From Bacteroidota bacterium (GTDB taxonomy: Bacteria; Bacteroidota; Bacteroidia; Palsa-948), in assembly GCA_016195025.1 (NCBI GenBank), contig JACQAL010000069.1, forward strand, positions 1 to 48,452: DNA of 48,452 nucleotides, given 5' to 3'. The notes under the pieces were generated by a model that worked only from the letters and a program-made list of their open reading frames with translations, searched no databases and was not told the DNA's origin. Every line of letters starts with the position of its first letter. Positions within the stretch are counted from its first letter, which is position 1. Below are positions 1 to 48,452 of this stretch, piece by piece. A program made the translations under genes and the position numbers.

Positions 1-72
1 CAGATTGGTGCAGGTGTAATTAATCGGTGTGGTCATTAAATACTGTCCATAAAGTTGCAATGTTGTTTTCAT
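1..72 (-). CDS. N-terminal fragment of a probable transposase (runs off left edge)
   Basis: On the minus strand an ATG at 72-70 opens 24 codons that stay open to the window edge, beginning MKTTLQLYGQYLMTTPINYT. The opening resembles, from memory, the N-termini of DDE transposases of the IS4/IS701 type, which start with a short helix and an NYT-x-TxLA-like stretch. Only 24 residues are visible, no catalytic residue lies inside the window, and the terminal inverted repeat of an insertion sequence could not be placed with confidence between 73 and 211. An ordinary gene with a similar opening is possible. Confidence 0.4.
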   Translation of the reverse strand, partial: MKTTLQLYGQYLMTTPINYTCTNL

Positions 73-211
73 AGAAGTTCGTTTTGGTGAACCGCTATGA
101 TGATTTATTTTGCCCTTGCTATCTCTCTGCCTGATTTTATCTTTTCAACATCTGCTTGTTTATTCCGAATGTTTTTTACCTTTGTTGCGAAAGTCCTAAA
201 AGAATGATTTG

Positions 212-2902
212 TTACTGATTTTTCTCCATCTTCTTTGTATCAATTACTTTCCCATTCACTATAAGAGAGTAAGAATACATGCCCCCCATTAAATTTTGTG
301 TATCGGCTTCAACTTTTCCATTTCCTGTTTCTTTAATTTCCACCCTCTTTATTTCCTTTCCGTAAAAGTCATAGAATACAATGTAAGCGCCTGTTACATT
401 TTCAGGAATGAAATAACGAATCGTTGTTGACTCATTCATTGGATTTGGCTCATTCTGATAAAGTACACAATTGTTAGCAAGTTGAACATTAATAGTAGTT
501 ACAGAATTACCGGTGTTCTTATCTCCTCCACTATTATTAGTGCGCTCATTTTTCGAGTTTGTCAAACTATCAATTCTATTATTTAACTCCTGAACTGCTT
601 TAACTAAAGGAACAACAATTTCCTCATATGATAAAGCGTAGTGTTCATGGCTTATATCGTCAGGCACTTCTACAATTGAAGAATTAAAACCGCAATCTTT
701 TCCCGCTTTTTCTACTTCCTGAGCAATAAATCCAGCATGAACAATTTTTTGAGACGGTGAAAAATCCATTCCTAACTGATGTTTAGTTTTCAAACTATCT
801 GGCATATTTTGAATCAGGAAATCATCTAGTTTTTTCGTGTCCATTTGATACGTAACAGGTCGAAGTTTATTGATAAACTCCAAACCTTTTACATCTTCCT
901 TAACATTAAATTTAAAGCGGGCATCTGAACAAACAGTATATGCTACAGTGCCGCAGACACTAGTAACAGTAGTTGCTCCTAAATGAACTTCATGGCTGTT
1001 GCTTACAATTGCATTATATCCAATTGCAGAAGCATCGGTTAAGCCGCTGCAAGTTCCGCAAACATCCGCACCATACCCCACGCAGGTGTTGTTAGTGCCG
1101 GTTGTAACAGTTGCCCCCGCGATTTCACCTACAAAAGTATTTGCGCTGCCCGTTGTCATTGCAGAACCTGTCAGATAACCCACCGCAACATTATCACCAC
1201 CCGAAGTGTTGCTGTTTGCAGCGCTGTAACCTAAAAAAGTATTGTCTGCTCCGCCTGCATTGCTGTATCCCGCATGGTAGCCAAGGAATGAGTTGGCTCC
1301 CGCTGTGGTAAGAAAACCGGCTTCCCTGCCCACAAACACATTGAAACTTGATGTTGCATTTGTATAGCCCGCCTGATAGCCAACTGCAGTGTTAGAAGCG
1401 CCTGTTGAATTAGTGAAACCGGCTTTAAAACCAAAGAAAGAATTGTTGCTGTAACTGCTTCCGGCAGAACCATCACCCGCGCCATAACCCACACAGGTAT
1501 TGTTGCTTCCTGTTGCACTGGTATACATTGCCGCAAGCCCCATCGCCACATTATTTGCTCCGGTGGTGTTGCTAAACCCGCTGTTTTGCCCGATAAAAGT
1601 GTTGCTTGCCCCCGTATTGTTATAGCCCGCCTGATACCCTGCAAAAACATTTGCCCCGTTGGTAGTATTCTTGTAGCCACACTGGTAGCCGATAAAAACA
1701 TTGTTTCCCCCGGTAGAGGTGGTGTATCCAGCGCTGCTGCCAAGAAAAACATTATCCGTGCCGGAGGTTGTATTGTATCCTGAAAGATAACCCAAAAAAG
1801 TGCCGTCTCTTGCCGTAGTATGATGATAGCCCGCCATGAATCCAACAATAGTATTATTGATATAGCTGCTGCTGCCCGTTGCTCCCAAACCCGCTGCATG
1901 ACCCAGAATAGCATTGCTGCTGCCTGTAGCATAATACGCAGCAGAATCGCCTACTACAACATTGACGGTGCCGGTAGCATTTGTCAGCAATGAATATGCC
2001 CCAACGGTTACGTTGTCAGTGCCGGTGGTGGTGTTCAGCAGCGCGGAACTGCCCACTGCTACATTGGCATCGCCTCCGGTTAAAAGAGCAGTGCCTGCCT
2101 TATATCCAAAAAGAGAATTGTTGCTGATATCACTCTGGCTGTTTACTCCCTCGCCTGCTTGATATCCGGCTACTGTATTATTTGCTCCTGTTTTGTTATT
2201 TCCCAGCGCTTCGCTTCCCATGGCTATGTTGCTGCTGCCTGTGGTGTTGTTAATTTGCGCATCGTCTCCCACTGCCGTATTTCGCTTACCCGTGGTAGTT
2301 TGCAGCAAGGCATGCCTTCCAACAGCGGTATTTTCCCACCCATCGTAAGGAGAGCCGTTTGACCCTATGCAATTATATAATGCCTGAAATCCAATGGCTG
2401 TATTTTCGAGTCCATACACATTTCTATACATTGCCTGAGAACCTACAGCCGTATTTTCATAAGCACCATCAGATAAATACATGGCTGTATATCCAACAGC
2501 CGTGTTATCGTGCTCAAGCCCGTTAGCAGAAACTTTCTCGCTGGTAAATAAAGCCGAGCCGCCTACCGCTGTATTGCGGCTGCCAGCACCACTTGCATTA
2601 GTAAAATTGGTATTGAAGCCGCAACTATCCCCCACAAAAGTATTGTTTGAGCCAGTAGTGAGTGAATTGCCTGCATTTTCTCCTATGGCTGTATTTTTTC
2701 CTCCTGTCATTCCTGCTTTTCCTGAATTGCATCCGACAGAGGTGTTGCCGATAGTTCCACCGTCATTTGCATTGCTGCATCCGGCACTATTACTAATGGT
2801 GCCGCTGCCGTGCGTTTGCCCCTGTGCGTTGTACGCGCAAAAGAAAATTGTTGCTGCAAAAATAATTGCAGTAATTGTTTTGAATTGTGTAATTGTTTTC
2901 AT
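212..2902 (-). CDS. Secreted NTAVG-repeat protein with S74 chaperone domain and T9SS tail
   Basis: An 896-residue exported protein. Residues 1-29 form a signal peptide ending around AQG. From about residue 45 to 640 it is built of more than twenty imperfect repeats of roughly 16-25 residues carrying NTAVGxxA, NTFxGxxAG or NVAxG, the pattern of beta-solenoid heads in YadA-like adhesins and phage fibres. A peptidase S74 (intramolecular chaperone) domain follows, with its SDxRxK motif at SDARFK starting at Ser659 and the LRPVTYQ strand after it. A short predicted coiled coil near VKAVQELNNRIDSL precedes a C-terminal sorting domain from about residue 810 (YQNEPNP, ending in KMEKNQ). Inference: a trimeric solenoid that matures by self-cleavage and is exported by the type IX system. 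Cleavage at Ser659 would separate the solenoid from the sorting domain, so the order of export and cleavage matters. The encoding DNA is repetitive, and several long antisense or shifted frames here are shadows. No good promoter was seen upstream. Confidence 0.9.
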   Translation of the reverse strand: MKTITQFKTITAIIFAATIFFCAYNAQGQTHGSGTISNSAGCSNANDGGTIGNTSVGCNSGKAGMTGGKNTAIGENAGNSLTTGSNNTFVGDSCGFNTNFTNASGAGSRNTAVGGSALFTSEKVSANGLEHDNTAVGYTAMYLSDGAYENTAVGSQAMYRNVYGLENTAIGFQALYNCIGSNGSPYDGWENTAVGRHALLQTTTGKRNTAVGDDAQINNTTGSSNIAMGSEALGNNKTGANNTVAGYQAGEGVNSQSDISNNSLFGYKAGTALLTGGDANVAVGSSALLNTTTGTDNVTVGAYSLLTNATGTVNVVVGDSAAYYATGSSNAILGHAAGLGATGSSSYINNTIVGFMAGYHHTTARDGTFLGYLSGYNTTSGTDNVFLGSSAGYTTSTGGNNVFIGYQCGYKNTTNGANVFAGYQAGYNNTGASNTFIGQNSGFSNTTGANNVAMGLAAMYTSATGSNNTCVGYGAGDGSAGSSYSNNSFFGFKAGFTNSTGASNTAVGYQAGYTNATSSFNVFVGREAGFLTTAGANSFLGYHAGYSNAGGADNTFLGYSAANSNTSGGDNVAVGYLTGSAMTTGSANTFVGEIAGATVTTGTNNTCVGYGADVCGTCSGLTDASAIGYNAIVSNSHEVHLGATTVTSVCGTVAYTVCSDARFKFNVKEDVKGLEFINKLRPVTYQMDTKKLDDFLIQNMPDSLKTKHQLGMDFSPSQKIVHAGFIAQEVEKAGKDCGFNSSIVEVPDDISHEHYALSYEEIVVPLVKAVQELNNRIDSLTNSKNERTNNSGGDKNTGNSVTTINVQLANNCVLYQNEPNPMNESTTIRYFIPENVTGAYIVFYDFYGKEIKRVEIKETGNGKVEADTQNLMGGMYSYSLIVNGKVIDTKKMEKNQ

Positions 2903-2974
2903 TGTTGTTTGGTTTTATGCCCCGATAAGAATCAGGGCTGGTTATTATTTTTCATTTTACGCATTGCCGTCACA

Positions 2975-3275
2975 CCTCAGGGAATCACGCCAACTCCTGC
3001 AGGAAAATTGGTTTTCCTCATAGGGAAAAATAGTTCCTCTGAAGGTCTGTTTATTATTCCTGCAGGAATGTTGTTTTTTGAGGCAAGAAAAAATTTTTCT
3101 CTGCAGGAATCTTCATTTCTCCTGCGGGAATCTTTGTTTTCACCCGAGGAAAAATCATTTCCTCCGCAGGCATGTTCATTATTGCTCAAGGAAAAATCAT
3201 TTTCCCTCCAATACCCGGCTTGATTCCTGCTGTTCGGAGCATTTCCCCTGCAGGTCTGCTTGTTTCCTCTGTAGG
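2975..3275. repeat. Array of about fifteen degenerate 21-bp tandem units
   Basis: Units share a palindromic core close to TTCCTGCAGGAA followed by a T-rich half. Core positions read by eye are near 2975, 2996, 3016, 3036, 3059, 3080, 3100, 3121, 3142, 3163, 3184, 3204, 3226, 3247 and 3266, a spacing close to 21 bp throughout. Because 21 is a multiple of three, both strands hold open frames with a seven-residue period (PAGKLVF-like on plus, SCRxNxD-like on minus). An ATG-started 104-residue minus-strand frame (2977-3291) and overlapping plus-strand frames exist, but none has a recognised family. It fills most of the 469-bp gap between the repeat protein (start 2902) and the gene ending at 3372; the rest of the gap shows nothing recognisable. 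Confidence 0.8.
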
Positions 3276-3371
3276 TCTGTTGAGCATTCATTGCGAAAAC
3301 CTTGCTTTTTCTTCAAATTCCGATTATTTCCTTATATCCTTATACCCTGTATCCTTATTTCCCTGCACCTG

Positions 3372-4148
3372 CTACATAACTCCCGTATAAAGAAAATCCG
3401 TCCATAGGTAGGGGTCTGCATTGGTGTGGCTGTAAACCGGATGCTTCGCCTTGTTTGCCGGAACGGAAGAGGCGGCTTTGCTGGTTTGCGTAGTTGCCGC
3501 GCTGGTTTTTTTGGTATGCGAAACGGGCAGAATGCTGGTGTGCTGAATGCCCACGATGGTGCCTGCGGCAAGGTCGGAAATAATAATATCGGCTTCGAGG
3601 GTAAAGCGGAGAATAACCGTTGCGGGCGGTGTGCCTTTTTGCGGGGTGGTGCCGTAGCGCCAGATATGCCCTTCATTTCCTTTGCGGGCTTTTTTCACGC
3701 GGTAATGCTCCCAGCCGGGTCCGCTGTCCACCAGTTCAAAATCGCGCGGGTGCAGTTCGGGTTTCTTTTTTAGTTTATAGCCCGTGGTAAGAATTAATTG
3801 TTCGGCTTTGTTTACATCGCCTGCTCCCAGGTCGTTTGCGTGGTCTTCCACATAATGCCCGTTGGAAGTGAGGGCGAGCATGAGGGCGGTGGCTTGCTCG
3901 TGCTCCAGTTTTGTGGTGGCGGTGGCGCGGTCGCCCGAAGCAATTTTTGTGAGCGTGGCGCGCAGGTTGGCAATCAGGTTGGAAACAGTTCCCGCGGTGG
4001 TAGCCGGCAACAGGGCAATGGGCGGGCTTGGAAAATTACTGTTGCCGGTAAGCCCCTGCACGGTGCCATCGCCAAAGGTGGCGAGCGCATCAGCGCTCAT
4101 TTCTTTGAACTCGAACGATACTTTTGCTTTGCGGATGCTGAGTTTCAT
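3372..4148 (-). CDS. Conserved hypothetical protein with possible FN3-like C-terminal half
   Basis: A 258-residue protein without signal peptide. The N-terminal half (about residues 20-120) is helix-rich and contains LTGNSNFPSPPI followed by alternating Ala/Leu helices and a YVEDHANDLG-like stretch. This matches a hypothetical family I know from Bacteroidota and others, in which a GNxxFPxPP motif precedes a helical bundle and then a fibronectin-III-like domain. The C-terminal half has a plausible beta pattern (ELVDSGPGWEHYRVKKARKG, then GTPPATVILRFTLEADIIIS). The tail from about residue 215 is Ala/Ser/Thr/Lys-rich and probably disordered. Function unknown. Local G+C is higher than in the flanking genes. 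The start is the only early ATG, 251 bp from the divergent gene at 4399. Confidence 0.7.
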   Translation of the reverse strand: MKLSIRKAKVSFEFKEMSADALATFGDGTVQGLTGNSNFPSPPIALLPATTAGTVSNLIANLRATLTKIASGDRATATTKLEHEQATALMLALTSNGHYVEDHANDLGAGDVNKAEQLILTTGYKLKKKPELHPRDFELVDSGPGWEHYRVKKARKGNEGHIWRYGTTPQKGTPPATVILRFTLEADIIISDLAAGTIVGIQHTSILPVSHTKKTSAATTQTSKAASSVPANKAKHPVYSHTNADPYLWTDFLYTGVM

Positions 4149-4341
4149 AAAATAGTTGGGTTTAAAGATTAATGTTCAGGATTTTTTTGTATTCGGTGAT
4201 TTTGGATTGTATAAAATATTTTTTCAGTTTGAATAAGCCGCATTGCTTTGTTTTATTGACAAAGGAATAATAAAGTTTTGAAAATGATTTGGAGAAAAAA
4301 GACAGGTCGGGGACATTTCCCTATGAAATTCAGTTGGAGAA

Positions 4342-4377
4342 TTTGTTGCCGGAACCCCTGATTGTTTCCTATTTTTG
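4342..4377 (+). promoter_or_regulatory. Promoter for the TPR-like gene (TAnnTTTG)
   Basis: TATTTTTG at 4370-4377 matches all six fixed positions of the Bacteroidota -7 consensus TAnnTTTG. Upstream TTG triplets at 4343-4348 could serve as the -33 element with a spacer of about 21. Transcription would start near 4384, which argues for the ATG at 4399 rather than the in-frame TTG at 4375 lying inside the element. Confidence 0.55.
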
Positions 4378-4398
4378 AAAAACATAAATGCCTGCCGC

Positions 4399-5877
4399 AT
4401 GCTTGCGCTCGAACAGTTGATACAAAATTTGCCGCCCAAAGACACAGAAGTAATGAAAAAATACCTCCTGCTTTTTACGGATGAAAACCGCCACGAAGCC
4501 ACGCTGCCGCTGAAACTTTTCAATTACCTGCTGCATAAACGGAAAACCGCCACCGCTGCCGATGCCTGCCTTTTTATTTACGGCAGCGGGCGCAATAAAC
4601 AGGGCAAGTTCCGCAAACTCTGCTGGCGGCTGAAGCAAAAAATTTTTGACTGCCTTTGCACCGAATTGAACTATGAGAAAAAAGAAATGCTCGATGAAAT
4701 GGACTGGGCGGCTTTCAGGGTGAGGAAGAAAGCGGCTATAAGCAGGTTGCTTTTTTTTCATAACAACGCTTCGGAAATTGCGCGCCAACTCATTGAAGAA
4801 ATTATTTCTGAAAGCAAAAAGTTTGAATTTTATGAAACACTGGCAGAGCATCTTGATACTAAGAATTGGATATATAATTTTAAAGAAGGAGAAAAGGAGT
4901 TTGATAAAATTGTTTCTGAAGCCGGATTTTACAGAGAATGTCACCGCGCAAATGCAAAAGCAACTAATTATTATTATAAACTGATTTTTGTTTCAGAAAA
5001 AAATGCGGGGAATGAACAAAAAGTAAAATCATTTCTGAAAAAAGCCGTCAGAGAACTCGCCCTGCTTGCGGAAAAAACCAAATCGAATAAGATAAAATAC
5101 TACCTGAAATATTTTGAACTGGAAATAAATTTCAGGAATAAGGATTATAAGGCGGCATCTCAAACCTGCTCTGAAATGCTCGCATTAATTTTTAATAATC
5201 CCTCCGTAAAAAGAAAACACCGAATCGGCATAACTTACGACCAGTTTTCGCGCTGCGAGTTATTGCTCGGTAATTTTGAAAAAGCAAGAGAATATGCAGC
5301 GGGGGCGCAAAAAATTTTTTCTCCCGCTTCCTTTGATTTCAGCATTTCGCAGGAGCAGGAATTTTACGCGCTGTTTTACGGCAAAAAATTTGCCGAAGCG
5401 GAAAAAATTGCTTCTGAAATGCTGCGCACTCCTTCACATAAAGAACTGGGCGAACTGCATAAGGCGAAATATATTTACCTGCACGCCCATGCGCTTTTCG
5501 TGCAGGGAAAATTCAAAGAAGCGCTGAATATGCTGCCGGAAAAATGGCACGATGCAAAAAACAATACGGAATGGGAAACGGGCTTACGCATTTTCAGAAT
5601 CATGCTTTGCATTGAACTTGAAATGCAGGAAGAAGCGGGCAAACAAACTGAAGCCCTGCGCAAATATTTCGACTATCTTGAAAAGAAAAAAATACCCCTG
5701 TCTCCCCGCAATAAAGCCATTCTCGCGTGGCTGAGGCAACTCGCCACCCGCGATTTTGATTTCCGCGCCTTTAACTTTAAACATCAAACTTTAAAACCTG
5801 AAGCGAGATGGGAATTCTTCACTCCCGAAATCATTCCCTTCCACGAATGGGCGGAACATAAAAAAATGAGAAAATGA
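4399..5877 (+). CDS. Helical-repeat (TPR-like) protein of unknown function
   Basis: A 492-residue soluble protein composed almost entirely of amphipathic helices, with several helix-turn-helix units suggesting tetratricopeptide-like repeats (for example the helices around NFEKAREYAAGAQKIF and KFAEAEKIASEM). There is no signal peptide or membrane segment. Similar roughly 500-residue helical proteins are common in Bacteroidota and usually lack an assigned role. The start is placed at ATG 4399 because a TTG 24 bases upstream lies inside the apparent promoter. It is divergent from the hypothetical gene at 3372-4148 and convergent with the serine hydrolase. I cannot assign a partner or pathway. 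Confidence 0.8.
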   Translation: MLALEQLIQNLPPKDTEVMKKYLLLFTDENRHEATLPLKLFNYLLHKRKTATAADACLFIYGSGRNKQGKFRKLCWRLKQKIFDCLCTELNYEKKEMLDEMDWAAFRVRKKAAISRLLFFHNNASEIARQLIEEIISESKKFEFYETLAEHLDTKNWIYNFKEGEKEFDKIVSEAGFYRECHRANAKATNYYYKLIFVSEKNAGNEQKVKSFLKKAVRELALLAEKTKSNKIKYYLKYFELEINFRNKDYKAASQTCSEMLALIFNNPSVKRKHRIGITYDQFSRCELLLGNFEKAREYAAGAQKIFSPASFDFSISQEQEFYALFYGKKFAEAEKIASEMLRTPSHKELGELHKAKYIYLHAHALFVQGKFKEALNMLPEKWHDAKNNTEWETGLRIFRIMLCIELEMQEEAGKQTEALRKYFDYLEKKKIPLSPRNKAILAWLRQLATRDFDFRAFNFKHQTLKPEARWEFFTPEIIPFHEWAEHKKMRK

Positions 5878-5906
5878 GTTATCGCTTATACCCTTATTAC
5901 AAACAA

Positions 5907-7088
5907 TTAACGATTAATGCCTTCCATCTCCAAAGCCGCATCAACGTACCAGTAGAAATCGGTGGGATGCCCGTTGATGTTGGAAAGTTCGCGCTTCTTT
6001 CCCAGGCGCACAATGAGTAGTTGAGAATCGGGAATCACAATAATGTATTGCCCCAGCACTCCGCGCGCGTAAAAAATAAAATGCCCTTTATACTGCGGAA
6101 GAATCCACCACGAGTAGCCGTAGCGTTTGTTGGGTTCATCGTTATCGGTGACGGGCGCGGGCTGAATGGATTCGAGCACATATTTTTCGGGAACAAGTTG
6201 TTTGCCGTTCCACCGCCCGCTGTCTGAATAAAGTTTTCCGAGCCGCGCAAAATCGCGCGCGTTGGAATTGAAACAGCAATATGCTTTTTCATCTCCGTTC
6301 GCATGGTCTAAACTCCAGAACGCATCGTGGTTGGCTTCAAGGGGCTTCCATAATTTTTCAGAAGCGTAATCGCTCAAACTCATTCCCACCGCTTTGCTCA
6401 GCGCGAAGCCCAGCAACTGCGTGTTGCCGCTGCGGTATTCAAATTTCTTTCCCGGCTCGCCCAGCACATTGTATTTGAAAACCAACTTGCGCAAATCATT
6501 TCCATAGTATGCTTCTGCGGCAAAGCCGATGGGGTTGATATAACTTTCGTCAAAATCAAACCCCGAACTCATCGTAAGCAAATGGCGGAACGTGATAGAA
6601 CTTTTCTTTCCTTCCCTGCATTCGGGAAGAAAATCACAGACGGGCTCGTAAATGGATTTTATTTTTCCTTCTTCCACCGCAATGCCTGTGAGAATGCTCA
6701 CAATGGTTTTTGCCATGGAGAAAGAACTGGTGTGCGAAGTGTCTGTGTAGCCATCCCAGTATTCTTCGTGGCGGATGGAATCGTCTTTAATAATAAGGTA
6801 CGCCACCGTATTCATGCGCTCCATGTCGCCAAGGTATTGCGAAGGAATTTTTTTCGTGTTGTAGTCCTTGCCGATTGCCCACTCTTTCGGTGCGCCTGTT
6901 TTCACAATGCGGTTTTCAAAAATCCTGTACTCGTCAATATCGGCAGTCACGCGCCCTTTCAGGTAAGTGTTTGCGAAACCTTTATATAAATATGTTTTCC
7001 CCGAAACAAGAATGAGAATGTTCAGCACCACAAGCAGGATGAGCAGCCACTTGAAAAATGTTTTGAGGATTTTAAAAAATGTTTTCAT
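5907..7088 (-). CDS. Membrane-anchored serine hydrolase (beta-lactamase/class C-like family)
   Basis: A 393-residue protein with an N-terminal membrane segment (about residues 12-29) and no obvious cleavage site, so probably anchored with its domain in the periplasm. The catalytic SxxK tetrad is S124-M-A-K127 in SSFSMAKTIVSI. A tyrosine motif resembling YxN appears as YRSGNTQLL near residue 220. A late Gly-rich stretch (ARGVLGQYIIVIPDS) stands where the third motif of class C enzymes and esterases normally lies. Known relatives include penicillin-binding-protein-like carboxypeptidases, EstB-type esterases and 6-aminohexanoate hydrolases, so the substrate is open. It is convergent with the TPR-like gene, and an exact inverted repeat separates it from lipB. 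Confidence 0.88.
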   Translation of the reverse strand: MKTFFKILKTFFKWLLILLVVLNILILVSGKTYLYKGFANTYLKGRVTADIDEYRIFENRIVKTGAPKEWAIGKDYNTKKIPSQYLGDMERMNTVAYLIIKDDSIRHEEYWDGYTDTSHTSSFSMAKTIVSILTGIAVEEGKIKSIYEPVCDFLPECREGKKSSITFRHLLTMSSGFDFDESYINPIGFAAEAYYGNDLRKLVFKYNVLGEPGKKFEYRSGNTQLLGFALSKAVGMSLSDYASEKLWKPLEANHDAFWSLDHANGDEKAYCCFNSNARDFARLGKLYSDSGRWNGKQLVPEKYVLESIQPAPVTDNDEPNKRYGYSWWILPQYKGHFIFYARGVLGQYIIVIPDSQLLIVRLGKKRELSNINGHPTDFYWYVDAALEMEGINR

Positions 7089-7092
7089 ATAT

Positions 7093-7100
7093 CAAATGTA
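7093..7100 (-). promoter_or_regulatory. Possible -7 element of the serine hydrolase gene
   Basis: On the minus strand TACATTTG fits TAnnTTTG exactly, only 4 bases upstream of the ATG (7088). The predicted transcription start would coincide with the start codon, implying a leaderless message. No clear -33 element was found, so this may be chance. Confidence 0.3.
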
Positions 7101-7110
7101 AAAGGAATTT

Positions 7111-7169
7111 CTGGTAACGAAGTAACGAATCATTCTTACTTTTATTCGTAACATTCGTTATGAAATTCG

Positions 7170-7184
<15 letters not shown>
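7111..7184. repeat. Exact 20-bp inverted repeat between serine hydrolase and lipB
   Basis: CTGGTAACGAAGTAACGAAT (7111-7130) is perfectly complementary to 7165-7184, with a 34-base centre rich in ATTCGTTA words. The transcript would fold into a long hairpin. The lipB stop codon (7170-7172) and its final codons (LVTK) lie inside the right arm. Related ATTCGTTA words recur at 26600-26646. It may act as a terminator or RNA-stabilising hairpin for lipB. Confidence 0.8.
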
Positions 7185-7886
<702 letters not shown>

Positions 7887-7892
<6 letters not shown>

Positions 7893-8308
7893 AGGGCAAG
7901 GGACAGGTTATTTTTTTTCCAGTGTTTGAATGGACTTTGTAAGCATAGCAATGATGGAAGCAAGTTTTTTATCGCGCGCAGAAATAACATCGGGCGGCAA
8001 AAGAAATTTAGAACGCATATACCATCCTCTTGTTTCCCTTGCCGAACCTCTTGCAATTCTTAAAAAATGCGGATACTCTTTTCCAAAACCTCTTCCAAAT
8101 CCTTCTTCAATATTTGCGCTGATTGAACCTGCGGAGCGAATCAACTGTCTTGCAATTTCTTTTCCGCGAATATCTTTCATTAAAATTTCAGTATCTGCCC
8201 AGCATTCATCCCAAAGCTCAACCGACAGAACATAAAAATGTATTTCAAAAATTTTATCTTTCTCCATTTGTATTTTCTCCCTTGTCCCCTGTCCCTTGCC
8301 CTTTGTCC
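7887..8308. mobile_element. Putative 422-bp cassette: four-helix-bundle gene between 21-bp inverted repeats
   Basis: The left end 7887-7907 (GGACATAGGGCAAGGGACAG plus G) and right end 8288-8308 are reverse complements at 20 of 21 positions. Both ends continue as degenerate heptamer arrays (GGGACAG-type, 7880-7907; CCCTTGT-type, 8279-8308). The interior is almost exactly one gene. The left repeat supplies the lipB start codon, and the right repeat ends 4 bases from the stop codon of the isomerase gene. No transposase is encoded, so mobilisation, if any, would need help in trans. The mobile interpretation is inference; the inverted repeats are directly visible. Confidence 0.5.
7908..8267 (-). 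CDS. Four-helix-bundle protein (23S rRNA intervening-sequence/S23 family)
   Basis: A 119-residue protein of four amphipathic helices. It carries the family hallmark RQLIRSAGSISANIEEGFGR, here followed by GFGKEYPHFLRIARGSARETRG and a C-terminal helix LASIIAMLTKSIQTLEKK. The family (TIGR02436) was first seen as ORFs in 23S rRNA intervening sequences and is widespread as stand-alone genes. It is related to the Avd accessory protein of diversity-generating retroelements, which binds nucleic acid and forms a pentameric barrel. The molecular role of stand-alone copies is unknown. Here no rRNA or reverse transcriptase is nearby; instead the gene fills a cassette bounded by heptamer-type inverted repeats. 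Confidence 0.9.
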   Translation of the reverse strand: MEKDKIFEIHFYVLSVELWDECWADTEILMKDIRGKEIARQLIRSAGSISANIEEGFGRGFGKEYPHFLRIARGSARETRGWYMRSKFLLPPDVISARDKKLASIIAMLTKSIQTLEKK

Positions 8309-8312
8309 TCTT

Positions 8313-9293
8313 TTAGATTTTTGCAAGTTCTCCTTTCAGCATATCAATCACTTTCACCTCGGTTGCGTCCACATTGCGCAACCCGGAGAGAAAATAAGAA
8401 GCCCAGTCAACAAGATGAATAAAATAAATTGCTTTTTCAAGTTGCGATTTTCCCTTGCTCCATATTTCGGTGATGTGCGGAGTGTATTTTGAAATCACTT
8501 CTTTGTTGATTTCAATGCGCGCGTTGTTGCGTTCGTATTCATCCTGGTCGCGCAGGAACACTACAGAAATTTTATCGCTGCCGCTCGCCCAGCCCACCAG
8601 TTCGTTGTGATTCATTTCGGGAATGGCGTGATGACCGCAAAGAATTTTTGCATTCTCGTTCAACTGCTGGCGGAAACGAACTGCAATGCCTTCAAAATAA
8701 GTGGTGGCATAAATGATGGGAGTTTTTCCGTTTAGTTTTCCGGCAACTTCTTTCGCCAGTGAAATAATAGTTGCTTTTTCTTTTTCAATTAACTCAACAG
8801 AAGATTTCAGTTGCGATTTAAATTTATTGCCGATAATTTTATACTGCGATAGAATAAAAAACAACTGTGTGAGCGAATAACTCAAACAAGCGCGCGGTGG
8901 ATTTCCTCCGGGAATTAAAATCAAACCGAGGTTTTTCTTCTTGGCAACTTCTGCAACTTTTCCTCCTGAAGTTACGCAAACAATTTTCGCTTTTCTTTTC
9001 AACGCAATGTTCAAACAATTGATGGTCTCTTCCGTATTCCCGCTGTAAGAAGAAATAATCACCAGAGAATTCTGATTTATAAATTTAGGAATGAAATATC
9101 CCTTGCTCACGGTGATGGGAACAGTGGCTTCCATTGCCGTGAGTTCATTCACAATTGTTCCCCCGATTCCCGAACCGCCAAGACCTGAAATCAGCACATT
9201 CGAAATTTTTTTCGGCTTGGAAAATTTTACCCGCGCTCCGATTTGAATGGCTTCGCGAAGTTGGCTGGGAAAATTCTCAATCAAATTTTTCAT
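8313..9293 (-). CDS. Bifunctional phosphoglucose/phosphomannose isomerase
   Basis: A 326-residue sugar-phosphate isomerase. The N-terminal SIS domain has GLGGSGIGG (about residue 34) and the phosphate-binding SSYSGNTEET. The C-terminal part shows HHAIPEMNHNELVGW, the His/Glu catalytic region of the bact-PGI_C family. It interconverts glucose-6-phosphate and fructose-6-phosphate, and mannose-6-phosphate, linking glycolysis with nucleotide-sugar supply for envelope polysaccharides. The start is placed at the ATG 9293 (MKNLIENFPSQL) because the 69 residues of open frame upstream would run into dnaX and have no family resemblance. It is divergent from dnaX with a 100-bp shared upstream region. 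Confidence 0.9.
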   Translation of the reverse strand: MKNLIENFPSQLREAIQIGARVKFSKPKKISNVLISGLGGSGIGGTIVNELTAMEATVPITVSKGYFIPKFINQNSLVIISSYSGNTEETINCLNIALKRKAKIVCVTSGGKVAEVAKKKNLGLILIPGGNPPRACLSYSLTQLFFILSQYKIIGNKFKSQLKSSVELIEKEKATIISLAKEVAGKLNGKTPIIYATTYFEGIAVRFRQQLNENAKILCGHHAIPEMNHNELVGWASGSDKISVVFLRDQDEYERNNARIEINKEVISKYTPHITEIWSKGKSQLEKAIYFIHLVDWASYFLSGLRNVDATEVKVIDMLKGELAKI

Positions 9294-9393
9294 GTAGGAT
9301 AAATTGGCTGGCGAATATACGAATAAGAAAAAAGAGCAATAAAAACTAATTAACAAATCAAATGCTATAATCAATTCTTTGTAAATTGCACCG

Positions 9394-11124
9394 ATGGAAA
9401 ACTTCATCGTCTCCGCCCGCAAGTACCGCCCGCAAACTTTTGACACGGTTGTCGGGCAAGTGCATATTACTTCCACGCTGAAGAATGCAATTCGCAGCAA
9501 TCATGTATCGCAGGCGTATTTGTTTTGCGGTCCGCGCGGAGTGGGAAAAACAACCTGCGCAAGAATTCTGGCTAAGACCATCAACTGTTTCAACCCGACA
9601 AAAAATATTGAAGCGTGTGATAAGTGTGAATCGTGCTTGTCATTCAACAGCGGCCATTCGCTGAATATTTACGAACTGGATGCGGCTTCGAATAATTCGG
9701 TGGAAGACATTCGCAATCTGATTAACCAGGTGAGTTTCGCTCCGCAGATTGGCACAAAAAAAGTTTATATTATTGACGAAGTGCACATGCTTTCACAGGC
9801 GGCATTCAATGCTTTTCTGAAAACGCTGGAAGAACCGCCCATGCACGCGATTTTTATTTTAGCAACAACGGAGAAACATAAAATAATTCCCACCATTCTT
9901 TCGCGCTGCCAGATTTTTGATTTCAACCGAATCAGAATTGAAGATATTGTAAATCATCTCGCGGAAATTTCCAGGAAAGAAAAAGTGAAAGCCGAAGAAG
10001 ATGCGCTGCACATCATCGCGCAGAAATCGGATGGCGCCATGCGCGATGCGCTCAGCATTTTCGACCAGATGGTTTCGCTTTCGGGAGATAACATCACTTA
10101 TAAAACTGTTATTGACAACCTCAGCATTCTCGATTACGATTATTATTTTAAAGTGGCGGACGCGTTGCTCGAGCGAAATACTTCTTCATCGCTTCTCCTG
10201 TTCAATGAAATTCTCAGCAAAGGTTTTGACGGGCATCATTTCATTAACGGTCTTGCGGAACATCTGAGAAATCTTTTGGTATGCAGAGATGAAATCACAC
10301 TGCAACTTTTAGAAGTAAGCGCCAGCATTCGCGAGCGCTATAAAACGCAAAGCAAAAAAACTGAACCCGCTTTTCTTCTGAAGGGTTTAGAAATTCTCAG
10401 CAAGGCAGATTTCCAATACAAATCCAGCCGTAACCAGCGACTGCTTGTTGAACTCGCATTGCTTCAACTTTGTTCAATCGGAACAAGCGTAGAAAAAAAA
10501 AGTGAAGTCATAAGCATTGCGCCCGCTCCCGCAACACAAAAGGGAGAAAATAAAATTCCTGAAACAAAAAATATTTCTCCTTATCCTCAACCTGTCGCTT
10601 CTCAGTCAAAAACTGTTGCCGAGTCGCCCGCGCAAAAAATTTCTTCTTTGCCTTCCACAAAATCTCCGTTAAAAGGCGGAATGCTTTCCATTTCAGGATT
10701 GACAAATGGAAATGTTCCTAAATCCAACGGCAACGGAACAAAAGTTTCTTCGGAAGAAATTAAAGAGGAAACTTCTCTTGAATCTGCCTGGACTTCTTTT
10801 GCAGAATCATTAAAGAAAAAAAATAAAATAAATCTTTCGAGTACGCTGAAGGCACGCAAGCCCGTGCACGAAGATGAATCAACAATTTCATTCAGCGTTT
10901 TAAATCAAGTGCAGGAAGATGAAATTAACGCAGTGAAAACAGATTTGCTTTTTCATTTGAGAAGCGCGTTAAAGAATAATTCTCTTCAATTAAAAATAAT
11001 TGTTGACGAAACCAAAAACGAACGCAAGCCCTACACAGGCGAAGAAAAATACCAGCGGCTCGCTGAAAAAAATCCTGCGCTGAATAAATTAAGGCAGCAG
11101 TTTGGACTTGAAATTGATTTCTGA
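9394..11124 (+). CDS. dnaX: DNA polymerase III subunit gamma/tau
   Basis: A 576-residue clamp-loader ATPase. It starts ENFIVSARKYRPQTFDTVVGQ, has Walker A GPRGVGKT at 46-53, zinc cysteines in NCF and CDKCESC (C65, C75, C78, C81), Walker B as VYIIDEVHM and sensor 1 as ILATTEKHK. Domain III follows to about residue 365. A low-complexity Pro/Ser/Lys linker (about 370-450) precedes a short C-terminal domain. The linker contains KSPLKGG, encoded by a small imperfect palindrome at 10665-10680 that resembles a common dispersed repeat. No programmed slippage site was recognised. It loads the sliding clamp and tethers polymerase cores at the replication fork. Confidence 0.96.
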   Translation: MENFIVSARKYRPQTFDTVVGQVHITSTLKNAIRSNHVSQAYLFCGPRGVGKTTCARILAKTINCFNPTKNIEACDKCESCLSFNSGHSLNIYELDAASNNSVEDIRNLINQVSFAPQIGTKKVYIIDEVHMLSQAAFNAFLKTLEEPPMHAIFILATTEKHKIIPTILSRCQIFDFNRIRIEDIVNHLAEISRKEKVKAEEDALHIIAQKSDGAMRDALSIFDQMVSLSGDNITYKTVIDNLSILDYDYYFKVADALLERNTSSSLLLFNEILSKGFDGHHFINGLAEHLRNLLVCRDEITLQLLEVSASIRERYKTQSKKTEPAFLLKGLEILSKADFQYKSSRNQRLLVELALLQLCSIGTSVEKKSEVISIAPAPATQKGENKIPETKNISPYPQPVASQSKTVAESPAQKISSLPSTKSPLKGGMLSISGLTNGNVPKSNGNGTKVSSEEIKEETSLESAWTSFAESLKKKNKINLSSTLKARKPVHEDESTISFSVLNQVQEDEINAVKTDLLFHLRSALKNNSLQLKIIVDETKNERKPYTGEEKYQRLAEKNPALNKLRQQFGLEIDF

Positions 11125-11162
11125 AAAAGAAAGTATATTCACATCTCATTTTACTGAATCAC

Positions 11163-14093
11163 ATGAAACAATTTCTTTTTCTCTTCGGAATATTTTATAC
11201 AATTCAGAATTCTTCTGCACAAGAAAAATCTCCGGCTAAACTTCCTCTTTTTGAAAAACATTACGCCTATGATTCTGTTCCCAATGATCCGATTCATACA
11301 AGAATTTACACGCTTGATAACGGCTTGAAAGTTTATCTGAGCGTTTACAAAAATGCTCCGCGTGTTTATACTTCCATTGCGGTTCGCGCAGGGAGTAAAA
11401 ATGATCCGGGTGATGCAACCGGACTTGCGCATTATCTCGAACATATGCTTTTCAAAGGCACCGATAAATACGGAACAAAAGATTTTTCGAAAGAACAAAT
11501 CGAACTAAGAAAAATTGATTCGCTCTATGACGTGTATGGAAAAACTTCGGATGCCGCGCAACGAAAAAAAATTTATCACGTGATTGACAGCGTTTCAAAT
11601 ATTGCTTCCAAATATTCCATCGCGAATGAATATGATAAAATGCTCTCGAACATTGGCGCGAAAGGAACGAATGCTTATACGTGGATGGAGCAAACGGTTT
11701 ATGTAAATGATATTCCCACGAATCAACTTCACAAATGGCTGACGATTGAAGGCGAACGTTACCGGAATCCTGTCATGCGTTTGTTTCACACGGAACTTGA
11801 AGCGGTGTACGAAGAAAAAAATCGCTCGCTCGATGATGATTACGATAAAGCGGAAGACGCGCTCTTTGCTGGACTCTGGCAAAAACATTCGTATGGAACA
11901 CAAACTACAATCGGAACAATTGAGCATTTGAAAAATCCTTCGCTGAAAAAAATAAAAGATTATCTCCACACGTATTATGTTCCGAACAATATGGCGATTT
12001 GTCTGGCAGGAGATTTAAATCCGGATTCAACTGTAAAATGGATTGACCAGGCAACGAGTGCGTGGATTTCAAAACCAGTTCCGGTATTTAATCCTCCTGT
12101 GGAAAATCCGATTTCTTCTCCTGTAATAAAAAATGTTGTGGGTCCGTATCCTGAAAATATGTCTATGGCGTTTCGCTTTGCTGGCGCTGGAACAAAAGAA
12201 GCCGACCTGCTCAAACTCACGAAAGAAATTTTATCCAACGGAAAAGCCGGATTGATTGATTTGGATTTGGTGCAGAAGCAAAAAGTTTTGAGCGCAAGCT
12301 GCGAGCCGCTCATACTGAAAGATTATTCCGCAGAAATTTTTTCAGCAGAACCGAAAGCAGGACAGAAATTAGAAGACCTCACCCAACTTCTGCTCGGAGA
12401 AATTGAAAAACTCAAGCGCGGAGATTTTCCGGACTGGCTTTTAACTTCCATCATCAGCAATATGAAATTGAAAGAAACTAAAACCTATGAAAATAATTTC
12501 GGAAGAGTGGGTTCGTATGTATCTTCTTTTATAGATAATCAGCCGTGGGAAAACAGCGTGAAGTATATTGAGCGGCTTTCAAAAATTTCCAAGCAGGAAA
12601 TTATTGACTTCGCGAATAAATATTACGGAAATAATTATGTGGTCGTTTACAAACGAACGGGAACCGATTCCACTGCGCAAAAAGTGGAGAAGCCCGAAAT
12701 TCATCCGGTGGAAACCAACCGAAATGAGATGAGTCCGTTTGTAAAAAATAGTATCAACACTCCGGCAGATGAAATTGAACCAAAGTTTATTGATTATGAT
12801 AAAGACATTCAGAAGTTAACTGTTCGAAAAAATATTCCTTTGCTCTACACGCCCAACACCGAAAGCAAAACATTCACGATGTATTACATTCTCGACATGG
12901 GAAGCAATCACAACAAAAAACTTCCGGTGGCAATCGAGTATCTTCCGTATCTCGGCACTTCAAAATATTCTCCCGAACAATTGCAGCAGGAGTTTTACAA
13001 ACTCGCCTGCAGTTTCGGAGTTTTCAATTCGGAAGACCAATGCTACGTTTACCTGAGCGGACTTTCAGAAAATTTTGAGAAGGCAACTGCGCTCTTTGAA
13101 AATCTTCTTGCCGATGCAAAACCGAATCCCGAAGCGCTCACAAATTTAGTTTCTGATATTCTGAAAAAACGCGCTGATGCGAAGCTGGATAAGTTTTCGA
13201 TTCTTGAGGCAATGTATAATTATGGAAAGTACGGTTCGCAATCGCCCTTCACAAATATTCTCAGCGAAAAAGAATTGAAAGCGCTCAAGCCCGAAGATTT
13301 AATTTCTGTCATCAAATCGCTCACAAGTTACCAGCATAGAATTTTGTATTACGGTTCGATGAAGCCGGAAGAAGTTTCCGCTTCGCTGGAAAAATTGCAC
13401 AACACGCCTGAAGTTGTAAAAATAATTCCACCGGAAAATAAATTCGAGGAACTGCCCACAACTATGAATAAAGTTTTCGCGATTGATTACGATATGGCGC
13501 AGGCAGAAATTCTTCTCGTGTCGAAATCGGAATTATATTATAAGGAACTCACGCCTGCCATGCGTTTGTTCAATGAGTATTTTGGCGATGGAATGTCTTC
13601 GATTGTTTTTCAGGAATTGCGCGAATCAAAAGCGCTGGCATATTCCACCTATGCAAATTATCTCGAAGCAAATCGCATTGACAAAAATAATTACATCGAA
13701 GCGTATATTGGCGCGCAGGCGGATAAACTTCCAGAAGCGCTCGCAGGTTTGATGGATTTAATGAAGAGCATGCCGGAATCGGAAGTGGTATTCAATGCTG
13801 CAAAGAAAAATGTTTTAGAAAATATCCGCAGTTCAAGAATTACAAAAACACAAATTCTTTTTGACTACGAGCACGCGAAAAAACTCGGGCTCGACCATGA
13901 CGTTCGAAAAGATGTTTACGAGCAAGTTCAGAATATGAAATTAGATGCCGTGAAAAGATTTCACTCGGAACATCTCAGCAACAAGCGTTATAATATTATT
14001 GTACTCGGAAATAAAAAACTCATTGACCAGAAAGTTTTGGAAAAGTACGGCCCGGTAAAATGGCTGACACTGGAAGAAGTTTTCGGATACTAA
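11163..14093 (+). CDS. Secreted M16 family (insulinase-like) zinc metallopeptidase
   Basis: A 976-residue exported peptidase. A signal peptide spans about residues 1-19 (ending SSAQ). The inverted zinc motif HxxEH is H90-Y-L-E93-H94 in GLAHYLEHMLFKGT. The third zinc ligand should be a glutamate in ELEAVYEEKNRSLDDDY, some 76 residues later as in pitrilysin-type enzymes. The second M16 half is present (for example LFNEYFGDGMSSIVFQELRESKALAYST), giving the two-half clamshell on one chain. It probably degrades peptides in the periplasm or outside the cell. Its stop codon overlaps the start of the next gene (TAATG), indicating translational coupling. Confidence 0.93.
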   Translation: MKQFLFLFGIFYTIQNSSAQEKSPAKLPLFEKHYAYDSVPNDPIHTRIYTLDNGLKVYLSVYKNAPRVYTSIAVRAGSKNDPGDATGLAHYLEHMLFKGTDKYGTKDFSKEQIELRKIDSLYDVYGKTSDAAQRKKIYHVIDSVSNIASKYSIANEYDKMLSNIGAKGTNAYTWMEQTVYVNDIPTNQLHKWLTIEGERYRNPVMRLFHTELEAVYEEKNRSLDDDYDKAEDALFAGLWQKHSYGTQTTIGTIEHLKNPSLKKIKDYLHTYYVPNNMAICLAGDLNPDSTVKWIDQATSAWISKPVPVFNPPVENPISSPVIKNVVGPYPENMSMAFRFAGAGTKEADLLKLTKEILSNGKAGLIDLDLVQKQKVLSASCEPLILKDYSAEIFSAEPKAGQKLEDLTQLLLGEIEKLKRGDFPDWLLTSIISNMKLKETKTYENNFGRVGSYVSSFIDNQPWENSVKYIERLSKISKQEIIDFANKYYGNNYVVVYKRTGTDSTAQKVEKPEIHPVETNRNEMSPFVKNSINTPADEIEPKFIDYDKDIQKLTVRKNIPLLYTPNTESKTFTMYYILDMGSNHNKKLPVAIEYLPYLGTSKYSPEQLQQEFYKLACSFGVFNSEDQCYVYLSGLSENFEKATALFENLLADAKPNPEALTNLVSDILKKRADAKLDKFSILEAMYNYGKYGSQSPFTNILSEKELKALKPEDLISVIKSLTSYQHRILYYGSMKPEEVSASLEKLHNTPEVVKIIPPENKFEELPTTMNKVFAIDYDMAQAEILLVSKSELYYKELTPAMRLFNEYFGDGMSSIVFQELRESKALAYSTYANYLEANRIDKNNYIEAYIGAQADKLPEALAGLMDLMKSMPESEVVFNAAKKNVLENIRSSRITKTQILFDYEHAKKLGLDHDVRKDVYEQVQNMKLDAVKRFHSEHLSNKRYNIIVLGNKKLIDQKVLEKYGPVKWLTLEEVFGY

Positions 14094-14389
14094 TGTTTGG
14101 AGAAGATTTTATTTATTACATCGTAATTGGGATTGCCTTCGCAACTCCATTGTTATGGCTGATTTCATTTGCTCTTTTGAAGAAAATGAAAAGAGGGAAA
14201 ATTATTTTTTGGTTTGGATTTGTTTTATACTTTTTTGTAATAATAATATTTTATTTTATAGTTAATCAGGCAGGGGGATGGGACAGATTTGCATATTATT
14301 TCATGGGAAGTTTTTTGGTTACTGCTTATTCTGTTCTTTTTATTTTGCTTTCTCTTTTACTACGAAAAATACTTTCTGAAAAAAAATAA
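14093..14389 (+). CDS. Small three-helix membrane protein, unknown function
   Basis: A 98-residue protein with three hydrophobic helices (about residues 5-28, 39-60 and 70-93). I place the start at ATG 14093, which overlaps the M16 stop codon in TAATG; the extra 11 upstream codons lie wholly inside the peptidase gene. The spacing suggests coupled translation in an operon with the M16 peptidase and the C26 amidotransferase. No family recognised. Confidence 0.6.
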   Translation: MFGEDFIYYIVIGIAFATPLLWLISFALLKKMKRGKIIFWFGFVLYFFVIIIFYFIVNQAGGWDRFAYYFMGSFLVTAYSVLFILLSLLLRKILSEKK

Positions 14390-14391
14390 TC

Positions 14392-15081
14392 ATGATTACT
14401 ATTGGAATTACAGATTGTTCTAAATGGAAAAATTACCACAACTGGTTCGCTTCCGAAAATGTGAAAGTGAAAAAACTTTCTTACAAGGAAAATAATTTAC
14501 CGGATGTGGAAAAGTGCGATGGTATTGTTTTATCAGGCGGAGAAGATGTGCATCCGAAATATTACGGCAAGCCATCGTATATGAAAAAGAAAGATGAATT
14601 AAAATTAGATGTGAACGAAGAGCGCGATAAATTTGAATTGAAAGTGATTGACAAAGCAGTGAAAAATAAAAAACCGATTCTGGGAATTTGCCGCGGGCTT
14701 CAGATTGCAAATGTTTATTTCGGAGGAACTCTTATTCCTGACTTGAAGGAAAAAACAAAAATCCGTCATTCAAAGAATGAAGGATACGACCAAACACACG
14801 AAGTGAAAGTGGAAGAAGGGTCTTGTTTGAGTGCAATTATTAATTCTGAAAGTGGAATCGTAAACAGCGCGCATCACCAATCTGCGGAAAAAATCGGAAG
14901 AGGATTAAAAGCAACTGCAACTGATTCGGAAGGAATTGTAGAAGCCATCGAATATAAAAATCCAAAGAACAAACCTTTTCTTTTGCTGGTGCAGTGGCAT
15001 CCTGAGCGGATGAAGCAGCAGGAAAATACGCTGGCGAAAAATATCAAAGAAAAATTCTTAGACGAAATCCGAAAAAGATAA
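14392..15081 (+). CDS. Class I glutamine amidotransferase-like, peptidase C26 (gamma-glutamyl-GABA hydrolase-like)
   Basis: A 229-residue cytoplasmic enzyme. It shows the C26 opening [15 protein letters not shown], the nucleophile elbow [18 protein letters not shown] with the catalytic Cys, and the His/Glu of the triad in VQWHPERM. Relatives include PuuD, which hydrolyses gamma-glutamyl-gamma-aminobutyrate in putrescine breakdown. No other putrescine gene is nearby, so the substrate is unproven. It starts two bases after the small membrane gene, suggesting one operon, and its stop overlaps the icd promoter element. Confidence 0.88.
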
Positions 15082-15086
15082 ATTTG
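15079..15086 (+). promoter_or_regulatory. -7 promoter element of icd
   Basis: TAAATTTG is an exact TAnnTTTG match, 20 bases before the icd ATG (15107), and overlaps the stop codon of the preceding gene. No convincing -33 element is seen. Confidence 0.5.
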
Positions 15087-15106
15087 CATTCACAAAAAAA
15101 TTTTCT

Positions 15107-16333
15107 ATGTCAAAAATAAAAGTCGCAAATCCCGTTGTTGAACTCGATGGAGATGAAATGACCCGCATCATCTGGAAATATATTAAGGATAAATTAATTC
15201 TTCCTTACTTAGATGTAGAAATAAAATATTTTGATTTGGGAATTGAGAACCGCGACAAGACGGATGACAAAGTAACTGTTGAATCCGCAGAGGCGATTAA
15301 AAAATATAATGTCGGCATCAAATGCGCTACCATTACTCCCGATGAAGCGCGCGTAAAAGAATTTTCGCTGAAACAAATGTGGAAATCTCCGAACGGAACG
15401 ATACGGAATATTTTAGACGGAACAGTTTTCCGCGAGCCGATTGTCTGCAAAAATGTTCCGCGCCTTGTGCCCAACTGGACGAAACCGATTTGCATTGGCC
15501 GTCACGCATTCGGAGACCAATACCGCGCTACAGATTTCGTAACGAAAGGAAAAGGAAAGCTGACAATCACTTTTACTCCTGAAGGAGGAACTGCACAATC
15601 GTTTGAAGTTTATAATTTCAAAGGCGATGGAGTTGCGCTGGCTATGTATAACACCGATGAATCCATCCGCGGATTCGCACAATCGTGCTTCAATGTTGCG
15701 CTCGATAAAAAATGGCCGCTGTATCTTTCTTCGAAAAACACCATCCTGAAAAAATATGACGGGCGCTTCAAAGATATTTTCCAGGAAGTGTACGAAAAAG
15801 AATTTAAGTCGAAATATGAAGCAGCAGGAATTACCTACGAGCACCGCCTGATTGACGATATGGTTGCATCCGCTCTGAAATGGAACGGAGCATTTGTGTG
15901 GGCATGCAAAAATTACGATGGCGATGTGCAGAGCGATACGGTTGCGCAGGGATTTGGCTCGCTGGGATTGATGACATCTGTTCTTGTTACTCCAGATGGA
16001 AAAACAATGGAAGCAGAAGCCGCGCACGGAACCGTAACAAGACATTTTCGCGAACATCAGAAAGGAAAACCGACCTCAACAAATCCGATTGCATCCATTT
16101 TTGCATGGACGCGCGGGCTTGCGTTCAGAGGGAAACTGGATAATAATTCCGCGCTGATTAATTTCTGCGATGCGCTTGAAAAAGTTTGTGTGGAAACTGT
16201 GGAGTCAGGAAAAATGACCAAGGACTTGGCAGTTTGCGTTTCCGGAAATAAAGTGGAACATGGAAAAGATTATTTATATACAGAAGAATTTTTGGATGCG
16301 CTGGATAATAATTTAAAGTCGAAGTTGAAATGA
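15107..16333 (+). CDS. icd: NADP-dependent isocitrate dehydrogenase (eukaryote-like homodimeric type)
   Basis: A 408-residue TCA-cycle enzyme oxidising isocitrate to 2-oxoglutarate. It matches the mitochondrial/cytosolic NADP-IDH type rather than the E. coli type: [14 protein letters not shown] at the start, [36 protein letters not shown] in the substrate site, [11 protein letters not shown] with catalytic Tyr/Asp residues, and the NADP-site stretch [24 protein letters not shown]. Length is normal for the type. It has its own promoter element at 15079, and a large hairpin repeat follows the gene. Confidence 0.95.
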
Positions 16334-16340
16334 CACAAAA

Positions 16341-16402
16341 TGTCATTCCAAACGTAGTGAGGAATCTCAATAAGGAGATTCTTCGCTTTGCTCAGAATGA
16401 CA
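16341..16402. repeat. Dispersed hairpin repeat downstream of icd
   Basis: The arms 16341-16368 (begins TGTCATTC, ends GGAATCTC) and 16375-16402 (GAGATTCTTCGCTTTGCTCA then GAATGACA) pair over 28 bp with seven mismatches, several of them G-U in RNA. The TGTCATTC/GAATGACA hairpin is a widely dispersed bacterial repeat. Between the convergent icd and acyltransferase genes it probably serves as a shared bidirectional terminator. Confidence 0.75.
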
Positions 16403-16408
16403 ATTCCT

Positions 16409-16969
16409 TTACGGCTTAATCGCTTCCAGCGAAAAGTTTTCAGGATTTTTGGGAATCACATCTCTGAAAAATTCCCGTATGCCTTCAAAATCTTTTTCAA
16501 TGTTTCCGCTCGGCATAAATGAATGTCCAATGAACGCGGTTTTAGTTCCGTAATTTATTTTTCCAAGCACGATGGGAATATTTGCTTTCAGCGCGAGATA
16601 ATAAAAACCGGTTTTCCATTTCTCTACCTTTTTGCGCGTGCCTTCGGGAGTGATGAGCACGATGATTTCTTTTTTGCTGTTTACCAGTTCTACCATTGCA
16701 TCTACAAAGTTAGTATGCTTGCTGCGTTCAACCGGCAATCCGCCAAGTGAACGAAAAAAAATTCCCATAGGGAATTTGAACCATTCTTTTTTAATGAGGT
16801 AATTTACTTTCAATCCGAAAAGAGTCCAGGCGAAACTTCCATAGATAAAATCCCAGCTGCTGGTGTGAGGCGCGGCAACGAGCACGCATTTTTTTATTCC
16901 TGCAGGAATTCCTCCTCTGACTTTCCAGCCGGTGAGTTTGAAAAATAATTTTGCAATAAGTTTATACAT
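16409..16969 (-). CDS. PlsC-like 1-acyl-sn-glycerol-3-phosphate acyltransferase family protein
   Basis: A 186-residue membrane-associated acyltransferase. The catalytic HX4D motif is HTSSWD (about residue 35), followed by KKEWFKFPMG, the glycerol-phosphate-binding GGLPVERSK and the PEGTRKK motif. This short form (GNAT-independent, TagA/PlsC superfamily) is common in Bacteroidota. It probably acylates a lysophospholipid, but substrate and position specificity cannot be read from sequence. It is convergent with icd and divergent from the DUF3822 gene across a dispersed repeat. Confidence 0.85.
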   Translation of the reverse strand: MYKLIAKLFFKLTGWKVRGGIPAGIKKCVLVAAPHTSSWDFIYGSFAWTLFGLKVNYLIKKEWFKFPMGIFFRSLGGLPVERSKHTNFVDAMVELVNSKKEIIVLITPEGTRKKVEKWKTGFYYLALKANIPIVLGKINYGTKTAFIGHSFMPSGNIEKDFEGIREFFRDVIPKNPENFSLEAIKP

Positions 16970-16971
16970 CC

Positions 16972-17070
16972 ATCTACTAATTTACGAATGAGTACTAATG
17001 TACTAATCAAATCCAATTAGTAACTGTTCGGTAGTTATTAGTACATTAGTAAAGATTGGTAAATTAGTAG
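16972..17070. repeat. Dispersed TACTAAT/ATTAGTA element, copy A
   Basis: An AT-rich element filling the gap between the divergent acyltransferase and DUF3822 genes. Its left half (ATCTACTAATTTACGAAT...) is imperfectly complementary to its right half (ATTAGTACATTAGTA...AAATTAGTAG), so it can fold. The first ~44 bases match the reverse complement of the right end of copy B (21616-21715) at most positions, so the two copies are inverted relative to each other. Confidence 0.75.
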
Positions 17071-17074
17071 CTAA

Positions 17075-17887
17075 ATGGCTGAGGCAAAAACAATAACTGC
17101 ATCTGAAATAAATTTCGTTGACGAATCTTTTGATGAAGCAAAAGCAAATCAATATCATCTTTCTATTCTCACAAACGGAGACAAGTTTATTTTTTCCATT
17201 CTTGATACAAACTCGAATAAATATCTTTCGCTTCAATCGGAAAAAAAATTTCCTAAACTAAATTTCAAATCTGTTTCTTGTGTAATTGCTCATAATAAAT
17301 TCACGCTGATTCCCTCCGCCTTATTTGAAGAAGAAAAAAAGGAATCGCTGCTCGGCTTTAATCACGAAATAAAAAAGGACGAAGAAGTTTTTGTAAATGC
17401 ACTTCATAATCTTGATGCAAAAAATATTTTTGCCGTTTCAAAAAACTTAGTTTCAGAAATCAGAAATAAATTTTCGAATATAAATTTTATCCATTCGTCC
17501 ACCGCTTTCATAGAAGGATTGCTGGTTCAGTATAAAAATAATTCGGGCAAAAAAGTTTTTGTAAATTTTTATTCTTCGCATTTTGAAATTGTAATTCTCG
17601 AAGGAAAAGAATTATTATTCAGCAACGCTTTTAACTTTCAAACTCCCGAAGATATTGCTTATTACATTCTTTTTATCTATGAGCAATTAAATCTGAATCC
17701 CGAAACCATTGAACTTATTTTATCGGGAGAAATTGAAAAGCCGGCAAAAGAATATTCGCTTCTTTATACCTATATAAGAAATATGAAATTCGCTTCGCGG
17801 CCGGATGGATTTAAATACAGTTATAAGTTTGAAGAAATTCCTTCGCATAAATATTTTTCGCTCTTCACACAATACCTGTGCGCATAG
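17075..17887 (+). CDS. DUF3822 family protein
   Basis: A 270-residue Bacteroidota protein that I recognise as DUF3822 from its pattern and from its position before rsmD. It has no signal peptide or membrane segment. Alternating beta-strands and the LSGEIEKPAKEYSLLYTYIR segment recall the actin-like ATPase fold proposed for related pilus-assembly proteins, but that is inference. Its end overlaps the GTG start of rsmD by 10 bases, indicating translational coupling. The start codon follows copy A of the dispersed repeat by 4 bases. Function unknown. Confidence 0.8.
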   Translation: MAEAKTITASEINFVDESFDEAKANQYHLSILTNGDKFIFSILDTNSNKYLSLQSEKKFPKLNFKSVSCVIAHNKFTLIPSALFEEEKKESLLGFNHEIKKDEEVFVNALHNLDAKNIFAVSKNLVSEIRNKFSNINFIHSSTAFIEGLLVQYKNNSGKKVFVNFYSSHFEIVILEGKELLFSNAFNFQTPEDIAYYILFIYEQLNLNPETIELILSGEIEKPAKEYSLLYTYIRNMKFASRPDGFKYSYKFEEIPSHKYFSLFTQYLCA

Positions 17888-18408
17888 TTGGCGGAACACA
17901 TCGCAGCAGGCAGTTTCACGTTCCCGACCATTTGGGAATTCGCCCCACGACTGATTTCGCGAAGGAAGCGTTATTCAATATTCTCAGTAACAGAATTGAT
18001 TTCGAAGGAAAAAAAGTTCTGGATTTATTTGGCGGGAGCGGAAGCATCAGCTATGAATTTGCTTCGCGTGGCGCTGCTGAAATTATTACAATTGAAAAAA
18101 ATCTGAAGAGCGCTGAGTTTATAAAAAAGACAGCGAGAGAATTTAAATTTCTAAACATTAAAGTAATTAAAATGGATGTTTTCGGTTTTCTGAAAATGTA
18201 CGCGGATACTTTCGATATAATTTTTGCCGACCCGCCTTTCAAATTGGAAAATATTGCACGCATTCCTGCGTTAGTGTTTGAGAAAAAATTGCTGAATGAA
18301 AACGGAATGCTTATAGTAGAACATCCAAGCGATGTAAATTTTGCAGGAATAAAAGAATTGAAAGAAATAAGAGAATACGGCACAGTGAATTTTTCTATCT
18401 TCGGTTAA
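17878..18408 (+). CDS. rsmD: 16S rRNA (guanine966-N2)-methyltransferase RsmD
   Basis: A 176-residue methyltransferase starting at GTG: MRIVGGTHRSRQFHVP, then RPTTDFAKEALFNIL, both typical of RsmD. The SAM-binding loop is VLDLFGGSGSISYE and the catalytic DPPF motif is FADPPFKL. It methylates G966 of 16S rRNA within the small subunit. The GTG start overlaps DUF3822 and no ATG alternative preserves the conserved N-terminus. Confidence 0.92.
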   Translation: MRIVGGTHRSRQFHVPDHLGIRPTTDFAKEALFNILSNRIDFEGKKVLDLFGGSGSISYEFASRGAAEIITIEKNLKSAEFIKKTAREFKFLNIKVIKMDVFGFLKMYADTFDIIFADPPFKLENIARIPALVFEKKLLNENGMLIVEHPSDVNFAGIKELKEIREYGTVNFSIFG

Positions 18409-18454
18409 TCAACGAAAAACGAAACTTTACGAAGATTTATAAATAAAAACTTAA

Positions 18455-18922
18455 ATGTCTCGCACAGCAGTATTTCCAGGTTCGTTCGACCCGATTACAC
18501 TCGGTCACGAATCAATTATTCAGCGCGCTCTTCCACTCTTTGATAAAATTATTATTGCAATAGGAATCAATTCCACTAAAGAAAGTTATTTTCCAATTGA
18601 AAAAAGAAAACTCTGGATTGAAAAAGTTTTTAAAGGAGAAAAAAAAATTGAAGTAAAAACTTATAAAGGACTTACAGTTAATTTCTGTAAATCAGTTCGC
18701 TCAAATTATATTCTTCGCGGGCTGCGTACTTCTGCCGATTTTGAATTCGAGCACGTGATTGCCCAGATGAACCGCGCGATGGAAGAAAAAATTGAAACCG
18801 TTTTTATTCTTTCTACTCCTGAACTTTCAGCAATTGCCTCAACAGTTGTACGCGATATAATTCGCAATGACGGTGATGCAAGCCAGTTTGTTCCATCTGC
18901 AATCAGAAAGGAACTGAAATAA
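18455..18922 (+). CDS. coaD: Phosphopantetheine adenylyltransferase
   Basis: A 155-residue enzyme making dephospho-CoA from phosphopantetheine and ATP. The family opening AVFPGSFDPITLGHESII contains the TxGH nucleotide-binding motif. ILRGLRTSADFEFEHVIAQMNR and the C-terminal ATP-binding stretch STPELSAIASTVVRDI (ISSTxVR-like) are also present. Length is normal. It lies 46 bases after rsmD and 7 bases before the TlpA-like gene, so the three are probably cotranscribed. Confidence 0.96.
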   Translation: MSRTAVFPGSFDPITLGHESIIQRALPLFDKIIIAIGINSTKESYFPIEKRKLWIEKVFKGEKKIEVKTYKGLTVNFCKSVRSNYILRGLRTSADFEFEHVIAQMNRAMEEKIETVFILSTPELSAIASTVVRDIIRNDGDASQFVPSAIRKELK

Positions 18923-18929
18923 TTTTCCC

Positions 18930-20327
18930 GTGCGAAATTTTTCATTCATATTTTTTTTAATCTTCAACTTTCAATTTATAATTTGTAATTGCCAAAGCGT
19001 AACTATTAAGGGAAAAGTTGATTCAAGTTATCTCGCGGAAGAGAAAACTATTTACGCTTATACTTATGATGATTTTATTTCCTACAAAGACAAAGAACTT
19101 TCGTCCGACAAACTGGATGAAAAAGGGAATTTCAATCTGAGTTTCCCTATTGCAAATACAACTTACATTTTTCTAATGGTTGGAAATGCAAAAGCCGAAA
19201 TGGTGGTTGAGTCAAATAAAACATATGAAATAAATTTTCTGAAAAAGGATTCAAATGCAGTAAACACGCTGAGCATTCCAGTTCCGGTGGAAATAGAATT
19301 TAAAAACTCAAATGAAACAGAATTAAATTTTCTCATAGCTGATTTTACAAGCCGGTATGAATCTTTTCTCGAAAACCATCGCGGAATGATTGCGAAAAAA
19401 GACAGCCGCATTTTCGGAAAGATTGACACAATGAAAACTCTTTCAAAGAAAAAATATTCAGCTTACAATAATTCTTACCTGAACAATTACATTGAATACA
19501 CTTTTGCTTCGCTGGAAGAAAGCATTTCGCTTAAAGGTGATGAAAAGGTTTTTAAAAATTATATTCAGGGAAAACCGATTCAACGTTCCAATTATGATTA
19601 TATGAGTTTCTTCAACCAGTTTTTTTCCGGCACAGCGGAAGGCATGATAAGCAAACCCGCAACACAAAATGAAATTGCTAAAGGAAATTTTTCTTCAATG
19701 CTCGAATATTATAAGCAAAATAAATTTCTTTCGAATGATACAATAAGAGAAGCTGTAGTGTTGAAATCATTGGCGATGACAAAAAATTATCCGGCAATAA
19801 AAATAAATTCTACTCTTTCAATTCTCGAGCAGGCAGAAAAAGAATGCAAATCACCGGAAAATAAAAAAGCCGCAGAGAATCTTCGTAAAAAATTATCGGT
19901 GATGAATATAGGAAAGCCCGCTCCTGTTTTTTATTTTCAAAATATAAATGGAAAAGAAGTTTCGCTGGCGGATTGCCTGGGAAAATTTGTCTATATAAAT
20001 TTCTGGGCTTCGTGGTGCGCGAGCTGCACACAGGAAATGATGCTGATTCCTGAATTAAAAAAAATATACGGAAATAAAATCACCTTCGTCAGCATTTCGG
20101 TGGATAAAAATATTGACGCGATGAAAAATTTCCTGAAGAAGAATCCAAAAATGGACTGGACTTTTCTCTATTGTAACGATTATAAAAAAGCAAAAGAAGA
20201 ATTCAAGGTACTCACAGTTCCTACTTATTATATGCTCGACCCGAAAGGAAATGTTTTTAAATCTCCTGCTGATAAGCCGCAGGACATTGAGCCCACATTT
20301 ATCAGGATAAAAAAGAAGCAGCAATGA
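18930..20327 (+). CDS. Exported TlpA-like thioredoxin-fold protein with DUF4369-like N-terminus
   Basis: A 465-residue exported thiol-disulfide protein using a GTG start. The signal peptide (residues 1-21, ending NCQS) is partly encoded by a TTCAACT-type heptamer array at 18963-18990. Residues 22-110 look like the DUF4369 beta domain (VTIKGKVDSSYLAEEKTIYAY). The C-terminal TlpA/AhpC-TSA domain begins around IGKPAPVFYFQNINGKEVSL, with the redox motif W-C-A-S-C in NFWASWCASC and a cis-proline in VLTVPTYYM. Likely role: reduction of disulfides outside the cytoplasmic membrane. Its 3' end overlaps the convergent Nudix gene by 26 bases. Confidence 0.9.
   Translation: MRNFSFIFFLIFNFQFIICNCQSVTIKGKVDSSYLAEEKTIYAYTYDDFISYKDKELSSDKLDEKGNFNLSFPIANTTYIFLMVGNAKAEMVVESNKTYEINFLKKDSNAVNTLSIPVPVEIEFKNSNETELNFLIADFTSRYESFLENHRGMIAKKDSRIFGKIDTMKTLSKKKYSAYNNSYLNNYIEYTFASLEESISLKGDEKVFKNYIQGKPIQRSNYDYMSFFNQFFSGTAEGMISKPATQNEIAKGNFSSMLEYYKQNKFLSNDTIREAVVLKSLAMTKNYPAIKINSTLSILEQAEKECKSPENKKAAENLRKKLSVMNIGKPAPVFYFQNINGKEVSLADCLGKFVYINFWASWCASCTQEMMLIPELKKIYGNKITFVSISVDKNIDAMKNFLKKNPKMDWTFLYCNDYKKAKEEFKVLTVPTYYMLDPKGNVFKSPADKPQDIEPTFIRIKKKQQ
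18963..18990. repeat. Heptamer repeat in the TlpA-like signal peptide
   Basis: Four degenerate heptamers TTCAACT, TTCAATT, TATAATT, TGTAATT. They encode most of the hydrophobic end of the signal peptide (FNFQFIICNC). Confidence 0.6.
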
Positions 20328-20910
20328 GAATTTCGCGCAGCGAAGAATAAATTTTATTCGAAACTTTTTTTACTTCTTCCTTTCTCATCCATTTCGCAAT
20401 TTTAATTCCTTCTTCCGCCTGAGGTTTTGGTTTTGCAGAATCTCTACAGAGCATTTCATACCAGTATGTGCGTTTCAAATGCTGAACCTTGTTCACATAA
20501 AAAATATGATGAGAAGAAGGAAATTGTTTTACAATTCTCAAATGTTTCACTCCGCATTCCTCTTCCACTTCTCGAATGGCAGCCATCCCCGGTGATTCTC
20601 CTTTTTCTAGTTTTCCCTTCGGCAAATCCCAATGTCGGTTGCGGTAAATCATCAGCAAATTTCCCTTTTCATTTTTCACTACTCCGCCAGATGATTCAAT
20701 ATAAACAAACAGAGAGCGAAACACTTTCCAGATTCTTTCTTCGTCTCCTGTGATAAATAATTTTTTCAGTTTCGATTTTGAAAATAATTTCAATTCTCTG
20801 TGAAGAGCTTCCGCAGATAAAAATGAAATCGTCTTTGCATTCTTCTCACTATTTTTCGCTTCCGCAGAAGAAATTATAATACACTTCTCGCCTGAAAAAA
20901 TCTTGTACAT
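20302..20910 (-). CDS. Nudix hydrolase
   Basis: A 202-residue protein. The C-terminal domain (about residues 70-200) holds a complete Nudix box, GKLEKGESPGMAAIREVEEE followed by CGV, preceded by SSGGVVKNEKGNLLMIYRNRHWDLPKG. The N-terminal 65 residues are a small alpha/beta region not recognised. The WDLPKGKLEKGE pattern resembles hydrolases of diadenosine polyphosphates or capped nucleotides; the substrate cannot be decided from sequence. It is convergent with the TlpA-like gene and divergent from pyrE, whose promoter overlaps its start region. Confidence 0.9.
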   Translation of the reverse strand: MYKIFSGEKCIIISSAEAKNSEKNAKTISFLSAEALHRELKLFSKSKLKKLFITGDEERIWKVFRSLFVYIESSGGVVKNEKGNLLMIYRNRHWDLPKGKLEKGESPGMAAIREVEEECGVKHLRIVKQFPSSHHIFYVNKVQHLKRTYWYEMLCRDSAKPKPQAEEGIKIAKWMRKEEVKKVSNKIYSSLREILIAASFLS

Positions 20911-20913
20911 TTG
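20906..20913 (+). promoter_or_regulatory. -7 promoter element of pyrE
   Basis: TACATTTG is an exact TAnnTTTG match ending 19 bases before the pyrE ATG. It overlaps the first codons of the divergent Nudix gene. No clear -33 element. Confidence 0.5.
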
Positions 20914-20932
20914 TTAAACTAAAATTTATTTT

Positions 20933-21610
20933 ATGATTGTAAGCCAGGACACCGCAATAAAAATCGCGGATTACCTGTTGCAAATTAAAGCAATAAAATT
21001 ACAACCGCACAAACCTTTTGTGTGGGCGAGCGGCTGGAAAGCCCCGATTTATTGCGACAACAGACGCACACTTTCTTATCCGAAAATCAGAAATTTTCTT
21101 CGCGACCAGTTCATCAAAGTCATCAGCGACAAAATGGGAAAGGTGGATGTGATTTGCGGAGTTGCCACAGGAGGAATTGCGCACGGAATGATGATTGCCG
21201 ATGCGATGAACCTGCCGTTCTGCTATGTGCGCGCGGAAGCAAAAGTGCACGGGCTCACAAATTTAATTGAAGGCGTTGTGGGCGCGGGACAAAAAGTTGT
21301 CATCATTGAAGATTTAATTTCCACAGGGAAAAGTTCTCTGAAAGCGGTTACTTCGCTGCGCAATGCCGGTTGCACCGTGCAGGGAATGATTTCCATTTTC
21401 ACCTATAATTTCAAAGTGGCGGCCGATGCTTTCAAAAAAGAAAAATGCCCTGTGTTTCATCTCTGCGATTACGAAACGCTGATGAAAGAATCGCTGAAGA
21501 AAAAAACAATTACCAAAGAAGAACTCGCTCTTTTGAAATCGTGGCGCGAAGCTCCCGATAAATGGGGACAAGATGGTGCTCCGGTTTCTCCTTTAGGAAG
21601 GTTGGCTTGA
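20933..21610 (+). CDS. pyrE: Orotate phosphoribosyltransferase
   Basis: A 225-residue pyrimidine-biosynthesis enzyme joining orotate and PRPP to make OMP. It has FVWASGWKAPIYCDNRRTLSYP at the orotate site, the flexible loop region YVRAEAKVHGLTN with the catalytic lysine, and the PRPP-binding motif VVIIEDLISTGKSS. Length is slightly above the usual 210 because of a short C-terminal extension. It has its own promoter element and is followed by copy B of the dispersed repeat. Confidence 0.96.
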   Translation: MIVSQDTAIKIADYLLQIKAIKLQPHKPFVWASGWKAPIYCDNRRTLSYPKIRNFLRDQFIKVISDKMGKVDVICGVATGGIAHGMMIADAMNLPFCYVRAEAKVHGLTNLIEGVVGAGQKVVIIEDLISTGKSSLKAVTSLRNAGCTVQGMISIFTYNFKVAADAFKKEKCPVFHLCDYETLMKESLKKKTITKEELALLKSWREAPDKWGQDGAPVSPLGRLA

Positions 21611-21615
21611 ACTTA

Positions 21616-21715
21616 ATCTACTAATGTACCAATCGCTACTAATTTACTAATAGCAGCCATTTTATTTTCTTTCGGATTTAATTAGTACATTAGTACCAAT
21701 TCGTAAATTAGTAGA
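21616..21715. repeat. Dispersed TACTAAT/ATTAGTA element, copy B
   Basis: The left arm (ATCTACTAATGTACCAATC...) and right arm (ATTAGTACATTAGTACCAAT and onward to 21715) are imperfectly complementary. The copy is homologous to 16972-17070 in inverted orientation. It fills the pyrE to SRPBCC gap and ends 5 bases before the next ATG. Confidence 0.75.
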
Positions 21716-21720
21716 TATAT

Positions 21721-22113
21721 ATGAAAATAGAGAGCGACAAATCCGAAATCAATAAACCTTCTTCTGAAGTTTTTTCTTTCCTGACTGACTTCAATAATTT
21801 TCAGAAGCTGATGCCTCCGCAGGTAACCAACTGGAAAAGCACTGCCGATGAATGTTCATTCACCATCAGCGGAATGGCGAGCATAGGAATGAAAATCGTG
21901 GAGAAAACTCCGAACTCGAGAATAAAAATTTCTTCTGCAGGAAAAGTTCCGTTTGAATTCACGCTTGATATTCCTCTCACCGAAACCAGCGCCACACAAA
22001 CTACCGGGCAACTAATTTTTGAATCAGACCTCAACCCGATGATGGCAATGATGGTTGAAAAACCATTGCGGAATTTTTTTAATGTGCTGGCGGGGAAGAT
22101 GAAGGAAGTATAA
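21721..22113 (+). CDS. SRPBCC-fold (START/Bet v1-like) protein
   Basis: A 130-residue protein with the helix-grip pattern: strand KIESDKSEINKPSSEVFSFLTDFNNFQKLMP, several strands, and a C-terminal helix MMVEKPLRNFFNVLAGKMKE. Such proteins bind hydrophobic ligands. In Bacteroidota this small orphan form is usually found beside pyrE or birA without known function. The start follows a dispersed repeat, and a TTGGCAG heptamer array lies just after the stop. Confidence 0.82.
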   Translation: MKIESDKSEINKPSSEVFSFLTDFNNFQKLMPPQVTNWKSTADECSFTISGMASIGMKIVEKTPNSRIKISSAGKVPFEFTLDIPLTETSATQTTGQLIFESDLNPMMAMMVEKPLRNFFNVLAGKMKEV

Positions 22114-22120
22114 ATACAAG

Positions 22121-22147
22121 TTGCAGTTGGCAATAGGCAGTTGGCAA
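22121..22147. repeat. TTGGCAG heptamer repeat between SRPBCC and birA
   Basis: TTGCAG, TTGGCAA, TAGGCAG, TTGGCAA in tandem, ending 2 bases before the birA stop codon region. The same heptamer occurs at 28668-28695 inside another gene. Confidence 0.75.
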
Positions 22148-22149
22148 AA

Positions 22150-22932
22150 TCACAAAACAAATTCCACCTCCTTAAAATCACATTCCAAATTTTTATTCTC
22201 TGTTTCCAAAATTAGTTTTCCGATTTTAGATATGCCTGTGATTTTTGCCATAATGGTTTCTCCTTTATAATTATAATCCGCCCATTCATTCAAGCGGTAA
22301 AGATTTTTCAGGTAATCGGAATCAATCTCCCCTCTCCTATGGGAGAGGGGCTGGGGGTGAGGTCGAAGTTGTAAATATCTTTTCTCAACGCACGAATAAA
22401 GTTCTACCAAACAATTTTCTAAATCAAAATTTTTTCCTGAAATTAATTTCAGCGATGTAGGATTTGGAAGTTCAGCCAAAAATTTTCCCTGGTTCACATT
22501 GATTCCGATTCCAACTATAGAATGGCTCAAATAATTTCCGCTTACAGAGTTTTCAATTAATATGCCTGCAACTTTTTTGTTACCTATATAAATATCGTTG
22601 GGCCATTTTATCTTGAGATGGTTGATGGTTAATGGTTGATGGTTGATGGAAAAAATAAAATCCAAAACTCCCAATGAAATTGTTTTGCTTAAAATAAATT
22701 GTTCATCAGGCTTCAAAAAAGTTGGCTTCAGCAAAATGCTTAGCGTAAGATTTTTTCCTGCTTCGCTTTGCCAATTCGTTCCTCGCTGACCTCTGCCCTG
22801 CTCTTGTTCATCTGCAATAACTGCTGTTCCTTCGGGCAAATTCTTTTCAGCGGTTAAATCTGACAAATAACTGTTCGTGGAATGAATTTTTTCCAGCTTG
22901 ATACAATTTTTTCCGATGAAAATCGTCTTCAT
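22150..22932 (-). CDS. birA: Biotin--[acetyl-CoA-carboxylase] ligase
   Basis: A 260-residue biotin protein ligase without the N-terminal DNA-binding domain. It contains the catalytic loop ADEQEQGRGQRGTNWQSEAG (GRGRxGxxW-like), then NLTLSILL, the conserved KWPNDIYIGNKKVAGILIE and VGIGINVNQ. The start is set at ATG 22932 (MKTIFIGKNC); upstream open frame extends into rsfS and is not family-like. Two translated repeat insertions are visible: NHQPLTINHLK, from an ATGGTTG heptamer array (22618-22652) just before KWPND, and HPQPLSHRRGE, from a palindromic repeat (22329-22363) in the C-terminal part. Both fall in probable loops and leave the motifs intact. It biotinylates the carboxyl-carrier protein. 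Confidence 0.93.
   Translation of the reverse strand: MKTIFIGKNCIKLEKIHSTNSYLSDLTAEKNLPEGTAVIADEQEQGRGQRGTNWQSEAGKNLTLSILLKPTFLKPDEQFILSKTISLGVLDFIFSINHQPLTINHLKIKWPNDIYIGNKKVAGILIENSVSGNYLSHSIVGIGINVNQGKFLAELPNPTSLKLISGKNFDLENCLVELYSCVEKRYLQLRPHPQPLSHRRGEIDSDYLKNLYRLNEWADYNYKGETIMAKITGISKIGKLILETENKNLECDFKEVEFVL
22329..22363. repeat. Palindromic CCCCTCTCC repeat translated within birA
   Basis: CCCCTCTCC (22329-22337) and GGAGAGGGG (22342-22350) form a hairpin, followed by CTGGGGGTGAGG. This is a repeat sequence familiar from many unrelated bacterial genomes. Minus-strand translation gives HPQPLSHRRGE. Confidence 0.85.
22618..22652. repeat. ATGGTTG heptamer repeat translated within birA
   Basis: Heptamers ATGGTTG, ATGGTTA, ATGGTTG, ATGGTTG and a degenerate fifth. 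On the coding strand this gives SINHQPLTINH, directly before the conserved KWPND motif. Confidence 0.85.
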
Positions 22933-22983
22933 AATAGAAGCCAGTATGGGACAAAGATGGCAAGTATTCTGGAAGAAAAAGAT

Positions 22984-22991
22984 TATCTTTG
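22984..22991 (+). promoter_or_regulatory. -7 promoter element of rsfS-ftsH
   Basis: TATCTTTG matches TAnnTTTG exactly, 15 bases before the rsfS ATG. It probably drives rsfS, ftsH and the LUD gene, which are tightly spaced. No clear -33 element. Confidence 0.5.
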
Positions 22992-23006
22992 CTATCCTTA
23001 TAAAAT

Positions 23007-23504
23007 ATGATTGCAACACTGAAGAAAACCAATAAAAAACAAACGACTGCCTCAAGTTTAGTGCGCTATGCCGTAAAAGGCATTGAAGAAAAAAAAGGAA
23101 ACGAAATCGTCTGCATTAATCTCAAAAAAATTCCAAACAATGCCTGCGATTATTTTTTAATCTGCGAAGGAAATTCGAGAACGCAGGTTCAGGCAATCGC
23201 GGGAAGCGTGGAAGAGTTCGTGGAAAAAAATACGGGCACTCGTCCCTGGCACGTGGAAGGAATGGAAAATGGGGAATGGGTGCTGCTCGATTACGTGGAT
23301 GTGGCGGTGCACGTGTTTCAGCCCGAAGCGCGAAGCCACTACAACCTGGAAAATATGTGGGCGGATGCGGAGATAAAAAAAATAAATGGAGACGCTTCGA
23401 CTTCGCTCAGGGTGACAAAAGCAAAAGTAAAAAAGAAAACTTCGAAGAAAAAAGTAAAAGCGAAAACGAAAACAATAAAGAAAAAAGTAAAACGCAAAAA
23501 GTAA
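23007..23504 (+). CDS. rsfS: Ribosomal silencing factor RsfS with lysine-rich tail
   Basis: A 165-residue protein. Residues 10-125 are the RsfS/DUF143 domain: VRYAVKGIEEKKGNEIVCIN, NACDYFLICEGNSRTQVQAI, RPWHVEGMENGEWVLLDYVDVAVHVF and YNLENMWADAE. It binds ribosomal protein L14 and blocks subunit joining when nutrients are short. About 40 residues beyond the usual end are added: GDASTSLRVTK, encoded by a dispersed-repeat-like sequence at 23391-23417, then a basic run of Lys/Thr/Val (KKKTSKKKVKAKTKTIKKK). The tail could increase rRNA affinity. It precedes ftsH by 26 bases. Confidence 0.93.
   Translation: MIATLKKTNKKQTTASSLVRYAVKGIEEKKGNEIVCINLKKIPNNACDYFLICEGNSRTQVQAIAGSVEEFVEKNTGTRPWHVEGMENGEWVLLDYVDVAVHVFQPEARSHYNLENMWADAEIKKINGDASTSLRVTKAKVKKKTSKKKVKAKTKTIKKKVKRKK
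23391..23417. repeat. Dispersed-repeat-like segment translated in rsfS
   Basis: GACGCTTCGACTTCGCTCAG followed by GGTGACA resembles a half-site of a widely dispersed TGTCA(C/T)-type hairpin repeat, related in style to 16341-16402. It encodes DASTSLRVT at the junction between the RsfS domain and its lysine tail. Confidence 0.6.
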
Positions 23505-23530
23505 ATCAGTGTAATCACGAAAAGAAAATA

Positions 23531-25666
23531 ATGGCTGAAGAACAAAATATAAAAGACGAAGCTGCAAAAACTCCCCGCAAGAAAGGAAGTAAAAAAGAAC
23601 TTGACCCGAAGGAGCAGTTGAAAAAAATAAAGGACAAACTTCCCAAAGGCGGAGGCAATTTTAATTTTTACTGGATATATATTGTGATTCTCATTGGCCT
23701 TGCGCTGATGTGGTTTCCGAATTTTACGGACAACATGCAGAAAATTGAGTGGCCTGATTTTGTGGAGAATGTTTTGAAGCCAGGCGATGTTCGAAAGATT
23801 GTAATCGTGAATGACCAGTCAGCAGAAATTTATGTAAAACCCGACCGCCTTAAAAATCCAAAATATGACAAAGTGCGCGAACGTCCGTTCACCAAAGAAA
23901 TAAATCCCGGTCCGCACTTCGTAATGAAAGTGGAAAAAGAATCTTTCACACGCCAGTTGGATGAAATTCAAAAAGATTTAGACCCAAAAGATCGTGTTCT
24001 CCCCAGTAGTGAAAACCGTACTGGAATTTCGGAATACATGGGCTGGATAATTCCCATTTTGCTCATCACAGTAGTTTGGTTTATGCTCATGCGCAGAATG
24101 ACAGGCGGTGGAGGAAGCGGTGGTCCCGGAGGAATTTTCAATATAGGAAAATCGCGCGCGGCACTTTATGATAAGGATACGCAAGTGAATGTTACGTTCA
24201 ACGATGTTGCCGGATTGGAAGAAGCAAAAGTTGAAATAAAAGAGATAGTAGATTTTCTCAAGCAGCCGAAAAAATATACCGAACTCGGAGCGAAAATTCC
24301 GAAAGGCGCATTGCTCGTTGGTCCTCCGGGCACAGGAAAAACTTTGATTGCAAAAGCAGTGGCAGGCGAAGCGAAAGTTCCTTTCTTCTCGCTATCCGGT
24401 TCTGATTTTGTGGAGATGTTTGTGGGCGTGGGCGCTTCGCGTGTGCGCGATTTGTTCCGGCAGGCGAAAGAAAAAGCGCCTTGCATTGTTTTCATAGATG
24501 AAATTGACGGCATCGGGCGCGCGCGCGGAAGAGGAATGATTCAGGGTGCAAACGATGAACGCGAAAGCACGCTCAACCAATTGCTCACCGAGATGGATGG
24601 CTTCGGAACAAACAGCGGTGTGATTCTTCTTGCGGCAACTAATCGCGCAGATATTTTAGACAGAGCGCTTCTTCGTCCCGGACGTTTCGACAGGCAAATT
24701 TATGTTGACCTGCCCGATTTGCACGAGCGCGAAGCAATTTTCAAAGTTCACATTAAGCCAATCAAACTCGGCAACGATGTGCAACTGGATTTTTTGGCGC
24801 GACAAACTCCCGGATTTTCCGGAGCCGATATTGCAAACATCTGCAACGAAGCCGCGCTGATTGCCGCCAGGAAAAATAAAAAAGAAGTCAACCGCCAGGA
24901 TTTTCTGGATGCAGTTGACCGCGTGATTGGCGGACTTGAAAAGAAAAATAAAATTGTTTCAACAGAAGAGAAAAAAGTAATTGCTTTTCACGAAGCAGGG
25001 CATGCTTCTGTAAGTTGGCTGCTCGAACACGCACATCCGTTGGTGAAGGTTACTATTGTGCCTCGCGGAAAATCGCTTGGAGCCGCATGGTATCTTCCCG
25101 AAGAAAGACAAATCACTACCAAGGAACAAATCCTCGATGAACTTTGCGCTGCGCTGGGCGGAAGAGCGGCTGAGGAAGTTGTGTTCGGAAGAATTTCTAC
25201 CGGAGCGCTGAGCGATTTGGAAAAAGTTACCAAGCAATCCTACGCCATGGTGATGTATTTCGGACTGAATGAAAAAATCGGCAACATCAGTTTTTATGAT
25301 TCAACCGGAGCGTATGAATCTTCTTTTCAGAAACCCTTCAGCGAAAAAACTGCCGAGCGGATTGATATACAGGTAAGCGAAATAGTTGAAAGCGCCTACA
25401 AGCGCGCGAAAGAAATTTTATCTGCGCATAAAGAAGGTTTGACAAAACTTGCCACGCAGTTGCTGGAGAAAGAAGTTATTTTCAAAGAAGACCTTGAAAC
25501 AATTTTCGGCAAACGCCCGTGGCAAACCGCAGAGGAAAAACAGGAAATAAAAAAATCAGCAAACCCGATTGAGAACGGGCGCAGCGCAGAAATAAAAGTT
25601 GAAACCAATTCGAACGGAAGTGAAACAAAAACTTCCGAGAGCAAAGAAGAAAAAAATTCTGCTTGA
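23531..25666 (+). CDS. ftsH: ATP-dependent zinc metalloprotease FtsH
   Basis: A 711-residue membrane AAA+ protease for quality control of membrane and regulatory proteins. A Lys-rich cytoplasmic N-terminus precedes a first membrane helix (about residues 47-65, [17 protein letters not shown]), then a periplasmic domain, a second helix (about 175-190, [19 protein letters not shown]), then the AAA domain with Walker A GPPGTGKT at 264-271, Walker B IVFIDEID, and the second region of homology [20 protein letters not shown]. The zinc site is H487-E-A-G-H491 in [10 protein letters not shown]. The extended frame upstream overlaps rsfS and is not used; ATG 23531 gives the normal start. The C-terminal ~50 residues are charged and low complexity. 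The stop overlaps the next ATG (TGATG). Confidence 0.97.
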
Positions 25667-26304
25667 TGTACGAAGAAAGCACCACCCGCGAAAAAATTCT
25701 CAAGAAAGTCAGGAAGGCGCTGATAGAAAAATCCGCCAAAAGTTCCAATGTAGATTTCGAAAAAGATATTTTTTCAAAAGCCGAAGAGCCGCTTGAAATT
25801 CTTTTTGCACAGCAGTTCACCAAACTCAACGGAAAATTTTGTTATTGCGAAAATGAAAATGAACTCTGCGCTCAACTTTCTGATTTGATTTCAGAAAATA
25901 AATGGACAGGCGTTTTCTGCTATGAGAAACAAGCAAAAGAAATTCTGAAGAAAGCAAAAATTTCTTTTTCAGAAAATGAAAAGGATGTGAAGCACACAAA
26001 CGCTGGAGTTACTTTTTGCGAATCGCTTTCCGCGCGCACAGGAAGCATTCTCATTTCTTCGAAGCAAACTGCAGGAAGAAAGCTGGCGGCATTTTCGAAT
26101 TATCATATTGTCATTGCGTATACTCACCAGTTAGTTTACACTATTAAAGAATCGCTGAACGCGATTAAAAAGAAGTACGGAAATAATTTTCCTTCCATGT
26201 TTGTAAATATTGCCGGACCTTCCCGCACAGCCGATATTGAAAAAACTCTTGTGCAAGGCGCACACGGACCAAAAGAGATTTATGTTTTTTTAGTGGATGA
26301 ATAG
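25666..26304 (+). CDS. LUD domain (LutC/YkgG-type) protein
   Basis: A 212-residue protein. ATG 25666 overlaps the ftsH stop; a TTG three bases earlier is less likely. The LUD pattern is clear in the second half: GVTFCESLSARTGSILIS, YHIVIAYTHQLV and NIAGPSRTADIEKTLVQGAHGPKEIYVFLVD. LutC homologues act in lactate utilisation with LutA and LutB, which are absent here. In Bacteroidota an ftsH-LUD-cdsA order is common and the role of this stand-alone protein is unsettled. Confidence 0.88.
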   Translation: MYEESTTREKILKKVRKALIEKSAKSSNVDFEKDIFSKAEEPLEILFAQQFTKLNGKFCYCENENELCAQLSDLISENKWTGVFCYEKQAKEILKKAKISFSENEKDVKHTNAGVTFCESLSARTGSILISSKQTAGRKLAAFSNYHIVIAYTHQLVYTIKESLNAIKKKYGNNFPSMFVNIAGPSRTADIEKTLVQGAHGPKEIYVFLVDE

Positions 26305-26308
26305 CAGC

Positions 26309-26350
26309 AGCCGTCATTCATTGTCATTCGCTTCGCTGTCATTCAATAGT
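26309..26350. repeat. GTCATTC-type short repeats
   Basis: Three GTCATTC words occur between 26309 and 26345 (around GTCATTCGCTTCGCTGTCATT), matching the arm sequence of the hairpin at 16341-16402. It is a fragment or degenerate copy of that repeat between the LUD and DUF2007 genes. Confidence 0.55.
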
Positions 26351-26352
26351 CA

Positions 26353-26360
26353 TACATTTG
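26353..26360 (+). promoter_or_regulatory. -7 promoter element of the DUF2007 gene
   Basis: TACATTTG fits TAnnTTTG exactly, 28 bases before the ATG 26389, immediately after the GTCATTC repeats. Confidence 0.5.
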
Positions 26361-26388
26361 TAGATTCGCTGCAATTAGTTATCCGAAC

Positions 26389-26607
26389 ATGGATTGGGTT
26401 TGCATTTATACCTCCTCGAAACCGCAGAATGCTGAAATGATAAAAGCATTGCTTACCCATAATGAAATTAACAGCGTGGTGGTGAGCAAGCAGGATTCTT
26501 TTTACAAGTTTGGCGAGTACGAAGTGTATGTGAACCGCGATGATGTGGTGAAAGCAAAGTTCTGCCTCTCCCAAACCAGCTCTGAAGGTGAGGGCTCAAA
26601 TTCATAA
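26389..26607 (+). CDS. DUF2007 small protein (putative signal-transducing protein)
   Basis: A 72-residue protein of the DUF2007 family, with a ferredoxin-like pattern: VCIYTSSKPQNAEMIKALL, then INSVVVSKQDS and YEVYVNRDDVVKAKF. A related domain is fused to zinc-ribbon or membrane proteins elsewhere. Its last ~12 residues (SQTSSEGEGSNS) are encoded by CTCTCCC...GGTGAGGG sequence, reminiscent of the repeat in birA, so the tail may be repeat-derived. It has its own promoter element and lies just before cdsA. Confidence 0.8.
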   Translation: MDWVCIYTSSKPQNAEMIKALLTHNEINSVVVSKQDSFYKFGEYEVYVNRDDVVKAKFCLSQTSSEGEGSNS

Positions 26608-26646
26608 TTCGTTACATTCGTAAAAGATTCGTAATTGGTAATCATG
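26600..26646. repeat. ATTCGTA-type heptamer-like repeat before cdsA
   Basis: Heptamer-like words AATTCAT, AATTCGT, TACATTC, GTAAAAG, ATTCGTA, ATTGGTA run from the end of the DUF2007 gene to the cdsA ATG. They resemble the hairpin repeat at 7111-7184. Confidence 0.5.
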
Positions 26647-27483
26647 AATAATTTCTGGACAAGAACTATTACAGGTGCCGTGTTTGTGGCGGTAATGATT
26701 GGCTGCATCTGGTGGAATTACTGGTCGCTTGCCGGTTTATTTTTTCTAATCATTTTTTTAGGATTGTGGGAATTTTATTCGCTGGCAGAAGTAAAAAATA
26801 TTCATCCGCCAAAAATTCTTGGCATCCTTCTCGGAATTTCAGTCATGCTTTTTTTTGTTTCACTGGGAAAATTGCGCGATGAATATATTTCATGGTCATC
26901 AATTGCTGCGCTGGGGATTTTCTTTTTGCTTTTTGCAGTTGAATTATTCCGCCAGTCCGAAAATCCTTTTGCAAATATTTCTTTCGCAGTGTGCGGAATA
27001 TTTTATATTGTTCTTCCCTTCGGATTGCTGATACTTATTTCTTCGTCAGGCGGAATATTTTCTTCATGGGAATTCAAACCGCATCCCGTTCTCGGGTATT
27101 TTTTTCTCCTCTGGGCGAACGATACGTTTGCTTACCTCGTTGGCAGAGCCATCGGAAAAAGAAAATTGTTTGAGAGGATCTCTCCGAAGAAAACATGGGA
27201 AGGAACCATTGGCGGAATTCTCTGTACGCAGGGAATTGCATATTTACTTTCCACATGGTTCACCGAATTTTATTTGATGGATTGGATGATTATCGGATTT
27301 ATGGTTTCCGTTTTTGGAACGCTGGGAGATTTGGTGGAAAGCATGTTCAAGCGGAGTTTAGGCGTGAAAGATTCCGGAAACATTTTGCCCGGGCACGGAG
27401 GAATTCTCGACAGGTTTGACGGAGTGTTTCTCTCTGCGCCTTTTGTGGTAACTTATATTGAGATGTTCACTAAAACTTCCTGA
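26644..27483 (+). CDS. cdsA: Phosphatidate cytidylyltransferase
   Basis: A 279-residue polytopic inner-membrane enzyme making CDP-diacylglycerol from CTP and phosphatidate. About eight hydrophobic helices are visible. The CDP-alcohol signature is at the C-terminal side: ISPKKTWEGTIGG and FGTLGDLVESMFKRSLGVKDSGNILPGHGGILDRFD. The start is at ATG 26644; an upstream in-frame GTG/TTG start would lie in the repeat. The 3' end overlaps the convergent DUF5723 gene by 14 bases. Confidence 0.95.
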   Translation: MNNFWTRTITGAVFVAVMIGCIWWNYWSLAGLFFLIIFLGLWEFYSLAEVKNIHPPKILGILLGISVMLFFVSLGKLRDEYISWSSIAALGIFFLLFAVELFRQSENPFANISFAVCGIFYIVLPFGLLILISSSGGIFSSWEFKPHPVLGYFFLLWANDTFAYLVGRAIGKRKLFERISPKKTWEGTIGGILCTQGIAYLLSTWFTEFYLMDWMIIGFMVSVFGTLGDLVESMFKRSLGVKDSGNILPGHGGILDRFDGVFLSAPFVVTYIEMFTKTS

Positions 27484-28738
27484 CAAGTTTTGCATACGCG
27501 CCCATTCCATAGGAGGTTTGCGCAATTCCCGAAAAAAGATAATTATCGGCAAGATGAACGGAATATTTTTTACCTAAGTCGAAATAAGTTTCCAACCCTG
27601 CATGAAATTTTCCAAAGCCGCCATAGCCCGTAATGTAAGCGACATGAAAATTTTGTTTTCGTCCGAAATTGAAATGAAACTTTAAATAGAAATACGGATA
27701 CGCGGAAGTGTTGAAATAATATTTGAATCCTTTTTCCACCGCAAAAGTTTTTCCGTAAGAAGTTTTTGTGTGAATGTCGAGCGTGGCGGGAATATATCTT
27801 GAATAAAATCCCCTCTGAATTTTTGCATTGCGGTTCATGAGATGATTGGTGTTGGAAGATGAAAACGCGTTGCTGTCCAGATGCACAAGGTCTTTCACCG
27901 TTAAGCCGCTGAAATAATAAAATGAATCCACCGCGTAATGAAGCGAGTTGTTGTTCCATCGGATGAAACCCAAATCGTTTACCGCAAAAGTTATTCGTCC
28001 GGGCTTTCGCATGAAGGTGTAAGGAAGTTCATAGAAAAAATCGGTGGACAAACCCATACCGTTCTGGGAAAAAAATTTTGTCTTTGCCGTGTCGCTCTGG
28101 TAAACATCCATTCGCAGCGGAAGGGTGAGGTAAGTGCCGTCATCGGCAGTGAAAAGCCCCTGCGTGTTTCCGTCAATAAATAAATTCTGGTCACCGCTCA
28201 AAAGGGAAAAAGCAAAACCATACGAGCCGTGCGCTGCATCGCCATCCCATTTCCAGCCGAAACGAAACTGCTGATAGTGTAAAGAATTTACGCGGGAGTT
28301 CCAGAGTTTGGCAGTATCGCCTTCAAATATTTTGTTGCCGTAAAAAATCACATCGAACAAGTCCCTGGAGAAACTTGCACTGAGATATTTCCTGTCGAAA
28401 AAAGAAAATGAAAATGCCGGCTTATTTTTTCCTTCGAGAGAATGAAAAGTGTACGTGAATCCGGTTTTCATTTCGCCACCGAGGCGGTTTTCAAAACTTA
28501 AATTATCGGAAACCTGGCTCTTGATTTCATTGGTGAGAAATTTCCCGGTGTAATATGACTTGATAAATTCATTCGTAATGGCATTGGAGTTGACATAGCC
28601 ATCGAAAATAAATTCGAGCGACTGTTCGGATTTTTTTACCACAGGAATCGAATCCTGAGAAAAACAATTGGCAGTCGGCAGTTGGCAGTTGGCGAAAAGA
28701 AAAATTAAAAAAATGTTACTTCGTATTTTTCGTGCCAT
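27470..28738 (-). CDS. DUF5723 family outer-membrane-like protein
   Basis: A 422-residue exported protein. The signal peptide is residues 1-27, and its C-terminal part (ANCQLPTANCFSQ) is encoded by a TTGGCAG heptamer array at 28668-28695. The mature chain has many amphipathic beta strands with aromatic ends (YFYLKFHFNFGRKQNFHVAYITGYGGF, SVHLADNYLFSG) and ends in a strand with terminal Phe (YGMGAYAKLVRKF), as expected for an outer-membrane barrel. The family is typical of Bacteroidota and lacks a known function. It is the downstream partner of the lipoprotein gene, 16 bases away. Confidence 0.82.
   Translation of the reverse strand: MARKIRSNIFLIFLFANCQLPTANCFSQDSIPVVKKSEQSLEFIFDGYVNSNAITNEFIKSYYTGKFLTNEIKSQVSDNLSFENRLGGEMKTGFTYTFHSLEGKNKPAFSFSFFDRKYLSASFSRDLFDVIFYGNKIFEGDTAKLWNSRVNSLHYQQFRFGWKWDGDAAHGSYGFAFSLLSGDQNLFIDGNTQGLFTADDGTYLTLPLRMDVYQSDTAKTKFFSQNGMGLSTDFFYELPYTFMRKPGRITFAVNDLGFIRWNNNSLHYAVDSFYYFSGLTVKDLVHLDSNAFSSSNTNHLMNRNAKIQRGFYSRYIPATLDIHTKTSYGKTFAVEKGFKYYFNTSAYPYFYLKFHFNFGRKQNFHVAYITGYGGFGKFHAGLETYFDLGKKYSVHLADNYLFSGIAQTSYGMGAYAKLVRKF
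28668..28695. repeat. TTGGCAG heptamer repeat in the DUF5723 signal peptide
   Basis: TTGGCAG, TCGGCAG, TTGGCAG, TTGGCGA in tandem, the same family and orientation as 22121-22147. Minus-strand translation gives ANCQLPTANC. Confidence 0.85.
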
Positions 28739-28754
28739 TTCGGTTTTCGATGAT

Positions 28755-30344
28755 TTATTTTTTCCCGAATGTATAATTAAAATCGCCCACTAATTTCACG
28801 TTCATGGCATAGAAGGAATAAATTTTTACATAGTTGGGTTGTCCGCTGGTGTTAAATTTTATTTTCAAATACATTTTTTTTGTGGACTGCAGCAGCGCCA
28901 TTTTGTTTTCGTCAACAGGAATGGTAAGTTTGGTTTTCTTTTTGCCGATGCAGATGTAATTTGCATCGAGCGAAGGAGCAAGAATAACATTTGGCGCGCT
29001 GATGAGCGAATCAACAATTTGCATTTTATCATTCAGCAAATATAACTGCGCTTCTGCGGAAAAAGGAAAACCATTGTCGGCATAGAGATAAAGATTTCCA
29101 TGATTCACATTGCCTGCTTCTTTTCCCAGATTAAAATTCACCGTGTCTGCCATCGTAAGATTATTGGCAATGAGCGAAAGCGGAATGGTCATGTTCATTT
29201 CCGTTTTGATTAACTTATTGCGGTAAATAAAATCATTGCTGCCCGAATTATTTCCGAGCGGATTAATTTCCAACTGCATTTTATAACTGAGTTCATCGGG
29301 CATGTTGTTTACAAACGGAAGTATGTTTGAATTGGAAGGCGTGATGGCGTATGTATAGTTCGAGGCGGTAACCGTTCCGTTATTGTCGAGTGCGCGGGTA
29401 ACATTAATGGGCGAGTTGATGATAGAATGCTGAAGCGCCACAGTGGTTTTTGTGCGCGAGTTCACCGAAGAAAGATTATTAATGGTGAGCCGCGCATCTA
29501 CGCCCACATTGTTTTCAATGTTGAAGTCAATATCAATGTCCTGAAGTTTGAGCGTTCCATCAATAATGTGTTTGAATAAAGAAAAACTTGTGCTGTCAGT
29601 AATTGTTGTAACCGAACTTCCGAAATATCCTTTGGCGTATTCGGGCACCATGCCTATGAAACCGCTTGATACTTTTATGTTATCGCCTGGGAAAATCGTG
29701 TCCTTCCCCGCATCACTGCAATTCACTTTCACGCTGGTTTCCGTAACCATGGAATTGTATTTTGTTCCGCTCTGCCCGCGCAGGTCAAAGTTGTAGCCAC
29801 TCAAATCAAAAACGGAAGTAATCTTTCCCGGAGTTGTTCCGGATTTTGCCGGAACAGTTATCACTTTATCGAAAGCAATTCCGCTTTTATCCTTCGCTTT
29901 CGGAATCAGGTATTCCACATCCAGCATTTTCCGTGTTTTATTCTCCAGCGCTATTTGCAGTTTGCCCGAATGAATAATTAATTCAGAAAGTTGAACCGAG
30001 CCGGCATCAAAATAATTGTCATTGGGGTTGGGCGGAATAATTTGCGTGCAGGGATACACCACCAAAATGGTGGGAGAAAAATAAACCGTATCTACCGTAG
30101 TGTCAGGAATGGTAACGGTGCTGTACGAATAAAGTTTTGTGTTGTAAACCAACTCAAGCGAGTTATCGGGCTTGGTGTGCAGCAGCGTCTCGGGAATAAT
30201 ATTATCAATGGTGAGCGAAGAGTTGATGAGCGGCAGCACAAAATCAGCATCCCACGAAGGCGTGCCTTTGCGGCAGGACGAAAAAACAAGTAACAGGTAA
30301 GAGGTAAGAAGTAAGAAATAAAACTTTTTTCTATGCAGAAACAT
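28755..30344 (-). CDS. Large lipoprotein of unknown function
   Basis: A 529-residue protein with a lipoprotein signal: hydrophobic residues 8-22 then the lipobox LVFSSC, so Cys24 would be lipidated. The mature part is beta-rich with Asn/Ser/Thr-rich repeats and no enzymatic motif that I recognise (for example WDADFVLPLINSSLTIDNIIP near the start). Related proteins occur beside DUF5723 genes in Bacteroidota, suggesting a joint envelope role. Part of the signal peptide (LLLTSYLLLV) is encoded by a GTAAGAA heptamer array (30290-30317). Confidence 0.75.
   Translation of the reverse strand: MFLHRKKFYFLLLTSYLLLVFSSCRKGTPSWDADFVLPLINSSLTIDNIIPETLLHTKPDNSLELVYNTKLYSYSTVTIPDTTVDTVYFSPTILVVYPCTQIIPPNPNDNYFDAGSVQLSELIIHSGKLQIALENKTRKMLDVEYLIPKAKDKSGIAFDKVITVPAKSGTTPGKITSVFDLSGYNFDLRGQSGTKYNSMVTETSVKVNCSDAGKDTIFPGDNIKVSSGFIGMVPEYAKGYFGSSVTTITDSTSFSLFKHIIDGTLKLQDIDIDFNIENNVGVDARLTINNLSSVNSRTKTTVALQHSIINSPINVTRALDNNGTVTASNYTYAITPSNSNILPFVNNMPDELSYKMQLEINPLGNNSGSNDFIYRNKLIKTEMNMTIPLSLIANNLTMADTVNFNLGKEAGNVNHGNLYLYADNGFPFSAEAQLYLLNDKMQIVDSLISAPNVILAPSLDANYICIGKKKTKLTIPVDENKMALLQSTKKMYLKIKFNTSGQPNYVKIYSFYAMNVKLVGDFNYTFGKK
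30290..30317. repeat. GTAAGAA heptamer repeat in the lipoprotein signal peptide
   Basis: GTAACAG, GTAAGAG, GTAAGAA, GTAAGAA in tandem. The minus strand encodes the leucine-rich core of the signal peptide. Confidence 0.75.
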
Positions 30345-30418
30345 GACTGAAAATTTTAGCAGCCCAAAGGTAGAACAAATAGCGAGAAAGAAAAACTTTA
30401 TAGATTCCAGAAAAAAAT

Positions 30419-31294
30419 TTATACCTTATTTTTTCTTAGGAGGATAAAACCATAGCCGAGAATAATTCCCGCCAGCCCGCCAATGAGCAGCGACCACGAA
30501 ACTTTGGGGCTGTAAGGTTTATGGCGCACTTCAAAATCGCGGATTATGCGAATGGCTTTTTCTCCGCGAAGCAGCAGGTTGTTGTTCTCTAATTCTTCCT
30601 TATATAAGGTAAGCACCTCGCGGTAAGAACTGAGCGGGTCAAGCGGCTGCCCGAAAACAAAACCGGCAGGAGTTCCGCGCGGAACAAGATGATTGGCGAT
30701 AACTTTTTTCAGCGTGTCAAGTTCCACCAACTGCCGTTCAATTTTTGAATTCACCGAAGCAAGTGTTTGCTGGCGAATGTTTTTTTCAAACATGGCAGCA
30801 GGATTTTTTTCAAAGTAATTCAGAAGAACGGGCTTCAGCGAATCAAACAGTTTAAAATCTTTTACAAAAACTTCTATTCTGAAAGGCAGTCCGAGAACAA
30901 CCGTGTCTTTATTCTTGTAACGCTCCGCCAACTTCTCATCAAAATTACTAAAACGGATTTTTACAATTTTATCTGCTGCCTCCGCGCTGATGCCGAGCCG
31001 CTGCGCAAGCACTATGGGCATATCATCGTCCACGTATTCTTCCAAATCATTTACCATCTGCGCGCACATATCATTGGGAAGATAGTTTGAACTGAGAATA
31101 ATATCAGCAGCATACACGGGCTTTTTCAGTTTGAAGAAAGCAAAGCCGCCAGCCATTCCTATCAAAAGAAAAATAAACAGCATCAGAAGATTTCTGAAAG
31201 AAAAAAGGAAAAAACCGGATATGGATTTTTTCAGGAAAGAAAAAAAAATCTTTGCCGCTGTGAAAAGATTTATTTCGTCAGATGATTGGCTCAC
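30419..31294 (-). CDS. Wzz-like polysaccharide chain-length/co-polymerase protein
   Basis: A 291-residue inner-membrane protein with one helix near the N-terminus (about residues 38-58) and one at the C-terminus (about 265-287), with a periplasmic helical region between them. This is the topology of Wzz/PCP proteins. The opening SQSSDEINLF and the segment after the first helix (KPVYAADIILSSNYLPND) fit the Bacteroidota Wzz type. It would set chain length or help Wzy polymerise. The start is uncertain: a TTG at 31303 opens the frame, but a -7 element lies across 31301-31308, so GTG 31294 is preferred. It is divergent from the flippase gene. Confidence 0.78.
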   Translation of the reverse strand: MSQSSDEINLFTAAKIFFSFLKKSISGFFLFSFRNLLMLFIFLLIGMAGGFAFFKLKKPVYAADIILSSNYLPNDMCAQMVNDLEEYVDDDMPIVLAQRLGISAEAADKIVKIRFSNFDEKLAERYKNKDTVVLGLPFRIEVFVKDFKLFDSLKPVLLNYFEKNPAAMFEKNIRQQTLASVNSKIERQLVELDTLKKVIANHLVPRGTPAGFVFGQPLDPLSSYREVLTLYKEELENNNLLLRGEKAIRIIRDFEVRHKPYSPKVSWSLLIGGLAGIILGYGFILLRKNKV

Positions 31295-31300
31295 AGAGGG

Positions 31301-31308
31301 CAAACTTA
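31301..31308 (-). promoter_or_regulatory. -7 element of the Wzz-like gene
   Basis: The minus strand reads TAAGTTTG, an exact TAnnTTTG match. A start near 31294 would give a nearly leaderless GTG message. It sits back to back with the element at 31337-31344. Confidence 0.4.
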
Positions 31309-31336
31309 CTATTTTTTATTCAAGTTACTTTAATAG

Positions 31337-31344
31337 TAAATTTG
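31337..31344 (+). promoter_or_regulatory. -7 element for the polysaccharide operon
   Basis: TAAATTTG is an exact TAnnTTTG match 42 bases before the flippase ATG 31387. Genes from 31387 to 38022 overlap or touch, so this is the best visible promoter for that run. Confidence 0.55.
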
Positions 31345-31386
31345 TTTCGCAAATTCTACGGGTTTTTCTTCAGGATTATTTTTAAT

Positions 31387-32919
31387 ATGCTAAGAACGGA
31401 ATCATACAGGAAAGGAATTATTTATTCTTCAATAGGTAATTTTATTTCCAAATTTTTATTTTTCTTACAGGGAATTATGGTTGCTTATTATTTTGGAGCT
31501 CAATCAAAAACCGATGTATATTTCTATTCTATTTCGTTCATCACTCTAATTGCCTATTTTATAAATACACTTGATTCTTCTGTGCTTATTCCCGAATCCA
31601 TGCGCCTTTCGGAACAAAAGGGGAAAAATGAGTCAATGAAATTCCTGAATTTATTTTTTTATTTCTATCTTTTATTAGGAACATTGTTAAGTGTAGTTTT
31701 TTTTCTTGAGCCGGTAAAAATATTTTTACTTCTGTCAAAATTTGATTTAACTGTTTTAACACAAAACAACCAAATGCTTCTTTTTTCCATACCGCTTCTC
31801 ACGTTAATTATTCTTACCGGATTTTTAGGAAACATCATGGCGTCTTATAAATATTTTACTGTGCCCACAATAGTTTCCTCTGTAAATAATATTTTTGCAA
31901 TACTTTTTCTACTTTTGTTTCACAATTTATTTAACGTAACAAGTTTATACATCGGCCTGTTGATTTCCTACTCTCTCAATCTCTTTTTGCTGATTTACCT
32001 GATGAGAAAAAAACTTCAATGGAGTTTTTCTTTTAAGCTCCAAAAACTTGAGAAAAGAATTATTAATAATATTTTCTTTGCGCAAGGTGGAAATGCTTTG
32101 TCTTTGTTGTCAAGCATACTTCCCATTTATGCTTTGAGCGGATTTGGTGCTGGAGTTATTGCTTCAGTAAACTTTGGACAAAAAACTGCAGAAGCGCCCA
32201 ACCAGGGAACGGTTCAATTTTCATCAGTACTTGGAATAAAATTTAATGAACTTTATGCAAAGCACGACTACGATTCTTTAAATAAAATATTTCTTTCCTC
32301 TGTTAAATTTCTTTTGTTCGTTTGCACGCCCTTCAGCGCAATTATGTTTTTATTCAGCGATGAAATTATTTCGCTTCTTTTTCGTCATGGCGCTTTCAGC
32401 GCAGAATCTGCGGAATTGTCGTCAAAAGTCTTTAAACTGTTTGGATTTTTATTGCCATTATACGGAGTTAATACTGTGGTTGCCCGATTATTTATGGCAG
32501 GGCAAAAATTAAAAGAGGCATTTTACAACCAACTCCTGCTAAATTTACTTATCATCATCCTAACAATTATTGGAATAAAATATTTTGGAGTGGCCGGTTT
32601 TCCGTTTGCATTTCTTGCAGTGTATACATTCAGTATTCTTTCTTATTACGCGTGGATGAATTTTGTTTTTCCTTTCATTAGATACATAGAAATATTTGCT
32701 TATATAGTAGAACTTATTGTTCTAAATGGGTTAATCGGGTGGTTTATTTATTGGCTAAAAAATTTATTTTTTATTTCTTCTTTATTAAATTTAATTAGTG
32801 GCGTAAGTATATATTTTATATTGCTGCTTTTGATAAATTATTTTTTAAAAGTAAATGATGATATTGCAAAATACACTATAAAATTTTTAAGAAAAAAAAT
32901 CAGACATGAGAGCAAGTGA
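31387..32919 (+). CDS. MurJ/MviN-family oligosaccharide flippase (Wzx role)
   Basis: A 510-residue polytopic protein with about 13-14 hydrophobic helices and the MVF pattern: SYRKGIIYSSIGNFISKFLFFLQGIMVAYYFG, later KTDVYFYSISF, and FSDEIISLLFRHGAFSAESAELSSKVFKLF, the classic MurJ stretch. In this context, beside Wzz, Wzy-like and glycosyltransferase genes, it most likely flips an undecaprenyl-linked repeat unit rather than lipid II. The start at ATG 31387 excludes 35 codons of open frame that overlap the promoter. The stop overlaps the methyltransferase start by 14 bases. Confidence 0.88.
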   Translation: MLRTESYRKGIIYSSIGNFISKFLFFLQGIMVAYYFGAQSKTDVYFYSISFITLIAYFINTLDSSVLIPESMRLSEQKGKNESMKFLNLFFYFYLLLGTLLSVVFFLEPVKIFLLLSKFDLTVLTQNNQMLLFSIPLLTLIILTGFLGNIMASYKYFTVPTIVSSVNNIFAILFLLLFHNLFNVTSLYIGLLISYSLNLFLLIYLMRKKLQWSFSFKLQKLEKRIINNIFFAQGGNALSLLSSILPIYALSGFGAGVIASVNFGQKTAEAPNQGTVQFSSVLGIKFNELYAKHDYDSLNKIFLSSVKFLLFVCTPFSAIMFLFSDEIISLLFRHGAFSAESAELSSKVFKLFGFLLPLYGVNTVVARLFMAGQKLKEAFYNQLLLNLLIIILTIIGIKYFGVAGFPFAFLAVYTFSILSYYAWMNFVFPFIRYIEIFAYIVELIVLNGLIGWFIYWLKNLFFISSLLNLISGVSIYFILLLLINYFLKVNDDIAKYTIKFLRKKIRHESK

Positions 32920-33730
32920 AGAGATTCAACAAGGAAAAAGGTTTTCATTTGGAAAAAACTGGTCAGAATTTTTACAAATAGTTAATGAGGAACGAGTAAA
33001 TGAGTCCTTATCATCGCTTCAAAAATTATTAATGCTTGAAAATTTAAAAGATAAAACATTTTTAGATGTTGGCTCTGGTAATGGATTATTTAGTTTAGCT
33101 GCTAAAAAACTTGGTTCTTCTTTTATCCATTCATTTGATTATGATGAATTATCTGTTCAATGTACATTGGAAATGAAAAAAAAAAAATTTCCTGAAGATT
33201 TAAATTGGAAAATAGAATTAGGTTCTGTACTAGATACTAATTATTTAAAAACAATTCCACAGTTTGATATTGTTTACTCTTGGGGTGTATTGCATCATAC
33301 TGGAAATATGAAATTGTCATTTGAAAATATTTTAAGCAAAGTAAAGAAAGGCGGTCTTCTTTGCATTGCAATTTATAATGACCAAGGAATTATTTCCCGG
33401 TTTTGGAAACTTATAAAGCGAACTTACTGTTCAGGATTCTTGGGAAGAACATTTGTGCTTTCAGTATTTATCCCCTATTACACTATAAAATTTTCCGTTA
33501 TTGGTTTATTAAAATATGGAAATCCTATAAAATATTTTAATGTCTATAAAAAAAACAGGGGGATGTCTGTATATCATGATTGGATTGACTGGCTTGGAGG
33601 ATTACCTTTTGAAGTTGCAAAGCCAGAAACACTAAAAAAATATTTTGAAGAAAAAGGATTCATCACAACAAATATGATTATAACAAAAGGTTTGGGATGC
33701 AATCAGTTTGTATTTAAACGAGTATTATAA
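32906..33730 (+). CDS. Class I SAM-dependent methyltransferase
   Basis: A 274-residue enzyme. The SAM-binding loop is FLDVGSGNGLFSLAAKK, the acidic residue after strand 2 lies in HSFDYDEL, and motif IV is FDIVYSWGVLHHTGNM. The C-terminal part (about 160-240) is longer than a minimal methyltransferase and includes YHDWIDWLGGLPFEVAKPE, a pattern I associate with sugar or lipid methyltransferases in polysaccharide loci. The acceptor is unknown. It shares overlaps with both neighbours: 14 bases with the flippase, and ATAATG with asnB. Confidence 0.87.
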   Translation: MRASEEIQQGKRFSFGKNWSEFLQIVNEERVNESLSSLQKLLMLENLKDKTFLDVGSGNGLFSLAAKKLGSSFIHSFDYDELSVQCTLEMKKKKFPEDLNWKIELGSVLDTNYLKTIPQFDIVYSWGVLHHTGNMKLSFENILSKVKKGGLLCIAIYNDQGIISRFWKLIKRTYCSGFLGRTFVLSVFIPYYTIKFSVIGLLKYGNPIKYFNVYKKNRGMSVYHDWIDWLGGLPFEVAKPETLKKYFEEKGFITTNMIITKGLGCNQFVFKRVL

Positions 33731-35589
33731 TGTGCGGCATTGCAGGTATATTTCATTTCGATGAAAGCAGAAATGCAGACAAGTCATTACTTAAACGCAT
33801 GTCTGATTCCATTGCGCATCGAGGACCTGATGGAGAAAATTATTATTGCTCGCAAAATATTGGTCTTGCACACAGACGTCTTTCCATTATTGATTTATCT
33901 ACCGGAGACCAACCTATGTTCAACAATGAGAAAAGCATTACAATAATTTTTAACGGGGAAATTTACAACTACATTGAACTTCGAGATGAATTAAAAAAGT
34001 TAAGTCATAAGTTCAAAACAAATTCAGATACTGAAGTAATTATTCGCGCATACGAGCAGTGGGGATTTGACTGCCAGAATAAACTAAATGGCATGTGGGC
34101 TTTTTCGCTTTGGGATAATAAAAAGAAACAACTTTTTTTATCACGTGACCGTTTGGGAGAAAAACCTCTTTACTATTCAACTTTCGATAATTCATTCATT
34201 TTTGGTTCTGAAATAAAATCACTTTTAATGTATGGATGTCCTGCAACTCCTAATCTTGAGTTGACAGAACTTTATTTAAGTCTTGGTTACATTCCGGCAC
34301 CATATACTTTTTATAAAAATATTTTTAAGTTACAAGCCGGACATTACCTTGTTGTTTCAAATAATTCTATTACAGAAAAAAAATACTGGGATATGCCTAT
34401 GATTGACGAGCGCAAAATGATTTCGGATAAAAAAAATGTTTATGAAACCTATTCAACTCTCCTCAATGATTCTGTGCAAATAAGGATGCGAAGCGATGTT
34501 CCTTATGGCGCTTTTCTCAGCGGAGGGCTTGACTCTGCAAGCGTAGTTGCGCTTATGAGTAAATTGACAAGTTCGCCTGTCCGCACATTTACAATTGGTT
34601 TCAAGGAAAAATCTTTTGACGAAAGAAATCTTGCAAAGGAAGTTGCTGAAAAATTTAAAACCAATCATGAAGAGTTTGCTGTTGAGCCCGAAGTGTTCGA
34701 TGATGAGTTAAAAAAAATCATCAGCCGGTTTGATGAACCCTTTGGAGATTCTTCCGCAATTCCTACAGGATACGTTTCAAAAATTGCAGCACAAAAAGTT
34801 AAAATGGTCTTGACAGGCGATGGTGGCGATGAAGTATTATCCGGGTACGAATCAAACAGAGTAGAGAAATTTGCAGAGCAATATCAACATTTGCCACACA
34901 TCATACGAAGAGCCATGCCCGGTGCAGTTTCTGTGCTGAGCAATTTTTTTTCCGGAAACATCCGGTATAAGTTGAATCGCATTTCAAAGGCACTATCATT
35001 TTCAAATAAAACTTTTGATGAACGCCTTATGGCAAAATCATGGTGCAAACCTGAATTGGCAGAAAAATTAATTCAGCATTCTGAAAAACAGATTAAGCTT
35101 TCTGATTTTATTCACAATCTTTTTGAAAAATATCCTGTAAAAAATCCTTTCTATCAATTAATGTATTTTCAGTTTAAAGTTTTGCTGCCCGATGATTTTC
35201 TTACGAAAGTTGACCGCATGAGCATGGCTTACTCTCTTGAAACACGTGTTCCTTTTTTAGATTATCGCTTGATTGAATTTATGATGCATGTTCACCGCGA
35301 TGTAAAAATGAACGGCTATGAAAGAAAAAGTGTTTTAAGAAATACAATCGGAAAGCAACTCCCCTCTTCTCTTCTTCGCGCACCCAAGCGAGGATTCAGT
35401 ATTCCTCTCCGTGAATGGTTCAAGGATAAAGCATTTGAACAAAAACTTCAGTCGCTTTATAATTCCGATTTTGGATTATCTTCTTCTCTTATAAAAGAAT
35501 TAGTTTCCCAAAATGCAAGCGGTAAAGAAGATTTAGGAAATTTGTTGTGGATGCTTTTTATTTATAAGAAATGGATTGAAAAATCATGA
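33730..35589 (+). CDS. asnB: Asparagine synthase (glutamine-hydrolysing) family amidotransferase
   Basis: A 619-residue two-domain enzyme. The class II glutaminase domain starts with the catalytic cysteine at position 2 (MCGIAGIF) and contains IAHRGPDGE and NGEIYNY. The synthase domain has the PP-loop FLSGGLDSASVVAL and LTGDGGDEVLSGYE. Paralogues in polysaccharide loci often amidate sugar acids rather than aspartate, so the true acceptor could be a uronic acid in this glycan. Length fits AsnB (about 550-640). The stop overlaps the next gene by 4 bases. Confidence 0.92.
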   Translation: MCGIAGIFHFDESRNADKSLLKRMSDSIAHRGPDGENYYCSQNIGLAHRRLSIIDLSTGDQPMFNNEKSITIIFNGEIYNYIELRDELKKLSHKFKTNSDTEVIIRAYEQWGFDCQNKLNGMWAFSLWDNKKKQLFLSRDRLGEKPLYYSTFDNSFIFGSEIKSLLMYGCPATPNLELTELYLSLGYIPAPYTFYKNIFKLQAGHYLVVSNNSITEKKYWDMPMIDERKMISDKKNVYETYSTLLNDSVQIRMRSDVPYGAFLSGGLDSASVVALMSKLTSSPVRTFTIGFKEKSFDERNLAKEVAEKFKTNHEEFAVEPEVFDDELKKIISRFDEPFGDSSAIPTGYVSKIAAQKVKMVLTGDGGDEVLSGYESNRVEKFAEQYQHLPHIIRRAMPGAVSVLSNFFSGNIRYKLNRISKALSFSNKTFDERLMAKSWCKPELAEKLIQHSEKQIKLSDFIHNLFEKYPVKNPFYQLMYFQFKVLLPDDFLTKVDRMSMAYSLETRVPFLDYRLIEFMMHVHRDVKMNGYERKSVLRNTIGKQLPSSLLRAPKRGFSIPLREWFKDKAFEQKLQSLYNSDFGLSSSLIKELVSQNASGKEDLGNLLWMLFIYKKWIEKS

Positions 35590-36920
35590 AACTGAAATTT
35601 TCTTTCCTTCACATTGGAATTTATTTATTAATTCTTTCGCTCTTTCAGGGTAGTTTCATTATTCAATATTCTGCTTTGTTTATTTTCATTCTGATTTTTC
35701 TTTTTACGCAACAACCTGTAATTAAAAAAAATATTTTTCTTTTTATTCCTGTCCTGCTTATTTTAGTTGCTTTTATTTCTTATATCTATAATTACATTAA
35801 TGAAAGTGCCGATGGTTATACGTTTTTATTCTGGATTTTTTCATATCTGCCGCCAATCATATTAATGTGGATCATTATTTCATGCGCAGAGAGAATAGAT
35901 TTTTTCAATGCGTATAAATTTTATAAATGGTTGGTTTATTTTCAATCTTTCTTACTGATTATTTCTGCAATTCAAAATCATAAATTTATTGTAGGCGACC
36001 CGGCCAAAGGCACAGTGGGTGACGCTAATTGGGTTGCCTTTCATATTTGTGTTGTACTTTTGTATGAAATAGTCCGGATAATTATTTTATCAAAACAAGG
36101 AAAAATTTCTTTCACTAAAAATTTTTCTTCGTTTGCAGAAATATTATATTTTCTTGTTGTGTTGCTTATTCCTGAATCAACTGCAAATCTTGGATTCATG
36201 ATAATAATAATCGGATTTATTTTTTTCAATGAATATCTTTTACGTTATGTAAATTTTTTCAGAATAGTCCTTTTTATTTTAATTTCTATTTGCATAATTT
36301 TTTTTGTTTCCAAAACGTATGTATATGAACGGCTGGAAGATGCTGTTGTTAAACTTCAAAAAACCGAGATAGAAAAAAATCCATATTTATCAAAAGTCAA
36401 GATTTATAAAAATCTTTTTAGCGGTGAACTTTACAGTCAAACAAATTGGCTGCTCGGTTCAGGACCGGCTACTTTCACCAGTCGTAGTTCCGTTATGCGC
36501 ATGCCCGATGAACGAGTAAATGAATTTCCCATTGAACTTCCCTATTTCAAAAGCGAACTTTTTAAAAAATATATTTCCCCCATTTATGCCAATTGGAGAA
36601 AAACAAGAGAGCAATATGGAAATTTTGCTTCGCCACAAACAACAATAATTTCTGTATCGGTTGAACTTGGCCTGGCTGGAATTTTTATTTTCATTCTGCT
36701 TTTTTATTTTATTTACAGAAATAATAAAATCAAACATTATAGTAATGAATTTTTAAACTTGAAGAAATTTGTTCTTTACGTTACATTATTCTATTTTACA
36801 AATTTGTTTTATTTGAATTTCTGGGAATATCCTATTATTACTTTCACATATATCGTTTTTATATTTTCAATTTTGTACAATGAAAATCTTTCAACCACAA
36901 GAATAGTTTATGAGCATTGA
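35586..36920 (+). CDS. O-antigen polymerase/ligase-like membrane protein (Wzy or WaaL role)
   Basis: A 444-residue polytopic protein with about ten hydrophobic segments and a large soluble loop (about residues 245-360) between late helices. That is the layout of Wzy/WaaL proteins. The loop includes LGSGPATFTSRSS and the end reads SPQTTIISVSVELGLAGIFIFILLF, matching the family's terminal ELGLxGxxLF helix. It cannot be told from sequence whether it polymerises repeats or ligates chains; a second such gene lies at 42768. It is coupled to asnB and overlaps the next gene by 11 bases. Confidence 0.8.
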   Translation: MKLKFSFLHIGIYLLILSLFQGSFIIQYSALFIFILIFLFTQQPVIKKNIFLFIPVLLILVAFISYIYNYINESADGYTFLFWIFSYLPPIILMWIIISCAERIDFFNAYKFYKWLVYFQSFLLIISAIQNHKFIVGDPAKGTVGDANWVAFHICVVLLYEIVRIIILSKQGKISFTKNFSSFAEILYFLVVLLIPESTANLGFMIIIIGFIFFNEYLLRYVNFFRIVLFILISICIIFFVSKTYVYERLEDAVVKLQKTEIEKNPYLSKVKIYKNLFSGELYSQTNWLLGSGPATFTSRSSVMRMPDERVNEFPIELPYFKSELFKKYISPIYANWRKTREQYGNFASPQTTIISVSVELGLAGIFIFILLFYFIYRNNKIKHYSNEFLNLKKFVLYVTLFYFTNLFYLNFWEYPIITFTYIVFIFSILYNENLSTTRIVYEH

Positions 36921-38022
36921 GAGGCCAATTCTGATTCTTATTCAATCCACCGACTCCCCTATTCAGGAACATCTTAGTAAAGGAATTTGGTCCCGGCAGG
37001 AATTTACTTTAAAGCAATATGCAAAAAAGTTTTTAGTTTACTATTACACCTGCGATTCAAAAAATTTTCAATCAATAATGCCTGAAGGTGTGCTTCATAA
37101 AAAGCGGGAAATAACTTCTTCCGTATTTGGCATTCGGCATATTTTATATTATTTTTTTTTACTACTCAGTTCTTTCAAGTGGAGAAAACATAATTGTGTA
37201 GTGAGAATTATTGGTGTGAATGTTCCCGTAATTCCCTTATTAAAATGCATTTCAAAAAAATATTTTATAATCAGCTACCAGTTTGACTGGACATACGGAA
37301 TGAAAAAAGATTATAAGGGAATAAAGCCACTCGTTTCTGCCTTTGTACAAAGATGGGTAATTAATTCTGCCGACCATCTTATTTGCACCACTCAATGGCT
37401 GGCAGACATTGCAAAAACGAGATACGGGAAAAAAAATATTACTATAATTCCAAATTATGTCAATACAGAAATTTTCAAACCCTCTGCTGAAAAGAAAAAA
37501 CAAATTGTATTTGCCGGAAGATTGCACTGGTCAAAAGGGATAGATATTTTAATTAATGCCTTTAAAAGGTTTTCTAAAATAAAAGATGATTACAAACTAT
37601 TGATTCTTGGAATTGGTGAAGAAGAAAAAAGATTAAAACAGTCAACAATAAGCAATAAAAATATTTTTTTTACCGGTGCTCTTTCTAATAATAAAGTGGC
37701 AAAAATTTTCAGCGAATCTGAGATTTTTGTTTTACCCACAATAAATATGGAAGGCCATCCTAAAGCTCTTGTGGAAGCAATGGCTTCCAGATGCAAGTGC
37801 ATTGCATCAAATGTTCCCGGGAATAACCATGTATTAAAAGAAAGCAACTCAGAATATTTTCTTTTCGAAACCAAAAACCCAATCGATTTATGTAATAAAC
37901 TTATCTTTGCTACTCAAAATCATTTTTCTCACCAATACGATTATGCCTTAAAAATGTACTCTGCCTATACGTGTTTTGATAAAGAGTTTCAAATTCTTAG
38001 CGAAAAGAGGATAACATTCTGA
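36910..38022 (+). CDS. Glycosyltransferase, GT4 family
   Basis: A 370-residue GT-B enzyme. The C-terminal nucleotide-sugar half shows ITIIPNYVNTEIFKP, VFAGRLHWSKGIDILINAF, IFFTGALSNNKVAKIFSESE and the EX7E region EGHPKALVEAMASRCKCIAS. The N-terminal acceptor half has several hydrophobic helices, suggesting membrane association. It adds one sugar to the lipid-linked repeat; donor and linkage unknown. It overlaps the preceding membrane gene by 11 bases, and a 55-bp gap follows. Confidence 0.9.
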   Translation: MSIERPILILIQSTDSPIQEHLSKGIWSRQEFTLKQYAKKFLVYYYTCDSKNFQSIMPEGVLHKKREITSSVFGIRHILYYFFLLLSSFKWRKHNCVVRIIGVNVPVIPLLKCISKKYFIISYQFDWTYGMKKDYKGIKPLVSAFVQRWVINSADHLICTTQWLADIAKTRYGKKNITIIPNYVNTEIFKPSAEKKKQIVFAGRLHWSKGIDILINAFKRFSKIKDDYKLLILGIGEEEKRLKQSTISNKNIFFTGALSNNKVAKIFSESEIFVLPTINMEGHPKALVEAMASRCKCIASNVPGNNHVLKESNSEYFLFETKNPIDLCNKLIFATQNHFSHQYDYALKMYSAYTCFDKEFQILSEKRITF

Positions 38023-38077
38023 AACCTTTTTCCAAAAACTGCGTAAGGATAGCGCAAGTGCAGATTCTGGATCCCTT

Positions 38078-41000
38078 ATGAAAAACATTTCCCATTTTTT
38101 ACTTTTTTTATTGTTTTTTTGCATTTGTATTCAAAATTCTGCCCAGGAAATTATTCGTGATACAAATATTCAGCTTATCACACCTTCTGCAAATTTTTCA
38201 TTTAACATGAATGGTTTTCTTGATGGAGAAAATACTCTGACAAGAAATCCTTATACGAAAGTTTTTGAGCCGATGCTTCAAATAAAAATGACAAACAATG
38301 GAAATAAAAAAATATATACTCCAAGATTAGTGTTCAATAACCGCAAAAGATGGTTTACTATTGACGATATGCGCAATGAATGTTTTGCTGGAGCAGTTAC
38401 AGAAAAAGATAAAGCCCTTTCTCTCTGGAAATTTTTCAGGGATAACCGAGTACATGACTTAGGTCCTGACATGACTGACAATATCAGTGATCCTGTAAAG
38501 CTTTTGGGAGTATATGGATACGGGTTATGTTACAACACAAATTATTCAATGTGTTTTCTTGCTCAAACTTATAGTGCCTTCCCCTATAAAGGTTATGCGC
38601 CTCAGGGGTTGCACTATGTTTCGGAATTAAACTTTGGAAGCCGCTATGAGTATATTGATAGCGATATAGAAACCTTTTACCTGAAAAATGATAATACTAC
38701 TCTTGCCAACTCAAAAGAAATTTTTAGTGATAGAACTCTTATTCGCAGAACCAAGCATTATGGAATAGAAAATAATTTTAAACCAGACATAAATAATTAC
38801 GTGGCTAGTTTATATTATAAAAACGATTCGGCTTATTATTTTGGTTATATGGCGGAAAATTCCTATCACAAATTAGATTTTAATTTACGCCCGGGAGAAT
38901 CAATACTCTATGACTGGACAATGCCTTTGCAAATACACAACGATAATTTTATTTCCAATACTCAAAAAATTATTTACAATTCTCCTTATTCACTTTCCTC
39001 TCATCAAGATGCAATCAGCACTTTATTGCTGAATAATAATCCTCAAACAAACAGTGCGAAAAATTCTGTTGCAGCTAATGGAGAATTTTATTTCAAAACA
39101 AATTTTTATAATGCACCTCTTTCTGAGTTGGTAGATTATTATTCTAATCTTAGTGTCGATTCCTCTAACGAAGGAGGAATTTACTTAGAAACTGTTTCAA
39201 CGCCAGGAATCATAGTAATAAAGGTAACTTCTCCTTTTGTAATTGTCAATGGAGAAATTGCCGGAAAATTTGAACGCTACAATAGCAATGACAGTATTAA
39301 TATTTTTTTCTCAAAAGATTCTTCACTTTGGAAAGAAGTAACACATGTTAATCTGACAGGAAAATTTAACCAAACTTTTAATTTATCTTCCTTTATTGAT
39401 GGAAGTAATTCCAATGCACTTTACAACTATTATCTCAAATTTTTACTTTCCTCGCAAGATTCCATTCAATCTCTTCGAATAGATTCGCTTGAAATTCGTT
39501 CACAGTTTCAGGTTAGCAAATTTTTCCTTCCTCAGTTAAAACTTGGTTCAAATCAAATAGAATATTCAGATACTAATTCAAATGGCAGAGATTTGAATAT
39601 TGAAATTCGCTGGAAAGAATCCACTTTAAACACTCCGCCAGATCAGATTAATTCACCATTATTTCCGCAAGATACTTCTTCTGTTAATAATTTGAAATTT
39701 ACTTTTTCCTGGACTAAACCTTCTGACCAGGATGGAGATGCAATTGTAAATTATGAATTTCAGTTGAGCGACCGTTCAGATATGAAATTTCCCTTGTCCC
39801 CAACTTTTGAAACATATATTAGTGAAACGGATAGTATCAATGTTAATCCTTCTTTCAATATTCCCCAATTCGGTTTGCTGAACGATGGTACAAAATATTA
39901 CTGGAGAGTTCGGGCAAAAGACAATCGCGGAGCGTGGGGGAATTGGAGTCCGGTTTGGTCTTTTGTTCCTCATGGTGTGATGCCTCCTTTAAATGTTGCA
40001 TCAACTATAACGAAGGACAGCATATTAATTTCCTGGCAGCCAAACACAGGAGAAAATCCTGCCTATTACGAAATTCATGGAAGCAATGAATGGCTTGGTT
40101 TTTCTCCGGATAGTTCTACCTTAATTGGAAAAACTTTTTCAACTTTTTACTCATTGCCCTTGAATGCCGACAATAAATTATTCTATCGCATAATTGCTGT
40201 TTCGCAAACTGACGAACAAAGCTCTCCTTCAGATGTTTTGGAATTGCCTTATCCACATTCGCAAATAAAAATTGATTCTGTCTTTCCGGAAAAATTGTAT
40301 TTGCTTACTAATACTCCTGTTTCATTAAATTATTTTAGAGTTAATCCTTCAACATATTCAATCGTAAATCATCAAGATGATTTTATAACCACAATTCTTT
40401 ATGCCCCTTGGTGGATTTCATCTTCTGGAAATAGTGCTTCGGGTTTTGCAGATTCATCTATTTCATTTGGCATATTGGCAGATTCCTCAAAGGGAAAAAT
40501 TTCAGAGAAGTTTATTTCAACAACAACTAATCAATCACAAACAATTATCTTTTATTTGCCTTCAGCATATAAAAATTCCTCGCCCAACATTAGCAACATT
40601 ACTCCTATGGCAATTGCCGGAATGCCTTTCAAAGATTCTATTTTAATTTCAGATTTAGATTTGCCTTATGGAGATTCGCTGATTTCTATTTCGATTTCTA
40701 ATACGCCCGCATGGATGCAAACAAATATTTCGGACAATAAAATTCTTTTATCCGGAGCACCAGCTTTTTCCGATACCGGAAATTCAATGATTGTAATTTC
40801 TGCAATGGATAGATTCCATAGTCAGGAAATAAAAAATGATTCTTTCTCAGTCCTAATTCCTCTTAAAGTTTCTTTTGCTCACAGCAATGGAAAATGCACT
40901 TCACAAGTTTCATTTTTCGACTCTTCAATACTTCATGCACCGGACGACACCATTGTTTCTTGGAATTGGAATTTTGGCGATGGAAAAACAAGTTTCATAC

Positions 41001-41632
41001 AGAATCCAATTCATACGTATGACCCTTCGGGAAATTATCTTACTACTTTGAATGTTACAACCAATTACGGTTTCAATAATGCTTTTCAAAATCCTGTTCA
41101 GGTTTCTTCTCCTCCTTCTACATATTTCACAACTCAAATGAACTGTTCCGCTGATTGGGTTTGCTTTTTCGACAACTCAACAAGTAACGGAGGAAATATA
41201 ATTTCATGGCTTTGGAACTTTGGAGACGGTGACACAAGCAATCAACAAAATCCTTCTCATCTTTATGCATCTTCGGGCACTTATTCAATTGTGCTCACTG
41301 TAAGTTCTGATTCGGACTGCGCGAGCAATTTTGCCGATACTATAAATGTTTTCTTATCTGTTACTTCTGCCCCATCATTGACTCATACTAATGACTTTGA
41401 AATTTCCCCAAATCCAGTTAGCAACTATTTCACTCTAAAACTGTATGATGAAATGGCTTCGGGAATTCTTCGGATTTATAATTCGGTTGGCCAACTGGTA
41501 TATTTTGAACAGATTCATGATGGAGAATTGAAAAAAGAAATTCATATTGAAAATTCTTCTCAGGGAATTTATCATTTGTACATTCGTACAGCAGAAAAGC
41601 AGTGGGAAACAAAATTTCAAAAACTTAAATAA
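38078..41632 (+). CDS. T9SS-exported transglutaminase-like protein with FN3-like and PKD domains
   Basis: An 1184-residue exported protein. The signal peptide is residues 1-23 (ending NSAQ). Residues about 95-260 fit a transglutaminase-like cysteine domain: GYGLCYNTNY with Cys151, GLHYVSEL with His179, YEYIDSDIETFYLKND with Asp194 or Asp196, in the right order and spacing. A long beta region follows, then an FN3-like pair around residues 530-720 (FSWTKPSDQDGDAIVNYEFQ; ILISWQPNTGENPAYYEIHG). An Ig-like/cadherin-like domain follows, then two PKD domains near 945-1100 (NWNFGDGKTS, WNFGDGDTS). The chain ends in a T9SS type A sorting domain (FEISPNPVSNYF to the end). It lies inside the glycan locus between two glycosyltransferases and may act on, or attach to, the surface polymer; that is inference. 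Confidence 0.85.
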   Translation: MKNISHFLLFLLFFCICIQNSAQEIIRDTNIQLITPSANFSFNMNGFLDGENTLTRNPYTKVFEPMLQIKMTNNGNKKIYTPRLVFNNRKRWFTIDDMRNECFAGAVTEKDKALSLWKFFRDNRVHDLGPDMTDNISDPVKLLGVYGYGLCYNTNYSMCFLAQTYSAFPYKGYAPQGLHYVSELNFGSRYEYIDSDIETFYLKNDNTTLANSKEIFSDRTLIRRTKHYGIENNFKPDINNYVASLYYKNDSAYYFGYMAENSYHKLDFNLRPGESILYDWTMPLQIHNDNFISNTQKIIYNSPYSLSSHQDAISTLLLNNNPQTNSAKNSVAANGEFYFKTNFYNAPLSELVDYYSNLSVDSSNEGGIYLETVSTPGIIVIKVTSPFVIVNGEIAGKFERYNSNDSINIFFSKDSSLWKEVTHVNLTGKFNQTFNLSSFIDGSNSNALYNYYLKFLLSSQDSIQSLRIDSLEIRSQFQVSKFFLPQLKLGSNQIEYSDTNSNGRDLNIEIRWKESTLNTPPDQINSPLFPQDTSSVNNLKFTFSWTKPSDQDGDAIVNYEFQLSDRSDMKFPLSPTFETYISETDSINVNPSFNIPQFGLLNDGTKYYWRVRAKDNRGAWGNWSPVWSFVPHGVMPPLNVASTITKDSILISWQPNTGENPAYYEIHGSNEWLGFSPDSSTLIGKTFSTFYSLPLNADNKLFYRIIAVSQTDEQSSPSDVLELPYPHSQIKIDSVFPEKLYLLTNTPVSLNYFRVNPSTYSIVNHQDDFITTILYAPWWISSSGNSASGFADSSISFGILADSSKGKISEKFISTTTNQSQTIIFYLPSAYKNSSPNISNITPMAIAGMPFKDSILISDLDLPYGDSLISISISNTPAWMQTNISDNKILLSGAPAFSDTGNSMIVISAMDRFHSQEIKNDSFSVLIPLKVSFAHSNGKCTSQVSFFDSSILHAPDDTIVSWNWNFGDGKTSFIQNPIHTYDPSGNYLTTLNVTTNYGFNNAFQNPVQVSSPPSTYFTTQMNCSADWVCFFDNSTSNGGNIISWLWNFGDGDTSNQQNPSHLYASSGTYSIVLTVSSDSDCASNFADTINVFLSVTSAPSLTHTNDFEISPNPVSNYFTLKLYDEMASGILRIYNSVGQLVYFEQIHDGELKKEIHIENSSQGIYHLYIRTAEKQWETKFQKLK

Positions 41633-41667
41633 CTGCATTCTGATTTTTTCTTTTAATAATTTTTTCC

Positions 41668-42771
41668 GTGAATAAAAAGATAAGGTTAGTTGTTATCGGA
41701 CCCAGAGGTTTTCCCAATGTGCAAGGAGGAATAGAAAGTTTTTCGGAAAAATTATATCCTCATCTCATTGAAAAAGGATACTGCATTCAGGTTTTTTCTA
41801 TTAAACGCTATGCCAGCCATAAAGAATGGAATGGAATAAAGTTTATTCATATTCCTACTCCATCATCTAAAATTTTTGAAAGGCCGCTATATAATTTTTT
41901 ATCCACTATTTATTGCATTTTCAAACGCCCGGATTTAATTCATATTCACAGTATCGCTTCAGGAACTTTTATTTTCTTTTTGAAATTATTCGGACTAAAA
42001 ATTATTGCAAGGTATAATTCGCAAGATTATTTACATGAAAAATGGAATGTATTTGGAAAAATAATATTAAAAAATTCTGAGCACCAATTTTTATTGACAG
42101 ATTATATTATTACTAACAATAAAACATACCTTAAACATCTGCAAGCCAAAGGAAGAAAAAATAACATAACGCTTATTCCAAACGGAGTTGAAAAAAATAG
42201 CAGAGAAAAATATAATGGATTGCTTCAAGAATATTTTCCTAATATCAAAGAAAAATTTATTCTGTTTGCCGGAAGAATTACTCCCGAAAAAAATATTGAA
42301 ACATTAATTAATTCTTTTTTTCTTTTAAATCCTAAAGAAACAAGCTTAATAATTGCAGGTGGCGCTGCACATAATGATAATTACTTTGTAGAATTAAAAA
42401 ATAAATATTCAGATAAAAGAATTCTTTTTACCGGCAAACTTTATCGTGAAAAATTAAATTGTCTTTTTGCAAACTGTTCTTTGTTTGTTATTCCGTCCTT
42501 TTCAGAGGGAACTCCCAATGTACTTCTTGAAGCTTTGAGTTTTAACTGCAAAATACTTGCAAGTAAAATTCCAGCTCATCTTGATTTTTCTTTTCAGGAA
42601 GAAACGTATTTTAATCCAAATGATGTTAGCGAACTTTCTCAAAGAATAAATAACAAACTGCTAAATGATAATTTAGAAAATTATGAAGGGCTGCTTCAGA
42701 AACACCACTGGCTAAATATTGTTGAGCAAATACATCATATCAATCAGAAAGTTCTTAATATAGAATCATGA
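41668..42771 (+). CDS. Glycosyltransferase, GT4 family (DUF1972-type N-terminus)
   Basis: A 367-residue GT-B enzyme starting at GTG. The N-terminus RLVVIGPRGFPNVQGGIESF is the typical DUF1972 opening seen in rhamnosyl- and other GT4 transferases. The C-terminal half has ITLIPNGVEKN, FILFAGRITPEKNIETLINSF, RILFTGKLYREKL and EGTPNVLLEALSFNCKILAS with the EX7E motif. Donor and acceptor are unknown. It follows the T9SS protein by 35 bases and overlaps the next gene by 4 bases. Confidence 0.9.
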   Translation: MNKKIRLVVIGPRGFPNVQGGIESFSEKLYPHLIEKGYCIQVFSIKRYASHKEWNGIKFIHIPTPSSKIFERPLYNFLSTIYCIFKRPDLIHIHSIASGTFIFFLKLFGLKIIARYNSQDYLHEKWNVFGKIILKNSEHQFLLTDYIITNNKTYLKHLQAKGRKNNITLIPNGVEKNSREKYNGLLQEYFPNIKEKFILFAGRITPEKNIETLINSFFLLNPKETSLIIAGGAAHNDNYFVELKNKYSDKRILFTGKLYREKLNCLFANCSLFVIPSFSEGTPNVLLEALSFNCKILASKIPAHLDFSFQEETYFNPNDVSELSQRINNKLLNDNLENYEGLLQKHHWLNIVEQIHHINQKVLNIES

Positions 42772-44048
42772 TTGAAGCATTCAGAAAAAATAAAGACAAA
42801 TTTTTTTTTTACTGCCTTGCTTTAAGCATTGTCTCTCTCCCTTTTTCACTAAAGCTGAATAGTATTTCCATTATTATACTTTTTATATATTGGATTCTTA
42901 AAGATGGTTTAAAAGAAAAACTTGGCAACATTACCAGCCCGCTCTTTTATCTTTTCATCAGCTTATATTTTTTTCATGTAATTGGCATGCTCTGGACTTC
43001 AAACATTGAACATGGAAAATTTGAATTAGAAAAAAAATTGAGTTTGCTGATTTTCCCAATTATCATCGGAACTTCAAAAAAAATTTCCTTTGATGAAATA
43101 AAAAAAATATTAAACTATTTTGCTTGCTCCTGTACAATTGTTTCACTCATATGCCTTGCCTATGCATTTTACCGAGCAATGTCATCTGGAAATTTTTATG
43201 AAATAAATCCTGTGAGCAACTATGCTACGCATTATTTTTTTTATGAAGGCCTGTCGGAAATCTTTATTCATCCGATTTATTTTTCGGCTTTCATTTCTTT
43301 TTCGGCATTTGTAGTTTTAAAAAATATTCTGAAACTCCATGATTATTTTTCTAGAAAAAATATTTTACATTTTATCTGGCTGGCATATTTAATTGTTTTT
43401 CTTTTTCTTCTCTCTTCGCGAACAATGACCATTTCCTTTTTTTTAATTTCTGCATTCTATATTTTATATTTTTTTTTAAAAAACAAAAAAATATTTTTAG
43501 GCATTTCTATCACATCAGTTATGATTGCGATTTTTATCTCCTCCATTATTTTTATCCCAACAATTCACGAACGCTTTTCGGAAATATTTACTTCTTCCTA
43601 TTCTTTTAATAATAATCCCGAAACAAATAAAAATCTTTCGGGAAAACTTGATGATATTCAAATGCGTTTTGCGAAATGGTTTTTTACAATTAAAACAGGA
43701 AAAAAAACATGGATTTTGGGAACTGGAACAGGAGATGATGAAGATGAATTAATGAAAACATATCTTGAAAATAATTTTATGGAAGGTTATGTTCCGCAGT
43801 ATAATTCACATAATCAATTTCTGCAAACATGGCTTGGCTTAGGCGTAATCGGATTAGGAATTTTATTACTTAATTTACTTGCATCTTTTTATTTATCGCT
43901 CAAAAGAAAAAATATTATATACTTCTTTTTTATTTTTTTAATTACTGCATTCTGTTTTACTGAATCAATACTTTGCCGCCAGCATGGAGTAGTATTTTAT
44001 TCATTTTTTAATTCACTGTTTGCTTTCCATTTTTTTAAAGACAAATAA
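42768..44048 (+). CDS. O-antigen ligase/polymerase family membrane protein (Wzy_C)
   Basis: A 426-residue polytopic protein with about ten to twelve hydrophobic helices. It shows the Wzy_C hallmark in the late periplasmic loop: LGTGTGDDEDELMKTYLE, then YNSHNQFLQTWLGLGVIGLG. It is the better family match of the two polymerase/ligase-like genes in the locus, so one plausibly polymerises and the other ligates. The ATGA overlap with the preceding glycosyltransferase indicates coupling. The DNA is very AT-rich. Confidence 0.86.
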   Translation: MIEAFRKNKDKFFFYCLALSIVSLPFSLKLNSISIIILFIYWILKDGLKEKLGNITSPLFYLFISLYFFHVIGMLWTSNIEHGKFELEKKLSLLIFPIIIGTSKKISFDEIKKILNYFACSCTIVSLICLAYAFYRAMSSGNFYEINPVSNYATHYFFYEGLSEIFIHPIYFSAFISFSAFVVLKNILKLHDYFSRKNILHFIWLAYLIVFLFLLSSRTMTISFFLISAFYILYFFLKNKKIFLGISITSVMIAIFISSIIFIPTIHERFSEIFTSSYSFNNNPETNKNLSGKLDDIQMRFAKWFFTIKTGKKTWILGTGTGDDEDELMKTYLENNFMEGYVPQYNSHNQFLQTWLGLGVIGLGILLLNLLASFYLSLKRKNIIYFFFIFLITAFCFTESILCRQHGVVFYSFFNSLFAFHFFKDK

Positions 44049-44097
44049 TAGCGCAAATATTTTTCTTTCAACAAAAATCTGATATTTGTATTTCATT

Positions 44098-45477
44098 ATG
44101 CCCGGATTGTATTCCAGATTTATTAAGCCGATTCATTTTATAGGTGATGTTCTGGTCATCAATCTTTCATTCTTATTCTCCTATTACTTTACGTTCGGAA
44201 GGTTTGAAAATTTTTTCGGGCAACATTATCTTGGATTAATTTTGTTCTACAACATTGCATGGGTTGGAACAGTTTATTTTCTTGATGTATATAATTTGTA
44301 CCGTGTAACAGGATTTCTGAGCATCGCGTTAAATCTTTTCCGACATATATTTTTTTATTTTATACTTATTATTGCATTCAACGGGCTTGCAACCATTCTA
44401 TCTTATTCACGCCATCAGATTCTTGTATCATTTGCGTTTATTACTGCAGGAATAAGCGTGTGGAGATTTTCTACGTACATTCTTCTTCGGCTTTACCGCA
44501 AGAGCGGCTACAATTACCGCAAAGTGGTGATTGCCGGTTTCAATGATACTGCGCACGACCTGCATGATTTTTTTGTTTCGCACCCTGAGCATGGATATAA
44601 ATTCATGGGAATGTTTGACGATGAGGTGAATCATCTGCGCGTAAAAGGAAACCTGAAAGAGATGGAAAAATTTACTGTGGAAAATGAAGTGGATGAAATT
44701 TATTGCATACTCCCGCGCTTGTCTTCAGAACAAGTTTATGCTATCACTGAATTTGCCGACAATAATTTTATGCGCGTGAAAATGATTCCCGGACTGATGG
44801 AATTTCCTTACCGGAAATTCAAACTCGACTTGTATGATTTTCTTCCGGTAATTTCTGTCCGGAATATTCCGCTTGATGATGGCTTCAATAAATTTTTCAA
44901 GCGCACATTTGATATTATTTTTTCTTTTCTCGTTTGCACGGTGTTGCTCTCGTGGCTTCTTCCAATTCTTGCAATCGTGATTAAACTCGATTCAAAAGGT
45001 CCAATCTTTTTCAAACAAAAAAGAACCGGCCTGAACAACCGCGAGTTCTGGTGCCTGAAACTTCGCTCAATGCATGTGAATGAAGATGCGCATAGCATGC
45101 AGGCATCTTCAGATGACCCGCGAATAACAAGTGCGGGAAAATTGCTGCGTAAATTTAATCTCGATGAACTTCCGCAGTTCATCAATGTTTTTATTGGAGA
45201 TATGTCAATAGTTGGACCGCGCCCGCACATGCTGAAACATACGGAAGAATATTCGCAACTCATAGAAAAATATATGCTGAGGCATTTTATCAAGCCGGGA
45301 ATTACCGGGCTTTCACAGGCGGTGGGCTTGCGCGGAGAAACTAAAGAAACGAATTTGATGAAGCGAAGAATTAAAACGGATTTATATTATATAGAGAACT
45401 GGTCATTTTTCCTTGACATTCGCATAATCTTTCTGACTATTCTGAATATTTTTCGTGGTGACAAAAAAGCCGTATAA
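44098..45477 (+). CDS. Undecaprenyl-phosphate glucose phosphotransferase (WcaJ/WbaP-type)
   Basis: A 459-residue polyprenyl-phosphate hexose-1-phosphate transferase that primes repeat-unit synthesis. It has four or five N-terminal helices, a central CoA/NAD-binding-like domain (YRKVVIAGFNDTAHDL, about residues 135-245), then a membrane re-entrant helix and the catalytic domain: FFKRTFDIIFSF, GPIFFKQKRTGLNN, FWCLKLRSMH, LRKFNLDELPQFINVFIGDM and SIVGPRPHM. The D-E pair in NLDELPQ is catalytic in the family. ATG 44098 is preferred over a TTG 12 bases upstream because GATATTTG, a near TAnnTTTG, overlaps it. Codon use looks less AT-rich than in the preceding genes. Confidence 0.93.
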   Translation: MPGLYSRFIKPIHFIGDVLVINLSFLFSYYFTFGRFENFFGQHYLGLILFYNIAWVGTVYFLDVYNLYRVTGFLSIALNLFRHIFFYFILIIAFNGLATILSYSRHQILVSFAFITAGISVWRFSTYILLRLYRKSGYNYRKVVIAGFNDTAHDLHDFFVSHPEHGYKFMGMFDDEVNHLRVKGNLKEMEKFTVENEVDEIYCILPRLSSEQVYAITEFADNNFMRVKMIPGLMEFPYRKFKLDLYDFLPVISVRNIPLDDGFNKFFKRTFDIIFSFLVCTVLLSWLLPILAIVIKLDSKGPIFFKQKRTGLNNREFWCLKLRSMHVNEDAHSMQASSDDPRITSAGKLLRKFNLDELPQFINVFIGDMSIVGPRPHMLKHTEEYSQLIEKYMLRHFIKPGITGLSQAVGLRGETKETNLMKRRIKTDLYYIENWSFFLDIRIIFLTILNIFRGDKKAV

Positions 45478-45482
45478 AAAAA

Positions 45483-45992
45483 TTACGCAACTATTTTTTT
45501 TATTTCATCTGCAAGTTCATCTGAATTTTTATTTTTTGCTTCGACTGTATATTTTGCCTGCTTATAAAAGGGAAGACGTTTTTCTAAATTTGCTTCAATG
45601 AAAAATTTCAAATCCACTTCATTCATTCCCTCGATGAGCGGACGTTTTTTTCTTGCTTTAATCAATCGCTGCACAAGCGCATCGACTGTCATTTCGATGT
45701 AAATGGAAATTCCGTTTCTGTTTATCAGTTCAATAGTATTATTGAAACAAGGAGTTCCTCCTCCAAGAGAGGTAACTGCATTCTCTTTTTTGAAAATTTC
45801 TTTTAGGTATTCATGCTCCATAGAACGGAATTTTTCTTCTCCGTCTTTTTCAAAAATTTCGGAAATGGTTTTGCCCGTTTGGTTTTCAATGTAATTGTCA
45901 AAATCAATAAAGTCGAGGTTTAATTTACAGGAAAGTTTTTTACCAACCGTACTCTTGCCGCTGCCCATGTATCCTATGAGAAAAATTTTCAT
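45483..45992 (-). CDS. aroK: Shikimate kinase
   Basis: A 169-residue enzyme phosphorylating shikimate in aromatic amino-acid synthesis. It has Walker A IFLIGYMGSGKST at the N-terminus, the shikimate-binding DFIDFDNYIE, KFRSMEHEYL (conserved Arg/Glu) and VTSLGGGTPCF (GGG loop). ATG 45992 gives the family-standard MKIFLIG start; a further ATG four codons upstream lies close to the -7 element. It is convergent with the priming transferase with only a 5-base gap. Confidence 0.95.
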   Translation of the reverse strand: MKIFLIGYMGSGKSTVGKKLSCKLNLDFIDFDNYIENQTGKTISEIFEKDGEEKFRSMEHEYLKEIFKKENAVTSLGGGTPCFNNTIELINRNGISIYIEMTVDALVQRLIKARKKRPLIEGMNEVDLKFFIEANLEKRLPFYKQAKYTVEAKNKNSDELADEIKKIVA

Positions 45993-46001
45993 GTCGAACA
46001 G

Positions 46002-46009
46002 CAAAATTA
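46002..46009 (-). promoter_or_regulatory. -7 element of aroK
   Basis: The minus strand reads TAATTTTG, an exact TAnnTTTG match, giving a very short leader before ATG 45992. It diverges from the tRNA promoter 27 bases away. Confidence 0.4.
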
Positions 46010-46035
46010 GTTTTTCCCTAATTCCAAAATGCTTA

Positions 46036-46043
46036 TATCTTTG
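46036..46043 (+). promoter_or_regulatory. -7 element of tRNA-Lys
   Basis: TATCTTTG, within TATATCTTTGCGCCCC, is an exact TAnnTTTG match about 50 bases before the tRNA. The start would be near 46050, leaving a short 5' leader for RNase P. Confidence 0.55.
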
Positions 46044-46093
46044 CGCCCCTCGAAATATAGTTGCGTAATTTCGTTTTTTGAAAGATAAATTTT

Positions 46094-46166
46094 GATCCCG
46101 TAGCTCAGCCGGTAGAGCATTACACTTTTAATGTAGGGGTCCTGGGTTCAAATCCCAGCGGGATCA
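46094..46166 (+). tRNA. tRNA-Lys (TTT anticodon)
   Basis: A full cloverleaf can be folded: acceptor GATCCCG/CGGGATC, D stem GCTC/GAGC, anticodon stem TTACA/TGTAG with loop CTTTTAA (anticodon TTT), T arm CTGGG-TTCAAAT-CCCAG and discriminator A at 46166. CCA is not fully encoded (ACCTT follows). The recombinase gene on the other strand ends inside it, at 46120. Confidence 0.96.
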
Positions 46167-47682
46167 CCTTATGGGATTGAGGCGAAAAACACGCCTCAGT
46201 CCCATTTTTATTTACACACAACTCTTTGATTTGTGGGCAGATGTGCTCCAATGCTTCGTTCATTTTTTCCGTTCGACATTTCATTTCTGAAAAATACAAC
46301 TTTTCAGGAAACAACGAACCGACAAGGGCTTGTTTGGTGGTTACATCCCCTAACTTCCAATAATCAGTCAGGTGTTGAAAGGTGTTTAAGCCAAACTCAA
46401 TGTTAACTTCATAATCAGAATCAACGACAGGAAGTTGCATATATTCCCTTTCCATTCGTTCAATTTCCGGTTCGGTTTTAATTTTTATTTCTCGGTACTC
46501 ATCCATTTTCATTTCTCCATCAAGCATCAACACTTGTGCATTGTTTAAGCGGGTGCGGAGTTTTTCAATTTCAACTTTAATTCTTTTTGACCTTAACGAT
46601 TTGTCCAATTGGTTCTCTTTGAAAATTTGCTCCACCGCCACCTGCAAATAATCCACTGATACTTCATTGAATTTTATTTGCTCCAACCATCCTAAAAAAA
46701 CCATATTTGCTTCGGGCGCTTTTATTCTTTCAGGGCAACCCGGTTTGCAGTGATAATAAAAGTGTTTAATTCCGCTTCCACCGGTTGATGCGCTTCCGCT
46801 AAGTTTCTTTCCGCACTTGCTGCAAAATAAAAAACCCCGAAGGGGCAATTCCTCTCTTCGGGTGTTTTTTGTCGGGACATTTCGTTTTCTTCCGTCCAGA
46901 AAATCCTGAACCCGATAAAAAGTGTTTTCTGAAATGAGCGGTTCGTGAATTCCTTTCACGGTTTTTTCTCCTTCATCTTTATAGGGAGGAATGTAAATCA
47001 ATCCGCAGTAAATAGGATTGCGAAGCATATTCCAAAAATTATTTATGCTGCATTTGAATCCCTTTTCTTTCGCCATCCGAAAAATATCAACCACAGTGTG
47101 ACACCCTTTTTCAATTTCCTCAAAACACCATTTCACAATTTTTGCATCATCGCTCGGCACAATCACTTTTCTGTTTTCTGCGTTCGTGATATTTTTATAT
47201 CCTTTGGGAGCCATTGCCATACATCTTCCTTCTTTCATTGCCCTGCGCATTCCAACTATTACATTTAACGCTCTGCGGTCATTCTCCACTTCAGGAGCGG
47301 CAAGGTAAAATGCCAGCATAATTTTATTTTCAGGAATGTTTAAGTCAAGTGGTTGTTCAATCGCTTGCGGTTCCACTCCAAGACGATTCAACTGATTAAT
47401 CATTCCATACGCATCGCCAGCATTGCGGGAGAACCTGTCCCATTTAGTAAAGATTAGTAAATCAACCATTCCTTTTTTCTTTTTCAGGGTTGCGAGAAGT
47501 TTGGTGAACTCGGGGCGGTCAAAAGTTTTTGCCGAATGGTCTTCCCTGAAGATTGCAATCACTTTAATGTTTTGCAGTGCGCAATAGTTTGTGAGTCGTT
47601 CCTGCTGATGAGCCAAACTGTATCCTTTGTCAGCTTGCTCGTCTGTGCTCACTCTGATGTAGAGGTATGCATTCTTTCTCAT
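46120..47682 (-). CDS. Large serine recombinase with 3' end inside tRNA-Lys
   Basis: A 520-residue serine recombinase. The resolvase domain opens YLYIRVSTDEQ with nucleophile Ser12 and has FTKWDRFSRNAGDAYG around the catalytic arginines. A recombinase domain follows (PKGYKNI, GCHTVVDIFRMAKEKG, NNFWNMLRNPIYCGLI). A zinc ribbon (FLFCSKCGKKLSG, HCKPGCPERI) and a coiled-coil C-terminal part come next. The last ~14 residues (VIPLGFEPRTPTLKV) are the reverse reading of the tRNA-Lys gene, so the functional protein may end earlier in evolutionary terms even though the stop lies there. It probably mediates integration of the element that starts here. The first 53 bases overlap the small upstream gene. 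Confidence 0.92.
   Translation of the reverse strand: MRKNAYLYIRVSTDEQADKGYSLAHQQERLTNYCALQNIKVIAIFREDHSAKTFDRPEFTKLLATLKKKKGMVDLLIFTKWDRFSRNAGDAYGMINQLNRLGVEPQAIEQPLDLNIPENKIMLAFYLAAPEVENDRRALNVIVGMRRAMKEGRCMAMAPKGYKNITNAENRKVIVPSDDAKIVKWCFEEIEKGCHTVVDIFRMAKEKGFKCSINNFWNMLRNPIYCGLIYIPPYKDEGEKTVKGIHEPLISENTFYRVQDFLDGRKRNVPTKNTRREELPLRGFLFCSKCGKKLSGSASTGGSGIKHFYYHCKPGCPERIKAPEANMVFLGWLEQIKFNEVSVDYLQVAVEQIFKENQLDKSLRSKRIKVEIEKLRTRLNNAQVLMLDGEMKMDEYREIKIKTEPEIERMEREYMQLPVVDSDYEVNIEFGLNTFQHLTDYWKLGDVTTKQALVGSLFPEKLYFSEMKCRTEKMNEALEHICPQIKELCVNKNGTEACFSPQSHKVIPLGFEPRTPTLKV
46171..46210 (+). terminator. Intrinsic terminator of tRNA-Lys
   Basis: ATGGGATTGAGGCG (46171-46184) pairs with CGCCTCAGTCCCAT (46192-46205) over 14 bp with a single G-T wobble, loop AAAAACA, followed by TTTTTA. 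It lies antisense within the 3' part of the recombinase gene. Confidence 0.85.
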
Positions 47683-47923
47683 TTTGATTTTGGTTTTTAG
47701 TTAGTGATTTGTTTTTGATGTATTGTTCGGTAATGAATAAATATTGAATCGTTGCCATCGTGTAAATGAAATCACGGATGATAATAATTTGTTCATCGGT
47801 GTAGTTGTTCCCATTCCTGTTGAGAATTTTTTTGCTTTGCTCCAATGATAATTTTTCTCCAACTGTGATTTTTCCATCTTCAGTTTCGGCAAGAATTTCT
47901 CTGGTGTCTTTTATTGCTTTCAC
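47630..47923 (-). CDS. Small helical protein coupled to the recombinase
   Basis: A 97-residue protein starting at GTG 47923. The middle part KLSLEQSKKILNRNGNNYTD followed by EQIIIIRDFIYTMATIQYL resembles small proteins that I have seen beside recombinases and in mobile elements of Bacteroidota, with an LNxNGxxYTDEE pattern and a following helix. Function unknown; it could be an accessory or regulatory factor. It overlaps the recombinase start by 53 bases, so translation is probably coupled. The C-terminal ~25 residues in the overlap are Asn/Lys/Gln-rich and probably disordered. Confidence 0.65.
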   Translation of the reverse strand: MKAIKDTREILAETEDGKITVGEKLSLEQSKKILNRNGNNYTDEQIIIIRDFIYTMATIQYLFITEQYIKNKSLTKNQNQNEKECIPLHQSEHRRAS

Positions 47924-48130
47924 AACTCTGATTTTTCGCTCTCATTCCCTGCCAAATTTTGCGGGAACATAAGGTTCTTATTTGGATGAACAATCGCTCT
48001 TTCAGAGGTATTTTTCCCTATGAAAATTATCTAAAATGATTTGGAAATCTGAAAGAAAAGTTGCATACAGAAAGGGTGGTAAATTTTTTTGATTCTCCCT
48101 CTGAAAACCATTCATTCCAAAATCACGGAG

Positions 48131-48138
48131 CAAAAATA
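48131..48138 (-). promoter_or_regulatory. Possible -7 element of the recombinase operon
   Basis: The minus strand reads TATTTTTG, matching TAnnTTTG exactly, about 200 bases upstream of the GTG at 47923. No -33 element was found. The gene-free stretch 47924-48356 otherwise holds the direct repeats at 48194-48227 and an inverted repeat at 48332-48358; I see no RNA gene in it. Confidence 0.3.
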
Positions 48139-48193
48139 GAGATAGGAAAAATGATGGGTTGGACTTAATCTGAGTTCGTTTGCGTTGACCGAA

Positions 48194-48227
48194 AACATTC
48201 TGACTTAGTATTAAACATTCCGACTAA
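48194..48227. repeat. Two 14-bp direct repeats spaced 20 bp
   Basis: AACATTCTGACTTA (48194-48207) and AACATTCCGACTAA (48214-48227) match at 12 of 14 positions with a 20-bp period, about two helical turns. They lie between the divergent recombinase operon and the gene starting at 48357. Confidence 0.6.
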
Positions 48228-48331
48228 ATTTCAGTTAATCGTAAAATGTATTTTTAGCAAGAATGGAATCGGGAAGATTACGGGATGACTTCGGGGCGAT
48301 TACGGGGCGACTGTCTTTCCCTAAAATAGCT

Positions 48332-48358
48332 ATACAGTTTATAAAATAGAAACTGTAT
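48332..48358. promoter_or_regulatory. Inverted repeat overlapping a start codon (candidate operator)
   Basis: ATACAGTTT (48332-48340) and AAACTGTAT (48350-48358) are exact reverse complements around a 9-base AT centre. The right arm includes the first two bases of the ATG at 48357, so protein binding or RNA folding could block initiation. Confidence 0.5.
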
Positions 48359-48452
48359 GGAAAATCAAAAAAAAATAACAAGTGCCACAAGTAGAATTTT
48401 TTCCACCATTAAGCCGGAATACATCATGCGGCAAGCAGTCAATGAAATGGAA
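48357..48452 (+). CDS. N-terminal fragment of an unidentified protein (runs off right edge)
   Basis: ATG 48357 opens 32 codons to the window edge, starting MENQKKITSATSRIFSTIKP and continuing EYIMRQAVNEME. The composition is ordinary protein-like, helical and charged. The gene is divergent from the recombinase operon and its start lies in an inverted repeat, as often seen for regulators in mobile elements. Too short to assign a family. Confidence 0.5.
   Translation, partial: MENQKKITSATSRIFSTIKPEYIMRQAVNEME

Follow-up and report, generated by a model that had tools for sequence, protein, structure and literature searches.

The window analysed here is a 48,452-nt stretch of DNA from a Bacteroidota bacterium. 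At 38078 to 41632 it carries the gene of a giant secreted protein, the sixth of nine genes on the same strand, with intergenic gaps of -14 to +55 bp. The nine genes are:

31282..32919 (+), MurJ-type flippase with a Wzx-like role (Pfam)
32906..33730 (+), SAM methyltransferase (Pfam)
33730..35589 (+), AsnB-like amidotransferase (best NCBIfam model TIGR03108; above the TIGR01536 cut-off)
35586..36920 (+), polytopic membrane protein, possibly Wzy-like (no family match)
36910..38022 (+), GT4 glycosyltransferase (Pfam)
38078..41632 (+), giant secreted protein of 1184 aa, with signal peptide, transglutaminase-like head, beta region, FN3-like, Ig-like and two PKD domains, and T9SS C-terminal domain
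41668..42771 (+), GT4 glycosyltransferase, DUF1972-like, a relative of the glycosyltransferase adjoining the giant gene in locus L107 (below)
42768..44048 (+), Wzy_C/O-antigen ligase-type membrane protein (Pfam)
44086..45477 (+), WcaJ undecaprenyl-phosphate glucose phosphotransferase (TIGR03023, 439 bits, above cut-off)

A sequence-only reading of this DNA had placed the protein within a glycan operon. The nine closely packed same-strand genes bear this out, and the coordinates and strand of the open reading frame were exact. The GC content of the operon genes was 0.28-0.385, versus 0.407 over the window's first 30 kb; such a shift is usual for exchangeable glycan loci. The AsnB-like protein scored 592 bits against TIGR03108 (WbpS-like AsnB), below the curated cut-off of 816.9 bits. 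No uronate-forming dehydrogenase was found within the operon, and two were found elsewhere in the genome. A promoter and terminator scan gave signals at or below chance.

Three other genes of the window were noted. Just past the 3' end of the operon lies a large serine recombinase gene (46120-47682, minus strand; Resolvase, Recombinase and Zn_ribbon_recom domains), which possibly serves mobility or switching of the glycan locus. A divergent gene beside the operon (30422-31303, minus strand) gave a GNVR match that was weak and under the cut-off (E 7e-4), and is possibly a Wzz-type chain-length protein. The third (215-2902, minus strand) encodes an 896-aa protein that includes a Peptidase_S74 domain (endosialidase chaperone), usual in tail-spike-like proteins.

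Within the giant protein, the following features were located, all on the plus strand:

38078..38143 (+), Sec signal peptide, residues 1-22 (MKNISHFLLFLLFFCICIQNSA, then Q), read directly from the sequence
38300..38947 (+), transglutaminase-like core, about residues 75-290 (profile searches and alignments)
38528..38530 (+), codon of Cys151, the putative nucleophile (invariant in 16/16 and 20/20 aligned sequences)
38612..38614 (+), codon of His179 (invariant in 16/16 and 20/20)
38657..38659 (+), codon of Asp194 (invariant in 16/16 and 20/20)
38975..39637 (+), post-core region, about residues 300-520, probably beta-rich (co-linear with two giant relatives by BLASTP; aligns with lipoprotein L031)
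39680..39964 (+), FN3/Ig_Rha78A_N-like domain, residues 535-629 (Pfam, above cut-off; giant-relative alignment)
40568..40852 (+), Ig/cadherin-like region of He_PIG type, about residues 831-925 (alignment to the He_PIG regions in giant relatives)
40910..41350 (+), two PKD domains, about residues 945-1091 (PKD_4 1.8e-30, two stretches; PDB collagenase PKD matches)
41402..41614 (+), T9SS type A sorting domain, residues 1109-1179 (Por_Secre_tail 4.7e-8 and TIGR04183 24.9 bits, both above cut-off)

Predicted cleavage of the signal peptide would leave an N-terminal Gln, matching the Q-rule described for Bacteroidetes signal peptides (PMC5837995). A second FN3-like stretch was found at about residues 634-728. 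The He_PIG-type region of the window protein (about 831-925) gave no Pfam match of its own. The FN3-like domains, PKD domains and T9SS signal that had been read in this open reading frame were recovered as Pfam matches above cut-offs, and NCBIfam agreed on the sorting domain. Assignment as T9SS cargo was further matched by PorU-like C25 proteins encoded in the same genome.

The head was less readily placed. Residues 24-330 gave no Pfam match even at E<=10, and the gathering cut-off of PF01841 was not reached. When the full N-terminal region served as query, no relative reached E<=1e-3 among 395 genomes of the phylum, 60 close relatives, a genome-contig collection and viral contigs; protein queries against the viral contigs likewise gave no match. 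The sole source of leads was a core query (residues 75-330) run at a loose limit, which returned weak matches in the same class. An alignment of six sequences, used as a profile against 395 genomes of the class, then gave 12 strong relatives besides the window protein, all of them stand-alone lipoproteins or small secreted proteins. Profile searches yielded 15 strong relatives in all, and C, H and D were unvarying in every one.

Residues 151, 179, 194 and 196 of the window protein are C, H, D and D, and the triad stands in the order Cys-His-Asp of the PF01841 clan. C151, H179 and D194 were invariant in 16/16 aligned proteins. In a wider alignment of 20 sequences they were the only invariant columns, and most other positions changed. 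Asp196, on the other hand, varied among the relatives, which identified Asp194 as the triad acid. Thus the proposed triad of Cys151, His179 and Asp194/196 held for the first three residues and failed for Asp196. The window protein has Tyr190 in place of a Trp found in the lipoprotein relatives, and it lacks both the Trp and the second acid that are common near the active site.

When Pfam Transglut_core was compared with 13 family members, ten were matched at E<=1, two of them above the curated cut-off, and the window protein was unmatched. Against the PDB, a strict 13-member profile found only peptide N-glycanase, an enzyme of transglutaminase fold (E 0.022), aligned over the catalytic motifs. 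The top four PDB matches of a wider 20-member profile, which takes in more canonical relatives, were all of transglutaminase fold (3isr, 6e-7; 4xz7, 0.001; peptide N-glycanase, 0.087; 6g49, 0.1). The family profile thus aligns with the PF01841 superfamily, which includes peptide N-glycanase and TgpA, over the motifs that hold the catalytic C, H and D; the window protein differs from that superfamily in having no Pfam match of its own and in the joining of its head to a T9SS secretion tail.

AlphaFold2 models of the head, built from one and from three input sequences, reached pLDDT of 32 and 36, and the Foldseek matches obtained from them were meaningless. Because these models were uninformative, the fold claim rests on sequence. 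Membership of the head in the transglutaminase-like superfamily is supported via transitive homology only. The earlier description of the head as transglutaminase-like, which Pfam does not show for the window protein taken singly, was recovered by way of its relatives, with family profiles that reach Transglut_core and PDB enzymes. Another protein of the window (28758-30344, minus strand, 529 aa), weakly like the family profile, was ruled out by hhalign profile comparison; it had no Pfam or NCBIfam match.

The surroundings of the 12 relatives were surveyed with Pfam. The 136 genes within 7 kb included Radical_SAM (14), AsnB (9), GT2 (8), epimerases (7) and UbiA (7), together with methyltransferases. 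The control set comprised 134 genes, taken from 12 arbitrarily chosen regions in these genomes; AsnB, GT2 and Radical_SAM were absent from the 25 families listed for it. AsnB was present within 10 kb of 10/13 class-level loci of the family, versus 15/117 control GT1 clusters that lack a transglutaminase-like gene (Fisher p 2e-6), the control clusters being drawn from the 150 glycosyltransferase places listed out of a larger number. With sister loci merged, AsnB lay within that distance of 7/10 loci (p 2e-4, same controls among the places listed). The window locus had been chosen for its context; when it was left out, the count was 9/12.

AsnB was not obligatory, since L034, L067 and L069 had none within 10 kb, although the neighbourhood of L067 does include one when widened to about 15 kb. 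The transglutaminase-like gene comes after a Wzm/Wzt-like ABC exporter in L034 and L070. The prediction that homologues would accompany polysaccharide loci was borne out by this non-random clustering with glycan-assembly and export genes and with AsnB. The family is thus a recurrent one in Bacteroidota glycan loci, so far uncurated.

Two further observations were made on these neighbourhoods. The lipoprotein loci L032, L033, L065 and L067, when pooled, were rich in Radical_SAM/SPASM, UbiA, GDSL and Cupin_8, which suggests an unusual modification system. In another genome (G584, contig C263; L079:4562-5404, minus strand), a 281-aa transglutaminase-like protein is flanked by two AsnB genes, one of whose products is 57% identical to the window AsnB.

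A phylum-wide profile search and a profile search in the class of genome G014 uncovered three long relatives in another class of the phylum, L099 (1662 aa), L107 (2796 aa) and L109 (2420 aa). Starting at the head and taking in both FN3-like regions, L107 and L109 were co-linear with the window protein (BLASTP E 9e-47 and 4e-58). L099 matched it mainly in the head (E 7e-4) and showed the same overall plan. All three keep the Cys-His-Asp triad, and each has He_PIG repeats along with a tail of T9SS type. For the tail, Por_Secre_tail was above cut-off only in L107 and below it in L099; the L109 tail gave a sub-threshold FlgD_ig match and, by eye, the motif NYPNPFNP. In a search of plasmids with a giant relative, all matches among the five listed lay outside the head, in the Ig-repeat part.

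A WcaJ-type gene directly adjoins the giant gene in 3/3 of these loci. AsnB was found within 10 kb in L107 and in L099, where the region is cut by the contig end; L109 lies on a short contig. The four genomes with the giant form have only 3-6 Bac_transf genes each. The window protein is a surface-exported, giant form of the transglutaminase-like enzymes of glycan loci.

In the tree, the window protein grouped with L107 and L109 (97/94), and L099 fell with the lipoprotein forms. This placement of L099 requires two origins of the giant T9SS form. From these sequences the T9SS-exported giants seem to have arisen at least twice, the placement being provisional and the window protein a long branch.

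Because the gene, with its conserved triad, sits in a glycan operon and distant relatives sit in similar operons, usually beside AsnB, the enzyme probably modifies or cross-links the surface coat made by its own operon. AsnB relatives such as WbpS, WbqG and PGN_1234 convert uronic acids to uronamides, and in P. gingivalis a uronamide made by an AsnB relative is the sugar joining T9SS cargo to A-LPS (PMC7468200). Our preferred reading, tentative and of somewhat less than even confidence, is that the protein is a catalytically competent surface thiol enzyme of transglutaminase fold, with amide groups in the polysaccharide of its own operon as its target.

The following course could then be envisaged. 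The AsnB-like enzyme, if it has the specificity of its relatives, would amidate a sugar carboxylate in the cytoplasm, turning a uronic acid into a uronamide. WcaJ would start the repeat unit, with flipping and polymerisation after it. Sec and then the T9SS would carry the enzyme to the cell surface, where it is presumed to be anchored, perhaps to a surface lipopolysaccharide, with the FN3, Ig and PKD tail as a spacer between head and T9SS anchor. There, Cys151 would attack the amide to form an acyl-enzyme. Water would be the likelier agent to resolve this intermediate, giving a WbmE-like deamidation; an amine in its place would lead to cross-linking to protein or glycan. That the substrate is a glycan amide, like the choice between hydrolysis and transfer, we infer from the neighbouring genes and from precedent. 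Against the preferred reading stand the score of the window AsnB below the TIGR03108 cut-off, the lack of a uronate-forming dehydrogenase in the operon, the loci without AsnB within 10 kb, Tyr190 in place of the Trp of lipoprotein relatives, and the uninformative structure models.

The precedent is WbmE of Bordetella bronchiseptica, described (King et al. 2009, as cited in PMC3507681) as a periplasmic protein with a transglutaminase domain that deamidates uronamide-rich O chains; its gene is placed in the wbm locus (PMC12243275). By its published description, WbmE shares with the window protein the transglutaminase domain, the Cys-His-Asp triad, an O-antigen locus and, on our reading, action after assembly on uronamide-rich chains. 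The window locus is an O-antigen/EPS-type locus with an amidotransferase. WbmE is periplasmic, whereas the window protein is exported to the surface by the T9SS. To our knowledge, WbmE has no large Ig/PKD tail. By analogy, the window enzyme would most likely be a surface amidase or transamidase, a cell-surface counterpart of this uronamide deamidase.

A pairing of a transglutaminase-fold thiol enzyme with an AsnB homologue is also known from lasso peptides, in which a transglutaminase-like protease (B) works with an AsnB-like cyclase (C). Loci of the window type differ in being glycan loci with glycosyltransferases. The lasso-peptide analogy was set aside, the AsnBs scoring far below the lasso cyclase cut-off.

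Other functions were weighed. We consider it unlikely that the enzyme limits or releases the coat as a cysteine protease or isopeptidase of transglutaminase-like type, with surface or export proteins belonging to the glycan system as its substrates. HvyA of Caulobacter crescentus (BTLCP family) is the model: it is exported, belongs to a capsule-export locus and controls the coat, its transglutaminase-like triad being needed to prevent capsulation (PMC4241560). The relatives directly after Wzm/Wzt-type ABC exporter genes would suit such a role. HvyA, however, is small and periplasmic and has no T9SS tail, whereas the window protein carries a surface-export signal and was unmatched by the Pfam cysteine-protease families; a protease would also leave the AsnB association unexplained.

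It is rather unlikely that the protein is a true transglutaminase of the extracellular matrix, cross-linking proteins or joining protein to glycan there, its Ig/PKD tail filling out the structure. The conserved triad would suit this role, and the giant Ig-repeat architectures of relatives, up to 2796 aa, have the look of matrix proteins, but most relatives in the class of the window are stand-alone lipoproteins or small secreted proteins, for which matrix cross-linking is less natural. Quite unlikely, in our view, is a surface transamidase that draws its acyl donor from the uronamide in its own polysaccharide and links the coat covalently to surface proteins through their amines.

A non-catalytic, glycan-binding head that holds the protein on its own polysaccharide appears improbable. 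FN3 and PKD domains are frequent companions of binding functions, and the window head lacks the common Trp and second acid; on the other hand, C, H and D were the sole invariant columns in 20 sequences, and neutral drift would spare no such exact set. That an unrelated T9SS cargo came to lie in a glycan operon by chance is very improbable: the genome does encode dozens of PKD/T9SS proteins and the head domain was found in 0/6 congeners, but giant relatives of another class occupy the same type of locus beside WcaJ despite the few Bac_transf genes in each genome.

No paper describing the combination of T9SS and glycan locus was found among open-licence papers. If the transamidase should prove true, it would be a new way to attach or cross-link bacterial polysaccharide, one operon making both the sugar amide and the enzyme consuming it. 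More generally, the preferred reading, a surface enzyme acting on glycan amides, gives a testable prediction on the modification or tethering of polysaccharide after export. It concerns a transglutaminase-like family of glycan loci tied to AsnB-type amidotransferases, and it bears on the connection between T9SS cargo and surface glycans.
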